A stretch of 64,000 bases of DNA, taken from Planctomycetaceae bacterium. Its GTDB lineage: Bacteria > Planctomycetota > SZUA-567. The stretch covers positions 1 to 64,000 of the forward strand of contig JAJQBO010000203.1 of assembly GCA_021203245.1 (NCBI GenBank). The letters run 5' to 3'. Position 1 is the stretch's first letter, and each line of letters opens with the position of its first letter. Made by a program: the position numbers and the translations under genes. Under the pieces are notes generated by a model that worked only from the letters and a program-made list of their open reading frames with translations, was not told where the DNA came from and made no database searches. This document shows positions 1 to 64,000 of this stretch, one piece after another.

Positions 1-77
1 CCCGTAATCAGTACACCGCAAGAAGGGGAAACCACCGCTGCGCGGTCTGTACCGTAATCATACCATTGTAGCAAAAA

Positions 78-1565
78 ATGAGTCGAAAAATTGTCTCTGC
101 GAAATTCCCTCGAAGAGGGAAGGGGGGTGTATTGTCTTTTGTAGCTGAAGAAATACAGATTCACCTGCAGGAAGCGTTGCGCGAGCGCATGCCGCCGGCT
201 CTGTACGAGCAGTGGTTTGCGGGCTCGGAGGTCGTTTCCTGCACCGGGGAAGTGGTCGAGCTTGGCGTCAAGAACCGTTTCTTCAAAGGCTGGATAGAGA
301 CGCGCTACGCCGCCGTCCTGGCCGAGGCCGCGGGGGCGGCCGTCGGCGGGCCGGTGCGGGTGCAGGTGGTGGTTGCGCCGCATCTCTACGGCAGCTTCCG
401 CAAAGAACAGGCCAGGGCCGAGGAGGAGGCGGCGGTCTTTGTACCCGCCCCCGTCTTTACGCCGCCCACGCCTGCCCGCCGGGTGGAATTCGGGATGGAT
501 CTGAACCCGGACTTCACCTTCGACACGTTTGTCGTCGGTGCGTCCAACCGCCTCGCCCACGCGGTCGCCCTGCGGGCGGCGGAAAAGGCGGGTGAGTATG
601 ACCGGGTATTCTTCTGCGGCGAGCACGGCGTGGGCAAGACCCACCTCATGCAGGCCATAGCCCACGAGATACGGCAGAACCGCCCCGGCGCGGCGGTGGT
701 GTATGTGACGGGCGAGCGGTTTGTCGCCGATTTCGTGGCTGCGCACGCCGGCGGCAAGGTCAAAGAGTTCCGTGCCGGATATCGCGCCTGCGACGTGTTG
801 GTCCTGGACCAGTTGCAGGTTCTGGGTGAGGGGAACAAATCGGCGACCCAGGCCGAACTGTTGGCGCTTGTCGACGAGTTGGACGCGACGGGCAGGCAAT
901 GCTTTTTCGCCGCCACCGTTGGCCCGGACGAGTTGACCGGCCTCGACGTTCGCCTGCGGGACCGGTTGGGCGCGGGGTTTGTCGACCGCCTTTCGCTTCC
1001 CGACGATGCCATGCGGCGCGAATTGCTCGCCCGCAAGCTGCGGGAGCGGGGGGTCGAGCTCGGGGGCGAGGTGATGAATGTCCTTGCCTCCGAACTCGGC
1101 GGCAATGTCCGCCGCATCGAGGGTGTTGTCAGCCGTCTTTCCGCCCTGGTCGCGGTCGGCGGCATGGAGCCGACCCTTGGCTGCGTCCGCATGGCCCTGG
1201 ACGTCGGCCCGGTAGGGGTCGGCCGGTCCGCATTGGTCTGGGGCGACATCGTCTCCGTCGTCTCCGAGGAATACGGCGTCTCGCCCGAGGCGCTTCTCGG
1301 CCGCGGCAGGGCCGGGGTGCTCCGTCGCGCGCGCGGCGTCGGCGTCGTGTTGTGCCGGAGGCTTCTGGGCATGCGCTGGGGCGAGCTTGGCCGCATCTAT
1401 GGCGGCAGGAGCCACGCTACCATGATCTCCATGGTGCGGGGCGTCCCCAAGGGCCTGTTCTCGGACTGCGTCGAGAGCCGGTCGGTCGAGCGCATCCTCT
1501 TCCGCCTCGGCGTCGGCATGAAGCCGAGCGAGCTCCTCGAGCGCCAGGGTTCCCTGTTCGATTGA
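78..1565 (+). CDS. dnaA: DnaA-like replication initiator (divergent); true start may be downstream of 78
   Basis: Walker A GEHGVGKTHLMQA, AAA+ core, NVRRIEGVVSRL sensor 2 region, C-terminal GGRSHATMISMVRGV resembling the DnaA domain IV signature; N-terminal domain I-like segment. Confidence 0.85.
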   Translation: MSRKIVSAKFPRRGKGGVLSFVAEEIQIHLQEALRERMPPALYEQWFAGSEVVSCTGEVVELGVKNRFFKGWIETRYAAVLAEAAGAAVGGPVRVQVVVAPHLYGSFRKEQARAEEEAAVFVPAPVFTPPTPARRVEFGMDLNPDFTFDTFVVGASNRLAHAVALRAAEKAGEYDRVFFCGEHGVGKTHLMQAIAHEIRQNRPGAAVVYVTGERFVADFVAAHAGGKVKEFRAGYRACDVLVLDQLQVLGEGNKSATQAELLALVDELDATGRQCFFAATVGPDELTGLDVRLRDRLGAGFVDRLSLPDDAMRRELLARKLRERGVELGGEVMNVLASELGGNVRRIEGVVSRLSALVAVGGMEPTLGCVRMALDVGPVGVGRSALVWGDIVSVVSEEYGVSPEALLGRGRAGVLRRARGVGVVLCRRLLGMRWGELGRIYGGRSHATMISMVRGVPKGLFSDCVESRSVERILFRLGVGMKPSELLERQGSLFD

Positions 1566-1695
1566 TTTCCCCTGGGTGAAGATTCTCCTAAAAAACGCAC
1601 CGCACTTCCGTCACCGGCAAAAAATTATTGAAAGAAATCCGTCTCCGTCCGCAAGTAAGCCACGAAAGCATGGTTATTTTGGACGGGATTTCACT

Positions 1696-2799
1696 ATGTC
1701 TACGCGACTCCCCATCTGCGCGCGGCTCGGCCTTTGCATCGCCATCGCCCTCGTGACGCATTTCTCCGCGCATTCGGAGGAGGGCGAATTTTACGTCAAT
1801 ACCTACCGCAACCTCGGCAAGGTATCGCCCATCGGTACCCGCTCCGCCGCCATGGGCCGCGCCGGGCGCGGTCTCGCGGACGGCGTGGCGTCCCTGGGCG
1901 TCAACCCGGCGGCCCTGGGCGCATTCTGCGGCACCGCCGCCGATGCGTCGCTTGGCTTCGACTGGCTGGACGACGGCTACGACGACACCACCCAGACCAC
2001 TTTCAAAATCGGCGGCGCGGTCAACCTCGATCGCTGGTCCCGCCGTGCGGGTCCGAACCAGGCGGTGGGCGCGCTTCTCGTAACCCAGCACTATTCCGGC
2101 GCGGGCCATACCGACATGAAGCGCGACCAAACCGGCGTCCTCATGTCCTACGGCCTGCACCTGATGGACGATCTCCTGGCCGGCGTCAGCGTCGCCCTGT
2201 ACAACGGCAAGATGAAGTCGGAACCGCTCCGCGACGACGCGGGCGCGATTATCTGGCAGAATTACGACCGCAAGTTCATCGGCGGCGATTTCAAGCTGGG
2301 CGGCCTGTACCGCTTTTCCGACGACACCACCCTGGGCGGCACCCTCGGCTATATGACGGGTTCCCTGAAGGAGCGCGCCGCCTATAGCGCCAACGCCGGG
2401 TCCGGTTCGCTCGAGCGCTACTCCATCGGCATCGGCGCGGCGCACCAGTATACCGACGACACGCTCCTCCTGGGCGATCTCTGGTACGAACGGACCAAGT
2501 CCGACGTGCCCGGCATCCTGAACGAAAGAAACAAGTCCTGGGGCCTGTCGGTGGGCGTCGAGCAGCAGGTTCTGCCTGATCTGATGGCGCTCCGCGGCGG
2601 TTTGTATTATGAGAAAAATTCCTACAGCGGCGGCAACGCCATCGCCACCTTTGTCGACGGCAATTCCTTTTCAAAGGGTCGCTGGGGCATTACCGCCGGC
2701 GTGGGCGTGAAGCTGTATTCGTTCGGCCTCGGCTATTCGCTGGACGTCAATTCCGGCGGCGACGTGAAAAACATTCTGGACGTGTCGAGCGAGTGGTAA
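1696..2799 (+). CDS. Outer-membrane beta-barrel-like protein (PorV/UPF0164-like)
   Basis: Signal-peptide-like N-terminus from ATG 1696; SPIGTRSAAMGRAGRGLADGVASLGVNPAALG motif typical of PorV/FadL-like barrels; alternating beta-strand pattern. Confidence 0.6.
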   Translation: MSTRLPICARLGLCIAIALVTHFSAHSEEGEFYVNTYRNLGKVSPIGTRSAAMGRAGRGLADGVASLGVNPAALGAFCGTAADASLGFDWLDDGYDDTTQTTFKIGGAVNLDRWSRRAGPNQAVGALLVTQHYSGAGHTDMKRDQTGVLMSYGLHLMDDLLAGVSVALYNGKMKSEPLRDDAGAIIWQNYDRKFIGGDFKLGGLYRFSDDTTLGGTLGYMTGSLKERAAYSANAGSGSLERYSIGIGAAHQYTDDTLLLGDLWYERTKSDVPGILNERNKSWGLSVGVEQQVLPDLMALRGGLYYEKNSYSGGNAIATFVDGNSFSKGRWGITAGVGVKLYSFGLGYSLDVNSGGDVKNILDVSSEW

Positions 2800-2847
2800 T
2801 TCGGCGCGGTGATACACCCCCCACCGGAAGGTGGCGTTGGGAGAGGA

Positions 2848-2886
2848 GGGAGCGGACGCCGGGAGCGTCCGCTCCAGTTTTTTTTG
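2848..2886 (+). terminator. Intrinsic terminator
   Basis: GGAGCGGACGC-cggga-GCGTCCGCTCC stem followed by AGTTTTTTTT, just after the barrel gene. Confidence 0.85.
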
Positions 2887-2959
2887 GAGAGGGCTTGAAT
2901 CAAATCCCGCACTGCGCCATAAGCGCCATCGAGGAAGACGTCCCAAACCCTCGTTTTTT

Positions 2960-3035
2960 GTTGTGGCACAGCGAAAATCTGACCGATAGACCCCCCACCC
3001 CAACCCTCTCAACCTCCGGGGGCGAGGGTGTGTGT
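2960..3035. repeat. Interspersed repeat family C, copy 1
   Basis: tgtggcacagcgaaaatctgaccgatagaccccccaccccaaccctctcaacctccgggggcgaggg matches the reverse complement of 54548-54640. Confidence 0.6.
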
Positions 3036-3051
3036 TTGGGATGAAAAAATC

Positions 3052-4107
3052 CTAGAGAATCGTCGGTTCCGGCGGGGTGAATGTGGCGACCATCACCCGG
3101 TTCCTGCCTGCCGCCTTCGCCTCGTACAATGCCTCGTCGGCGATGCGCATGGCGGCGTCCATGATGTTGCCGGTGCCGGCGCAGCCGGGCGGGACTTCGA
3201 CGACGCCGAAGCTGGCGGTGACCGGCAGCCGCCGCCCGTCCACCTTCACCGGGTTGGTGGCGATGACGGCGCGGATGCGTTCCGCCGCCAGGCGGCCTTG
3301 TTCGAGATCGACGTTCGAGAAGAAGAAGATGAATTCCTCGCCGCCGAGCCGTCCCATGATGTCGTTGCTGCGCAGTTGCTGCTGACTGATGGAGGCGATG
3401 TGCCGCAAGGCCGCGTCGCCCGACGGATGGCCGTGGGTGTCGTTGAAGCCCTTGAAGGAGTCGACGTCCATGACGGCGATGCAACTCGGGTTGTCCATGA
3501 TGGTGTTGCGGGCCATCTCCACCTCGGCCTGGGCGAAGAAGGAGCGGCGGTTCAGGAGGTTCGTCAGCGGGTCGTGCTCGGCCAGATATTTGAAGTTTTC
3601 CTCGCTCTTCTGCAGGGCGGAGAGGGCTGCGCCGCGTTTTTCCACCTCCTGCTGGAGTTCGTGGGTGATGCGGAGCAGTTCCTCCTCCTTCAGCCTGAGG
3701 GAGGTGAGGGCGTCGTCGAGCTGTTTGACCATGCTGTTGAAGGCGACGGAGAACTCGCCCATGAAGTCGACGCGCTGCGCCAGCTTGCCGCCCTCGACCC
3801 GTTCCATCTGCCAGATCAGGTGGCGCATATTGGCCTGCAGGACCTTGACCATGCCGGCCATGACGCCGCGCAGCTTGACTTCGGCAGAAAAATCGCCCCG
3901 GGCATAGCCGCCCAACTGACGCCGCAGTTCCACCAGGTATTGGTGGATTTCCGGCATGTCCGGCAACTCTGCCAGCTCGGGCGTCAATTCGGGGGCCTTG
4001 CCGCTCAGGAGCAGCTTTTTTATATGAGCGATGACCGCCTGGGCGGCGGATGGATCTTCCATCGAGGTCTCTTTACGCAGTTGTGTCGGTGCGCGGGTCG
4101 CTATCAT
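3052..4107 (-). CDS. Diguanylate cyclase (GGDEF domain, GGEEF signature)
   Basis: DPLTNLLNRRSFF...DVDSFKGFNDTHGHPSGDAALR...RLGGEEF; ATGA overlap with the upstream V4R gene at 4104-4107. Confidence 0.9.
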   Translation of the reverse strand: MIATRAPTQLRKETSMEDPSAAQAVIAHIKKLLLSGKAPELTPELAELPDMPEIHQYLVELRRQLGGYARGDFSAEVKLRGVMAGMVKVLQANMRHLIWQMERVEGGKLAQRVDFMGEFSVAFNSMVKQLDDALTSLRLKEEELLRITHELQQEVEKRGAALSALQKSEENFKYLAEHDPLTNLLNRRSFFAQAEVEMARNTIMDNPSCIAVMDVDSFKGFNDTHGHPSGDAALRHIASISQQQLRSNDIMGRLGGEEFIFFFSNVDLEQGRLAAERIRAVIATNPVKVDGRRLPVTASFGVVEVPPGCAGTGNIMDAAMRIADEALYEAKAAGRNRVMVATFTPPEPTIL

Positions 4108-4633
4108 TTCCCTACCATGTCGGCCTTGAAGCGGCAGGTGCGTTCGCCCATGCACCAGCAGTCGATTTCCTTGACCGAAAACTTCTTGCCGGTGAACGCC
4201 TCGAGTATTCCCTTGATCAAACCTTCGTCGTAGACGCAGATCTGCTCCTCGGTGTCGGGGAGGCCGCTGCAATCGAGATCCTCGTCGACGGTGAGGGTAA
4301 AGGTCATGTTGTCGAGATCCACCTCTTCGAATCGGACGATGCCGATCGACAGCTCCTTGAACTTTTCCTGGATGATATTGGCGAGTTCATTGACATCCTT
4401 TGCCTCCTGGCAATGGTGCTCGAAGAATGCCCTGCCCGCCATTTCACCGGCGTCGCGGAATATGGTGTCGGCCTCTTCCGTGCCGTAGCGCGTTCCAACA
4501 CATCGCGCAGGGCGAACTGGAACAGCCGGTAAACCTCAAGTGACGCCCCCGTACCCAGGTTGGGGCGGTACGGCTCCTCTGTTTCAGGATGCACGAGCGA
4601 CCACGAAAATTGATATTTGCGTGTTTTATCCAT
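4104..4633 (-). CDS. V4R (4-vinyl reductase-like) small-ligand-binding domain protein, apparently frameshifted near 4490
   Basis: ORF 4104-4442 carries a V4R-like C-terminus (DCSGLPDTEEQICVYDEGLIKGILEAFTGKKFSVKEIDCWCMGERTCRFKA); the N-terminus MDKTRKYQFSW...FQFALRDVLER is in another frame and ends near 4490. Confidence 0.65.
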
Positions 4634-4831
4634 AACATCTCCTTGCGGCTGTACATCTATACTATATCCGTATTTCACCGACAACTCAACATGTTTCGCC
4701 GATGGCACGCGCCCGCAAAGCGCGATTATATCGACTACACTGGCAGTCTATAAAAAAGCCGCCGGAACTGGTGAAAAGCCCAAGGCTTACCTGTTTCGGC
4801 GGCACATGTGCGACGCGTGATCGGCGGGTCG

Positions 4832-7333
4832 TTACACCCCTATACCCATGGCGCTGCCGACCTGGTAGACGATGAAACAGGCGACATAGGCCACCAGGGT
4901 GAAGCCTATCATCATGCCGATGGCGTATGTCCAGCCGCCGGTTTCACGCTTGGCGACGGCGATGGTGGCGACGCACGGGACAGACAGGAGCGCCCACAGC
5001 ATCATGCAGAACGCCTGCAATGTCGTGTAGTTCTGCTGCAGCTTGTCCCTGAGGCTGTCCGAATCCTCGTCCGCCTCGCCGACCGAGTAGACGATGCCCA
5101 TCTGGGCGACAAACACCTCTTTCGCCGCAAATGATCCGATAATGGCGGTGACGATGCGCCAGTCGAATCCGATCGGGCGGAAGATGGGCTCGAGGAAGGT
5201 GCCGATGCGCCCGGAAATGGAGTAGGCCAATTCCTCGGCCGCTTCGGCGTTGTCGATCTCCTCGTTCATTTCCTGCCGTGCGGCGCGCACGTCGTCGCGG
5301 TAGACGTGCACCGCTTCCATAAGGCTGGGCGACAGGTTCAGCCCGGCCAGGGACTGCTCGCGCAGGTTGGCGGCGACCCGGAAGTCATGGGAGTCCTCTT
5401 CCACTTCCTCGGTCGCTTCGGCGAAATGCTCGTCGATTTCGTCGACCCGAGAGACCGCCTCCGAGAACATGGCGAGGCCGGAAGAACGTTCCATAAGCCC
5501 GGCCTTGTTTGCCTCGTAGGCGGCTTCGGCTTCGGCGAAGCCGGGTTCCGTTTCCCAGTATTCCGAGTGGGCGTCGGCCAGCATGTCCTCGTTTTCGGTC
5601 CAGACGGCGATATCTTCCGCGTCGATGCCGAGGGTCGAGCCGACGGCGGTCGCGCCTTCCAGATAGCTGGTCTGGACCGCTTCGCGTTGCGCCTCGTAGT
5701 CCTGGTCGTACTCGGGCTTTTTCGGATAGGCGGTCATGGCCCAGAGCAGGATGCTCACGCCCAGGATGATGGTGCCGGCCTTTTTCACGTACTCGCCGGC
5801 GCGGTCCCACATCAGGTTCATGACGGCGCGGAAGGTGGGCATGCGGTAGGGCGGGAGTTCCATGACGAACGGCACCGATTCGCCTTTGAACAGGGTGGCC
5901 CAGAGCAGCTTCGCGCCGACGATGGCGAAGAGGATGCCGATGATGTAGATGAGCCACAGCATCCACGCCTGCAGGTGGCCGGGGAAGAAGGCGGGAATGA
6001 TCAGGGCGTAGATCGGCAGGCGCGCGCCACAGGACATGAACGGCAGCACCAGGATGGTCGCCAGGCGGTCGCGGCGGTTCTCCAGGGTGCGGGTGCCCAT
6101 GATGGCCGGGACGGTACAGCCGAAGCCCAGCAGCATCGGGATAAAGCTCTTGCCGTGCAGGCCGATCTTGTGCATCAGGCGGTCCATGATGAACGCCGCG
6201 CGGGCCATATAGCCGGTGCCTTCCAGGAAGGCGATGGCGAGGAACAGGAGGATGATGTTCGGCAGGAAGACGAGCACGCCGCCGACGCCGCCTATGATGC
6301 CGTCGACCAGCAGGTCGCGGAGCGGGCTGTCGGCCGACTTGGGCCAGAGCCTGGCGACATAGTCGCCGAGGCTGCCGAAGGCGTCTTCGATCCAACCCAT
6401 CGGCGGATCGCCCAGGGTAAAGACAAGCTGGAACATCAGGTACATAAGAAGGAGGAAGATCGGCAGGCCGAGCACCCGGTGCAGGATGATGGAGTCGATA
6501 GTGTCCGAGATGTCGATCCGCGACTCCGGCGTGGTCCTGGTCGCTTCGGTGCAGAGGCCGGAAATCCAGCCGTATTTCGCCTCGGCGGCGCGGACCTCGG
6601 GCAGGTCGTCGTTCTCTTTCTCGAAGACCTGGCGCAGGCCGTCCACGCGGTCCAGGAGCGACGAGTCCTTGATGTGGCTGGCGACGTCGGGATCGTTCTC
6701 GAACAGCCGGGTGGCGAGCCATTGCGGCGGATAGCGGTTGGCAAGCTCGCGGTCCGGTCCCGAAAGGGCGGCGTCGATGTCGGCGATCGGCTTGTCGAGT
6801 TCCTTGGGATAACTGATCTTCTGATACTCGGGCGCGGCTTTTCCCGACGCTTCGGCGACGGCCTGCAGGAGTTCGCCCATGCCCTGGCCCTTGTTGCCGA
6901 CGGTGGGGACGATGGGGGTCTTCAGGAGCGTCTGGAGCAGGTCCAGGTCGTACTCGATGCCCCGGGCCTTGGCGACGTCGAACATGTTCAGGGCAATGAC
7001 GAGCGGCAGGCCGAGTTCCATGATTTGCGTGGCGAGGTAGAGGTTTCGCTCGAGGTTGGACGCGTCCACGACCTGGACCACCAGGTCGGGCTTGTCCATG
7101 ACGAGGAAGTTCCGGGCGACGACTTCCTCCGGCGAGTTGGCCGAAAGGGAATAGGTGCCGGGCAGGTCGACGATGGTGTAGCGGACGCCGTCCCGTTCGA
7201 CTGTGCCTTCCTTCTTTTCGACCGTGACGCCGGGATAGTTGCCCACGTGTTGGCGCGAGCCGGTCAGGGCATTGAAGACGGTTGTTTTGCCCGCGTTGGG
7301 GTTGCCGGCTAGGGCTACGGTGATCTCCTGCAT
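4832..7333 (-). CDS. feoB: Ferrous iron transport protein B
   Basis: [44 protein letters not shown]-domain; Gate motifs ([38 protein letters not shown]); adjacent feoA. Confidence 0.95.
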
Positions 7334-7506
7334 TGGTGCTTCTCCAGTGATTGTAGGAACAGTAAAAGTTTGCCTGGCCAAAAGTGTTTGAGGGGCCAAA
7401 TTCCTGGCGGAAAAAAAGGGTGAACTGACAGCCGGGAGGACGGTGTCGTGACAGGCCGTTTTCCCGATACCACATGAAGCCCGGCCTCAACCATTTTCAC
7501 CATGCT

Positions 7507-7743
7507 TTAGAGTTTTTCCACCGCTACCTTTGACGCTTCCTCTTTACGCAACGACAGCCGGTACCCGCGAACCTTGATGTCGAGCGGGTCGCCGAGGGGC
7601 GCGACGCGTTCCACTTCCACAACCGAGCCGCGGGTCAGGCCCATTTCGTTGATGCGTTTCTTGATGTCCCGCTCACCGTCGATGCTGACAACCGTGGCTT
7701 TTTCGCCTGGTTTGACGGTATCGAGCGTCACGATTTCACTCAT
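7507..7743 (-). CDS. feoA: FeoA family protein
   Basis: 78 aa SH3-like FeoA pattern (RINEMGLTRGSVVEVERVAPLGDPLDIKVRGYRLSLRKEEA). Confidence 0.9.
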   Translation of the reverse strand: MSEIVTLDTVKPGEKATVVSIDGERDIKKRINEMGLTRGSVVEVERVAPLGDPLDIKVRGYRLSLRKEEASKVAVEKL

Positions 7744-8150
7744 TCGGCTTTCTCCTGTTTTCGGTGATCACGAACCTCCTCCGCAAATATGGCAAGTTTT
7801 TCCACGATTTCGCGCGGCATGGAGTGCTCCATGCCGCACGCGGCCTTTTCCGACGTCTCGGGATCGACGCCCAAAACGTCTGTGAAAAACCCGCGCAATG
7901 TTTCGTGCCGCCTCACCACGTCGGCGGCTATCTTGCTGCCCGCCTCGGTGAGGTTGACCGCTTCATACGGTGAATAATGGATCAGTTGCATCTGCTTCAA
8001 CGCCCTGAGGGCGGACGTTACCGTTGATTTGTGCACGTTGAGGGCGTCGGCGATATCACGTGAACGCGCCCCGCGTTCGTCGCGGCTGAGATTGAAAATC
8101 GCCTCGAGATAGTCTTCGAGAACGGGAGTTACCTTGACCGTTTCGTGCAT
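7740..8150 (-). CDS. DtxR/MntR-family metal-dependent transcriptional regulator
   Basis: VLEDYLEAIFNLSRDERGARSRDIADALNVHKSTVTSALRALKQMQLIHYSPYEAVNLTEAG; overlaps feoA. Confidence 0.9.
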   Translation of the reverse strand: MHETVKVTPVLEDYLEAIFNLSRDERGARSRDIADALNVHKSTVTSALRALKQMQLIHYSPYEAVNLTEAGSKIAADVVRRHETLRGFFTDVLGVDPETSEKAACGMEHSMPREIVEKLAIFAEEVRDHRKQEKAE

Positions 8151-8214
8151 ACGCTTCCTCAATCGCCGACGCGGGCGCCGCGCCCGGTTTACCGCGTTTT
8201 TTGCTTCGAACAAA

Positions 8215-8230
8215 GTTTTGTTATCAAAAC
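8215..8230. promoter_or_regulatory. Palindrome GTTTTG-TTAT-CAAAAC, candidate operator of the dtxR-feoA-feoB operon
   Basis: Perfect 6-4-6 inverted repeat about 65 nt upstream of the regulator start. Confidence 0.4.
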
Positions 8231-8381
8231 AGTATTCCCTTCCTGAAAAAATTCAACCATTTTTTACGGTCTGCCAGGAAAAATCGCGAAAGACCGATAA
8301 AAAAAAACCGGCAAATACCGAGGAATACCCGGGCGGCACACGATCGTTCGGGACGAATAACCCTATCACCGAGGAGACGGT

Positions 8382-9132
8382 ATGCGGATACGGGCGGCGG
8401 CGGCAAGATGTTGCATCGCGGTTTCGGCGTTCTGCACGCTCGTGGCGGCGACGGCTGCGGCAGGCGAAGTACGGACGGTATCGTTCCAGCACAGCATCAA
8501 CATGGTTGTCGATTACCCCCAGGTGGGTGTGGAGGCAATCGATCAGCAGGTGCGCGAATGGCTGGAGGAGCGCCTGGCCGAAACGGTGGCCGGGTTGGCC
8601 GGTGTGGCTGTCCATCCCGACATGGAGGACGGCGACGACGGCATTACGGTGGAGTACGCGCTCGAGCGGCCGTCCGATCACGTCCTCAGCCTGGTGTTCC
8701 GGACGTCGTCATTTCCGTTCAAGGCCGCGCACCCGACGGCGCGGACGGATGTCCTCTCGTTCGATCGCCGCAGCGGCGGCCGTTTGACCATGGACAGGAT
8801 TTTCGCTGATCCGGATGTCGCGCTGGAGATTATGGCCGCGCGCGCGGGCGCGCATCGCCGAATCGTTGCGGCGCAGCAACCCCGAGCAAATACCGGAACG
8901 GATGGCGGAGGACGATGATCTCTGGTTTGCCGAAGGCTTCGTCCCCACCCAGGACAACTACGCCGCCCTGGCCCTGGTGCCTGGCGGGGTGCGGGTAGTA
9001 TTCCAGCAATACCAGGTGCTTCCCTATGCTTTCGGCATGCCGTCGGTGTTTTTCAGCCTGGACGAACTGGACCCGGCTGGGCCGGACCTCGCGCTGTGGG
9101 AGAGCGGCCGGACCCTGCCCGAACACGATTAA
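8382..9132 (+). CDS. Secreted DUF4163/DUF3298 (RsiV-like) protein, apparently frameshifted near 8832-8857
   Basis: VLSLVFRTSSFPFKAAHPTARTDVLSFDRRSGGRLTMDRIF in one frame and FVPTQDNYAALALVPGGVRVVFQQYQVLPYAFGMPSVFFSLDEL in another, contiguous across a GCGCGCGCGGGCGCGC tract. Confidence 0.7.
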
Positions 9133-9222
9133 TGCGGCGCCGACAGCCATGAACCGGGAACGACCCGGCCCCGTACCCGACAGTCTCTACCAGCCGGCAG
9201 TGAGGGGAGCGGAGGAAGCGCG

Positions 9223-10173
9223 ATGTTGTGGAGTCCCGTCTACGAGACTGGTGTGCCGATTATGGACAGCCAGCACCAGGAGTTGTTTCGGCAGATCGAT
9301 GTTCTGCTCGACAATCCCGACGAGAGCACGGTCGGCGATGCCCTGGATTTTCTCGGCAAGTATGTTATCCAGCACTTTTCCACCGAGGAAGAGCTGCAGA
9401 CCCGCAGCAAATACCCCAAATATCCCCCCCACCACCACATGCACGAGGTCTTTGTCGAGAGCTACAAAAAACTCAAAAAACAATATGATGAAGGCAGCAA
9501 CAATCCGCTCCTCCTCATGAAAATCACCCGCACCGCCCTCGACTGGCTGAAAAGCCACATCAAGGTACACGACAAGGAATTCGCCAAATACTATCTCGCG
9601 AACCAGGGCGGGGCGGTGGGGGCGGCCCGCGCGCCGGCCAGTCCGGCCGGCGACAAAAAATCGGCCGGCTCGCTGAACGACCGGCTCGCGAGGATGAATG
9701 CGACAACAAAAGGGGCGGCCAAAACCGTGCCGCCCCGCGCGACGACCCCGGCCCGCGCGACGCCTGGCCGCACGCCGCCGGCCAGGACGTCTTCGTCGGC
9801 CACGCCCCGTGCACCGCGCAGCGGCAATCATCTCCGCGAAACGGCGAAGCCGACTAAAACGCCCGCGCCCGCTCGTCTCGCCGCCACCCGCCCCGCCGCG
9901 ATAAAGAAGGATGTGCAAAAGCAGCCGTATCCCACAGCCGTCGCCAACCTGGCCGGCAAGCTTGAGAAAACCGACGCTCGAACCGTCAGGAGTCGCTCTC
10001 CTCTCGGGAGCAAAGTGGATTCGCGCAGCGCTGAAAAGACGCCGTATCGTTCCGCCGCGGCGAGGCAGACAACGCCAGCCACGCCGGCGCGGCCGGCCAA
10101 GGCGCTGGCGTTAGGCGCAAAAAAAACCGCGGGCGCGGCGGGCGGGTCGATGGCGACAAAACGGACGCGGTAG
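9223..10173 (+). CDS. Bacteriohemerythrin domain with long basic Ala/Pro/Thr/Arg-rich tail
   Basis: Hemerythrin ligand pattern: MDSQHQELF, HFSTEE, HHHMHEVF, HIKVHDKEF; low-complexity tail for the last ~190 aa. Confidence 0.85.
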   Translation: MLWSPVYETGVPIMDSQHQELFRQIDVLLDNPDESTVGDALDFLGKYVIQHFSTEEELQTRSKYPKYPPHHHMHEVFVESYKKLKKQYDEGSNNPLLLMKITRTALDWLKSHIKVHDKEFAKYYLANQGGAVGAARAPASPAGDKKSAGSLNDRLARMNATTKGAAKTVPPRATTPARATPGRTPPARTSSSATPRAPRSGNHLRETAKPTKTPAPARLAATRPAAIKKDVQKQPYPTAVANLAGKLEKTDARTVRSRSPLGSKVDSRSAEKTPYRSAAARQTTPATPARPAKALALGAKKTAGAAGGSMATKRTR

Positions 10174-10283
10174 TAGGCCAGTACAGGCTCATGCTGGGCG
10201 CTTAGGTCGGTGGTGTGGCGCAGTGGATCATACTTGTGAATCACTACTGAACATTACAATTCCGTAGCAAAGAACGGCCCGCC

Positions 10284-10449
10284 TGCCCCGGCACAACTTC
10301 CCGTCCGTCTCCCGGTTCACCGTTTAGACGCCGGGGTGACGTGTGGGGAAGAGTGCGGCATTTCAGGCGCGAGGACGCGTCTCCCTCCAAGCGTCACCCC
10401 GGCGGGAGAACAGTGAACCGGGCGAGAAACGGGAGGTTGTGCCGGGGCA
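10284..10449. repeat. Family A palindromic element, copy 1 (arms in inverted order)
   Basis: TGCCCCGGCACAACTTCC...CGCCGGGGTGACG then CGTCACCCCGGCG...GTTGTGCCGGGGCA; two ~58-bp arms. Confidence 0.85.
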
Positions 10450-10515
10450 ATCGCCCCTATAGTGGCTATGAACTCACCGTAATACTCGCACGACGATCCA
10501 GTTTTGGACAAAAGT

Positions 10516-10549
10516 GATTGTGAATTATGAAGTGTGCATTGTGAATTGA
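10516..10549. repeat. Family B AT-rich heptamer element, copy 1 (short)
   Basis: gattgtgaattatgaagtgtgcattgtgaattgaa. Confidence 0.7.
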
Positions 10550-10553
10550 ACTC

Positions 10554-12269
10554 TCATTCCGCCATATACTCCTCGATCAGCTCCGACAAAATCGGCATCA
10601 CCTGTTTTTTCCGCGAAACAACCCCGCGCATCTCATACACCGAATCCTCGTATTGCGGCAGGGTGATGCAGGGGAGAAACTTCTCGTCCGCAGAAATCAC
10701 CAACAGGCTGGACAGGATGGTGATATCCGTCACCAGCAGCGCCGAGAACAGCCGGTTCGCGCCGCGCCGTTCCGCCTCGAGGTAGGCGATGAATTCGGCC
10801 TTGCGGTCAAGCACCTCGTGCGGATCCTCCACTTCAATCTGGCTGACCGTGAAGGTGATGTCCTGCTCGGCGTATTCCTTCATGTCCTGGTGAATGAGTT
10901 CCTTCGCCGTGCGGCCGCTTATCTTGCTGGCGGCGGCGATCAGGTCCTTGCCGAGGGCGGCGATGTCGTGGTTGGTGATGTTTGCGAGATATTCCGCCAT
11001 GGCGATGTCGGTTTGGGTGGTCGTGGCCGATTGCAGGATGAGCGTATCGGCCAGGATGCCGCACAGGAGAATCGACGCCATCGCTTCACTGAGAGGCACG
11101 CGCCGTTCCTGGTAGAGTTCGGCGACGATGGTGCAGGTCGCGCCCACCGGTTTGTTAATGAAGGTGATGGGGTTGCGGGTGGGCGGATTGCCGAGCCGGT
11201 GGTGGTCGATAATTTCGAGGATGCGGTAGTTTTCGATGCCTTCCACCGCCTGCGACTGCTCGTTGTGATCCACCATGATGATTTCGATATTCGGTTCGCG
11301 GAAGATGTCGGACTCGGTGATGACCCCGACCACCCTGCCCGAGTCGTCGACGACAGGCAGCGATTTTCCCGGCGCGTCCGACAGGAGGGGCGCGATTTTC
11401 CGTATCGCGTCGCGGCGGTTGACCGGCCGCAATTCCGTCGTCGACATCGCCGACACCGGCACCGAATAGATGATGAGGAGCGTCGTCGTCGACGTGTCGT
11501 AAGAGGAGGAAAGGATGGAGACGCCTTTCCGCTGCGCTTCTTCCCGAAGCGCGCGATCGACGATGTTGCCGTTGGTGACGATGAGGAGCCGCACCCCTTC
11601 TTCGACCGCGTGGCGGATGACGTCGACCCGGTCGCCGGAGATGACGATGGTGTTTGCAGGCACGTGGCTCGAGAGTATCTGCGTGAAGGTGTCGAATTCC
11701 GACGCCGCCACCACGATGGGACTTTTCCGTATCTCGGACGAATTCGCCAGCACCAGCGCCTGGGCGTGGAGGACGCCGGCGATAAGGTCGACGGAAGACT
11801 GGATGGCCGTCTTCTGGGTCGGGTTGTTCACCGCCACCAGCCGTTCGGCGACAAAGCCGTAGTGGAGGAGCGAGTGGTAGCAGCCTTCGTCGTCGACGAC
11901 GGGCAGGGCCTGCATGCCGGTGGCGCGCATCGTCGACATCGCGTCCCAGAGCGAGACGTCGGTCGTGACGGCCTGGGCGCCGTGGTTGTCGTAGTAGTCG
12001 ACGCGCGGGATCAGGTCGGGCAGGAATTCAGGCAGCGGCACGCCGAAGCGATCAAAGATGTATTCGGTCTGCGGGGTGGTGTTGCCGGCGCGGGCGGCGC
12101 GGACGTTTGTCTGGCCCATGGCCCGCTTGAGGGCGGCGTAGGCGGCTGCGGCGACGCACGAATCGGTGTCCGGATTGCGGTGGCCGATGACGTAGACGAC
12201 CGAGTCTTCCTTCGGGGCGACGAAGCGCCGTTCCGAGGCGCGGTGTTTGACCAGGGTGTTGCTGCTCAT
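10554..12269 (-). CDS. CBS/DRTGG-domain DHH-family protein, putative manganese-dependent inorganic pyrophosphatase
   Basis: VYVIGHRNPDTDSCVAAAAYA DHH start, CBS-like SLPVVDDSGRVVGVITESDIF, DHHRLGNPPT motif. Confidence 0.85.
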   Translation of the reverse strand: MSSNTLVKHRASERRFVAPKEDSVVYVIGHRNPDTDSCVAAAAYAALKRAMGQTNVRAARAGNTTPQTEYIFDRFGVPLPEFLPDLIPRVDYYDNHGAQAVTTDVSLWDAMSTMRATGMQALPVVDDEGCYHSLLHYGFVAERLVAVNNPTQKTAIQSSVDLIAGVLHAQALVLANSSEIRKSPIVVAASEFDTFTQILSSHVPANTIVISGDRVDVIRHAVEEGVRLLIVTNGNIVDRALREEAQRKGVSILSSSYDTSTTTLLIIYSVPVSAMSTTELRPVNRRDAIRKIAPLLSDAPGKSLPVVDDSGRVVGVITESDIFREPNIEIIMVDHNEQSQAVEGIENYRILEIIDHHRLGNPPTRNPITFINKPVGATCTIVAELYQERRVPLSEAMASILLCGILADTLILQSATTTQTDIAMAEYLANITNHDIAALGKDLIAAASKISGRTAKELIHQDMKEYAEQDITFTVSQIEVEDPHEVLDRKAEFIAYLEAERRGANRLFSALLVTDITILSSLLVISADEKFLPCITLPQYEDSVYEMRGVVSRKKQVMPILSELIEEYMAE

Positions 12270-13120
12270 GCCTGTTTTTCTCCACTGCCGATATCGGATT
12301 TCGCCACCCGGTCGAGCGCGACCAGGGTTTGGAGGAGCGCCGGGATGTCCCGGAGGGCGATCATGTTGGGGCCGTCACACTTGGCCGCGTCGGGGTTGTC
12401 GTGGATTTCCATAAACACCCCGTCCACGCCGGCCGCCACCGCCGCGCGGGCCAGGACGCGCGCCATGGACCGGTCGCCGCCGGAGGACGTGCCCTGGCCG
12501 CCCGGCAGTTGCACGCTGTGGGTGGCGTCGAAGACGACCGGCTTGCCGGTGGCGCGCATGATGGGGAGGGCGCGCATGTCGGAGACGAGGTTGTTATATC
12601 CGAACGATGCGCCGCGCTCCGTCAGAACGACGTCCTCGTTGCCGGTCGAGGCGACCTTGCCGACGGCGTTCGCCATGTCCCACGGGGCCATAAACTGGCC
12701 TTTCTTGATATTGACCGGTTTTCCCGTCTTTCCGGCGGCGACGAGGAAATCGGTCTGGCGGCACAGGAAGGCGGGGATTTGGAGAACGTCCAGCACTTCG
12801 GCGGCGGCGGGAATTTCCTCTTCCTTGTGGACGTCGGAGAGGACGGGGACGCCAAGGTTGCGTTTGATATCCCGGAGGATACGGAGGCCCTCCCGGAGGC
12901 CTGGACCGCGGAAATTGCCGACGCTGGAGCGGTTTGCTTTGTCGTAGGAGGCTTTGAAGACATAGGGGACGCCCGCGTCCGAGGCTATGCGGGCCAGTTG
13001 TTCCGCCATACTTCTGGCATGCTTTTCCGATTCGATGACGCAGGGCCCGCCGATAAGGACGAGCGGCCCGCCGCCGCCGATTTCGACCGCTCCAAGGCGG
13101 ATGCGGCGCGTTTGGGTCAT
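12266..13120 (-). CDS. kdsA: 3-deoxy-8-phosphooctulonate synthase (KDO-8-P synthase)
   Basis: LIGGPCVIESEKHARSMAEQL, FKASYDKANRSSVGNFRGPGL, FDATHSVQLPGGQGTSSGGDR. Confidence 0.93.
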   Translation of the reverse strand: MTQTRRIRLGAVEIGGGGPLVLIGGPCVIESEKHARSMAEQLARIASDAGVPYVFKASYDKANRSSVGNFRGPGLREGLRILRDIKRNLGVPVLSDVHKEEEIPAAAEVLDVLQIPAFLCRQTDFLVAAGKTGKPVNIKKGQFMAPWDMANAVGKVASTGNEDVVLTERGASFGYNNLVSDMRALPIMRATGKPVVFDATHSVQLPGGQGTSSGGDRSMARVLARAAVAAGVDGVFMEIHDNPDAAKCDGPNMIALRDIPALLQTLVALDRVAKSDIGSGEKQA

Positions 13121-13324
13121 ATGTAACTCCTTATGACGCCACGATCTAACAATTTTTCGACCGAGTAACTGTACAAAATAGCAATTTACGGTAACAAACC
13201 TCGGCAGTCGGGAACTACCAAGATGTAAGCGGAGTTCAGAAAAACGCCGCAACCGGACCGGTCCCAGTATACGTAAACGATGGAATTGTTGCACCACCTT
13301 ACATCAAAATCTCAGGAGAACGTC

Positions 13325-14002
13325 ATGTTCAGGAAATACGCTCCCTTTGTCGCCGCCCTCGCTCTCGCCCTCACGCTGCAGAGCGCGTTTGCCGGCGACG
13401 GCCCCCGCAAAGGCGATGGCCCGCCTCCCCCGCGTCCCGGCCGTGATATCGGTCCCCGTGAAGGCCGCCCCGGTCCGCGCGACGGGCGTTCCGGTCCGCA
13501 TAACCGCGACTTCGGCCCGCGTGGGCATTGGGGCAGGGGTCCGGCCCACGACATGGGCATGGGACCGATTGGCCACGGCATGTTCGGCCCGCGCTTTATG
13601 GACGAGCTGGAACTGACCGAAGAGCAGAAGACCCAGATGGTCGACGCCATGACCGCCACCTTCCGCGAAGGCCTGCTGGCCCGGATGGAGATGGCCGAAG
13701 CCCGCAAGGCCCTCCGTAATCTGCGCGAGATGGAAAGCACGGACGCCGACGCGATTATCTCCATGAATGAGGCGATGGGCGCGGCCAAGGGCAAGATGGA
13801 CGCCCTCCGCATTAAGGCGAAAGAACAGTTCGACACTATCCTCACCCCCGAACAGCGCGCCAAGCTGGACGAAAGGAAGGATGACTGGAAGAAGGAATGG
13901 AACGACCGCGACGACGACGAAGACGGCCCGCGTGAAGGCAGGCGCGGCCCCCGTCACGGCCGTCATGGTCCCGGTCCCCGTGGTCCCAAGGGCTGCTGGT
14001 AA
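13325..14002 (+). CDS. Spy/CpxP-like periplasmic protein with Gly/Pro/Arg-rich N-terminal region
   Basis: Signal peptide MFRKYAPFVAALALALTLQSAFA; LTxxQ-type motifs LTEEQ and LTPEQ in helical region. Confidence 0.7.
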   Translation: MFRKYAPFVAALALALTLQSAFAGDGPRKGDGPPPPRPGRDIGPREGRPGPRDGRSGPHNRDFGPRGHWGRGPAHDMGMGPIGHGMFGPRFMDELELTEEQKTQMVDAMTATFREGLLARMEMAEARKALRNLREMESTDADAIISMNEAMGAAKGKMDALRIKAKEQFDTILTPEQRAKLDERKDDWKKEWNDRDDDEDGPREGRRGPRHGRHGPGPRGPKGCW

Positions 14003-14184
14003 ACGGGATACGTCCTTCTGATTCGCGAGGACAAGCGTTGCAAGGCAGGCTTTTGCCCCTATAATGGAGGACGGGCGGCGGCGTCGCAGGTTCGCGGCGT
14101 CGCCGTGCCGCCCCTCTCCCGGCGTGGCTGGGCGGCGGCGGTTCGAGTCCATCCTATGGCGGCGCGGGAGCGTCCGGGGCAGTT

Positions 14185-14763
14185 ATGCACGAAGCCGATG
14201 CACAAGACCTTGCCGACGTGGCCGCGACCCTGGACGGGGACAAGGATGCGTTTGCGGGTATTGTCGAGCGCCACAGCGTCGCGGTGCAGAAACAGATGCG
14301 CAACTTCACCCGCGATGCGGGTTTGGCCGAGGAATTGGCCCAGGACGTGTTTGTCGAAGCATATCTGGGGCTGGCCAAATTCCGTGGCGACGCGCCGTTC
14401 CGGCACTGGCTGGCCCGTATCGCCACTCTGACCGGCTACGGCTTTTGGGAAAAGCGCGACAGGGAAAAGAACAAGGTTCCCCTGCACGAAAACATGGATT
14501 TCGCCCGGGAGGAAGACGCCGCACCCGGCAATCCGGACGAGGCGGCCAAGTTGCTCTTCGACCTTTTGGCCACCCTTCCGGCCGACGACAGAATGGCGAT
14601 GACGTTGATGTACCTGGAAAACCTCGGGCAGGAAGAAATTGCCCAACGCATGGGGTGGACCAGGGTTATGGTTGCGGTACGATTGTACCGGGCCAAACAG
14701 AAGCTGCGCAAGCTGGGCGACAAGGAGCCCTGGAAAGGACGGTTGGAATGGATGCTTTCGTAG
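14185..14763 (+). CDS. ECF-type RNA polymerase sigma factor
   Basis: Sigma-2 (AEELAQDVFVEAYLGLAKFRGDAPFRHWLARIATLTGY) and sigma-4 (LPADDRMAMTLMYLENLGQEEIAQRMGWTRVMVAVRLYRAKQKLR). Confidence 0.88.
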   Translation: MHEADAQDLADVAATLDGDKDAFAGIVERHSVAVQKQMRNFTRDAGLAEELAQDVFVEAYLGLAKFRGDAPFRHWLARIATLTGYGFWEKRDREKNKVPLHENMDFAREEDAAPGNPDEAAKLLFDLLATLPADDRMAMTLMYLENLGQEEIAQRMGWTRVMVAVRLYRAKQKLRKLGDKEPWKGRLEWMLS

Positions 14764-15029
14764 AAAAACTGGATCGCCTCACCTCGATGGCCAGGCATCA
14801 GTCCGTTCCCCGGCCCCTGGACGGCGAGAGTGTCATGGCGCGTATTCGCGGGCTGGAGATGGAGGACGACGGGGTGCTGTCGTTGCCGCTCCGTTTTTAC
14901 GCCGGCGGCGTTGCTGCGGCTGCGGCGCTGGCGCTGGCCGTCACCCTCTTCGCCGCCACCGCATGGACTGAAATGTCCAGTCCCATCATCGCCATGGATA
15001 CCCTGGTCGACGTGATGGACATGTTATGA
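14748..15029 (+). CDS. Small single-TM protein, candidate anti-sigma factor
   Basis: 93 aa, overlaps the ECF sigma stop; one TM helix (FYAGGVAAAAALALAVTLFAATAW); no zinc-binding HxxxCxxC seen. Confidence 0.6.
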   Translation: MDAFVEKLDRLTSMARHQSVPRPLDGESVMARIRGLEMEDDGVLSLPLRFYAGGVAAAAALALAVTLFAATAWTEMSSPIIAMDTLVDVMDML

Positions 15030-15529
15030 CCGATCATACCCTGAAACAGGTTTCTGACTCCCAGAGGATCATCGTCAGCCACCACGCCAAGCGCGAGAAA
15101 AAGCGCTACGCCAAGGCCATTCTCCTCCTGCTGCTGGCGGTGCTGGCGGGGGTGGTCATCGGCGTTGGCGGAACCCTTGTCTATATAAAAAACAAGTTCC
15201 ACCGCCGTCCGCCGTCGCCCGACGCGGTGGCGGAAATGCTGACCAGGCATATGCACGAGGCCGTGACGCTCCAGGGCGACGAGGATTCGCGTATCCGGGA
15301 CATTATTGACGATCACATGAGTGAAGTCGACGCCATGCGCCGGTCCACCTTTCGCGACTTTCGTACGGTTATGGACCGGATGAACCAGCAAATTGCCGAA
15401 GTCCTTGGCCCTGAACGCTATGCGCTGTGGGTAAAGGAGCGCGAACGCCGATTTGGTAAACGCAAACCGCCGCCGCCCCCGCATGAACGGCGCGACCGAC
15501 GCCACAACGGCCCGCCGCTGCCGCGCTGA
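15026..15529 (+). CDS. Membrane-anchored Spy/CnrX-like periplasmic sensor candidate
   Basis: N-terminal TM helix AILLLLLAVLAGVVIGVGGTLVYI then helical domain with FRDFRTVMDRMNQQIAEVLGPERYALW; overlaps preceding ORF. Confidence 0.6.
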   Translation: MTDHTLKQVSDSQRIIVSHHAKREKKRYAKAILLLLLAVLAGVVIGVGGTLVYIKNKFHRRPPSPDAVAEMLTRHMHEAVTLQGDEDSRIRDIIDDHMSEVDAMRRSTFRDFRTVMDRMNQQIAEVLGPERYALWVKERERRFGKRKPPPPPHERRDRRHNGPPLPR

Positions 15530-15640
15530 AAAAGCGGCTGCCGCGAAGTTTTTCTTCCCCGACGCGACAGTATGTGTAGAATCTCTCTCGTCCCCACCCA
15601 TTTATCGGGTAGGGCTTTTACTTCGTCCCCAGGGGAATCG

Positions 15641-17857
15641 ATGACCGACCTGCTGCCCAGTCTGAGCGCCGTCAGCCAGATCATCGTGGTAATTCTGGCC
15701 TTTTCCGTCCTGATCTTTGTCCATGAACTCGGCCACTATCTCGCCGCACGCATCACCGGCGTGCGGGTCGAGCGCTTCTTCGTCGGTTTCGACATCTTTG
15801 GCCTTGCCTTGAAAAAAGAATACAAGGGCACGGTTTACGGTATCGGTATCCTCCCCCTGGGTGGGTATTGCGCTCTCGCCGGGCAAAATGACGACCCGCG
15901 CAAACAACGCCAGACCAACGCGGCGGAGGAACTTCAGAACAAGCCGCTGTGGGCGTGCGGGCTGATGTTCGGCGGCGGCGTTATCATGAACTTCATTTTC
16001 GGCTTTCTTGTCCTTATCGCCGCCTATATGTACGGGATTCCCTTTATTCCCGCCGTCCTCGGGTTCCTCGACCCCAACGGCCCGGCCGCGGTCCACGGCT
16101 TCCGGACCGGCGACCGCATCCTCCGCGTCGACGGCCGCGAAGTCGCATCTTTCGAGGAGGCGGCCGAAGCCATCGCCCTCGCCGGCGCGGGCGGTGAAAT
16201 GGATGTGGATGTCGAGCGCCGCGATGCGGCCGGCATTGCCGAAAACCTGACCATCCACGTCAAGGGCCGCGGCTCCAACATGCGCGGCAACCTGAACACC
16301 ATCGGTGCCGACCCCGAGCGGTCGCGCATCGTCGGCGGCGTGGTCGACGACCCGGTTTTCGCCGACATGCTGGCCGGCCGTCTGGGCGTCGGCGACGAAA
16401 TCGTCCGCGTCGACGGGGTCGATATCCCGCCGAACCGGGGCGAGCGCATCCAGTCGATGCTTGCCAACCGTCCCGGCGAAGCGGTTCGCCTCGGCGTCCG
16501 TTATCCCGACGGCAGTGAGCGCGAGGTGGTCGTCCCCCTCGAGACTTACGGCGATTGGGACATGGGCCTGCGCATCGCCGTGGCTATCGGCACCGTCACG
16601 CCCGGCGGTCCCGCCGACCAGGCCGGCCTGCGATCGGGCGACCTTATCGTCGCCTACCAGTTGCCGGGCCAATCGGAGCCGGGACGCTTCGCCAATACCA
16701 AACAATTCGTCGACATGGTCGCCGAGGCGGCCATGAAGCCGGTCCACATCGATATCAACCGTGGCGGCGATCTCCTCACCGTCAAGGCCCAGCCGGCGCT
16801 CCAGGCCGCCAACGGCGACTACGATCCCGAGGCCGACACCCTCTTGGGCGTCCTGGGCAGTATGGAAGGGGACAACGGCTTCCTGGTCGAACAGGTGCTG
16901 GCCGGGTCGCCCCTTGCCGGTCTTGCCCAGCCGGGCGACTACCTTGCCGGCCTGAACGGCAAGCCGCTCCCGAAGGGGAAATCGCTCCGCGAAGCGGTGG
17001 AAGAAGCCGCGTCCGACAGCGTGCGCCTCTTTGTCGCACGAGGCGGTCCGCAGGAAGGCGAGGACGCGGTCATGCCGCCCCGGCGCGACGTGCCGGAGGC
17101 CAACCTGTCGCTCCGTCTCGCGCCCCGCATCAACCCGGACTACCGCCGCCCGATGATCGGCGTCGATCTATTGCCCGGTCCCATCGTCGCGGTCGAGTCG
17201 GGCAGCTTTGCCGACGCGCAACTCGGCGGCATCCGGCGGCTGGCCGGGTCGCGGCTGGCGTTATGGCAGTATTCGCCCGATCTGTCGACGACGACGCTTC
17301 GTTTCGTCTTTCCCGACAATTCGCCCTATGGCGGCGGCCTGAAATCGTTTGTGGTCGAGACCCCGGCCGAAATACGGGAAAACCCGGTCGCGGCGGGCCT
17401 GATGAGCCGGTTGCCGGTCGTCCTCAAGACCGCCGAAGAGGTCCATCCCATGCCGTTCTTCCCCGCTGTCGCGGCGGCTGGCAAAAAATGGGTCGACCTC
17501 TCGCTCATGGTCTACCGGGTGTTGCACAAGCTGGTGGTCCGCACCCTGCCGCTGGACGCGGTGGGCGGGCCGGTGCAGTTGTTCCGCATCATTAAAATCG
17601 CCGACGATCGCGGCTTCGCGTATTTCCTCTATATCGTCGCGCTGATCAGCGTCAACCTGGGTGTATGCAACCTGCTTCCGTTCCCGGTGCTGGACGGCGG
17701 CCACCTGGTGTTCCTCCTGATTGAATGGGCCATGAGGCGTCCGCCGCCACCGGTGGTGCGGGAGACTGCCCAATGGATAGGGCTTGTGTGCCTGCTTGCC
17801 CTGATGCTGACGGTGACCGGCTACGATCTGTTGCACCTCGTCAAAGGCACGGGATAG
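15641..17857 (+). CDS. rseP: RseP-family site-2 intramembrane metalloprotease with about four PDZ-like domains
   Basis: HELGH zinc motif, C-terminal NLLPFPVLDGGH motif, four PDZ-like segments between. Confidence 0.9.
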   Translation: MTDLLPSLSAVSQIIVVILAFSVLIFVHELGHYLAARITGVRVERFFVGFDIFGLALKKEYKGTVYGIGILPLGGYCALAGQNDDPRKQRQTNAAEELQNKPLWACGLMFGGGVIMNFIFGFLVLIAAYMYGIPFIPAVLGFLDPNGPAAVHGFRTGDRILRVDGREVASFEEAAEAIALAGAGGEMDVDVERRDAAGIAENLTIHVKGRGSNMRGNLNTIGADPERSRIVGGVVDDPVFADMLAGRLGVGDEIVRVDGVDIPPNRGERIQSMLANRPGEAVRLGVRYPDGSEREVVVPLETYGDWDMGLRIAVAIGTVTPGGPADQAGLRSGDLIVAYQLPGQSEPGRFANTKQFVDMVAEAAMKPVHIDINRGGDLLTVKAQPALQAANGDYDPEADTLLGVLGSMEGDNGFLVEQVLAGSPLAGLAQPGDYLAGLNGKPLPKGKSLREAVEEAASDSVRLFVARGGPQEGEDAVMPPRRDVPEANLSLRLAPRINPDYRRPMIGVDLLPGPIVAVESGSFADAQLGGIRRLAGSRLALWQYSPDLSTTTLRFVFPDNSPYGGGLKSFVVETPAEIRENPVAAGLMSRLPVVLKTAEEVHPMPFFPAVAAAGKKWVDLSLMVYRVLHKLVVRTLPLDAVGGPVQLFRIIKIADDRGFAYFLYIVALISVNLGVCNLLPFPVLDGGHLVFLLIEWAMRRPPPPVVRETAQWIGLVCLLALMLTVTGYDLLHLVKGTG

Positions 17858-17911
17858 GATATGGTGGTTGCATTCCCTGATAGCGCGGTTATACTTCGGG
17901 AAGTGATTGGC

Positions 17912-17942
17912 GAAAAAACGTGACGCTGGCGTCACGTTTTTT
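17912..17942. terminator. Intrinsic terminator (bidirectional form)
   Basis: GAAAAAACGTGACG-ctgg-CGTCACGTTTTTTC. Confidence 0.85.
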
Positions 17943-17966
17943 CAATGCGCGAGACTCGGAGCGTCC

Positions 17967-18815
17967 ATGGCGGCAAAGATCCTGGCGATCATGAACCAGA
18001 AGGGTGGGGTGGGGAAAACTACCACCACCGTGAACCTCGGGGCTGTCCTGGCCCAGGAGCACGGCCGCAAGGTTCTGCTGGTCGACCTCGATCCACAGGC
18101 CAACATGTCGGACCACATCGGCCTCGACCCGAACCTGACCGAGCAATCGGTCTACAACGTGATTGTCGACAATGTCGACCCGCGCCAGGTCATCCGCCGC
18201 GTCCACGGCATGGCGGCCTTGCCGGCCAACCTCGATTTGTCGGGCGCGGAAGTGGAACTCGCCGGGACCGACGGCTGGAGCTCCCGCCTCCGCGACGCGC
18301 TCGCGGCGGTCAGGGACGATTACGATTTTATCCTGATGGACTGCCCGCCCAGCCTCGGCGTCCTCACCGTCTCCGGGCTTGCCGCCGCCGACACGGTACT
18401 GGTGGCGATGGAGGCCGAATACCTGGCGCTCCGAGGCATCAGCCAGTTGGTCGGCACGGTGCACAAGGTTTCGGAGTCATTGAATCCCGGCCTTGAAGTC
18501 GGCGGCGTGCTGTTCTGCATGTTCGACGGCAGGACCACCCTGGCCCGAGAGGTGCGCGACGAAGTGGAGCGGTTTTTCCCAGGCAAGGTCTTCCGGACGG
18601 CGGTGCGCAAGAATGTCCGTCTCGCCGAAGCGCCCAGTCGCGGCCTGACCATCCTCGAATATGAGCCGTCCTGCGCCGGCGCGGACGATTACCGCGAGGT
18701 GGCGCGCGAATTTGTCGAACGCTTCGACCCGGAAATAGTCGATGCCGAAGGCGACATCATGGCGGCGGTGCCGGTGATTATTAAGGATAGTGAGCAGGTT
18801 TCCTTGAATAATTGA
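17967..18815 (+). CDS. ParA/Soj-family ATPase
   Basis: KGGVGKTTTTVNLGAVLA deviant Walker A, VDLDPQANMSDHIG, DYDFILMDCPPSLGVLT. Confidence 0.9.
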   Translation: MAAKILAIMNQKGGVGKTTTTVNLGAVLAQEHGRKVLLVDLDPQANMSDHIGLDPNLTEQSVYNVIVDNVDPRQVIRRVHGMAALPANLDLSGAEVELAGTDGWSSRLRDALAAVRDDYDFILMDCPPSLGVLTVSGLAAADTVLVAMEAEYLALRGISQLVGTVHKVSESLNPGLEVGGVLFCMFDGRTTLAREVRDEVERFFPGKVFRTAVRKNVRLAEAPSRGLTILEYEPSCAGADDYREVAREFVERFDPEIVDAEGDIMAAVPVIIKDSEQVSLNN

Positions 18816-18829
18816 GGATTATGATTTTT

Positions 18830-18960
18830 GAATTCACAATGCACAATTCATAATTCACAATGATTATACAATGACACAATTATGCAATTTTACGATGGCG
18901 CATTATGAATTGTTCCACTGCTCAATAATTGTGAATTGTGAATTATAAATTGTGAATTGA
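18830..18960. repeat. Family B AT-rich heptamer inverted element, copy 2
   Basis: attcacaatgcacaattcataattcacaat ... aattgtgaattgtgaattataaattgtgaattga. Confidence 0.85.
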
Positions 18961-19028
18961 GGTTCTGGCGTCGCGTGGCGACGTCCTTTTTTTGTCAATC
19001 CCGTTTTGCTAACGTGCGGGGAGCGTGT

Positions 19029-21875
19029 ATGTACCCAGTGGTGGTGGCAATTGACTTGGAAACAACCGGTGCGGATCCGTACCACGACCGCATCATCGAG
19101 GTCGGGGCGTTGGTTATCGAGGACGGCGTGCCGACCCGCGAATTTTCCCAGCTTATCAACCCGGAACGGCCGCTGTCCGCCGCCATCATCAAGCTGACCG
19201 GCATCACCCAGGACATGCTCGACAGCGCCCGCGATTCGGCGTCGGTGCTCGAGGAGTTCCTCGAGTTCCTGCCCGAAGGCGCGCTGTGCATCGCCCATAA
19301 CGCCGCCTTTGACAGGCAGTTTCTCCGCACCGCGACAAAGGAACGCTTCCGTCATCCCGTTCTCGACACGGTCGAACTGTCCCGTATCTGCTTTCCGCAT
19401 CTGCCAAGCCACAGCCTGGCCGTGTTGACCGAGGTGTTCGATTTTTCCTGCGAAAAGTCGTCCCACCGTGCGTTGGCGGACTGCGAAACGCTGGCGCAAC
19501 TCTGGGCCGCCATCCTCGAGCGCGCCCGCGAAATTCCCCTCGCCGCCATCGGCGAGATGAACCGCCTTCTCGCCACCAACGCGCGCCATCCCTACCGGGA
19601 ATTCTTCGCCAAACTGGCGCAGGAGCGCCTGTCCTCCGGCCTTGGCCACGAGACCGACTACGGCAGCCTGTTCCCGGTGCGGCGTCCGTTCCAGCCGCGC
19701 ACGCCCATCGACGGGGAAGGGGAGTTCTCGCCCATCGACAAGGATGAGGTCAAGGGCTGGTTCGCCGCCGCCGGCGCGTTCGCCCAGGCCTTCCCGGGCT
19801 ATGAAAACCGCGACGGCCAGATGGAGATGGCCGAGCGGGTCACCGAATCCTTCAACACCGGCAAGCACCTGATGGTCGAGGCCGGGACAGGCATCGGCAA
19901 GAGCCTCGCCTATCTCGCCCCGGCTGTCCGCTTCGCCGTCTCGAACGACACACCGGTCATCGTCTCGACCAACACGAAGAATCTCCAGGCGCAGTTGTTC
20001 GAAAAAGACCTACCGCTGCTGCGAAAAGCCCTCGACATCGACTTCAAGGCCGCGCTCCTCAAGGGGCGGCGGAACTATCTGTGCCTGCGAAAGCTCCTCT
20101 ATCTTCTCGACCAGATGGAGACCGAGCTGGACGCCGACGACCGCATGCGGCTGTTGAACATCCTGCCGTGGGCGGCGTGGTCTGACACGGGTGACATTAC
20201 GGAAAACATCGTCGCCGGGCGGCCCCACTTCGCGCCCTTGTGGGCGAAGCTGTCGACCGTGGGCGACGAGTGCATGGGCCGGGGCTGCAAGCGCTTCCGC
20301 CAGTGTTTTGTCTGGCGCGCCCGGGCCGAGGCCCAGGACGCCGACGTGGTCGTGGCGAACCATTCCCTCGTTTTCGCGGAACTCGGGTCGAAAAGCCCGG
20401 CCTTGCCCGACCACCGCCACATGGTTTTTGACGAAGCGCACAACCTCGAGGACGCGGCCACCAACCACCTGGCGGTCGAACTCACGCCGACGCGTATCAT
20501 CACCGCCGTCAACCGGCTGCACCGCTCCGGCAGGAAAGGCGCAACCGGCCTGATGTCGTCGATGGAAAAAAGTTATGCCGTCGTGGCGGGCACGGTGCCG
20601 GATTTGGCCGAGATGGCGTTCCGCCGTATCGAGGAAATACGCCAGGCGGTGACCGAGACGCACGAGTGCATTCCGCCCTTTTTCCACGCCATCGAGGCGG
20701 CGTTGTCGTCCCGGAAGCAAGGCGAGTCCTGCCGCTACCGCGCCGACGACAAGCGCCCGGCGATCTGGGAACCGGTGGAAGCGGCGGAAAAGGACCTCTT
20801 TGCCGCGCTGGCCGGGGTGCTGCACGGCGTCGAAGGGCTGGTCGGCGTCACCCGCGAACTCGAGGAAAACACCATTCCCTACCAGATGGAGTTTATCCGC
20901 GAGCTGGAGGCGGCGACGTCGTGGATTCGCGAAATCACCGAAGACGCCACCTTCATTCTCCAGGGTGCGTCCAACGAGTACGTCTATTGGCTCGAACGCA
21001 CCGGTTCGAAATCGGGGCAGGTCCGCGCCGTCGCCGCGCCGGTCGCGGTGGGGCCGCTCCTGTTCGATCAGCTCTACCAGATGAAGCGGTCGCTCGTCTT
21101 CTGCTCCGCCACGATGACGGTGCGGAACCGGTTCGACTTTTTGGCGCGCCGTCTCGGCATCGGCCTGATTCCGCCCGAGCGTCTCGTCACCTTCAACGCC
21201 GGCACGCCCTATGATTACCGCCACCAGTGCCTGGTCGCCGCGCCGGTGTTCCTGCCCGAGCCGGGCGCGCGCGACGGCGATTATGCGGCCGAACTCGCCG
21301 CCTTTCTCTCGGAAGTATTCCGCCGCACCGACGGCCGCGCCATGACCCTGTTCACGAGTTACGACATGCTTTCGCGCGTCGCCGATGTGCTCGAAAAGGA
21401 TTTTGTCGGGGACGGCATCACGCTGCTGGCGCAAGGGAGATCGGGGTCGCGCGAAAACATTACGTCGATTTTCAAACGCGGCAACCGCAGCGTCTTGTTG
21501 GGGATGCATTCCTTCTGGGAAGGGGTCGACGTCCAGGGGGACGCCTTGTCGTGCCTTGCCATCGCCAGGCTGCCGTTCGGGGTGCAGACAGACCCGATTA
21601 TCGAGGCGCGCTGCGAAAAGGTCGAGGCGGACGGCGGCAACGCCTTTATGGAGTATTCGCTCCCGTCGGCGGTTATCCGTTTCCGCCAGGGCTTCGGCCG
21701 CCTCATCCGGTCGCAGACCGACCGGGGCGTCGCCATTATCGCCGACCGCCGCGTCGTCGTGAAGCGTTACGGCCAATGGTTCCGCGACTCGATCCCGTGC
21801 CCGACGGAAACGTATTCCGACCGGGAGAAGCTGCTGGACGACATTGAGGACTTCCTTGCCGTAAAGGACAGATAA
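19029..21875 (+). CDS. dinG: DinG-type helicase with N-terminal DnaQ-like 3'-5' exonuclease domain
   Basis: DLETTGADPYHDRIIEVGA exonuclease motif; EAGTGIGKSLAYLAP, FeS-type cysteines, MVFDEAHN, GSREN...HSFWEGVDVQGD. Confidence 0.9.
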   Translation: MYPVVVAIDLETTGADPYHDRIIEVGALVIEDGVPTREFSQLINPERPLSAAIIKLTGITQDMLDSARDSASVLEEFLEFLPEGALCIAHNAAFDRQFLRTATKERFRHPVLDTVELSRICFPHLPSHSLAVLTEVFDFSCEKSSHRALADCETLAQLWAAILERAREIPLAAIGEMNRLLATNARHPYREFFAKLAQERLSSGLGHETDYGSLFPVRRPFQPRTPIDGEGEFSPIDKDEVKGWFAAAGAFAQAFPGYENRDGQMEMAERVTESFNTGKHLMVEAGTGIGKSLAYLAPAVRFAVSNDTPVIVSTNTKNLQAQLFEKDLPLLRKALDIDFKAALLKGRRNYLCLRKLLYLLDQMETELDADDRMRLLNILPWAAWSDTGDITENIVAGRPHFAPLWAKLSTVGDECMGRGCKRFRQCFVWRARAEAQDADVVVANHSLVFAELGSKSPALPDHRHMVFDEAHNLEDAATNHLAVELTPTRIITAVNRLHRSGRKGATGLMSSMEKSYAVVAGTVPDLAEMAFRRIEEIRQAVTETHECIPPFFHAIEAALSSRKQGESCRYRADDKRPAIWEPVEAAEKDLFAALAGVLHGVEGLVGVTRELEENTIPYQMEFIRELEAATSWIREITEDATFILQGASNEYVYWLERTGSKSGQVRAVAAPVAVGPLLFDQLYQMKRSLVFCSATMTVRNRFDFLARRLGIGLIPPERLVTFNAGTPYDYRHQCLVAAPVFLPEPGARDGDYAAELAAFLSEVFRRTDGRAMTLFTSYDMLSRVADVLEKDFVGDGITLLAQGRSGSRENITSIFKRGNRSVLLGMHSFWEGVDVQGDALSCLAIARLPFGVQTDPIIEARCEKVEADGGNAFMEYSLPSAVIRFRQGFGRLIRSQTDRGVAIIADRRVVVKRYGQWFRDSIPCPTETYSDREKLLDDIEDFLAVKDR

Positions 21876-21899
21876 TATTGCGGCCAAAAACCCGTTTCT

Positions 21900-22024
21900 T
21901 GAATGCATAATTCACAATGCATAATTATGCACCAATGAAACAATGCACAATGGCCTGAGAAGAATTGTGAAGTATAGAATTATCTAATAATTGTGAATTA
22001 TGAATTGTGAATTGTGAATTGAAC
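21900..22024. repeat. Family B AT-rich heptamer inverted element, copy 3
   Basis: gcataattcacaatgcataattatgc ... aattgtgaattatgaattgtgaattgtgaattga. Confidence 0.85.
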
Positions 22025-22042
22025 TAGAACTGGATTGAAACA

Positions 22043-23902
22043 ATGCAGCAGGAAATCGCCGACCTCAGAAACATCGCCATCATCGCCCACGTCGATCACG
22101 GCAAAACCACCCTCGTTGACGCCCTCCTTCGCCAATGCCACGTGTTCAGGCAGAATCAGGACGTAGCCGACTGCGTCATGGACTCGAACGCCATCGAACG
22201 CGAACGCGGCATCACCATCTTTTCGAAAAACGCCGCCATCAACTATGAAGGCGTGCGCATCAACGTCATCGACACGCCCGGCCACGCCGACTTCGGCGGC
22301 GAGGTCGAACGCGTCCTCGATATGGCCGACGGCGTGCTCCTCCTCGTCGACGCCTTCGACGGCCCCATGCCGCAGACCCGGTTTGTGCTCCGGAAAGCGC
22401 TCCAGGCCGGCCTCAAGCCCCTGGTCGTCGTCAACAAAATCGACCGCCCGGGCGCGCGCGCCCACGAGGTGCTGGACGAAGTGTTCGAACTCTTCCTGCA
22501 ATTGGACGCGAACGAAGAACAGCTCGACTTCCCCGTCATCTACGCCTCCGGCCGCCAGGGCATCGCCAAGGCCGAAATGGAGGACGACTCGAATGACTGC
22601 CGCCCGCTCCTGGACGCTATCCTGAAGTACATCCCCGCGCCGGTCGCCGACCGGGACGGTCCCTTGCAGATGCAGGTCGCGGCCATCGATTACAACGACT
22701 ATGTCGGCCGTATCGCCATCGGCCGCGTCAACCGTGGCGCGGTGCGGGAAAAGTCGGAAGTCACCATCATGCTCCGGGACGGTGGCCAGCGCACCGGCCG
22801 CATCGAAAACATCCAGATTTTCGACGGCATCGGCAAGGCTTCCGTAAAGGATGTCCTGGCCGGCGACATCGCGCTGGTCACAGGCATTTCCGACATCGGC
22901 ATCTACGACACCATCGCCGACCCGGCCGCGTCCGAGGCCCTGCCGGTGATTGAAATCGACGAACCCACGCTCACGATGGAGTTCAAGGCCAACGACAGCC
23001 CGTTCCTCGGCCGCGAAGGCCAGTTCGTCACCAGCCGCCACCTGAAGGAACGCCTGGACCGCGAACTCCGTTCCAACATTGCGCTCCGCATGGAGCCGAC
23101 CCCGGACGGCTTCCTCGTCGGCGGTCGCGGCCTGTTGCACCTTGGCATCGTCATCGAGACGATGCGCCGCGAAGGCTACGAGTTCTCCGTCGGCAGGCCG
23201 AACGTGGTCTACCGCGAGATCAACGGGCAAAAGCACGAGCCGGTCGAGGCCCTTTCCGTCGACGTCCCCGAGGACGTCAGCGGCAAGGTGATGGAACTGG
23301 TGGGCGCGCGCAAGGGCGAACTCGAGAAAATCGAACACCGGAATGGCGGCCTGCACCTGTCGTTCAAGATACCGAGCCGCGGCCTCATCGGCCTCCGGAG
23401 CCGCCTCCTCACCGCCACCCGGGGCGAGGCGGTTATGCACCACGTCTTCTGGGACTACGAACCGTTTAAAGGCGAGGTCCCCGGCCGCGCCAACGGCGTC
23501 CTCGTCTCGTCGTCACAAGGCAAGGCCACGGCGTACGCCCTGGACGGGTTGCAGCTTCGCGGCCAGTTCTTCATTCATCCGCAGACCGACGTCTACGAAG
23601 GCATGATCGTGGGCGAGAACTCCCGCCCCGACGACCTGGACGTTAATGTCTGCCGCGAGAAAAAGCTGACGAACGTCCGCGCCTCCGGCTCGCACGACAA
23701 GAACGCCGATCTCGCGCCGCCCAGGGAATTCTCGCTCGAGGCCGCGCTCGAATATCTGGAAGACGACGAACTCCTCGAAGTCACCCCCGTCTCGCTACGG
23801 CTCCGCAAGCGCGTTCGCACCGAGAACGAGCGCCGCAAGCAGGAGCGGGTCATCCGCCTCGCCGCCAAGGAAGCGGCCCGCGAGGCGAGCGCGGAGGCAT
23901 AA
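22043..23902 (+). CDS. typA: Ribosome-associated GTPase TypA/BipA
   Basis: AHVDHGKTTLVDALL, ERGITIFSKNAAINYEGVRINVIDTPGHADFGGEVERVL, GLIGLRSRLLTATRGEAVMHHVF. Confidence 0.96.
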   Translation: MQQEIADLRNIAIIAHVDHGKTTLVDALLRQCHVFRQNQDVADCVMDSNAIERERGITIFSKNAAINYEGVRINVIDTPGHADFGGEVERVLDMADGVLLLVDAFDGPMPQTRFVLRKALQAGLKPLVVVNKIDRPGARAHEVLDEVFELFLQLDANEEQLDFPVIYASGRQGIAKAEMEDDSNDCRPLLDAILKYIPAPVADRDGPLQMQVAAIDYNDYVGRIAIGRVNRGAVREKSEVTIMLRDGGQRTGRIENIQIFDGIGKASVKDVLAGDIALVTGISDIGIYDTIADPAASEALPVIEIDEPTLTMEFKANDSPFLGREGQFVTSRHLKERLDRELRSNIALRMEPTPDGFLVGGRGLLHLGIVIETMRREGYEFSVGRPNVVYREINGQKHEPVEALSVDVPEDVSGKVMELVGARKGELEKIEHRNGGLHLSFKIPSRGLIGLRSRLLTATRGEAVMHHVFWDYEPFKGEVPGRANGVLVSSSQGKATAYALDGLQLRGQFFIHPQTDVYEGMIVGENSRPDDLDVNVCREKKLTNVRASGSHDKNADLAPPREFSLEAALEYLEDDELLEVTPVSLRLRKRVRTENERRKQERVIRLAAKEAAREASAEA

Positions 23903-24034
23903 CGGCGCGCTGGCGGCGGGGAAAACGGCCCTGTTTTCCCCGCGCCTCTTGCGTCACCCCGGGTAAGGCTTATAATCAACCATGGACGGAAGTTAAGGCG
24001 ATGTAACGCCTCTACCCTGGAAAAAGCGAGGATC

Positions 24035-24571
24035 ATGGCTTTCGGCTGGACTCTCCTTCTCATCTTCCTCGCCCGGTGCACCGACGTGACCTTGGGGGTC
24101 TTCCGCATCCTCATGGTGGTGAAGGGGAGGAAGCTGGTGGCGGCCGGCCTCGGCTTTTTCGAGGTCATGGTGTTCATTTCGGTCATGAACGTCGTCCTGG
24201 GCGGCGGCAAATCGCTGACCATTTACGAACTCCTCGCCTACTGCAGCGGTTTCGCCGCCGGTAACATCGTCGGGTCCTTTCTCGAGAGCAAACTCACCGA
24301 CGCCTACGTCATCGCCGAACTTATCGCCGAGCAGAACGAACGCTCCGATGATCTTATCGCCAAGCTGCGCGAAACCGGCTTCGGCACCACGGTCATTCAC
24401 GCCGAGGGCCGCAGCGGCGCGCGGCTGGTCATCAAGGTGATTTGTTCGCGCAAGCATTCGACCACGGTCAAGAAGATCGCCGACGATCACGGCGCGTTCC
24501 TCTATATCGCCGATATCAAGGGGGTGTCTGGCGGATACTTCACCGGCGGCGCAAATCTCAAGCGGAAGTAG
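24035..24571 (+). CDS. DUF2179/DUF5698 (UPF0316-like) membrane protein
   Basis: Three TM-like segments then DUF2179-like KVICSRKHSTTVKKIADDHGAFLYIADIKGVSGGYF. Confidence 0.75.
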   Translation: MAFGWTLLLIFLARCTDVTLGVFRILMVVKGRKLVAAGLGFFEVMVFISVMNVVLGGGKSLTIYELLAYCSGFAAGNIVGSFLESKLTDAYVIAELIAEQNERSDDLIAKLRETGFGTTVIHAEGRSGARLVIKVICSRKHSTTVKKIADDHGAFLYIADIKGVSGGYFTGGANLKRK

Positions 24572-24617
24572 GGCGACAGCCCCCGGGAGGCGGGAAGCCG
24601 TTTTGGATCAACAACCC

Positions 24618-26129
24618 ATGGCAACCTCAACAAAACCAACCCGACGCCTCCGCGCCTGGCCTGCCGTCGTCTGGCCGCTGGGCGCGACCTTCCTGTTCCT
24701 CGGCGGCGCCATCCTCTTTATCAACAAGGTCGGTTCCGATCAGCAAAAAGCGGACGCCGCCGCCCTGCGGCTGGAGAGTTACGCCCGCCTCGAGGCGGGC
24801 GACCTGGCCACCCGTGCCCGCTCCCTTGCCCACCTGTTTGTCGAGTCCCGCCTGCAAAGCCGGGCCGAACAGGAAAAGAACAGCCACCTCCTCGTCCGGG
24901 GCGTCATGGACGGCGTCCAGCGCGTGCTCGGCGCCGGACTGGAAAAGTCGCGGAGCGCGTCGACGCTCCGGGACGTGGGCGAATTTCCCACCGGCTTCGA
25001 GGGCCTGCGGGTCTATCTTGAACTGGCCGGCGCGGGCGACCGGAACGGCAACGCGGCCCTGACGGCGCTCAGGGCCTGCGCGCCCGAACTGGCCGAACTG
25101 CTCCCGCCCGGCTGTTCCCTCACCGTGGTCGAAAACAACTTCGAGGAACTCCTGTCCCTCGGCGGCGGGACACTGCCGGAAGATCCCCGCGTCACCAGCG
25201 TCACCCGCGAATTCATCTGGGGCGACGGCGAAGAGGGCCGCCACTGGACCCTGCAGGTATCGCTCGCGGAAAAGGACGAATACCCGTATCCCGACGCGGC
25301 CGAACTCGGCCGGCACCTGGCCGAACAGTTGGGAACCGTCCGCCTCGCCGACGCCGTCTGGCGCGGCTGGCTGGTGGACCGTTCCGGCAAGGCGGTCGGG
25401 TCGTTTCCGGCATCTCAAGCCGGGAATGCCGCCGACGCCACCCTGCCGCCGTTTGTCGACGCCTGGGACGAGTGGGTCGAGGTCGACCGCTCGCGTCTGG
25501 TATGGATGAACCGGGCCGAGAGCCTGCCGCAGGTCGGTCTTGCTCCCGCCGTGGCCGTCTCCATCGCCATGCCGCCCCCGCCGCTCGTTCCGGCCGAGGT
25601 GTTTGCGAAAGACCTCCGTTGGAGCACCTTCCTGACCGCGTTTTTACTGCTGTCCCTCGGGCTGTGGGCCTGGTTTATTCGCGCCATGATGACCGGGCGG
25701 GGCGTCGGCATGTCGTCGCGCCGCACCGTCGCCGCCCCTGGCGCTGCCGCACCGACCGAGCCGCACCCGTACCCACACAAGCGCGACATTCCCACCGCAC
25801 CGCCGCCTCTGCCGCGCAACCGCCTGGTCAGGGCCGCTCCGGCGGAACGCCCTGCCGCAGCCGATGCCGCCAGCCTGATCGTCGCCGACATCGACGACAC
25901 GGGCGAGGTGCATGTGGAGACGATTGTCCAGCCGCCGCGCGGCCCCGCCATTGTCATCCCGTCCGGTAGCCTTCAGCGCCTGCAGGAGCGCCATCGCGGC
26001 GGCAAGGGAAGGAAAGGGAGTCGCGTTCTCGATCACGCCAAGAGCAAGCTCCTCCGCGAACTCGCCGGCCGGGTCAGACCTGTGGTCGAAGGCCGCGAGC
26101 GGCCGACAGCCAAATCCGGCAAGGGGTGA
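24618..26129 (+). CDS. Hypothetical two-TM protein with cytoplasmic low-complexity region
   Basis: Two hydrophobic segments (WPLGATFLFLGGAILFI, FLTAFLLLSLGLWAWFI); downstream of an intact gene in the same direction; no family recognised. Confidence 0.6.
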   Translation: MATSTKPTRRLRAWPAVVWPLGATFLFLGGAILFINKVGSDQQKADAAALRLESYARLEAGDLATRARSLAHLFVESRLQSRAEQEKNSHLLVRGVMDGVQRVLGAGLEKSRSASTLRDVGEFPTGFEGLRVYLELAGAGDRNGNAALTALRACAPELAELLPPGCSLTVVENNFEELLSLGGGTLPEDPRVTSVTREFIWGDGEEGRHWTLQVSLAEKDEYPYPDAAELGRHLAEQLGTVRLADAVWRGWLVDRSGKAVGSFPASQAGNAADATLPPFVDAWDEWVEVDRSRLVWMNRAESLPQVGLAPAVAVSIAMPPPPLVPAEVFAKDLRWSTFLTAFLLLSLGLWAWFIRAMMTGRGVGMSSRRTVAAPGAAAPTEPHPYPHKRDIPTAPPPLPRNRLVRAAPAERPAAADAASLIVADIDDTGEVHVETIVQPPRGPAIVIPSGSLQRLQERHRGGKGRKGSRVLDHAKSKLLRELAGRVRPVVEGRERPTAKSGKG

Positions 26130-26187
26130 GATAAGGTCGGGTAACTCGGCAGGACATTTTCGCCAAATCCCTCACGCCTCCCATAAA

Positions 26188-26200
26188 CGTCACCCCGGCG
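26188..26200. repeat. Solo family A end (CGTCACCCCGGCG)
   Basis: Exact match to family A terminus, ~75 bp before copy 2. Confidence 0.5.
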
Positions 26201-26276
26201 TGCGGACCGTGCCGGCGAAATATCGTCCGCCCCGGCTGGACTCAGTTTGACCAGATCCATCCCATTTCCCTCAAAA

Positions 26277-26455
26277 CGTCACCCCGGCGGTGCAGCATCG
26301 ACCAGCGGACACGCGTGTGGTTGTGCCGGGGCAAGGGCGAATGACCCTGTGCTGCAATGGCGATTCAACATACCCTGCCGCCCACGTCCAGGCCGCCTGC
26401 CCCGGCACAACTTCCCGTTTTGGATGCAGCGGACGTTTTCTCCGCCGGGGTGACG
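26277..26455. repeat. Family A palindromic element, copy 2
   Basis: CGTCACCCCGGCG..GTTGTGCCGGGGCA..TGCCCCGGCACAAC..CGCCGGGGTGACG. Confidence 0.9.
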
Positions 26456-26579
26456 TTTGGGGGAGAATGAAGCGTATTGGTGAAACAGGCTGGAGCGAGA
26501 GGTGGTAAAAGCCAGACATGGGAAAGACCCGCTCACCACCGCGAGCGGGTCTTTTCCTATCGAAACAAAAGGCATCGTC

Positions 26580-27641
26580 TCAATTCGCCTCAGCCCCCAA
26601 CTCATTCCTGATATACCGCGCCCGCACCACATCGCGGTCGTTCGATTCCAGTTCCCGCCCTTCGATGCGCTGCAAGTGCGCCGGCTGCGTGTTCAGAAAC
26701 AACCGCTGCACCTCTTTCAGGTCAACGCCGTTGAACACGCCCATGACGACCCCGAGCCGCAACGACGACAGGTGCCGCATCGCTTCCTCACTGGACATCA
26801 GCCGTGCGTTCTGCAGCACGCCCCAGGAACGCCACACCCGGTCCTCCAGTTGCGAGCGTTCCGACGTGGCCAGTTCGGCCCGCGCCTTTTCCTCGTACTG
26901 GATGATGGCGGCAATGACCGCGTCCATGTCGTCGAGGATGTCCTGCTCGCTCCGGCCGACGGTGATTTGGTTCGATATCTGGTACAGTTCGCCGAACGCC
27001 TTGGTGCCTTCGCCGTAGAAGCCCCTGACCGCCATGCGCATCTCGTACACGGCGCGGAAAACGCGCTCGATATGCCGCGTCATAACGAGGGCGGGAAGGT
27101 GGAGCATCACGGACACGCGCAGGCCTGTCCCGACATTGGTGGGGCAGGAGGTGAGGTAGCCGTAGACCGGGCTGAAGGCGAACGGCAGCCGGTCGTTCAA
27201 CTGGTCGTCCAGCGCGTTGACGCGGTCGTAGGCTTCCTGCAGGGCCAGGCCGGACATCAGGCACTGCATCCGCAGGTGGTCTTCCTCGTTCACCATGATG
27301 GCGAGGGACGTGGCCGGGTTCACGGCGACGGCGCGCGGGCCCGAGCCGTCCGCCAGTTCGCGGCTGATCAGGTGACGTTCCATCAGGAGCCGGCGGTCGA
27401 GGGGCGCCTCTTCGTCCAGCTCGTGCCAAATATAATCCTTCCCGTCGGGAAGGCTGAGGATGGCGCTCTTGATTTCGTCGAGAATTTCCCGTCGTTCCGA
27501 CTGGTCGGGATGGGTCGGGAAGCGGCGGTTGTCGAGGTTCCGGGCCAGCCGCACCCGGGTGGTGACGGCGATGCCGGAATGCGGTCCGTCGGACGCCATC
27601 CACTGGCCGCCGTCTTCGAATATGCGCTTGTTGATTTCCAT
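26580..27641 (-). CDS. mcsB: Protein arginine kinase McsB-like (phosphagen kinase fold)
   Basis: VTTRVRLARNLDNRRFP, NEEDHLRMQCL, YLTSCPTNVGTGLRVSVMLHLP. Confidence 0.92.
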   Translation of the reverse strand: MEINKRIFEDGGQWMASDGPHSGIAVTTRVRLARNLDNRRFPTHPDQSERREILDEIKSAILSLPDGKDYIWHELDEEAPLDRRLLMERHLISRELADGSGPRAVAVNPATSLAIMVNEEDHLRMQCLMSGLALQEAYDRVNALDDQLNDRLPFAFSPVYGYLTSCPTNVGTGLRVSVMLHLPALVMTRHIERVFRAVYEMRMAVRGFYGEGTKAFGELYQISNQITVGRSEQDILDDMDAVIAAIIQYEEKARAELATSERSQLEDRVWRSWGVLQNARLMSSEEAMRHLSSLRLGVVMGVFNGVDLKEVQRLFLNTQPAHLQRIEGRELESNDRDVVRARYIRNELGAEAN

Positions 27642-27651
27642 TGATCCCTCG

Positions 27652-28239
27652 CTATTCCTGTCCGGCCGGCGCGTCCGCGTCCGGTTCCTGGGGGCGCGGT
27701 TCGTCCCGAAGCTTGTCCAGGTCGACCTTGAGGCGCGCGGCGGCTTCGTAGTTTTCCTCGGCTACGGCGGCGCGGAGTTTTTTCGTCAGGCTGCGCACCT
27801 GGGCCTGGCGCTCGTCCTTGGCGCGGGACGGCCCCGGCTTTTTGCCGACATGGAAGCTTGTTCCCTCGCGCTGGCCGGCGGCAATCTGGTTGGCGATGAG
27901 CGGCCGCAGCTTGGCGTCGAAGGTCTGGTAGTCGTGGGGGCAGCCGAGCCGGCCGCGCTCGCCGAAGGCGGACCAGGTGGTGCCGCAGTGCAGGCAGATA
28001 AGGTCCTTGTCGCCCTTGACCTTGAGGCTTGCGACCTGGGCCGCGCTCGGGATGACCTTTTTGGCGGCAAGGCCGAGGAGTTGCGGCAGGTTGGCCGCGC
28101 CCTGGAGGTTGAAGCCTTTTTCAGCCGCGCACGACTCGCAGATATGCACCTCTTTTTTCACGTTGTTGTGGATGTCGGTCAGGTGAATGGTGGCCGGCAC
28201 CTTTTTGCAGATTTGGCATATGTACATGTGGCTGTCCAC
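27652..28239 (-). CDS. mcsA: McsA-like protein with zinc-finger CxxC pairs and UvrB/UvrC motif
   Basis: CQICKKVPATIHLTDI...CESCAAEKGF; CLHCGTTW; C-terminal LTKKLRAAVAEENYEAAARLKVDLDKLRDE; directly upstream of mcsB. Confidence 0.85.
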   Translation of the reverse strand: MDSHMYICQICKKVPATIHLTDIHNNVKKEVHICESCAAEKGFNLQGAANLPQLLGLAAKKVIPSAAQVASLKVKGDKDLICLHCGTTWSAFGERGRLGCPHDYQTFDAKLRPLIANQIAAGQREGTSFHVGKKPGPSRAKDERQAQVRSLTKKLRAAVAEENYEAAARLKVDLDKLRDEPRPQEPDADAPAGQE

Positions 28240-28258
28240 TTTCCTGTCCCTGTTGCCG

Positions 28259-29581
28259 TTAGCGCTTTTCCCACTTTTTCAGGTTGGCCACTTCGGAGAG
28301 GGTTTTGCCGGCGAATATTTCGGCGGCGAGGCGCCGTTCCGCCTCCATCACGTCCACGGCGCGGTTGGCGTATTCGACCGCCTGCTCGCGCGGCAGGACC
28401 ATGACGCCGTCGTCGTCGCCGAATATCCAGTCGCCAGGGCGGATCGCCTGGCCGTTTATGTTTATTTCTGTACCGATTTCGCCAAAACCCTTTGGTTCGC
28501 CCGCATGGGAGCAGATCCCGGTGGAGAAGAGGGGGAGGCCGATGCGGGTGGCGACGTCGGTGTCGCGTATATAGCCATGGACGACGATGCCCGCCAGGTT
28601 GCGGCCCTTGGCAGTCTGCGCCGCGAGTTCGCCGAGGACGGCCGGGGCGATGCCGCCCGCGTCCACCACCAGCACCCCGCCCGGTTTCGTCATGTCGATG
28701 GCCTGCACCACCTTGTTCCAGTCGCCGGCGAGGGAGCGGACCGTCTGCGCCTCCCCGGCCATGCGCAGGCCCGGCGTGCGCGGGTGGATGTTTTCGAGGC
28801 AGGGCTTGTGGTGCATCGCGTCCGACAGGTTGGACGAACTGGCCTGGAGGAGCATGTCGGCGATGTTGCCGGCGGCGGAGCGCTTGCCGATGTCCGACGC
28901 CTGGGCGCGGCCGGAGTCGATGGCCTGACGCAGGGCGGAGGCGGCTTTACGGGCGTCGGCCGCCTTGTGCAGGGCGCCGCCGACGATGACGATGGACGCG
29001 CCGGCCCGGATCATCTCGGGGGCCGTTTCCGACGTCACGCCGCCGGCGACGGCGACGGGCAGGTCGGTGTTGGCCACAGCCACCTTGACCCGCGACAGCG
29101 GATCGTGGCCGAGCATCTGTTCGTCGACAGGCATGTGGACGCCGACGATGTCGACGCCGAGCGCGGTGATTTCGGCGACGCGCTGGCCGAGCCGGTCATC
29201 CGGAATGTTGATGGTGTCGCAGTAGGTGCGGATGCCGTATTTGCGGCCGACCTCGACGCACTGCGAGATGGTTGCGTCGGCGGCGGCGGCCAGGACCACG
29301 GCGACGCTGGCGCCGGCGTTGGCGGCGGCCTCGAATTCGATTCTGCCCGCGTCCATGGTTTTCAGGTCGGCAACGATGGGGCGGTTCGGGAAGGCGGCGT
29401 GAAGTTTTCGGACCGCTTCGATGCCTTCCGCCTTGATGAGGGGTGTTCCGGCTTCAATCCAGTCGGTGCCGCCGGCGACGGCTTCGTGGGCGAGGCGGAC
29501 GGCGCGTTCAATTTCGATAAAGTCGAGGGCGACCTGGAGGACGGGAAATGGCCCGTCGACACCGCGAATTTCCTTGGCCAT
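28259..29581 (-). CDS. Fusion: hexulose-6-phosphate synthase-like (OMP decarboxylase superfamily) + RraA/demethylmenaquinone methyltransferase-like domain
   Basis: N-half VLQVALDFIEIERAVRLAHEAVAGGTDWIEAGTPLI...VADLKTMDAG; C-half SDAMHHKPC...VVDAGGIAPAVLGELAAQTAKGRNLAGIVVHGYIRDTDVATRIGLPLFSTG. Confidence 0.85.
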   Translation of the reverse strand: MAKEIRGVDGPFPVLQVALDFIEIERAVRLAHEAVAGGTDWIEAGTPLIKAEGIEAVRKLHAAFPNRPIVADLKTMDAGRIEFEAAANAGASVAVVLAAAADATISQCVEVGRKYGIRTYCDTINIPDDRLGQRVAEITALGVDIVGVHMPVDEQMLGHDPLSRVKVAVANTDLPVAVAGGVTSETAPEMIRAGASIVIVGGALHKAADARKAASALRQAIDSGRAQASDIGKRSAAGNIADMLLQASSSNLSDAMHHKPCLENIHPRTPGLRMAGEAQTVRSLAGDWNKVVQAIDMTKPGGVLVVDAGGIAPAVLGELAAQTAKGRNLAGIVVHGYIRDTDVATRIGLPLFSTGICSHAGEPKGFGEIGTEININGQAIRPGDWIFGDDDGVMVLPREQAVEYANRAVDVMEAERRLAAEIFAGKTLSEVANLKKWEKR

Positions 29582-29778
29582 GGGCAAGTCCTTGCAATAT
29601 ACGTATAAAGAAATCCGCATTGTACACTGAGGCAAATGCGGCGCATTATTACCATGATACCGCAGGCAGACGGAAGTTCAAGCACATTCGAGAGTAAAGC
29701 GGGGTTGTCGATTCGTGAGCGCCCTGTACAATGGCGGCGGTCGGGATGGGTGTGCGCCACAGGCTATAAAGGACCGGG

Positions 29779-30537
29779 ATGCACGTGAATGGAAGCCAAG
29801 CGGAATCATATCCGCCGCTGGTGGAACTGGAGGATTTGGCGGTTTTTGCCAAGCCGCCCGGTATGGAGACGATTTCCCAGACCGGCGGGCGCGAGTTTGC
29901 CGCTCTGGTCCGGGCGGCGCGGGACGAGCCGGGGCTGACGCCGGTGCACCGGTTGGACCGGGACACCTCCGGCGCGGTGTTATTCGCCCGGAACGGTGAA
30001 GCGGAACAGGCGCTGATCGATCTGTTTCGCCGCCGCCTTACGCGGAAGCTGTATCTCGCCCTGTGCCTGGGCGCGCCCCGGAACCGCACCGGCCGCATCA
30101 ATCGCAACCTGTCGGAGTGGGGCGGGGGCCGCAGGCCGGTCCGGGTCCTGAAGCAGGGCGGGCTCGAGGCCTCGACCGGTTACCGGGTGCTGGCGGCCTC
30201 GGACGAATGGGCGCCCGGCCTGCGGCTGGGCGTTGTCGCGTTTTCGCCGCATCAGGGCCGCACCCACCAGATCCGCGTTCACGCCGCCGCCCTCGGCTAT
30301 CCCGTCCTCGGGGACGACCAATACGGCGACCGCACCGCCAACCGCGCCGCCCGCGAACGGTTCGGCCTGCGCCGATCCGCGCTGCACGCGTGGCGGCTGG
30401 AGTTCCCGTGGCGGGGCGGAAACGTCGCCGCGACAGCCCCGGTTCCGGACGACATGCTGGCCGCGGCGCGGGCAACATTGGGCGAAAAAATCGTCGCTAT
30501 CGGGCAAATTTTTACGCCGGGCGAAGATATTTTTTAG
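29779..30537 (+). CDS. RluA-family RNA pseudouridine synthase
   Basis: HRLDRDTSGAVLFARN catalytic motif and PHQGRTHQIRVHAAALGYPVLGDDQYG. Confidence 0.92.
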   Translation: MHVNGSQAESYPPLVELEDLAVFAKPPGMETISQTGGREFAALVRAARDEPGLTPVHRLDRDTSGAVLFARNGEAEQALIDLFRRRLTRKLYLALCLGAPRNRTGRINRNLSEWGGGRRPVRVLKQGGLEASTGYRVLAASDEWAPGLRLGVVAFSPHQGRTHQIRVHAAALGYPVLGDDQYGDRTANRAARERFGLRRSALHAWRLEFPWRGGNVAATAPVPDDMLAAARATLGEKIVAIGQIFTPGEDIF

Positions 30538-30771
30538 CGCCCCCCCCGGATTTCCTCCGGGCCTTCGGCCGCCGGGCGCGCGCGGCGTGGAATATGCGCG
30601 TCCCTTTTTCGAAACAGCCGCATTTCCCCTTGTGCCACAAGGTTTGCCGCATTATTCCGCCTCTCACGCCATGCGAATAAACGCTGAAAATACCGGCCTG
30701 GCAAGTGTTAACCCGGTTTGTACCGAATGTAAAAAATCTCCGAAAAAAAATCCGTGAAGCCTTTTTTTGTC

Positions 30772-30799
30772 TTGACACCCCGGAAATATGGCCTATATT
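30772..30799 (+). promoter_or_regulatory. Sigma-70-like promoter for the HU-like gene
   Basis: TTGACA-16 nt-TATATT. Confidence 0.6.
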
Positions 30800-30941
30800 T
30801 CGCCAAAAGTTGACCCGAAGAAAGTTGAACGCAGTTTCGGGCGCATATAGACATTGTTAGGCCGCAGATTTCGATCGTCGGTGGGAGAGGGAGTGTGGCG
30901 GCCAATTTTTATTGGTTATTGATGACTGGAGGAGAAAAGTA

Positions 30942-31442
30942 ATGGCTGCCAAGATCGAAGTGTTGCGTAAGCGTCAGCTTGCCCAGGCGCTGGTCGACAA
31001 AACCGGTGCGAAGTTGAAGTACGCTTCGGCTGTCGTGGATTTCGTCTTTGACGAAATTGCCACTGCCATGAGCAAGGGCATCAAGGTGAATGTGAAGGAT
31101 TTCGGCATCTTCGTCAAGGCGCAGAGGAAGGCCCGAACCGGCCGCAATCCCGCCACCGGCGAGCCGATCAAGATCAAGGCCTCGGTGAAACCCCGCTTCA
31201 CCGCGTCCAAGGCCCTCAAGGAAGCCGTCAGCGGCAAGAAGTATGCGACTCACGCCGACCTGACCGCCCTTGCGGCCGCCCCTGCTGCCGCCCCCGCAGC
31301 CAAGCCGGCCAAGCCGGCTGCGAAACCCGCCGCCAAGCCGGCCGCGAAGAAAGCGGCCAAGCCCGCCGAGAAAAAGCCCGCCGCCAAAAAGGCTCCGGCC
31401 AAGAAGTCGGCCCCTGCCAAGAAAACGGCCAAGCGTAAATAA
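30942..31442 (+). CDS. HU-family DNA-binding protein with Lys/Ala/Pro histone H1-like tail
   Basis: VNVKDFGIFVKAQRKARTGRNPATGEPIKIKASVKPRFTASKALKEAV, then ~60 aa AAKPAAKKAAKPAEKKPAAKKAPAKK repeats. Confidence 0.93.
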   Translation: MAAKIEVLRKRQLAQALVDKTGAKLKYASAVVDFVFDEIATAMSKGIKVNVKDFGIFVKAQRKARTGRNPATGEPIKIKASVKPRFTASKALKEAVSGKKYATHADLTALAAAPAAAPAAKPAKPAAKPAAKPAAKKAAKPAEKKPAAKKAPAKKSAPAKKTAKRK

Positions 31443-31534
31443 GCATCGCCTCGCTCTGGTCCATATCGATACCCTGAGAACGGGGGAAGGAAGCCCGGTT
31501 GCATTTCCGCCGGGATAGTGGGGATAAGAGGAGG

Positions 31535-31573
31535 AGGGTCCTTCCCGGCCGGGGAGGGCCCTTGATTTTTTTC
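31535..31573 (+). terminator. Probable intrinsic terminator after HU gene
   Basis: GGGTCCTTCCC-ggcc-GGGGAGGGCCC imperfect stem then TTGATTTTTTT. Confidence 0.6.
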
Positions 31574-31633
31574 CACCCGACGTCGGATAAAATATACTCC
31601 CAAGCACGGATCCATCGTGCATAATGAGGGTAT

Positions 31634-32341
31634 ATGGACAATAGAGAGCGCATTTCCCAGACAGACGCCGTTGTGGGGGAATTGAAGCACTATTTCCTTT
31701 CCGACGCCATCCGGGTGGGCGACAAGCTGCCCACCGAGAAGATGCTGTGCGAGACGTACTCGGTCGGCCGGTCGACGGTCCGCGAGGCCATACGCACCCT
31801 GCAGGTAATGGGGTATGTGGAAATTCGTCCCGGCCGCGGCGCGTTTCTTGCGGCCAAGCACCTGACCCGCGTCGACGCCACCCTCACCGCCTGGATAGCC
31901 GAGCACAAGCCGAGCCTGGAGGAGACGGTGCGTGTCCGCCAGGCGCTGGAAACGCTGGCTGTCCGTTTTGCCATCGAGAACGGGACAGACGCCGAACTCG
32001 CCCGCGTCGACCTGTGCCGCCTGGCTTTCGAGGATTCCCTCGTCAAAAAAAATTACGCCGCGCTGGCGTCGCTGGACGAGGCGTTCCACCGCGCCATCGT
32101 TACCGCCAGCCATTCGGAACTGCTTGAAACGCTCAACAGCGTGGTCATCATCGCCTTCCGCGAGTGGCGCGACCGGTCGTTCCGGTACGAGGACTACGCC
32201 GCCCAGGCGGTTGTCCCGCACCAGCGCATCGCCACCGCCCTCCTCGCCCGCGACGTCGAACTCGCCGAACTGCAAATGCGCAGGCATTTGGAACAGGTGC
32301 GCAGCGACGCCATCGAGGGAATCGGTCTGGATTTCAAATAG
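31634..32341 (+). CDS. GntR/FadR-family transcriptional regulator (FCD-type)
   Basis: LPTEKMLCETYSVGRSTVREAIRTLQVMGYVEIRPGRGAFL wHTH; FCD-like helical C-terminus. Confidence 0.9.
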   Translation: MDNRERISQTDAVVGELKHYFLSDAIRVGDKLPTEKMLCETYSVGRSTVREAIRTLQVMGYVEIRPGRGAFLAAKHLTRVDATLTAWIAEHKPSLEETVRVRQALETLAVRFAIENGTDAELARVDLCRLAFEDSLVKKNYAALASLDEAFHRAIVTASHSELLETLNSVVIIAFREWRDRSFRYEDYAAQAVVPHQRIATALLARDVELAELQMRRHLEQVRSDAIEGIGLDFK

Positions 32342-32413
32342 TTCGCGCCATTGCGGAAGCGAGCGAATCCTCAATACTCTTCCGCTTATTGGTATTTCAT
32401 TGTTACTTGATAC

Positions 32414-35083
32414 TTATCGCTTCAACTTTCCCCTGATCTTTCTCACCGTCTCCAGCGCCGGCTCAAAATCATACCCATCCACCTGTTCCGCCAGCACCTT
32501 GCCGAGCCGCCCGAGCGGCAGGAGTTTTTCCCGGATCTCGTCCAGGTAATCGGTGCTTTGCGAATCGCCGGAGGCGAGGAGCGGCTCAAGCCTGTCGAGA
32601 AGCGCCGCCACTTCAGCCGGGTCGACGGTGGTGCGGACGCGGACCGTGTCGGTGTCGGCCCGCTTCCGCTCGTATTCCTCCAGTTGCGCGGTCAGGTCTT
32701 CGAGGACGACGTTCAGGGTCATGCCGAGGGTCTGCATCTGTTCATCGTTGAATTCCGGCTTGCCGTTTTCCAGCCCCTTTTCGATAGCCAGGGCCGCTTC
32801 GGCCAGGACGCTCGAGCCGATGAGGTTGGCGACGCCCTTGAGGGTATGGGCGATGCGGTGGGCGTGGCTGAAATCGCCTGCGTCGATGGCCTGGTTGAGG
32901 CGGGCGAAGGTGTCGGCGTGGCCCTTGACGAAGTCGGACTGGATTTTCCGGTAGAGCTTTTCGTTGCCGGCGGCCCGCTCGAGGGCGAGGGCGCGGACGA
33001 TGATGGTGCTTTCGCCCGGCCGGCGCCTGGCCGAGGTCGAGCGCGCCTCCTGGGGCCGGTCCAAGGGTATCCATTCCTTCGGCTGAATATGGCGGAGGAG
33101 AACGTTCCACAAGTCACGGGCGCAGAACGGTTTGGCGAGGAAATCCTTCATTCCGGCGGCGAGATAGGTGTCGCGGTCGCGCTCCAGCACGTTGGCGGTG
33201 AGGGCGATGATGGGGGTCTGCACGCCCATCCGGATGATTTTGCGGGCCGCGTCGAGGCCGTCCATGACCGGCATGTGGATGTCCATGAGGATAAGGTCGA
33301 AGGGCGGGTTGCCTTCGCGCCAGCGCAGGGCCACTTCCTCCACCCCGGCCGCGCCGTTGGCGGCCATGGTCGGCGTGATGCCGATACGGAGCAGGTGTTC
33401 CTCGATGACCTGGCGGTTGATGGCGTTGTCCTCGCACACCAGGACCCGTCCCTCGAACACGGGCATGCGTTCGTCCTCGCGGGTGCGGGTGGCGTGTGAA
33501 CTTTCGTCCTCGTCCGACAGTTCCAGTTCCACCGTGAAGTGGAAGCGGCTGCCGCGGCCGGGCCAGCTCGACACCTCCAGCGTGCCGCCCATCAGTTCCA
33601 CCAGGCTTTTGGTGATGGCGAGGCCGAGGCCGGTGCCGCCGTACTTGCGGGTGGTGGAGTTGTCCGCCTGGGCGAACGGTTCGAACACCCGATGAATCTC
33701 GTCCTCGGTCATGCCGATACCGGTGTCCTTGACGGAGAATTCGAGGGTGATATGGGTGGCGGTGCGGCGTTCGGCGCAGGCGGCCAGTTTGACGGTGCCG
33801 CGCTCGGTGAACTTGATGGCGTTCGAGAGCAGGTTGAGAAGCACCTGGCGCAGCTTGGTCGGGTCGCCCAGGAGCTTCTTGTCCAGCCTCGGGCGGGTCG
33901 AAAAATCGAGGACGATGCCGCGTTCGTCCGCCTTGACGGCGGCGATGGTTTCGCATTGCTTGAAGATGTCCCGCAGGCTGAAGGGGGTGCGTTCCAGTTC
34001 CATCCGCCCGGATTCGATTTTCGAAACGTCCAGGATGTCGTTGATGATGTCCACGAGGCCGGCGGCGGAGAGGCGGATTTTGTTGATGAAGTCGCGCGTC
34101 TTCGCCGACAGCGTCTTGTCGTCCAGCGCCAGTTCCGACAGGCCGATGACGCCGTTCATGGGGGTGCGGATTTCGTGCGACATGTTGGCGAGGAAGGCGG
34201 ATTTGATGCGGGTCGCCTCTTCGGCGCGGGCCAGGGCTTCCTCGAGGTTGTCCTGCCAGACGACGATTTCCGTCACGTCGACGGCGACGCAGATGATGAG
34301 TTCGTGGCCGTGCGGATCGCGGCCGCGCCGGCCGCGCAGGATAACCCAGCCGACCGAGCCGTCCTTGCGGAGGATGCGATGGCGGCTTTCGAACTCGCCC
34401 GGCCCGGCTATCGCCTCCGAGATCAGCGCCTGGACGCGCGCCCGCTCTTCCGGGTGGATGAAGCGAATCGTTTCCGACCCCAGCACGCTGTCGACGTCCT
34501 CGCGGCTGTAGCCCATCGCCTCGAGCATGCCGTTGTTGATGAAACAGCAGGGCAGGCCGGGGCGGTTGTAGCAGAAGACGATGCCGCCGGGGATGGCTTC
34601 GGACAGGACGTCGAACACTTCGGACTGCTTTTCGAAGCCGAGCCGGCATTCCCGGCCGGCGGTGACGTCGACAAGGGTCAGCAGGCCGAGAACCGGTTCG
34701 CCATCGAGATCGTAAACGGTCGTGAAGCGGTGGTCGAACAGGCGGAAGTCGCCGCCCTCCGTCCTGATGTGGACGCAGGCGGAGCCGCTCGCGTCGCCCC
34801 TGGCCATGGCGTCGTAGAGGGCGAGGAAATCCTCCTCGTCGCCGCGCACCGCGCCGCCGTCGACGCAGCAGGCGGGAACATTGTCCAGCCGTTCCGGCGT
34901 GCCGAACATCGCCGCCGCCGCCGGCGACAGTTCCAGCCGATGGTCCTGGATGTGATACTTACCGGTAAGGACGCGGGCCTGGTGGAGAAATACCTCGTTT
35001 TCCCACAACCGTTCCGTCAGTTCGCTGATACGCCGCCGCATGGCCGCGGTTTCGGGATGCCCTTGCTGACTGATTCTTACCAT
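32414..35083 (-). CDS. Hybrid sensor histidine kinase: PAS, HisKA/HATPase, REC, HPt
   Basis: [21 protein letters not shown]-box; [50 protein letters not shown]; HPt [15 protein letters not shown]. Confidence 0.93.
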
Positions 35084-35307
35084 GCGGCGTTTCCCCTGTT
35101 TAAAAACGTTAACTTAGGACAACACGTAAACGAATTATCCTACTACTTTTGTGTGGCCGGTGCAAGACACACCGCTGTCTCCGGTCGCGTCCGGCCGGGT
35201 GTCGACGCTTGCGTCGTGGACGCTTTCGGTTATAATGTCTTGGGTTACCCGCCGCGCGGCAGTCCCGCCCGCGGCGGCATTTTATGCATCCGCTGCGAGG
35301 AGCACGA

Positions 35308-37953
35308 GTGAAGACCGACGACATCCGCGACAAGTACCTGAACTTTTTCGCCTCCAAGGGCGCGACCATCGTGCCTTCCGACTCCCTGGTCCCCCACAAC
35401 GACCCGACCCTTCTCTTCACCGGGGCCGGCATGAACCAGTTCAAGGACCAGTTCATGGGGCTGCGAATCGAATACCGTTCCGCCACCTCGTGCCAGAAGT
35501 GCATCCGCACCGGCGACATCATGAACGTCGGCGTCACCCCGGCGCACCACACCTTCTTCGAGATGCTCGGCAATTTTTCCTTCGGCGGGTATTTCAAGAA
35601 GGAAGCCATCACCTGGGCATGGGAATTTTTAACAAAGGAGATGGGCCTCAGCCCCGAGCGTTTGCAGGTTTCGGTCCACGACTCCGACGACGAGGCTTAC
35701 GGCATCTGGGAGAATGAGGTCGGCCTGCCCAAGAATCGCATCAACCGCCTGGGCGACCACGACAACTTCTGGCCCGCCGACGCGCCCAAACTCGGCCCGA
35801 ACGGCCCCTGCGGTCCCTGTTCGGAAATCTTCTACGACCGGGGCGCCGACAAGGGCTGCGGCAAACCTGATTGCGGCATCACCTGCGACTGCCGCCGCTG
35901 GGTGGAAATCTGGAACCTGGTGTTCACCCAGTTCGACCGCCAGTCCGACGGCAGCCTGGTGCCGCTGCCGCAGCGGAACATCGACACCGGCATGGGCCTC
36001 GAGCGGATGGCGGCGGTGATGCAGGACGCGCCGACGAATATGGACATCGACATCTTCCAGCCCCTCGTCCATACCATCGCCGACATCGCCAACAAGAAAT
36101 ACCACGACAAACGCGAGGACGACGTCCTCATGCGCCGCATCGCCGACCACATCCGCGCCATCACGTTCTGCATCGCCGACGGCGTGCTGCCGGCCAATTC
36201 GCACCGGGGCTATATCCTCAAGCGCCTGCTCCGGCGCGCCGTCCTGGACGGCCGCAACCTGGGCATCCGCGAAGCGTTTCTGCACACGCTGGTGCCGGTG
36301 GTGGGCGAGGTCATGGCCAAGCCCTACCCGGACATCAAGAACCGCGCCGCCGCCATAGCCGAGACGGTGCAGTTGGAGGAAGGCAAGTTCCTCACCACCC
36401 TCGAGCGCGGCCTCGGCCGCATCGAGCAGGCGGTCGCCGAGACGAAAGCGTCGGGCCGCAACGTCCTCGACGGCGCGACCGCCTTCGAACTCTACGACAC
36501 CTACGGCTTTCCCTACGAACTCGCCGAAGAGGTCGTGGTCCGCGAAGGCCTGTCCGTCGACCGGGCCGGCTTCGACCAGGCCATGGCCGACGCCAAGGCG
36601 AAGGCGCGTGAAGGCGCGAAGATGAAGGGGGACGTCTTTGCCAAGGGACCGCTGCAGGACGTGAAAAAACTCACGACCGCCACCGATTTCCTCGGCTACG
36701 ATTCGCTCGAAGCCGCCGGCACGGTGGTTGCTGTCGTGGCGAACGACGCGCTCGCCGACGAAGCCGGCGCGGGCAGTCAGGTGACGGTCGTCCTCGACCA
36801 GACGCCGTTCTACGGCGAGTCCGGCGGCCAGGTCGGCGACACCGGCCTCATCGTCGGACCCGGCAACCTCGTCGTCCGGGTCGAAGACACCCAGAAGCTG
36901 GACGGCATCTACCTCCATATCGGCGAAGTGGAAAGCGGCGTCATTCGTTCCGGCATGGCGGTGAAGGCCGAAGTCGACGCCGCCCGCCGCCTCGACATCA
37001 TGCGCAATCACACCACGGCGCACCTGCTCCATTACGCCCTGCGGCAGGTCCTGGGCGACAAGGCCGAGCAGAAAGGTTCCTACGTCGGTCCCGACCGCCT
37101 CCGCTTCGATTTCCAGCAGGCGACGGCATTGACGCCGGGGCAGAAGGACGAAATCGAGGAAATCGTCAACAGGCGCATTCTCGAGAATTCGCCGGTCGAG
37201 ACCCGCATCATGCCGGTCGACGAAGCCCGCAAGTGCGGCGCCATCGCCCTGTTCGGCGAGAAGTACGGGAGCGAAGTCCGCGTCCTCTTCACCGGCGACT
37301 ACTCGACCGAACTCTGCGGTGGCACCCACATGAAACAAACCGCGCCCATCGGCTCGTTCCGCATCGTCTCGGAGGAATCGATCTCCGCCGGCGTGCGCCG
37401 TATCGAAGGCGTCACCGGCCTGGCCGCGTTCCGCCTGTCGCGGGATCAGGGCGATGTCCTCTCGGACATCAGCCGCGAACTCCGCACCCCGCCCCGCGAG
37501 GCGGTCGAACGCCTCCGCGGCATGGGCAACCATATCCGTGAGCTGGAAAAAAGCCTGACCAGCCTCAAGCTGCACGTCGCCCGCGACCGGGTGAAGAACG
37601 CCGCGACCGAAACGGTCGCCGGCGGTACGCTCCTGGCGGCCGACGCGGGCGAGATCGGCGGCAAGGAGATCGGCGAACTCGCGCGCGAGACCATTTCCCG
37701 CCTCGGCGCGACCGGGCTGGTGGTGCTGGCCGGGCGCGAGGACGGCAAGGCGGCCTTGGCGGTGGCGATGGGGAAGGACCTGGTCGCCAAGGGCCTGAAG
37801 GCGGGCGATCTCGTCAAGCGCCTCGCCCCCCTCATCGGCGGCGGCGGCGGCGGCAAGCCCGATTTCGCCCAGGCCGGCGGCAAGGAGCCGGACAAGCTGC
37901 CGGAGATGCTGGCGGCCGTTCCCAAGGCCGTGGCAGAGGTTCTCAAGGCGTAA
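35308..37953 (+). CDS. alaS: Alanine--tRNA ligase (start uncertain, GTG 35308 or ATG 35284)
   Basis: FFASKGATIVPSDSLVPHNDPTLLFTGAGMNQFKDQF; FEMLGNFSFGGYFK; HTTAHLLHYALRQVLG; CGGTHMKQTAPIGSFRI. Confidence 0.96.
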   Translation: MKTDDIRDKYLNFFASKGATIVPSDSLVPHNDPTLLFTGAGMNQFKDQFMGLRIEYRSATSCQKCIRTGDIMNVGVTPAHHTFFEMLGNFSFGGYFKKEAITWAWEFLTKEMGLSPERLQVSVHDSDDEAYGIWENEVGLPKNRINRLGDHDNFWPADAPKLGPNGPCGPCSEIFYDRGADKGCGKPDCGITCDCRRWVEIWNLVFTQFDRQSDGSLVPLPQRNIDTGMGLERMAAVMQDAPTNMDIDIFQPLVHTIADIANKKYHDKREDDVLMRRIADHIRAITFCIADGVLPANSHRGYILKRLLRRAVLDGRNLGIREAFLHTLVPVVGEVMAKPYPDIKNRAAAIAETVQLEEGKFLTTLERGLGRIEQAVAETKASGRNVLDGATAFELYDTYGFPYELAEEVVVREGLSVDRAGFDQAMADAKAKAREGAKMKGDVFAKGPLQDVKKLTTATDFLGYDSLEAAGTVVAVVANDALADEAGAGSQVTVVLDQTPFYGESGGQVGDTGLIVGPGNLVVRVEDTQKLDGIYLHIGEVESGVIRSGMAVKAEVDAARRLDIMRNHTTAHLLHYALRQVLGDKAEQKGSYVGPDRLRFDFQQATALTPGQKDEIEEIVNRRILENSPVETRIMPVDEARKCGAIALFGEKYGSEVRVLFTGDYSTELCGGTHMKQTAPIGSFRIVSEESISAGVRRIEGVTGLAAFRLSRDQGDVLSDISRELRTPPREAVERLRGMGNHIRELEKSLTSLKLHVARDRVKNAATETVAGGTLLAADAGEIGGKEIGELARETISRLGATGLVVLAGREDGKAALAVAMGKDLVAKGLKAGDLVKRLAPLIGGGGGGKPDFAQAGGKEPDKLPEMLAAVPKAVAEVLKA

Positions 37954-37979
37954 CGGGGCCGAGGCACCGGGAGAACAGC

Positions 37980-39287
37980 GTGGACGACAAAGGGCTTCTC
38001 CATATCGACCAGCGCCAGGGCCATGTCGCCATCGACATGGGACTGATGAATGAGCGCCAGGTCAAAGACGCCACCATGCAGATGCTGGTCAAAAACGCCA
38101 CCCTGGCGACGCCGCGCAGCTTCGGCCAGGTGGCGCTCGAACTCGGCTATCTCGACCAGGAGGGCTTGGCGGCGGTCGAGATGGAGGAGCGCCGCCGCCG
38201 CCGGCTCATCACCGGCTACGAGATTATCGACATCATCGGTTCCGGCACCATCGCCACCGTCTACCACGCCATGCAACTGACGATGGACCGCGAGGTGGCG
38301 TTGAAGATTCTCCACCCGTGCCTGGCGTCTGACCCGGTGTTTGTCCGGGCCTATATCGCCGAGGCGCAGGCAGTCTCCCGGTTCCACCACCCGAACATCG
38401 TCCAGGGCTTTGATGCGGGCGAATCGAACGGCTTTTTCTATTTTGCCCACGAATACCTGCTCGGCGGCTCCATCGCCGACCGGCTGGCGCGGGGCGAAGA
38501 GGAGACGCGCTTTTCCGAAGGCAGGCTCCTGAAATACCTGCGGCAGACCACCGCCGCCCTCATGCACGCCTGGAACGTCGCCGTCTACCACGGCGACATC
38601 AACCCGGGCAACCTTCTCCTCGACGCGAACGGCAACATCAAGCTGGCCAACCTGGGCGTTCCCCGTGTGGCGGGCCTGCGCACCTCGGGCGGCGTGGCCA
38701 TGCCCGGCTTTGTCCGCTGCGGTCCCGAATATGCCGCGCCGGAGCAATTGGACAAACCCGACCTCGTCAACCCGCAGACAGACATGTACAGCCTCGGCGC
38801 GACGTTCTACCACATCTCGTTCGGCGTCCAGCCGTTTACCGCTCCCGAAGGCGTGCCGCTGGCCGAGTACCGCCGGACGGCGCAACTGCCGTCCTTTTCG
38901 CTGGAGAGCCAGGAGGGGTTTTCGGCCAAGTATCTGCGCCTCATCCACGACATGCTTGAGGTCGATCCGGCCAAGCGCCCGGCCAATCCGGAGGAACTCG
39001 CCGACCGGCTGGAAAAATTCCACCAGTCCACCTCCGACGACTCCAGCGTGCCCGGACAGGTGCGGACCGGCGTCGTTCCGACGTCTTCGGCCGTGTCCGG
39101 CCGGACCTCGGGGCGGTTTTCGAAGCGCGCAATCGCGCCCAATTCGCAATCGCCCGAGCGGGCGTTTTCCCTCAAGCGGCGCGACGGGGTGGGGCGGGCC
39201 TCGCCGACCCGGCGCTGGCTCATCGGGGGCGTCGTGGCCGGGCTGGGCGCGGTCCTGCTGTGGCTGCTGTTTGTTTCCCGGGGATAA
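37980..39287 (+). CDS. Eukaryotic-like Ser/Thr kinase-fold protein, possibly catalytically altered (DFG replaced by NLG), C-terminal TM
   Basis: IGSGTIATVYHAMQLTMDREVALKIL; YHGDINPGNLLL; IKLANLGVPR; YAAPEQLDKP; DMYSLGATFYH; GTG start. Confidence 0.85.
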   Translation: MDDKGLLHIDQRQGHVAIDMGLMNERQVKDATMQMLVKNATLATPRSFGQVALELGYLDQEGLAAVEMEERRRRRLITGYEIIDIIGSGTIATVYHAMQLTMDREVALKILHPCLASDPVFVRAYIAEAQAVSRFHHPNIVQGFDAGESNGFFYFAHEYLLGGSIADRLARGEEETRFSEGRLLKYLRQTTAALMHAWNVAVYHGDINPGNLLLDANGNIKLANLGVPRVAGLRTSGGVAMPGFVRCGPEYAAPEQLDKPDLVNPQTDMYSLGATFYHISFGVQPFTAPEGVPLAEYRRTAQLPSFSLESQEGFSAKYLRLIHDMLEVDPAKRPANPEELADRLEKFHQSTSDDSSVPGQVRTGVVPTSSAVSGRTSGRFSKRAIAPNSQSPERAFSLKRRDGVGRASPTRRWLIGGVVAGLGAVLLWLLFVSRG

Positions 39288-39290
39288 GGC

Positions 39291-40169
39291 ATGAGCCCAT
39301 ACTACACCGTCCTGCTGCTGGCGTTCGTTATCCTGCTGGCCGTCCTGCTGATTCGCTATATCAACAACACCGTCGACGGCGAATTCCGCAGCCTGGCGCG
39401 GAGCGTTTCCGACCCCGACTACCGGGCCGAACAACTGGCGGCGGTCGACGCCAGGCTGGCGGCGCTTCTCCCCCTCGCGCCGGACGTGCCGCCGCTCGTC
39501 AAGCCGGGGCCGCTTCGCGGCGTGCTTGCGCCCATGCTGCTGGCGCTTGGGGTGGTACTGTTGTGGGGCGCCGGGTCGGCGGTGCATGACAGGGACAAAT
39601 GGCTGTACGGCGGGGTGGCGGTCCTGGCGCTGGCGATTGCGATCATGCTGGTGACGCTCCGGAAGCGGCGGCGGGCGCGCACGGCGCGGCTCCTCCTCTA
39701 CCGGGCCGACCTGCGCCGCCTCGACGACAACCGCGCCGGCGCTGCCGAAGATCTGCGCGAACTTCTGAAGCTCACCCCCTGGGACGACAGCGCCTGGGCC
39801 GAACTGTCGGACGATCTCGCCGCCGACGGCCAACTGGAGGATGCGCTCGCCGCCATCGATCAGGCCGCCGCCGTCGACCCGAGGTACGACGAATACCGCC
39901 AGCTCCAGGCGTCACTCGCGATACGCGCGGGCAAACTCGACCGCGCCAGGCAGGCTATCCGGGAATGGACCGAACTGGACGGAGTGGCTGACGACGACCC
40001 CCGCCTCGCCATCTACACGGCGGCCTTGCAACTGGCCGAAGGCGAGCGGGAAGCGGCGGCGGCGACCATTCGCACCGTTTTGCTGGACCGCGACGCCGCG
40101 GCGTGGGAATACCTGGATTCGGACAGCGCCTTGTCGGGAATCCGCGCGCTGCTGCCGGGAAAGGGATAA
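39291..40169 (+). CDS. Membrane-anchored TPR-like protein
   Basis: Two TM segments then helical repeats (YRADLRRLDDNRAGAAEDLRELLKLTPWDDSAWAELSDDLAADGQLEDALAAIDQAAAVDP). Confidence 0.7.
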   Translation: MSPYYTVLLLAFVILLAVLLIRYINNTVDGEFRSLARSVSDPDYRAEQLAAVDARLAALLPLAPDVPPLVKPGPLRGVLAPMLLALGVVLLWGAGSAVHDRDKWLYGGVAVLALAIAIMLVTLRKRRRARTARLLLYRADLRRLDDNRAGAAEDLRELLKLTPWDDSAWAELSDDLAADGQLEDALAAIDQAAAVDPRYDEYRQLQASLAIRAGKLDRARQAIREWTELDGVADDDPRLAIYTAALQLAEGEREAAAATIRTVLLDRDAAAWEYLDSDSALSGIRALLPGKG

Positions 40170-40172
40170 GGG

Positions 40173-41114
40173 ATGAAAAATCTGGGTCTGGTGTTTTTAC
40201 CGCCGGTCAACGGCCTGCCGGGAATGGAAGAGCGCCACGTCGCCGCCTTGCGGCAGCGGGTGCCGTCGGTCGACTGGCGCGTCTGCGCGGACAAGGACGA
40301 AACGGCCTCACTCCTTCCCGATGCAGTCGCGGCGCTGGTCTGGGCGTTTTCGTCGTCGTGGAACGGCAAGGCCGGGAACCTCCGCCTCATCGCCACGCCG
40401 GCGGCGGGGCGCGACTGGATTCACGCGACGCCCCGCGACGGCCTGGAAATCCTCTTCGGCCACTACCACGGCGAACTGATGGCCGAGACCGTGCTCGGGC
40501 TTATGCTCGCCTTTACCCGGGGCATCAAGGACTCTCTCGACCGCCGTGGCGAAGTCTGGCCCAGGGTGGAGGTGGGGAGCGCCATGCGGCCGCTGCGGGG
40601 CAGTCACGCGGTTATCGTCGGCTTCGGCAATATCGGCAAGTGGGTGGGGCGGCTGCTCGCGCCCATGGGCGTGCGCGTTACCGGCGTCAACCGGTCGAAC
40701 CTGGACCGGCCCGACTCTTTCCGCCCCGACGACCGGGTGATTCGCCTGGACGAGCTCGATTCGGTTCTCCCCGAAGCCGACCACCTGGTCATGGTCCTGC
40801 CCGGCGACACCGGTACCGACAAGCTTCTTGACGCGCGCCGCATCGGGTTGCTTCGTCCCGACGCCTATGTTTATAATATAGGGCGCGGCAACGCCATCGA
40901 CCTGGACGCCTTGACGGCGGCATTGCGGGAGGGGCGGCTGGCGGGGGCTGGCCTCGACGTCTACCCGGAGGAACCGCTGCCGACGGACGCTCCCATCCGG
41001 TCGTGCCCGAGGACCATCCTGCTGCCGCACGTGTCGGCGTTTGGCCCCACGTATTTCGACCTGTGGATGAAGGAATTGCTGCCTGCGCTGGAGGGGATTT
41101 TCGGCAAAAAATAG
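40173..41114 (+). CDS. D-2-hydroxyacid dehydrogenase family protein (NAD-binding)
   Basis: HAVIVGFGNIGKWVGRLLAPMGVRVTGVNR; NIGRGNAIDLDALTAALREGRLAGAGLDVYPEEPLP. Confidence 0.88.
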   Translation: MKNLGLVFLPPVNGLPGMEERHVAALRQRVPSVDWRVCADKDETASLLPDAVAALVWAFSSSWNGKAGNLRLIATPAAGRDWIHATPRDGLEILFGHYHGELMAETVLGLMLAFTRGIKDSLDRRGEVWPRVEVGSAMRPLRGSHAVIVGFGNIGKWVGRLLAPMGVRVTGVNRSNLDRPDSFRPDDRVIRLDELDSVLPEADHLVMVLPGDTGTDKLLDARRIGLLRPDAYVYNIGRGNAIDLDALTAALREGRLAGAGLDVYPEEPLPTDAPIRSCPRTILLPHVSAFGPTYFDLWMKELLPALEGIFGKK

Positions 41115-41123
41115 GAGGATCCT

Positions 41124-42617
41124 ATGCATCTACATCTGGACTGCCAATTCGGCATGGCGGGCGACATGCTCCTTTCCGCCCTTATTGACGCCGGCGCGGA
41201 CAAGGAGGCAATTGTCGCCATCCTGCGCAGCACCGGGCTCGCCGATTTCGAGGTGGAAGTGGAGCGGACTACCCGCGGCGGCGTCTCGGCCATGCGTCTT
41301 GACGTGATTGACACTAGCGGTGCGGTGCGGCAGGGCAACCATACACACGATCATGATCACGGCCACGATCACGAGCACGACAAGGATCACCACGGCCATG
41401 CGCACGACCATCCGCACGGCCACGCGCACGGGCATGATCACGAACACGAACAGCCCCACGGCCATGAGCACGGCCACAGCCACGGCGCTCATCGCCACGG
41501 TCCGCACAGGCATCTGGAAGACCTGCTCCGGTTTTTGGAAAACGACACCATTGTCCCCCGGGTGCGCGAGCGGGCGAGCCGCATTTTCCGCATCATGGCC
41601 CAGGCCGAGGCGACCGTCCACGGCCAGACCGTCGACACCGTGCATTTCCACGAGATCAGCGGCATCGACACGGCGGTGGACGTCATCGGCTCCTGCATCG
41701 CGCTTGAATTGTTGGACGTCGACAGCATTTCGGCCTCGCCCCCGTCGGTCGGGTCGGGGATGCTGATGTGCGAGCACGGCATCTTCCCGGTTCCCGCCCC
41801 CGCCACGCTGGAAATCCTCAAAAGCAACAACATCCCCTGGCGCGCGGGCGGCGAAGGCGAGCGCGCCACCCCGACCGGCATGGCGCTCCTCGCCGGACTG
41901 GCCGAATCCTTCGGCGACTCGCCGCAGATAACCGTCACCCGCATCGGCTACGGAGCCGGCCACCGCGAGTTCGAAGACGTACCCAACCTCCTCCGCGTTA
42001 TTATAGGAAAACCGGGCATCCCGGGCGAGTCCGAGCGTCCCGGCGGCGGCAAAACCATCATCGCGGAGCCCGAGCAGGAAGTCAGTGGCGAGATAGTCCG
42101 CGTTCCCCTGGACGAAGCCATGCTTCCCGAGGCGGTCGCGGCCATGCTCCCGGGCGAAATCGCCGCCGACGGCGACCGGGTGGTGGAGTTCCGTTTCGTC
42201 GTCGACGACATGACGCCCGAGGCCGTCGCCTACCTGTGCGAGCGTTGCCTTGCCGCCGGCGCGCTTGAAGCCTACGCCGTTGCCGCCATTATGAAAAAGG
42301 GCCGTCCCGGCCATGAGGTCACCGTCCTGGCGACGACCGACTCCACTCCCGTAGTCGTGAACGTCCTCTGGCGCGAGTCCACCACCTTCGGCATGCGCGT
42401 GGGCGAGCGGTCGCGGCTGGTGTTGGCCCGTGACATCCGTTCGGTTCTGGTGCTTGGCCACGAGGTGCGGGTCAAGCTGGGCTGGCTCGGCGGCACCCTT
42501 GTCCGCTGCCAGCCCGAATACGAAGACTGCCGCAAAGCCGCCCTCGACAGCGGTCGGCCGCTGGTCGAGGTGTATCATTTGGCGGCGAGGGCGGCGGAGA
42601 AGTTTGTTTCCAATTAA
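41124..42617 (+). CDS. larC: LarC-like nickel-insertion protein (nickel-pincer cofactor) with very His-rich insert
   Basis: MHLHLDCQFGMAGDMLLSALIDAGAD; TVHFHEISGIDTAVDVIGSCIALELL; single uninterrupted frame; HDHDHGHDHEHDKDHHGHAHDHPHGHAHGHDHEHE. Confidence 0.88.
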   Translation: MHLHLDCQFGMAGDMLLSALIDAGADKEAIVAILRSTGLADFEVEVERTTRGGVSAMRLDVIDTSGAVRQGNHTHDHDHGHDHEHDKDHHGHAHDHPHGHAHGHDHEHEQPHGHEHGHSHGAHRHGPHRHLEDLLRFLENDTIVPRVRERASRIFRIMAQAEATVHGQTVDTVHFHEISGIDTAVDVIGSCIALELLDVDSISASPPSVGSGMLMCEHGIFPVPAPATLEILKSNNIPWRAGGEGERATPTGMALLAGLAESFGDSPQITVTRIGYGAGHREFEDVPNLLRVIIGKPGIPGESERPGGGKTIIAEPEQEVSGEIVRVPLDEAMLPEAVAAMLPGEIAADGDRVVEFRFVVDDMTPEAVAYLCERCLAAGALEAYAVAAIMKKGRPGHEVTVLATTDSTPVVVNVLWRESTTFGMRVGERSRLVLARDIRSVLVLGHEVRVKLGWLGGTLVRCQPEYEDCRKAALDSGRPLVEVYHLAARAAEKFVSN

Positions 42618-42794
42618 CAGTTAATAATTCACAATTAACAATGCACAATTCACAATTACAGGAAGAATTACAGTCAGGATTCGCTCGCTTCCGCTCGCTT
42701 TTTCCTCCAATTTGAGACGAGCGAGCGGTAGCGAGCGGATCCTAAAATGTATTGAGTCCAGTAATTGTGCATTGTGAATTGTGCATTGTGAATT
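42610..42794. repeat. Family B AT-rich heptamer inverted element, copy 4, with nested GC-rich palindrome
   Basis: ttcacaattaacaatgcacaattcacaatta ... taattgtgcattgtgaattgtgcattgtgaatta; inside ggattcgctcgcttccgctcgc / gcgagcggtagcgagcggatcc. Confidence 0.85.
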
Positions 42795-42854
42795 AAAAAA
42801 ACGGACAGCCTCCCGGCTGTCCGTTCTCCTTGCATAAATCCCAAACCCCAAATG

Positions 42855-43919
<1,065 letters not shown>

Positions 43920-44107
43920 TCAATGCGGGTCGCGCCATCCCCTCGCGCTAACCCGACAGATTATACCCGGCAATTATTTCCGTTGCAAGGGTGGAACGAG
44001 GAAACAATTCTTGTATAATCGACGCAAACGATGCGCCTGCTGAACGTAAAATCCGGTCCGGCGGCAAAAAGCCTTGCAGGGCCGATAGTAATAAGGAATC
44101 ACACCGC

Positions 44108-45364
44108 ATGAGAAGAGGTTTAGGAACGCCCCAACGGCCGGTACGGGACCGCCACGAATCGGAGGCCCTGAGCGTCTCCGAACTCACTCGCACCATCAAG
44201 ACCTTGTTGGAAGGCCGGATAGGGACCGTTTCGGTCACGGGCGAAATCGCCGGCCTCAAGGCCAGTCCGTCCGGCCACGTCTATTTCTCCCTCAAGGATT
44301 CGATGGCCCTGGTGGATTGCGTCATCTGGCGAAGTGCCGCCGGGCGGTTGCGGTCGCTCCCCGACGACGGCGCGAAGGTGACGGTTCGGGGCAAACTTGG
44401 CGTGTACGAACCGCGCGGCCGGTACCAGCTTATCGTTACCTCCATCGTCGCGGAAAAGGGCAAGGGGGATTTGTGGCAGCAGTTCGAGGAATTGAAAGCC
44501 AAGCTGGCCGCCGAGGGCCTGTTCAACCAGGACCGCAAAAAGCCGCTCCCGCCCGCGCCCCGCAGCATCGGCATCGTCACCAGCCCCAACGGCGCGGCGC
44601 TCCGCGATATGCTGAAAATTCTTTCCCAGCGGTCTCCCAACACCCACGTCGTCGTTTCGCCCGCGACGGTGCAGGGCTTCGGCGCGTCGCGGGAGATTGT
44701 CGCCGCGCTGGAGCGGCTCGACCGGTGGGGCGGGGCGGACGTGCTGATCGTCGGCCGGGGCGGCGGGTCGTTGGAGGATTTGTGGTGTTTCAACGACGAA
44801 GCCGTGGCCCGCGCCATCGCCGCCGCCGCGACGCCGGTCGTGTCGGCGGTCGGCCACGAGACCGATTTCACCATCGCCGATTTTGTCGCCGACGCCCGGG
44901 CGGCAACGCCGTCGGAGGCGGCGGAGTACGTGGTGCCGGATTCGTCGCATCTCCGGGGCCGCGTCGCCCATGCCGCCCAGGTGTTGTCCCGCGCCCTCGC
45001 GGGGGCCGTTCGCGAGCGCCGCGAAGCGCTTCGGGGCGTCGCCCGCTGCCGCCTCTACCGTCACCCGGAAGACCTGTTCCAGGGCCGCTGGCAGCGGTTG
45101 GACGATACCGTGGACAGGATGGCCGATGCCGCCGCCGTCTCGGTCCGCCAGGCCTCGACCCGGCTCGACCTCCTAGAGGCCCGTCTGAAGGGCATCAATC
45201 CGCTGGCCGTACTGGAACGCGGCTACGCCGTTGTCCTGGACGCGAATGGCAAAGCCGTCACCGACGCGGCTGCGGTGGAGGAAGGGGATATGGTGCGGGC
45301 GCGGTTGTATCGGGGCAGTATCGGCGCGCGGGTGACGGAAACAATGCCCGGTACAGGTCAATAA
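44108..45364 (+). CDS. xseA: Exodeoxyribonuclease VII large subunit
   Basis: LSVSELTRTIKTLLEGRIGTVSVTGEIAGLKASPSGHVYFSLKD; GIVTSPNGAALRDML; IVGRGGGSLEDLWCFNDEAVARAI. Confidence 0.94.
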   Translation: MRRGLGTPQRPVRDRHESEALSVSELTRTIKTLLEGRIGTVSVTGEIAGLKASPSGHVYFSLKDSMALVDCVIWRSAAGRLRSLPDDGAKVTVRGKLGVYEPRGRYQLIVTSIVAEKGKGDLWQQFEELKAKLAAEGLFNQDRKKPLPPAPRSIGIVTSPNGAALRDMLKILSQRSPNTHVVVSPATVQGFGASREIVAALERLDRWGGADVLIVGRGGGSLEDLWCFNDEAVARAIAAAATPVVSAVGHETDFTIADFVADARAATPSEAAEYVVPDSSHLRGRVAHAAQVLSRALAGAVRERREALRGVARCRLYRHPEDLFQGRWQRLDDTVDRMADAAAVSVRQASTRLDLLEARLKGINPLAVLERGYAVVLDANGKAVTDAAAVEEGDMVRARLYRGSIGARVTETMPGTGQ

Positions 45365-45386
45365 CGTCCGGTTCGCCCACCCCACT

Positions 45387-45446
45387 CGTCACCCCGGCGT
45401 GCGGAATCCACCAGCGAAGAAAACGGGCGGTTCGGCCGGGGTCCAA
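45387..45446. repeat. Family A element, half copy 3 (core variant 2)
   Basis: CGTCACCCCGGCGTGCGGAATCCACCAGCGAAGAAAACGGGCGGTTCGGCCGGGGTCC. Confidence 0.8.
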
Positions 45447-45569
45447 GCCAGCTACGGCGAATTCACCAGACTCAGGCGGGTATTGCGGTATAAGAGGCAT
45501 AAAAACCGCACCGCGAACAAATATTCACGGTGCGGTTGTCAGTAAGTGCGTCGCAAAACTCACATACGT

Positions 45570-45780
45570 GGCACCATCCCCCACTCATCACTCAAACTCC
45601 GCCACCCCCGCGGACGCGGGGGCCCAGCGGGCATTTCAATGAAGGAACGGTGGTACATACCCGATTCCCAACAACGGACAAGGGAAAACAAATCGTTCCC
45701 TCGTTGATCCGTCCGCTGGATCCCCGCGTTCGCGGGGATGACGGGGTTATTGGTATGAGTGGGGGTGACGCAGGCGCGGA
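45570..45780. repeat. Compound palindromic element (family D; GATCCCCGCG-type core)
   Basis: CCCCCACTCAT..CCCCGCGGACGCGGGG..CCGCTGGATCCCCGCGTTCGCGGGGATGACG..ATGAGTGGGGG. Confidence 0.7.
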
Positions 45781-45790
45781 TCATTCGCTA

Positions 45791-47086
45791 TTACCACCGC
45801 CCAACCCGCTTGCGGTCCGCAACCTTCCGCCCGCTCCCCACCTCGTCGAAATAACTCCGCTGCGCGCTCGCCACCCCTTGCGGCTCGACATAGACATAGC
45901 GTCCGCCGCGCACCTCGGCATTGAGGGCGAGCATGCGTTTCTTCCACTTCACCTCCCACTCCTCGAGCGATTCGCCTTGATCCCGCAGGAGGCGCTCGAC
46001 CTCGGCCAGGGCGGCCTGGGTGATACGGCGATTCCATTGCCGGTCGAAGTCGCGCGGTTCGCGCGCGCCCGAGGCGCAGGTCTCAACCAGGGCAGGGACG
46101 TCCAGGCCCCACACCACCCGGCAGGCGCGCATAAAGCGGCCCATCACCGGCACCGGCCAGCGCATATAGGGGTAGGGGCGGTGCGGGTCGATGGCGGCGT
46201 CGATGGCCTGACGGACCGCCTCGGGGCCGACTTTCTCGAGTTCATTTTGCTCGCGGATAAAGATGGCGTTACCGGTTGCCATGCGGAAGTCGAAGACAAT
46301 GCCCCACATGACCGAATAGTCGTCGATACTGATCTGGTCGCCCATGATCTTGTTCATGGTGGCGCGGACCGAGGGGGCGCGGTTGGAATTGAGGAGCTGG
46401 GCCAGGTGAGTCAGCCGTTCGACATTGACCGAGCCGACGTCGTCGACGCCGACGGCGATGCCGTTATGGTCGAACTGGATTTTCCCGCTCTCCATGTTCA
46501 TGGCCATGCCTTCGGCCAGCCACAGGGGAACGGTGGGAATTTTCGCGACCTTGTAGCCGGACACCAGTTCGTACACTTCCGACGGGGTCGGATAATGCAC
46601 GGCGCGGTGGCAGTACTGGTGGAAGCCTTCATGCATGGCGGTCGCTTCGGGCGGCACCTTGCCGCTCTTGCGGTAGTAGACATGCACCTCGCCCGAGGTG
46701 GTGCAGAAGCCGTTGGTCGAATAGGCAGGGAACTCGTACAGCGCCGCCTGGCGGTCGTACTGTTTGCGGTTCAGGTGGAGCCAGAAGGGCATGGCCTCGC
46801 CCGGAGGCAGGGGCAGTTCGTCCAGGCCTGAATAGATGTCGAACATCTTTTCCATCATCAAGGCGCAACTGCGGGCCATTTCCTGGCTCCGCGACGCGTC
46901 TTTCGCGCCGGCGACCGAGACGACATAGTGCTGGGAGGAATATTCCCCCGCCTGGGTCGGTTCGCCCGAATCGGCCCAATCGCTGTCGGCCTCGACGCAG
47001 CCGGCGACCACAAAGGCCAGAACAGCCAGGAGGAGGAGGGCAGGGCGGTAGTTAGTACGCATCCGCATTGAAAATCCCCAATACAA
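45791..47086 (-). CDS. Lipoprotein with HExxH-type (HEGFH) motif, DUF1570-like putative metallopeptidase
   Basis: Lipobox AFVVAGC; AMHEGFHQYCHRAVHYP and downstream WLAEGMAMNMES glutamate. Confidence 0.65.
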   Translation of the reverse strand: MYWGFSMRMRTNYRPALLLLAVLAFVVAGCVEADSDWADSGEPTQAGEYSSQHYVVSVAGAKDASRSQEMARSCALMMEKMFDIYSGLDELPLPPGEAMPFWLHLNRKQYDRQAALYEFPAYSTNGFCTTSGEVHVYYRKSGKVPPEATAMHEGFHQYCHRAVHYPTPSEVYELVSGYKVAKIPTVPLWLAEGMAMNMESGKIQFDHNGIAVGVDDVGSVNVERLTHLAQLLNSNRAPSVRATMNKIMGDQISIDDYSVMWGIVFDFRMATGNAIFIREQNELEKVGPEAVRQAIDAAIDPHRPYPYMRWPVPVMGRFMRACRVVWGLDVPALVETCASGAREPRDFDRQWNRRITQAALAEVERLLRDQGESLEEWEVKWKKRMLALNAEVRGGRYVYVEPQGVASAQRSYFDEVGSGRKVADRKRVGRW

Positions 47087-47250
47087 TTGACGAAGTCCGA
47101 TAACTGCGTACTCCCACGAGAGTTGCCGCTATTCGGCTTGCCGTGAATTTCCCCTCCCCACCCTGTTCCATTCAAAGTTTTTCGGCAAAATCCCCCAGGG
47201 TATGCCGCATAAGCGTTATGTTTTATCAAAAACCGTTTTCCTCACCCTTT

Positions 47251-47452
47251 CGTCACCCCGGCGTGCATACGTTCACCGTGCAACAAACGTGAGGTTGTGC
47301 CGGGGCAGCAGAGGAGCATCTGCTGCAGTTTTCCCCAACCGGCGTAGACGAAACAAATCGCGTCCGCGACTACCCCGGCACAACTTCACGCCCTTCGCCC
47401 GTTGTAGTAGCCGTCATTCCCGAAGGCGGTGGTCGGGAACGCCGGGGTGACG
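47251..47452. repeat. Family A palindromic element, copy 4
   Basis: CGTCACCCCGGCGTGC..GTTGTGCCGGGGCAGCAG..CTACCCCGGCACAACTTC..CGCCGGGGTGACG. Confidence 0.88.
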
Positions 47453-47465
47453 AAGGAGCATCGTG

Positions 47466-47807
47466 CTACATCATCCCGCCGAGATCGATGCCGAGGGACG
47501 ACAGATCGACCCCGCCCGCCATCTCGCGCATGGCGTCGGCACGGAGCGCGCCGACTTTCTTGCGGGCGTCGGCGACGGCGGCGATAGTGAGGTCGGCCAG
47601 CATGTCCGGGTCGTTCGGGTCGATGACCCCCGGTTCGTACTTGAGGCCGATCAGTTCGCCCAGGCCGTTGACGGTCGCCGTCACCATGCCTGCGCCGGCG
47701 CTGCCTTCGCAGCTTTGCTTGGCCAGGTCCGCCTGGGCGGTCTTGGCCTTTTCCATCATCTCTTTGGCGTTTTTCATCAGGTCGAAAATATTGCCCATTC
47801 CGCTCAT
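47466..47807 (-). CDS. ybaB: YbaB/EbfC family nucleoid-associated protein
   Basis: MGNIFDLMKNAKEMMEKAKTAQADLAKQ...GAGMVTATVNGLGELIGLKYEP; next to dnaX. Confidence 0.9.
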   Translation of the reverse strand: MSGMGNIFDLMKNAKEMMEKAKTAQADLAKQSCEGSAGAGMVTATVNGLGELIGLKYEPGVIDPNDPDMLADLTIAAVADARKKVGALRADAMREMAGGVDLSSLGIDLGGMM

Positions 47808-49690
47808 GCGTCTTCTTCCTCATTCTGGACTTCGCCGCCGTCTTCTGGTGTTGGGGCGGCGGCAGGCTGGCAATCCACGATAACCCCGTCGAACAGGCTG
47901 CGGACCGTGTCGACCGCCGGGTGGCGGGTCAATTGCGTGCGCGCCTTGTTGTCCACCGGCGCGTCCCGTTTCGCCTTGCGCGAGACAAAGCGGAAATCCA
48001 CCGGCCGGCCGAGCACGTCGGCGGCGCACTCGCGGAGCCGCGACAGCCGCAGGTCGTCGGTATAGGCGTCGACCATGGTGGCGGTGCCGGCCAGGACGAT
48101 GGCGCCGTCCTCGACCGCTTCCGGCGTGAGTTTGATAATATGCCGCATATCGGCAGGGTGCCTGTCGGTCAGGCAGTCGAGAATCCCGCTCCAGCCCGCC
48201 ATCACCTCGTCCAGCGTCAACGGTCCGGCCGGCGCGGCCGGCTGCCGGGGCGGTTCGGGCGGCGGCGGTTCGGGCCGACGGGCCGGTTCGTCCGCTGGCG
48301 GCACTGGTTCGAATTCCGGTTCCGGCTCGTCCGAAAAGTCGGGTTCAAACGGCATCGCCGCCGGTTCGGGACGAGGCGGTTCGGTCGCCGCGGCAGGGGC
48401 CGGGGTCGATTGTGGTATCGGTTCTGGTGCAGGCGCGACTGCTTCGACAACCGGTTCCGGAGCGGACGCGGGAGCCGGGAGCGGCGCGGGTTTCGGCTCG
48501 GCCGGAGTTGCCGGAACAGGCGCGGCAGCCTGAATTGGGACGGCCCGGTTCGCCGCAGGCAGGCCGGACAGGTGCTGGAGGATTTCCGCCACCGGCGTCA
48601 CCCCGCCCAACCCGGCCAGGCGCGCTACCGCCATTTCGAGGGACACGAGCGGATTCGACAACGCCCGGCTGCGGACGCGGGTCCGCGCCTGGGTAAAGAC
48701 GTCGAGGTAGAGAAGCGCCGTTTCCAGTGGGGTGTTTGCAGCCAAATGCAGAAGGGTTTGCCGCGCCGGGCCGAAGGCCGAGACCACCTCCTCGTTCTTA
48801 CCCGCCACATAGACCATCAGGTCGCGGCCGAAGGAGATGATCTGGTCGAGGAAATCGCCGACGTTTGTTCCCCGGCTGGCGACTTCGTCCACGACCGCGA
48901 GCGCGCCAGCGGCGTCGCCGGCGGCGATTTTTTGGAATAATCCGGCGACGTTTTCCGACGACGCAACGCCGCGCACCGATTCGACATCGACCCGCGTCAC
49001 CTCGCCGTCGGCGAAGGAGAGGAGCTGGTCGAGGAGAACAAGCCCGTCGCGGACAGACCCCTCGGCAAAGGCGGCGACCGCTTCGAGGGCGTCGTCCGAG
49101 ATGGCGGCGTCTTCCTGGGTCGCGAGTGAGCGGAAAAACGCGGCCAATTTGGCCTGGGGGATAAGGCGGAAGTCGAAGCGCTGGCACCGGGACAGGATGG
49201 TGTCCGGGACCTTGTGCGGATCGGTGGTGGCAAGGATGAACTTGACGTGCCGGGGCGGCTCTTCCAGCGTCTTCAGGAGCGCGTTGAACGCGCCGTCCGA
49301 GAGCATGTGTACTTCGTCGATAATGTAAATCTTGTAGCGGGCGCGCGTCGGCACATAGGCGGCTTGCTCCCGGAGGAGGCGGATTTGTTCAATGCCGTTG
49401 TTGGACGCGCCGTCGATTTCCAGCACGTCGGAATCGCGCCCGGCGGCGACGTCGAGGCAAATCGGACACACGCCGCAGGGTTGCGGCGTCGGGCCATTCT
49501 GGCAGACAAGGGCTTTGGCGAGGATGCGGGCCATGGTGGTTTTGCCGCAGCCGTGACCGCCGGTGAAGATATAGGCGTGCGCGACCCTGTCGCGGGTAAT
49601 GGCGTTCTTGAGGGTGGCGGCGATATGCTCCTGCCCCACCACCTCGTCGAACAGGGCGGGGCGGTAGCGCCGGGCCATTACTTCGTACAT
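47804..49690 (-). CDS. dnaX: DNA polymerase III subunit gamma/tau
   Basis: YEVMARRYRPALFDEVVGQEHIAATLKNAI; GGHGCGKTTMARILAKALVC; IYIIDEVHMLSDGAFNALLKTLEEPPRHVKFILATTD. Confidence 0.96.
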   Translation of the reverse strand: MYEVMARRYRPALFDEVVGQEHIAATLKNAITRDRVAHAYIFTGGHGCGKTTMARILAKALVCQNGPTPQPCGVCPICLDVAAGRDSDVLEIDGASNNGIEQIRLLREQAAYVPTRARYKIYIIDEVHMLSDGAFNALLKTLEEPPRHVKFILATTDPHKVPDTILSRCQRFDFRLIPQAKLAAFFRSLATQEDAAISDDALEAVAAFAEGSVRDGLVLLDQLLSFADGEVTRVDVESVRGVASSENVAGLFQKIAAGDAAGALAVVDEVASRGTNVGDFLDQIISFGRDLMVYVAGKNEEVVSAFGPARQTLLHLAANTPLETALLYLDVFTQARTRVRSRALSNPLVSLEMAVARLAGLGGVTPVAEILQHLSGLPAANRAVPIQAAAPVPATPAEPKPAPLPAPASAPEPVVEAVAPAPEPIPQSTPAPAAATEPPRPEPAAMPFEPDFSDEPEPEFEPVPPADEPARRPEPPPPEPPRQPAAPAGPLTLDEVMAGWSGILDCLTDRHPADMRHIIKLTPEAVEDGAIVLAGTATMVDAYTDDLRLSRLRECAADVLGRPVDFRFVSRKAKRDAPVDNKARTQLTRHPAVDTVRSLFDGVIVDCQPAAAPTPEDGGEVQNEEEDA

Positions 49691-49718
49691 GAGAGTTCCA
49701 AGCTACCGGAAACGAAGA

Positions 49719-49840
49719 GGCCGTCCGAGTCCGACCAGGCTTGCCTGCACAAAGCCGGATCCGCTTAGGGCTGCTCGGTTCCCCGCCTGACCCGGTTCAC
49801 GCTCCAACCCTTGCAAGGGCCCGGCCGGACTCGGACGGCC
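49719..49840 (-). ncRNA. ffs: Bacterial signal recognition particle RNA (small type)
   Basis: Minus strand GUGAACCGGGUCAGGCGGGGAACCGAGCAGCCCUAAGCGGAU matches SRP RNA domain IV consensus; perfect 15-bp terminal helix GGCCGTCCGAGTCCG/CGGACTCGGACGGCC; upstream of dnaX. Confidence 0.9.
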
Positions 49841-49908
49841 GCAAAAATTGTATGTAGAGGTCGCCGCAAGCGGCGAAGAAACAATGTTATGGAATAAACC
49901 CGCCTCTG

Positions 49909-51978
<2,070 letters not shown>

Positions 51979-51990
51979 AGACACCTCTTT

Positions 51991-52110
51991 ATAATGCACA
52001 ATTCACAATTCATAATTCACAATGAACCGCACCCCAAACACTGCGTGCGGTACATTATGCATTGTAAAATTGCCTAATAATTGTGCATTGTGAATTATGA
52101 ATTGTGAATT
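51991..52110. repeat. Family B AT-rich heptamer inverted element, copy 5
   Basis: ataatgcacaattcacaattcataattcacaat ... aattgtgcattgtgaattatgaattgtgaatt. Confidence 0.85.
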
Positions 52111-52123
52111 CGAAAAAAGTTCA

Positions 52124-52804
52124 TCAATTCATACTGTCCAAGATCTTCGCCACCACCTCGTCCGGCGTCAGTTCGCTTGTATCGAGGTAAACGATGCCGT
52201 CTCCGGCGAGGGCGCGGTCGCGGGCTTCCTTCATCGGGCCGACCTGGTAATCGGAAGCGTCGCGGTGGTTTATGTCGTCGAGGATATCCTGCAGGCTGAC
52301 GTCGCGTCCGGCGGCGAGCATTTCGGCGTGGCGGCGGACGGCCCGCGCCTCGGGGCTGGCGGTGAGGAAAAACTTCCACCGCGCCCTCGGCAGGACGACG
52401 GTGGTGATGTCGCGCCCTTCCATGACGACCGGCCGCGTGTTCACCATCGCCTGCTGCAGCGTGACCATGCGGGCGCGGATTTCCGGCACGCGGGCGGCGC
52501 ATTTCACCTGCTTGGCGACTTCGGGCGAGCGGATGTCGGAGGACACGTCCTCGCCGTCCAGGAGGATGCGGGTGCCGGTCTCGTCGAAGCCGATGTCCGA
52601 TGACTCGGCGACCCGCAGCATCGCCGACGGGTCTTCCATGTCGACGCCCAGGCGCATCGCCTTGAGGGCGACGGCCCGGTACATCGCGCCGGTGTCGACG
52701 TAGAGGAAGCCCTTCGCGTCGGCGATGCGTTTGGCGACGCTCGACTTCCCGGACCCGGCGGGACCGTCGATGGCGACGGCGTCCTGGAGGTCGCCCGGAT
52801 TCAC
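52124..52804 (-). CDS. cmk: Cytidylate kinase (GTG start likely)
   Basis: VAIDGPAGSGKSSVAKRIADAKGFLYVDTGAMYRAVAL; VMEGRDITTVVLP; INHRDASDY. Confidence 0.94.
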   Translation of the reverse strand: MNPGDLQDAVAIDGPAGSGKSSVAKRIADAKGFLYVDTGAMYRAVALKAMRLGVDMEDPSAMLRVAESSDIGFDETGTRILLDGEDVSSDIRSPEVAKQVKCAARVPEIRARMVTLQQAMVNTRPVVMEGRDITTVVLPRARWKFFLTASPEARAVRRHAEMLAAGRDVSLQDILDDINHRDASDYQVGPMKEARDRALAGDGIVYLDTSELTPDEVVAKILDSMN

Positions 52805-53256
52805 TTCGCCTCCGGGTCGTCTATCATCCGGACGCGCCTGGCGTGACGTTCGCCGTTGGAGAATTCGGTGGAAAGGAAGACGTCGAGGATTTCTACCGGA
52901 GAGTCGTAGATGGTGGCGCGGCCCGGCATGACCAGGATGTTGGCGTCGTTGTGGTCGCGGGTGGCCTGGGCGTATTCCTTCGAGAGGCACAAGGCGGCGC
53001 GCGCGCCATGGTGGCGGTTGGCGGCGATGGAAATGCCGATGCCGGTGGCGCACAGCAGGAGGCCGACCGGGAAATTGCCCGAGCCGACCTCTTCCCCTAC
53101 CGCGTGGCCGGCCTGCGGATAATCGGTGCGGCCGTCGTTGATGATGGTGAAGTCGGCCACCTCCCAGCCGTTCTTTTCGAGGTGGGCGATGCACTCTGCC
53201 TTGGCTTCGAGGGCTGCGTGGTCGGAGCCGACCGCAATGCGTTTGGGTGTAAACAT
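52801..53256 (-). CDS. rpiB: Ribose-5-phosphate isomerase B / RpiB-LacAB family
   Basis: IAVGSDHAALEAKAECIAHL; GLLLCATGIGISIAANRHHGARAALC. Confidence 0.92.
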   Translation of the reverse strand: MFTPKRIAVGSDHAALEAKAECIAHLEKNGWEVADFTIINDGRTDYPQAGHAVGEEVGSGNFPVGLLLCATGIGISIAANRHHGARAALCLSKEYAQATRDHNDANILVMPGRATIYDSPVEILDVFLSTEFSNGERHARRVRMIDDPEAK

Positions 53257-53285
53257 GCCGATCCTTTCAGTGGAAGATTTTTTCC

Positions 53286-54305
53286 CTAGGATAACCCCGT
53301 CCCCTCGATAATCACGAGCGCCAACGACGCGACTACACACCAGAGGATCAGCCCGAGCAGGATGGGCCGTGTCCCGGTGGTGAGGATGCGCCGCAAATTG
53401 GTGTTCAAACCGATGCCGGACAGCGCGACGACGATAAGGAATTTCCCGGCCGCCCCGAACCAGCCAGCGGCAGCGGGCGAAAACGCGCCCAGGGTGGTCA
53501 GGACAGACATGCCGAGAAAGCCCAGGACAAACCACGGAAACACCCGCGCGAACGAAAACGTCCCGCCGCCAACCCTGTCGCCCCGTTTCGCCCGTGCGGC
53601 GACGACGAAGGAGAAGAGGAGCGCCATCGGCACGATCATCACGGTGCGGGTCATCTTGACGAGCGTGGCTGTCGGCACCGAATCGGCGCTATAGGCGAAC
53701 GAGGTCGCCATCACGGACGAGGTGTCGTTGACGGCTGTCCCGGCCCACACGCCGAACGTTTCCGGGCTCAGCCCGAGGGCGCGGCCGAGCAACGGAAAAA
53801 TCACCACCGCCGCCAGGTTGAAGAGAAAGACGACGGATATGGAATAGGATATCTCGTCGTCGTCCGCGCCGATGACCGGGGCGATGGCGGCAATGGCCGA
53901 GCCGCCGCAGATCGCCGTTCCCGAGGCGATGAGGTCGCGGTTATTCCGGGGGACGCCCAGTCTGCCGCCAAGCAGCCACGCGACAAGGAACACCGCGCCG
54001 ATTGTCACAACCATCAACCCAAGCGTCTGCACGCCGGTCCGCCACACCACCGTCAGGTTCAGCCCTGCGCCAAGCAGGATGACGGCGAGTTGCAGGACCT
54101 GCTTTCCGGCCGCGCCGAAGCCGGGTTTGAGCGTGGCGGGCAGCTGCACCAAACTGGCGATAACCACGCCGGCGAGAATGCCGACCCCGGCACCGCCCAA
54201 CCACGGTATCGCCGGGCCGACCGCGTCCGCGACAATCGCCAGCAACAGCGCCGCGAGCAATCCGGGCCAGGATCGCTGCCAAAAGGCCCGCGTCACTATT
54301 TGCAT
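53286..54305 (-). CDS. YeiH-family (UPF0324) putative sulfate exporter
   Basis: ~10 TM segments; LAVILLGAGLNLTVVWRTG; ASGTAICGGSAIAAIAPVIGADDDEISYSISVVFLFN. Confidence 0.88.
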   Translation of the reverse strand: MQIVTRAFWQRSWPGLLAALLLAIVADAVGPAIPWLGGAGVGILAGVVIASLVQLPATLKPGFGAAGKQVLQLAVILLGAGLNLTVVWRTGVQTLGLMVVTIGAVFLVAWLLGGRLGVPRNNRDLIASGTAICGGSAIAAIAPVIGADDDEISYSISVVFLFNLAAVVIFPLLGRALGLSPETFGVWAGTAVNDTSSVMATSFAYSADSVPTATLVKMTRTVMIVPMALLFSFVVAARAKRGDRVGGGTFSFARVFPWFVLGFLGMSVLTTLGAFSPAAAGWFGAAGKFLIVVALSGIGLNTNLRRILTTGTRPILLGLILWCVVASLALVIIEGTGLS

Positions 54306-54348
54306 AACGGCGTATCCTGTATTACCAAACCATTACTCCACCCCCAAA

Positions 54349-54517
54349 CGTCACCCCGGCGTCTATACCTCCACCCGCGAAGAAAACGGGCGGTTCGGCC
54401 GGGGTCCACGCCACCGGCGTTCGCTACGGGAGTTCGGTGCCATGACCGTCTTTTCCCGTGGACCCCGGCCGAACCGCCCGCACAACCGCTGATGGACGTC
54501 CGCACGCCGGGGTGACG
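54349..54517. repeat. Family A palindromic element, copy 5 (core variant 2)
   Basis: CGTCACCCCGGCG..GGGCGGTTCGGCCGGGGTCCACG..CGTGGACCCCGGCCGAACCGCCC..CGCCGGGGTGACG. Confidence 0.9.
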
Positions 54518-54547
54518 GAAAGTGAGGTGACACCCTCGACGCCCACG

Positions 54548-54640
54548 TCAGGACAAACAGGCCCCCTCGCCCCCGGAGGGGGAGAGGGATGGGGTGAGGG
54601 GTCTATCGCTCAACTTTTTCCTGTGCCACAGCGAAAAACC
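54548..54640. repeat. Interspersed repeat family C, copy 2 (reverse orientation to 2960-3035)
   Basis: ccctcgcccccggagggggagagggatggggtgaggggtctatcgctcaactttttcctgtgccacagcgaaaa. Confidence 0.65.
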
Positions 54641-56037
54641 TACCCCAGCGTCTGCCGAATCTTCGCCACGATGTCATCCGCCGAATTCGCCACCGAAATC
54701 GGCCTGTTGCCGTATTTCGACGTCGCAATCCCGAACTTGCCGTACTCCTTCGCCAAATCCGCCTCCGAGAACGAGTGGTAGGCGACGGTGGCGTGCGGGT
54801 CCTTCAACTGGTGGCCGGTCAGGATGCAGACAACCGTCGCGTCCCGGTCGATAACGCCCTTTTCCACCAACTGCTTGGCCCCGGCGACCGACGCGGCGCT
54901 GGCCGGCTCGCAGCCAAGCCCGTCGCGGGCGATGTTCGCCTTGGCGTCGAGGATTGCCTGGTCGGAGACGTCGAGTGCGACGCCGTTCAGGCGGTCGATG
55001 GCGCGGAGCGCCTTCTTCAGGTTGACCGGCCGGTTGATTTCAATGGCGCTGGCGATGGTCGACGCCTTGACATTGTCGGCGTCCAGCTTGGCGTAGTACG
55101 AATCGATGATGGAGTCGTCGACGCGGCCGCCGTTCCACTTCAGGCCGTGGTCGTTGACGAGTCGCGAGAAGGTGGGCGCACCGGACGAATTGACGATGGC
55201 GATACGCGGCAGTTTCTTGATGATGCCGAGATCGTAGAGTTCATACAATGCCTTCGCGAAGGCGGAGGAGTTGCCGAGGTTGCCGCCGGGACAGACCACC
55301 CAGTCCGGCACCTGCCAGTCCAAGCCTTCCAGGACGCGGAACATGGTGGTCTTCTGGCCTTCGAGGCGGAAAGGGTTGACCGAATTGACGAGGTAAATCC
55401 CTTCCCGGGCCGAGACCTCCTGCACCCGCGCCATGGCGTCGTCGAAGTCCCCTTGCACCAGCAACGTCACCGCGCCATAGTCGAGGGCCTGCGACAGCTT
55501 GCCGTAGGAGATTTTTCCGTCGCCTATGAAGATGATGGCCCGCATCAGCCCCGACGCCGAGGCGAAGGCGGCGAGGGAGGCGGAGGTGTTGCCGGTCGAG
55601 GCGCAGGCGGCGACTTTCGCGCCGACCATGTTGGCGTGCGAGAACGCGCCCGCCATGCCGTTGTCCTTGAACGACCCGGACGGATTAAGCCCTTCGTACT
55701 GGAGGCGGAAGGTTTCTTTTTTGACGCCGGCGTAGGCGGCGGCGTTCGGGGAGACGCGGAGCTGGGTATGGCCTTCCCCCCCGATGGAAACGCGCTTTTC
55801 AAGCGGCGCGAACGGGAGCAGGTCGCCGAAGCGCCACACGCCGGAGATCGCGCCCATGCCGCCGGACGGCCAGGCGGCGCGGCCGAGCATCATCGGGTGC
55901 GAGGGGATGCGCAGTTTGTCCCAGTCATAGACGATGTCCAGCAGGTTGCCGCAGGCCGGGCATTTGGGGAGGACCTGGTAGAGATCATATTCGGCGGCGC
56001 AATCGGGATGGATGCACTTCTGACAAGCGTGGGACAT
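54640..56037 (-). CDS. thrC: Threonine synthase
   Basis: N-terminal zinc ribbon CQKCIHPDC..CPACGN; YEGLNPSGSFKDNGMAGAFSHANMVGAKVAACASTGNTSASLAAFAS. Confidence 0.92.
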   Translation of the reverse strand: MSHACQKCIHPDCAAEYDLYQVLPKCPACGNLLDIVYDWDKLRIPSHPMMLGRAAWPSGGMGAISGVWRFGDLLPFAPLEKRVSIGGEGHTQLRVSPNAAAYAGVKKETFRLQYEGLNPSGSFKDNGMAGAFSHANMVGAKVAACASTGNTSASLAAFASASGLMRAIIFIGDGKISYGKLSQALDYGAVTLLVQGDFDDAMARVQEVSAREGIYLVNSVNPFRLEGQKTTMFRVLEGLDWQVPDWVVCPGGNLGNSSAFAKALYELYDLGIIKKLPRIAIVNSSGAPTFSRLVNDHGLKWNGGRVDDSIIDSYYAKLDADNVKASTIASAIEINRPVNLKKALRAIDRLNGVALDVSDQAILDAKANIARDGLGCEPASAASVAGAKQLVEKGVIDRDATVVCILTGHQLKDPHATVAYHSFSEADLAKEYGKFGIATSKYGNRPISVANSADDIVAKIRQTLG

Positions 56038-56240
56038 GGTCTTCTCCAAATCTCTGTTCGGGTATTTTCGACTGCCGTTTTTCCGGAGCGGCTGCCTTTC
56101 CCCGTGGATTCCGGCTGAACCCCGGCTACGGGAAAAACCGCCAGGACAACATCGGGACAACACTGCGTAAAAAAAAGTCCGCAACGGCTCAACAGGCCTT
56201 GCGGTTCATCCCTCATTTTTAGACCACAGCCCTGCAAATG

Positions 56241-59200
56241 TCAACGGATTCCGTAATCGCGCATGATGCGCTCGGCCAGCATCTGGTCGCGAAGGCCCGC
56301 CAGGATGCCCCGCGCCTGTTCGTGTTCGCGTTCGCCCGCGCCGTCGGCGGTGAGGAGCATCGTCGCCGCCTCGGTTCTGGCGGCGTCGTCCGCCTCCTCC
56401 TGATCCGGGTACACGGCAAAGACGTCGGCGTAGGCGCGGAGCGCGTCGTCCATGCGCCCCTGGGCGCGGTAGACCCGCGCCGTCTCCAGGGTGATGGTGG
56501 CGGCGTCGGGCCGCGATCGCGCCCCGCCGTCCAGGAGATCCCGCGCCAGATCGAGTTCGTCCAGGGCCAGGTCGTAGCGCCCGTCGGCCGACCGCGCCCG
56601 GGCGGCGAGGATGTACATGGCGCGTTCCACCGGCGGCGGCGCGTCGCCCCGTTCGATGATGGCGTGGGCGAGGCGTAGGCCGCGGCCGCGCCGTTTTCGT
56701 CCGCGAGGGTGCTTTCGCCCAGCAGGTTGAGGATTGGCACCGTCCACGCGCCGTTCAGGTCGGCCAGGGCGTTTTCCTCCAGGAGCGACCGCACCTCGGC
56801 CACCACCTGTTCGGGCGGGAGCAACGGATTGGCGTCGGCCGGGTTGTTCAGGGCCAGGCGGGCGGCGTGGTAGGTCGCGTCCTGGATGCGGCCGGGCGTC
56901 GCCGGCGGCAGGCTCGGGGACGCCGGATCGGCGGCGAAAAGGTAATGCCCGTAGGCTTCGCGGCTGTAGCCCGCTTCTTCGGCGAGGTGACCGGCCAGGA
57001 GCGCCGCCTCGGCGTCGATTTCGGCAAAGACGTTCAGGCGGGTCAGGGCCAGGCGGCTTTCGCCCAGCTTGCCCATGCATACCGCCCAGCGGCGCGCCGC
57101 GTTGGCCCGCAGCACGCGCGGCAGTTCCGAGTTGTTCATGAGGGAAAGGTAGTCGACGGATGCGCCGCGCCACTCGCGCATCAGTTCCAGGGCGCGCCCG
57201 CGCGACCACTTGGCCCGCCGCGCCGCCAGGCTGGACGGTCCCGAATTGGCAATCGCCTGGTTGAACGGGCGAAGCGACGATTCGATGCGGCCGCGCGCCT
57301 CATCCCGCCAGCTCATGGCCATGCCGGCGAACGGGCCCCGCTCCCACTTGTCCGCGAGGTGCATCAGGAACGCGCCCGACTCCATGTTGACCATCCCCTG
57401 GTCGAGGCTGTCCTGCAGCGAATAGCCGCCGGTGGAGGCTTCCTGAAAGCTTGCCGCCGCCGCGGCGAAGTCGCCCAGGGTCCGGTCGATGGCGGCGGTG
57501 TCGGGTTCGTCGGCGTGGAGGATTTGGTCGGCCCGGGCCAGCGCCAGGGCGTGCCTGGCCTCCCCCAGGTGCGACGACAGCACGCTGTCCGTCACCCCGG
57601 CTGGCTGGCGCTTTCGCAGGTGCGAAATCATGCCGATGGCGAGTTCCAGTTTCTGGATGCCGTCCTCGGCCCATTCGTAGGCCGACTCGACGGCGATGGC
57701 GAGGTCGTAGCCGGCGTCCGGGTCGCCGCCGTGCCACAGGAGGGCGCCGAGGGCGGCGGTCACCCGTTCCGCCTCGGACTGGCGCTTGTCGGCGAGGGAA
57801 AAGTATCCCGCCTCGCTGTCTGCGGCCAGCAGATCCATGTCTCCGGAAAGGGAAACGGGCCCGCCCATCTTGCCCAGCTTGAGGATCGTCTCCATCGCCA
57901 GGAATTCCGACACCAGGAGGGACGAGAACAGCCGGTCGCGCCGAAGCATCCGCGACGCCTGGTGGTTGAGGGCGAGGGAGATGCCGTAGTCCCGGCGCGT
58001 TTCGGCGGTGCGCGAGCCGTCCCGCGATGCGGCGTAGCGGATTTCCCGGTTGCCGTTCGAGGGCCGGGTGGCGGGGTAGAGGTATTCGAACGCGTCGGCA
58101 TAACGGCCGCGGCGCAGTTCGGCGTTTCCTGCCACCTGCCAGGCGGCGGGCGAGGCATGGCCGCCGGCCAGAATGGGGGCGAGCGTATCCATGGCCGCGC
58201 TCGGCTCGGCCAGGTCAAGCTGCACCCGGGCCTTGATGACCCGCGCGCCGTCCCACGGCCCCGGCGACATGGTGCCGTCGATGGCGAGGGAGAGGGCGTC
58301 GTCGGCCTGGCGGAGGAGCCGCGTTTTTTCTTCAAGCCCGACGGCGTTGGCCATTTCCACCAGGGCGAGGGCGAGGCCGAGGCGGGCGGTGCGGCGGTCG
58401 TCGAGAGAGGGCTGTTCTTCGTCGATGACTTTCGCATACCACGCCACCGCGTCCTCCTGGTTGCCGAGGATGGCGGCGGCCTGGCCCCGGTAGAGGGCGG
58501 CGCGGGCGCGGAGTTCGTCCTTGGCCGGGTCGGAGTCTAGGTAGGCTTCGGCTTCGGAGGCGGCTTCGCGGACGAACTGTTCTTCCCGCCGGGCCATTCG
58601 CAGGGCGATGCGGTCGAGTTCGATCTCCTTGCGGCGGTTCCCTATGGGGAAGGCGAGGCGGGCCCGGTCGAGTTCGGCAATGGCCTGGTTCAGCAGCCTG
58701 TCGCGGCGCTGCTGGTCGCGGATGGTGCCGGGGTAGGGGATTTCCTCCGCCAGCATGCGGAGGTTCCGGGACATCCGTTGGGCCGCGTCCCCTTCCATTC
58801 CCTGCGGCAGAGACAGCCCGCCGACGTGGGAAAAATAATCGACCGCCTCGCGGTATTCGCCGATGGCTTCGTAGGCGCGCCCGGCCCAATAGGCGGCCTG
58901 GACGTTATATGCCGGTTCGGGCAGGCGGTAACGGTTGTTCGAGAGCTGGACAAACGCTTCGGCCACGTCCTCGTATTCTCGTCTGTCGGTCGCGAGGCCG
59001 AGGCGGGCGCGCTCCCGGACAAAGCGGGCGTTTTCACGGATGAGGAGCCAGTCGAGGTACAGGGGATCGGACGCCGAATGCGGCGTTGCGACGGGGTCGT
59101 CCAGGATGGCGTTGGCTGTCTCGAGGGCGGGGGAGTAGACGCCGCCGTCCAGCATGCGGTGGGCGATGTCCAGTTGCGTCTTGGCCGAACCCGGGGTGAG

Positions 59201-59272
59201 GGCCGGTTGTTCCTGCGCCGCAGTCAGAGCGGTCAGGCAGAGGCAACAGAACATGGCAATCAGGACGCGCAT
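56241..59272 (-). CDS. Large secreted TPR/helical-repeat protein, apparently frameshifted near 56664-56690
   Basis: Signal peptide MRVLIAMFCCLCLTALTAAQEQ; repeated helical segments; C-terminal repeats (YDLALDELDLARDLLDGGA...ITLETARVYRAQGRMDDALRAYADVFAVYPDQEEADDAARTEAA) continue in ORF 56241-57209. Confidence 0.65.
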
Positions 59273-59315
59273 GGCGAATCCTATCGTGTGCGTTGTCGGC
59301 GCGTATTCACTTTTT

Positions 59316-59482
59316 CGTCACCCCGGCGTGCAAACGGTCGCCGTGCGGAAAACAGGAAGTTGTGCCGGGGCAGCCGGACGATCATATGCTGCAATACTAC
59401 CCTGTAGCCGTTCGCGTCCACGGCTGCCCCGGCACAACTTCCTGCCCCTCGCCCGGTTGTGCGCTCCACCGCCGGGGTGACG
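59316..59482. repeat. Family A palindromic element, copy 6
   Basis: CGTCACCCCGGCGTGC..GGAAGTTGTGCCGGGGCAGCC..GGCTGCCCCGGCACAACTTCC..CGCCGGGGTGACG. Confidence 0.92.
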
Positions 59483-59541
59483 AAGTGGTGTTGCGCCGCG
59501 TTATAAGGAACATGGGGGCGGCATGTTTCCCATACGACATC

Positions 59542-59952
59542 TTACCCCTTCACATACCCCTTCACCGCCTCCCGAAGCGCTTCCGGCAGCACCGGCGGCT
59601 TGCCGTCGGCGTTGACGCATGCCAGTTCCACCTCGCCCACCACCAGCGTCTTGTCCTCGCCCGAACGGGAGATCTCCGTAGCGATGGTCAAGGTTGCGTG
59701 GCGCATCCGGCTGATGGACGAGCGGCATACCAGGAGGTCGTCGTATTCGGCCCAGCCGAAGTAGCGCACGCTGCACTGGCGCACGGGAAAGAAAAACCCT
59801 TCCGTTTCCATGCGGCGGTACGGGTAGCCGACGTCGCGGAGGAACTCGGTCCGCGCGCGCTCGCAGATAACGAGGTAATTGGCGTAATAAACCCGGCCCA
59901 TCTTGTCGGTATCGGCATAGCTGACGCGGTAAAGACTTTCGTGCTGCTGCAT
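59542..59952 (-). CDS. YbgC/FcbC-like acyl-CoA thioesterase (hotdog fold)
   Basis: YRVSYADTDKMGRVYYANYLVICERARTEFLRDVGYPY. Confidence 0.93.
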   Translation of the reverse strand: MQQHESLYRVSYADTDKMGRVYYANYLVICERARTEFLRDVGYPYRRMETEGFFFPVRQCSVRYFGWAEYDDLLVCRSSISRMRHATLTIATEISRSGEDKTLVVGEVELACVNADGKPPVLPEALREAVKGYVKG

Positions 59953-59980
59953 GGTGGTTCCTCATTTGCCATAATAAAAA

Positions 59981-60356
59981 CACGGGGTCGACCGATAAGC
60001 CGGCTTCTGTCGGGAACGGCTATTTATCTGGGACGCGCGTCGCCGCGCGCCTCGAGCACGCTACCCGGAGCTTCAAACAGGACAGGCGGCCCCGCGCGGG
60101 CCAACTTCGCCCGACTCGCTCCCTATTTGCGCTTGCACCGGAAGGACAGTCGCCGTGCCGTCGACGTTACCGCCGACGCGGTGGGCTCTTACCCCACCCT
60201 TTCACCCTTACCCGCGCGGCCGAAGCCGCGAAGGCGGTCTGCTCTCTGTTGCCTGTCCCTGGGGTTGCCCCCGGCGGGCGTTACCCGCTTTCCTGCCTTG
60301 TGGTGGCCGGACTTTCCTCCGGAGCGAACTCCGGCAGCCGTCTGGACGACCCCGTG
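59981..60356 (-). ncRNA. rnpB: RNase P RNA (bacterial type)
   Basis: Minus strand CACGGGGTCGTCCAG...GGAGGAAAGTCCGGCCACCACAAGGCAGG...GACAGAAGCCGGCTTATCGGTCGACCCCGTG; 5' and 3' ends pair as P1. Confidence 0.92.
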
Positions 60357-60362
60357 AAAACC

Positions 60363-60472
60363 GTAATGCACAATTCACAATTCATAATTCACAATTATCA
60401 ATACATTTTGGTTCGCTCGCTTTCTTTGGCGTGCACTCATTGTGCATTATGCATTGTGCATTGTGCATTGTC
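60363..60472. repeat. Family B AT-rich heptamer inverted element, copy 6
   Basis: taatgcacaattcacaattcataattcacaatta ... cattgtgcattatgcattgtgcattgtgcattgtc. Confidence 0.85.
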
Positions 60473-60475
60473 GGT

Positions 60476-63334
60476 TCAGGTTTCCGGCTGGGCGAGGCCG
60501 ACGTCCTCGAGCACGCCCTGCACGCTCAGCACCAGGCCGATGCGGCCGTCGCCGAGGATGGAGCCGCCCTGGAGGCAGCGGATGCTTTCGAATTCCTTGC
60601 CGAGGTCCTTGACGACGACGGACTGCTGGCCGATCAGTTCGTCAACCAGGAAGGCGGCGGACTTGCCGCGCTTGCCCTGCACCAACACCGCCGTGGCTTC
60701 GGTGACGCTTTCGGTGACGTTGGAGTGGATGCCCAGAATCTGGTTCAGGCGCACGATGGGATGCAGTTCGCCCCGGACGTTGAGGACTTCCTGCGAGCCC
60801 TTGATCATATGCACCTGGTCGACCGCCGGCTTGACCGACTCGCGCACGTCCGACAGGGGGATGATGTAGAACTGGTCGCCGATGCGCGCCACCAGGCCGT
60901 CGATGACGGTCAGGGTGACGGTCATGGGGAGGAGGATGGTGAAGACGCTGCCCTTGCCCTTCTGCGAATCGACGGTGATGTTGCCGTTCATCTTGGTGAT
61001 GTTGGAGAGGACGACGTCCATGCCGACGCCGCGGCCGGAGACGTCCGTCACCACCTTGGCGGTGGACAGGCCGGCGTTGAAGATGAGGCGGTAGGCCTCC
61101 TTGTCCGGCATCATCCTGGCCTGATCTTCGGAAATCAGGTTGCGGGAGACCGCCTTGGCCTTGATCGTCTCGATGTCCAGGCCCTTGCCGTCGTCGGTGA
61201 TGGAGAGGGTGAACTGTTCCTCGGTCGCGGACGCCTTGATCCAGACGTGGCCGGTCTCCGGTTTCCCGGCGGCGACGCGGTCTTCCGGCGGCTCAACGCC
61301 GTGGTCGACGGAGTTGCGGACCATGTGGACAAGGGGCGACTCGAGCCCCTCGAGGAGCGACTTGTCGATCTGCACGTCCTCGCCCTCGATCTCGAACTCG
61401 ATCTTCTTGCCCAGTGCGGCGGAGGTGTCGCGGATAATGCGGTGCAGCTTTTGCAGGACCGACTTCAACGGCACCCGGCGGACCTCCATCAGGCTCTTCT
61501 GGAGGTTGGTGGACAGTTCGCCGAAGGAGAGGTTGGCGTTTTTGAACTCCTGCGCCACCTGCCGAACCTCGGGGTATTGTTCGAGCTTTTTCTGGATATA
61601 GGCAAACACTTCGCCGGTGATGATCAGTTCGCCCACAAAAGACATAAAGTGGTCGACCTTTTCCTCGGCGACACGCAAGGTCTTGCCCGAGACTTCCTGG
61701 CCGCCCTTGGCCGGCGGGCCGTCCTTTATGGGGGCCATGGCCTGGGTGTCGGCGCCGGGCGGGGGCGCGGGATGCTCGTCTTCCGGCGTGGGCGGCGCTT
61801 CCGGCACGATCTCGACCTCTTCGAGGCGGCCTTCCAGCAGTTTGGCGATGCGTTCGGAAATCATCGACTCCATATTGGGGTCGAGGCCGACTTCCGACTT
61901 GATGATGTTTTCCACATCCGCCACCAGGCCGGCGGCTTCGGTGCCCATGTCGCCCTGACCAATCGCCTCGGCCGCTTCGCCGAGGGTCTGCAGGCCGTGG
62001 ACAAATGCGCCGCGGGTCTTGTCGTCCTCGAGGCGGGTGGGGTCGTCGGCGATGGCCCTCAAGCCCTTGACGATTTCGGTGACGTCGGCCTCGCCCAGTT
62101 TATAGCAGTACTGGACGGCGACGCCGCGCTCGAGATGGGCGAGGACGGTGGTGAGGCGCTCCTCGATCAGGCTCTGCATCAGGTCGTCGAAGCCGATGTT
62201 CGATTCGTGAATCGTGACGAAATCGTCGCGGATCTGGTCGAGGGCGGTTTTGATGTCATAGTCGTCGCCGGCGAGGGCCAGTAATTTGTCGATATTCTCG
62301 ACAAACGCGTCCGACGGGCCGGAATCCTTTTCCAGCTCCTTGATCTTGGTGATAAAGGAATGCATGTCCTTGATGATGGCGGTGACGTTTTCGCCGCCCA
62401 GGAGGAAGTCGCCGTCGCCGCCGATTTCGACCTTTTCGATATGCTTGAGGATGGCGTCGAAGCGCTCCTGGATGAGGCTGGTCATCAGCTCGTCAAAGCC
62501 GATGCCCGACTCGTGGATGGTGATGAAGTCGTCCTTGATCTGTTCGACCAGGCCGACGATCTCCTTGTTATGCTTTTCGCCGATGTCTTCGATAGTCTGC
62601 AGGGCGGTGAGGAAGGCTTCGCACAAGGCCTCCTCTTTTTCGTTGGACTCAAGCTTGGCGATAAAGCCGGCGATGGTGTTGACATAGCCGGTGACTTCCT
62701 CGCCGCCAAGCATATAGCCGACCGAGACCTCTTCCTTGCCGCCGCTCTGGGAGGCGAAGAAGTCGGGTAGGGTAAGCCGGATGAGCTGCTTGACCGCTTC
62801 CTCGAGCGCCGCCGTGGCGTCGCCGTTTGCTTCGCCCGATTTAACCGCCTCGACCGCCGCCAAGGCCTTGGCCGCCGCGTCCTCGGGGCTGTCGGGGGCC
62901 GCGCCGCCGCCGCCGGAACCGGCGGACGCCTGGTTGAGGAGGTCGAGGTGGGCTTCCTCTTCGGGGGTGAAGCGGCCGGAATAGTCGCCCTGCGCGAGGC
63001 GGTTCATCATGCCGCGCAGGAAATCGACGCCCTTCAGCAACAGGTCGATGAGGGGCGGGGTGGCGGTTCTTTTACGGGCGCGAATCTCGCCCAGGATGTT
63101 CTTCATGATGTGGGCGAAATTCTTGATATTGGTGAGGTTGAAGAAGCCGGAGTTGCCCTTGACCGAGTGGACGGGCCGGAAGATGCCGTCGACGATGGAC
63201 ATGTCGTCGGGGTTGGATTCGAGAGCCACGAAGAGGGGATCGAGACCGTCGAGGATCTCCTGACTCTCCGAGATGAAGTCCTGGAGTAACGCTGGATCGA
63301 TGCCGCTCATATCAGGCGCTGAATTATCCGGCAT
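60476..63334 (-). CDS. cheA: CheA-type chemotaxis histidine kinase with three tandem repeats between HPt and kinase core
   Basis: HPt RPVHSVKGNSGFF; HMVRNSVDHGVEPPEDR; GRGVGMDVVLSNITKMNG; C-terminal CheW-like domain. Confidence 0.93.
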   Translation of the reverse strand: MPDNSAPDMSGIDPALLQDFISESQEILDGLDPLFVALESNPDDMSIVDGIFRPVHSVKGNSGFFNLTNIKNFAHIMKNILGEIRARKRTATPPLIDLLLKGVDFLRGMMNRLAQGDYSGRFTPEEEAHLDLLNQASAGSGGGGAAPDSPEDAAAKALAAVEAVKSGEANGDATAALEEAVKQLIRLTLPDFFASQSGGKEEVSVGYMLGGEEVTGYVNTIAGFIAKLESNEKEEALCEAFLTALQTIEDIGEKHNKEIVGLVEQIKDDFITIHESGIGFDELMTSLIQERFDAILKHIEKVEIGGDGDFLLGGENVTAIIKDMHSFITKIKELEKDSGPSDAFVENIDKLLALAGDDYDIKTALDQIRDDFVTIHESNIGFDDLMQSLIEERLTTVLAHLERGVAVQYCYKLGEADVTEIVKGLRAIADDPTRLEDDKTRGAFVHGLQTLGEAAEAIGQGDMGTEAAGLVADVENIIKSEVGLDPNMESMISERIAKLLEGRLEEVEIVPEAPPTPEDEHPAPPPGADTQAMAPIKDGPPAKGGQEVSGKTLRVAEEKVDHFMSFVGELIITGEVFAYIQKKLEQYPEVRQVAQEFKNANLSFGELSTNLQKSLMEVRRVPLKSVLQKLHRIIRDTSAALGKKIEFEIEGEDVQIDKSLLEGLESPLVHMVRNSVDHGVEPPEDRVAAGKPETGHVWIKASATEEQFTLSITDDGKGLDIETIKAKAVSRNLISEDQARMMPDKEAYRLIFNAGLSTAKVVTDVSGRGVGMDVVLSNITKMNGNITVDSQKGKGSVFTILLPMTVTLTVIDGLVARIGDQFYIIPLSDVRESVKPAVDQVHMIKGSQEVLNVRGELHPIVRLNQILGIHSNVTESVTEATAVLVQGKRGKSAAFLVDELIGQQSVVVKDLGKEFESIRCLQGGSILGDGRIGLVLSVQGVLEDVGLAQPET

Positions 63335-63547
63335 GTTCTCTGCTCCATAACGACGCTGCCGATGTGGCATTCTTACTGATACCAGACGGTCGAGTTCCGG
63401 ACTCGGCGCGCAAAAAGCGCCGGGTTCAATCCAATGATCCAAAAAATACCAAGGGAATTTTCCCCAAGTTCAAATTATATGAAAATCCAACCGCGTGGAA
63501 AGAAAAACCTTTTGTCTGATGGAGATATTATGCCGCACCCGCCTGTC

Positions 63548-64000
63548 CTAACCCCTGGTGAAGGTGGCGGCGGTCCCGCCGGTGAAGGAACCGCACCGCA
63601 CCCGGGTCCAGAGGGTGCGGGCTTCGGCCGGGGTGTGGGGCCGCCAGCGCAGGTCGACGCATAACCTCCGCGCTCCCATATCGTTAAGCGTGCCAAGATG
63701 CGGGACGAGGCTGTACGGCGTGTCGCCGACCACCACGCTGCCGCAGCCCTGGGGATAGACCGTTACGCCGCCGCTCCGTTCCATGTGGATGGCGAGGCCG
63801 GCTCCATCTTCGCCGCAGGCGCGGCCGTCGCCGGTTCGGCACAGCCCGATATGGGCATGGGCGCAGGCGGCGCTGATAAATAATGGTAGGTCCGAATAAA
63901 CCAGCACGGTTATCCTGTCGGCGTGGGAGGCGAGCAGGGCGGAGAGATCGTCCCGGGCGCATTCGGGCGAAGCGGTGGCGGCGGTCAGTCCCATCGAAAA
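63548..64000 (-). CDS. C-terminal part of a protein running off the window, possibly peptidase U32-like
   Basis: VLVYSDLPLFIS...GVTVYPQGCGSVVVGDTPYSLVPHLGTLNDMGARRLCVDLRWRPHTPAEA weakly resembles U32 C-terminal regions. Confidence 0.35.
   Translation of the reverse strand, partial: FSMGLTAATASPECARDDLSALLASHADRITVLVYSDLPLFISAACAHAHIGLCRTGDGRACGEDGAGLAIHMERSGGVTVYPQGCGSVVVGDTPYSLVPHLGTLNDMGARRLCVDLRWRPHTPAEARTLWTRVRCGSFTGGTAATFTRG

Follow-up and report, generated by a model that had tools for sequence, protein, structure and literature searches.

A candidate transmembrane ECF sigma factor switch with a Spy/CnrX-like sensor and a linked spy gene in a gut planctomycete

Introduction

The CnrYXH system of Cupriavidus metallidurans, carried on pMOL28, consists of an ECF sigma factor (CnrH), an anti-sigma factor of about 95 aa with one transmembrane (TM) segment (CnrY) and a membrane-anchored helical periplasmic sensor (CnrX); the genes overlap, are arranged in the order Y-X-H, and the system drives a pump operon. 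Release by a conformational switch has been proposed for CnrX/CnrY (PMC4598750). The SigAb-AabA-AabB system of A. baumannii is also encoded by overlapping genes and comprises an ECF sigma factor, a small TM anti-sigma factor modelled like CnrY and a helical periplasmic partner, AabB, that is predicted to be secreted (PMC12153292). Anti-sigma activity of both AabA and AabB was shown in A. baumannii, SigAb autoregulates and has few direct targets (itself, relA and sabS), and the authors leave proteolysis of AabA possible (PMC12153292). In the E. coli sigmaE-RseA-RseB-DegS-RseP system, which follows an envelope-stress logic, a TM anti-sigma factor and a periplasmic partner hold the ECF sigma factor. 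The Spy-fold accessory proteins CpxP/Spy and ZraP are tied to a two-component system, and Spy/LTXXQ-like secreted proteins are a usual output of envelope-stress systems. Planctomycetota possess very many ECF sigma factors, and the input is known for few of them.

Here we describe a locus from a gut planctomycete, located in a 64,000-nt stretch of DNA that was analysed as a whole (the window). A first-pass annotation had proposed that five consecutive genes form one envelope-stress circuit combining a CnrYXH-like core with a dedicated RseP-type site-2 protease. A search of the open literature, with the main ECF-classification and planctomycete papers outside its scope, found no paper on this module.

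Results

The five ORFs (spy1, the ECF sigma gene, a gene for a 93-aa protein, spy2 and rseP) were all found on the forward strand at 13325-17857, as had been annotated (Table 1). The sigma gene overlaps the 93-aa gene by 16 nt and the 93-aa gene overlaps spy2 by 4 nt (ATGA), again in agreement with the annotation, and the spacing is wider at the outer boundaries, with 182 nt between spy1 and the sigma gene and 111 nt between spy2 and rseP.

Table 1. Positions in the window of the genes and sequence elements discussed
Feature	Position	Strand	Remarks
GTAACA-N17-ACTA, a predicted ECF promoter in front of spy1	13191..13217	+	Recurrence in nine genomes
spy1	13325..14002	+	225 aa, secreted Spy/LTXXQ-like
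Sigma-70-like promoter TTGCAA-16-TATAAT, before the sigma gene	14038..14065	+	Consensus match only, 10/12
ECF sigma	14185..14763	+	192 aa
Single-TM protein, putative anti-sigma	14748..15029	+	93 aa
spy2, putative Spy/CnrX-like sensor, periplasmic with a membrane anchor	15026..15529	+	167 aa
Hairpin + CTTTT between spy2 and rseP	15592..15619	+	CCCCACCC...GGGTAGGG
rseP, neighbour judged outside the circuit	15641..17857	+	738 aa

Conservation of the gene order was investigated in relatives. An ECF sigma gene lies directly upstream of spy2 on the same strand in 39 of 42 loci (the window's own locus excluded), and the three loci lacking it are all at contig ends. A small TM gene is located between sigma and spy2 in most relatives examined, and spy1 upstream of sigma is kept within the genus and in distant families, where secreted LTXXQ/Metal_resist genes are found at this position. 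The order spy1, sigma, 93-aa gene, spy2 is recurrent across Planctomycetota; relatives share both the overlap of the last three genes and the linkage of spy1, neither of which is due to chance. The order of all five genes, in contrast, is not conserved, and the unit is four genes, from spy1 to spy2, so that the proposed gene order stands for this core and fails for rseP.

The rseP product generated hits on Peptidase_M50 (2e-50) and TIGR00054 (244.7 bits) and contains several PDZ stretches. A reading in which the five genes make up one circuit, with RseP as a dedicated site-2 protease cutting the 93-aa anti-sigma, draws on the position of rseP, which codes for a true M50 protease containing several PDZ domains, on the same strand just downstream of spy2, both here and in the sister genome (95% identical). 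That genome accounts for the only one of the 42 other loci in which rseP is near the spy2 module, and in other relatives rseP lies elsewhere, adjoining dxr, alaS or aroC; moreover, no second full RseP match turned up in the genome. As RseP of about 735 aa also occurs in relatives where it is unlinked to the module, its length and additional PDZ domains seem to be typical of the lineage, and the search of the window for the predicted promoter element found none in front of rseP. With linkage in one of 42 loci, a sole full copy and varied neighbours, the designation as a dedicated protease is unsupported and a five-gene circuit very improbable; we judge rseP to encode an unrelated housekeeping protease that is a chance neighbour. 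The proposed combination of two designs is accordingly retained for its CnrYXH-like core and dropped for the protease. The hairpin between spy2 and rseP, whose counterpart in the sister genome pairs perfectly over 8 bp, was considered as an intrinsic terminator and rejected, being no more stable than shuffled sequences in the window (z=-0.06); it might at most weakly mark the end of the sigma operon.

The sigma factor matched Sigma70_r2 (7e-10) and Sigma70_r4_2 (1.6e-13) in Pfam and TIGR02937 in NCBIfam (2.2e-20), and showed 29% identity to CnrH. Up to 55 ECF sigma matches were scored per Planctomycetota genome. TTGCAA-16-TATAAT is kept in the sister genome, and several relatives have TATAAT-like boxes upstream of sigma.

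The Spy1 protein generated hits on LTXXQ (PF07813; 1.2e-10, above the cut-off) and Metal_resist (2.2e-8) in Pfam, and on Spy in NCBIfam at 3e-8, under the equivalog cut-off of Spy itself. GTAACA-N17-ACTA, the new element of this study, was found upstream of spy1 in nine genomes, exactly in seven (G000, G001, G002, G003, G004, G009 and G015), as ACTG in one (G005) and as GTAATT-N17-ACTA in one (G006). There are three exact matches in the whole 4.09-Mb genome, and the copy upstream of spy1 is the window's sole match to GTAACAA-N16-ACTA at <=1 mismatch. The motif also recurs before other, non-spy1 envelope genes: 9 of 16 non-spy1 sites lay between genes and had a gene on the same strand starting within 260 nt, compared with 1 of 30 control loci sampled from the matches listed (Fisher p=9e-5). 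The motif itself comes from the spy1 sites, sites in sister genomes are not independent, and the control is the reversed pattern, which ends in ATG. We infer that this sigma factor reads GTAACA-N17-ACTA and that spy1 is the likely output of the circuit. The element before spy1, together with its recurrence before other envelope genes, therefore defines a testable regulon.

The 93-aa protein is composed of about 50 cytoplasmic residues, a TM segment at about 52-70 and about 20 periplasmic residues. A Pfam search gave no match of any kind, RseA/ZAS-type domains included, in agreement with the earlier description of the putative anti-sigma as a small TM protein lacking a recognisable zinc motif. 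The NCBIfam model NF052375 ('anti-sigma factor') matched 6 of the 24 family members (best 2.9e-4), and NF033790 (CnrY/NccY) matched one of the 24 (E=0.039). The 93-aa protein has the length and topology of CnrY, and a VDVT-like stretch is shared with distant members by eye only; similarity between the family and CnrY was not significant in hhalign (E=0.22), and a wider search for CnrY relatives on plasmids returned Cupriavidus only. The protein is termed a putative anti-sigma factor, and its binding contacts are proposed ones.

Spy2 alone produced no confident Pfam match. The profile built from 39 relatives aligned with CnrX over 75 columns in hhalign (E=8.6e-5, probability 60%), a modest match that upholds the earlier view of a Spy/CnrX-like membrane sensor beside an ECF sigma factor and a TM protein, as in CnrYXH. 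With the same profile, values of 0.61 for the CnrX chain 3zg1 (hmmsearch E) and 2.1e-4 for Spy 3oeo were obtained, and Metal_resist matched 9 of the 39 family members (best 1.2e-6). Foldseek with two AlphaFold sensor models (pLDDT 74 and 89) returned no confident Spy/CnrX match, and NccX only at E=4.4. One His of Spy2 (MHEAVTL) aligns with LHEAVPL of CnrX; in the helix preceding LGPER, the residues do not by eye resemble those of CnrX, and the metal-binding His/Met positions of CnrX are little conserved in the window's Spy2, the C-terminal ones having been aligned by eye.

A paralogous module in the same genome adjoins a CusA-like efflux pump and, in the sister genome, an adaptor with a heavy-metal-binding domain. 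Sensor paralogues adjoining CusA/CopA-like pumps have cysteines in the helix that precedes LGPER, while spy1-linked sensors have none there; the window's Spy2 has zero cysteines and no CxxxC pair such as that of the pump-linked copies. No metal-pump gene was found beside the spy1-type module.

Discussion

The sigma module matches CnrYXH in logic and SigAb-AabA-AabB in gene order. It differs from CnrYXH in its order (sigma-TM-sensor), in a sensor without cysteine compared with CnrX, in a 93-aa protein without significant similarity to CnrY, and in that its linked gene encodes a Spy-like protein and no pump. The likeness to the A. baumannii system, judged solely from gene order and the topology described, extends to the same order, whereas Spy2 is membrane-anchored, unlike AabB, and the window module has spy1, a linked Spy-like gene not being described for SigAb in the portion of the source available (PMC12153292). 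Unlike the E. coli sigmaE system, the window has no linked RseB or DegS (the latter as had been annotated), and its RseP link is not conserved; RseA is also far larger than the 93-aa protein. Spy1 resembles CpxP/Spy and ZraP in being a secreted Spy/LTXXQ-like protein, but it is tied to an ECF sigma factor, and the circuit has a second, membrane-anchored Spy-like protein.

We regard the four genes at 13325-15529, with a probability of roughly 70%, as a TM ECF sigma switch with direct CnrX-type sensing and rseP as its housekeeping neighbour; an envelope-stress switch without dedicated proteolysis is the most likely form. At rest, two short cytoplasmic helices of the 93-aa protein would hold sigma, and Spy2, as the sensor, would sit on the periplasmic tail of the 93-aa protein. 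The trigger, most probably envelope protein that is unfolded or damaged and less probably metal, would act in the periplasm and alter Spy2, upon which the 93-aa protein would release sigma. Freed sigma may then transcribe from GTAACA-N17-ACTA, at spy1 and at other secreted or efflux genes in this genome or in relatives.

As signalling in CnrYXH-type systems is thought to be conformational (PMC4598750), a site-2 protease is not required for such a switch. The genome does encode two HtrA-type proteases with PDZ domains, so proteolytic release is possible, and these, with a functional-looking housekeeping RseP, might cut the 93-aa protein without any dedicated enzyme. The conformational mode thought to operate in CnrY-type systems (PMC4598750) and the short periplasmic part of the 93-aa protein nevertheless make general proteolysis unlikely. 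We find it doubtful that the system is a true sensor of metal (copper, nickel or zinc) in which Spy1 binds metal. This reading is favoured by CnrX and Metal_resist being the closest named relatives, by the neighbours of the paralogous module, by the copper response of SigAb (PMC12153292), and by a Met/His-rich N-terminal segment of Spy1 in four of the members checked. Against it, Spy1 of several relatives shows no Met/His enrichment, for which reason we rejected these segments as an indication of a metal role, and the cysteine-free sensor and the lack of a linked pump gene point the same way.

The four-gene switch could, as a tentative extension, operate as a closed chaperone-titration loop. 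Spy2 would here be a tethered relative of a sigma-induced chaperone, Spy1; unfolded periplasmic protein would titrate Spy2, pulling it off the 93-aa tail, and newly made Spy1 would absorb the clients and shut the response down. If so, unfolded protein would be sensed directly by a Spy-like protein on behalf of a planctomycete envelope-stress sigma factor, and the cysteine-retooled sister copies would sense copper. The module offers a conserved sigma factor, a candidate inhibitor family without a Pfam model, a candidate sensor, a predicted promoter and a short target list. Spy1-linked modules without cysteines and pump-linked modules with cysteines provide a natural comparison, which could show signal switching on one sensor chassis.

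A four-gene unit of Planctomycetota

The window lies on contig C47 of a planctomycete MAG (G000; 4.09 Mb, 88.8% complete), whose named close relatives are Planctomycetaceae or Planctomycetota MAGs. The five consecutive same-strand ORFs that the first-pass annotation read as a possible self-contained envelope-stress circuit were recovered, including the overlaps between the sigma factor and 93-aa protein genes (16 nt) and between the latter and spy2 (4 nt).

Predicted genes and promoter elements in the window
Feature	Position	Strand	Support or location
GTAACAA-N16-ACTA, predicted promoter element	13191-13217	+	upstream of spy1
spy1	13325-14002	+	LTXXQ 1.2e-10 (Pfam), Spy 3e-8 (NCBIfam)
sigma-70-like box	14038-14065	+	in front of sigma gene
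ECF sigma factor	14185-14763	+	Pfam and NCBIfam
93-aa one-TM protein	14748-15029	+	no confident Pfam/NCBIfam match by itself
spy2, TM Spy-like protein	15026-15529	+	no confident Pfam/NCBIfam match by itself
rseP	15641-17857	+	Pfam and NCBIfam

By profile search, spy2 relatives occur in 50 of 294 planctomycete genomes. Outside the window, 42 spy2 loci were examined: 39 had an ECF sigma gene directly upstream on the same strand, and the remaining three lay at contig ends. The gap between the sigma gene and spy2 was mostly 250-440 nt, the room being filled by a small TM gene. Secreted LTXXQ or Metal_resist proteins were encoded upstream of the sigma gene, both within the genus and in distant families (loci L145, L147, L150, L152 and L154), and one distant locus (L149) carried an unrelated secreted protein there instead. 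Thus, spy1-sigma-TM-spy2 is an ancient four-gene arrangement of Planctomycetota.

The proposed fifth member, a dedicated site-2 protease, did not hold up, as rseP was present within the fetched stretch at only one of the 42 loci, that of the 95%-identical sister genome G005; the five-gene order is therefore confined to the window and this sister. The closest sigma and RseP genes of the other relatives were on separate contigs, and the RseP gene adjoined dxr (five genomes, all confirmed by Pfam), alaS (three; confirmed in two of the three checked) or the chorismate synthase gene (two, both confirmed). The window copy was the single full RseP match in G000, and no element of the GTAACA-N17-ACTA type was found before rseP in the window. 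Since RseP proteins of ~735-740 aa are also found among the unlinked copies, the long form with several PDZ domains looks like a trait of the lineage. Nothing in the data marks RseP as a dedicated member of the circuit, and it was judged to lie outside the unit.

Putative sensor, small membrane protein and proposed mechanism

Against the spy2 profile (39 members), Spy (3oeo) scored E=2.1e-4 and CnrX a weak E=0.61; 9 of the 39 members generated Metal_resist matches. In the hhalign alignment with CnrX from pMOL28 (E=8.6e-5, probability 60%, 75 columns), MHEAVTL was paired with LHEAVPL of CnrX. Foldseek with two predicted spy2-family structures gave no confident match, and spy2 is classed as CnrX/Spy-like by profile similarity. 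The 93-aa protein (TM from ~52) resembles CnrY (95 aa, TM from ~46) in length and layout and has a cytoplasmic stretch conserved among its relatives, of which 6 of 24 matched the generic NCBIfam anti-sigma model (best 2.9e-4) and one matched the CnrY/NccY model (0.039). It is a putative anti-sigma factor mainly from its position and layout. The window sigma factor is 29% identical to CnrH. The core resembles CnrYXH in logic, as suggested, with modest profile similarity for the sensor; hhalign similarity of the 93-aa family to CnrY was not significant.

The mechanism proposed for CnrYXH is that CnrX, once it binds metal, shifts CnrY and so frees CnrH (PMC4598750). In SigAb-AabA-AabB of A. baumannii, both small partners have anti-sigma activity, and the periplasmic partner is modelled around the tail of the TM partner (PMC12153292). 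By analogy with these systems, the window circuit likely works by direct sensing: at rest, spy2 would keep the 93-aa protein in a sigma-binding state, from which a periplasmic signal would release it, and the freed sigma factor would turn on spy1 and other envelope genes. Cleavage of the 93-aa protein by general proteases, for which G000 offers two HtrA-type enzymes, both encoded away from the window genes, is a less likely alternative. Unfolding stress in the envelope induces Spy (PMC8144458). As the window sensor has no cysteines and the link to spy1 points to chaperoning, envelope or unfolded-protein stress is tentatively favoured over metal as the signal of the proposed circuit.

Pump-linked paralogous modules

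Immediately downstream of a second sigma-TM-spy2 set of G000, on contig C101 (L074, G000:C101:8000-22000; 6703-13918), lie the genes for a CusA-like protein of the AcrB family and for an adaptor, whose G005 counterpart bears a heavy-metal-binding domain. Similar sets adjoin genes for HMA-domain P-type ATPases or related HMA-like proteins in the related genomes G002, G006, G009, G012 and G015 (Pfam check in G006). The pump-linked sensors, including that of C101, carry cysteines in the helix preceding an LGPER stretch, as CxxxC in five of the six; none was found in this helix in the spy1-linked sensors compared. This split points to a shared sensor chassis: one branch uses it for metals, and in the other it is tied to a Spy-like protein.

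Predicted promoter and regulon

Comparison of the regions upstream of spy1 across relatives revealed GTAACAA-N16-ACTA in the window, G004 and G002 (ending in ACTG in G005), GTAACA-N17-ACTA in G003, G001, G015 and G009, and GTAATT-N17-ACTA, with spacing unchanged, in G006. The exact 10-base pattern occurred 22 times in 16 family genomes and three times in G000. Sites away from spy1 stood, from genome to genome, before genes of recurring types: those for secreted proteins that have an LDFxDVxxLxxxGV stretch (G000, G005, G009), for a small secreted protein rich in Arg, Tyr and Gly (G000, G005, G003), for HlyD-type adaptors (G009, G012) and for MacB-type permeases (G001, G003). Of 16 such sites, one of them from a genome of the same order but not of the family set, 13 were intergenic versus 6 of 30 sites sampled from the listed matches to the reversed control pattern, which ends in ATG (p ~8e-5), and 9 of 16 versus 1 of 30 were also within 260 nt of a same-strand gene start (p ~8e-5); these p-values ignore kinship between genomes, and the pattern itself was derived from spy1 sites. 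From the place of the element, we infer that the window sigma factor reads GTAACA-N17-ACTA. A separate sigma-70-like box in front of the sigma gene makes constitutive expression of the sensor system probable, with spy1 as the switched output.

L190 (G000:C50:29000-35500) encodes, at 3055-6016, a tandem of secreted proteins in which an LDFxDVxxLxxxGVxxSVIINM stretch is repeated, with GTAACA-N17-ACTA ~70 nt before the first gene; the family and element recur in G009:C167 (L167). The small Arg/Tyr/Gly-rich protein (ARETxxG...GPRRHxxPRRG) is encoded at 3087-3386 of L192 (G000:C185) and 2893-3207 of L195 (G003:C336). The one protein scanned from each family had no Pfam match.

Relation to known systems and other genes of the window

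A sigma factor with a small protein and a 'periplasmic heavy metal sensor' is already known in Proteobacteria from Cnr, SigAb and the A. brasilense RpoE8 operon (PMC12826043). Within the literature searched, which did not extend to the principal classification papers on ECF sigma factors and planctomycetes, the new elements are the four-gene arrangement of planctomycetes with its linked Spy-like output, a small TM family that no Pfam model covers, the division of the sensors into two branches, and the promoter prediction.

Elsewhere in the window, three ORFs (1696-2799, 45791-47062 and 56219-59272; 367, 423 and 1017 aa) have signal-like N-termini and gave no Pfam match at 1e-4. In the product of 10554-12269, a DHH-DHHA2 pyrophosphatase-type protein encoded beside kdsA, CBS and DRTGG domains are inserted. 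FeoB, FeoA and an iron-dependent repressor of the DtxR/MntR type form a single same-strand run (4832-8150), and in the product of 9223-10173 a long low-complexity tail rich in Ala, Pro, Thr and Lys follows a hemerythrin domain.
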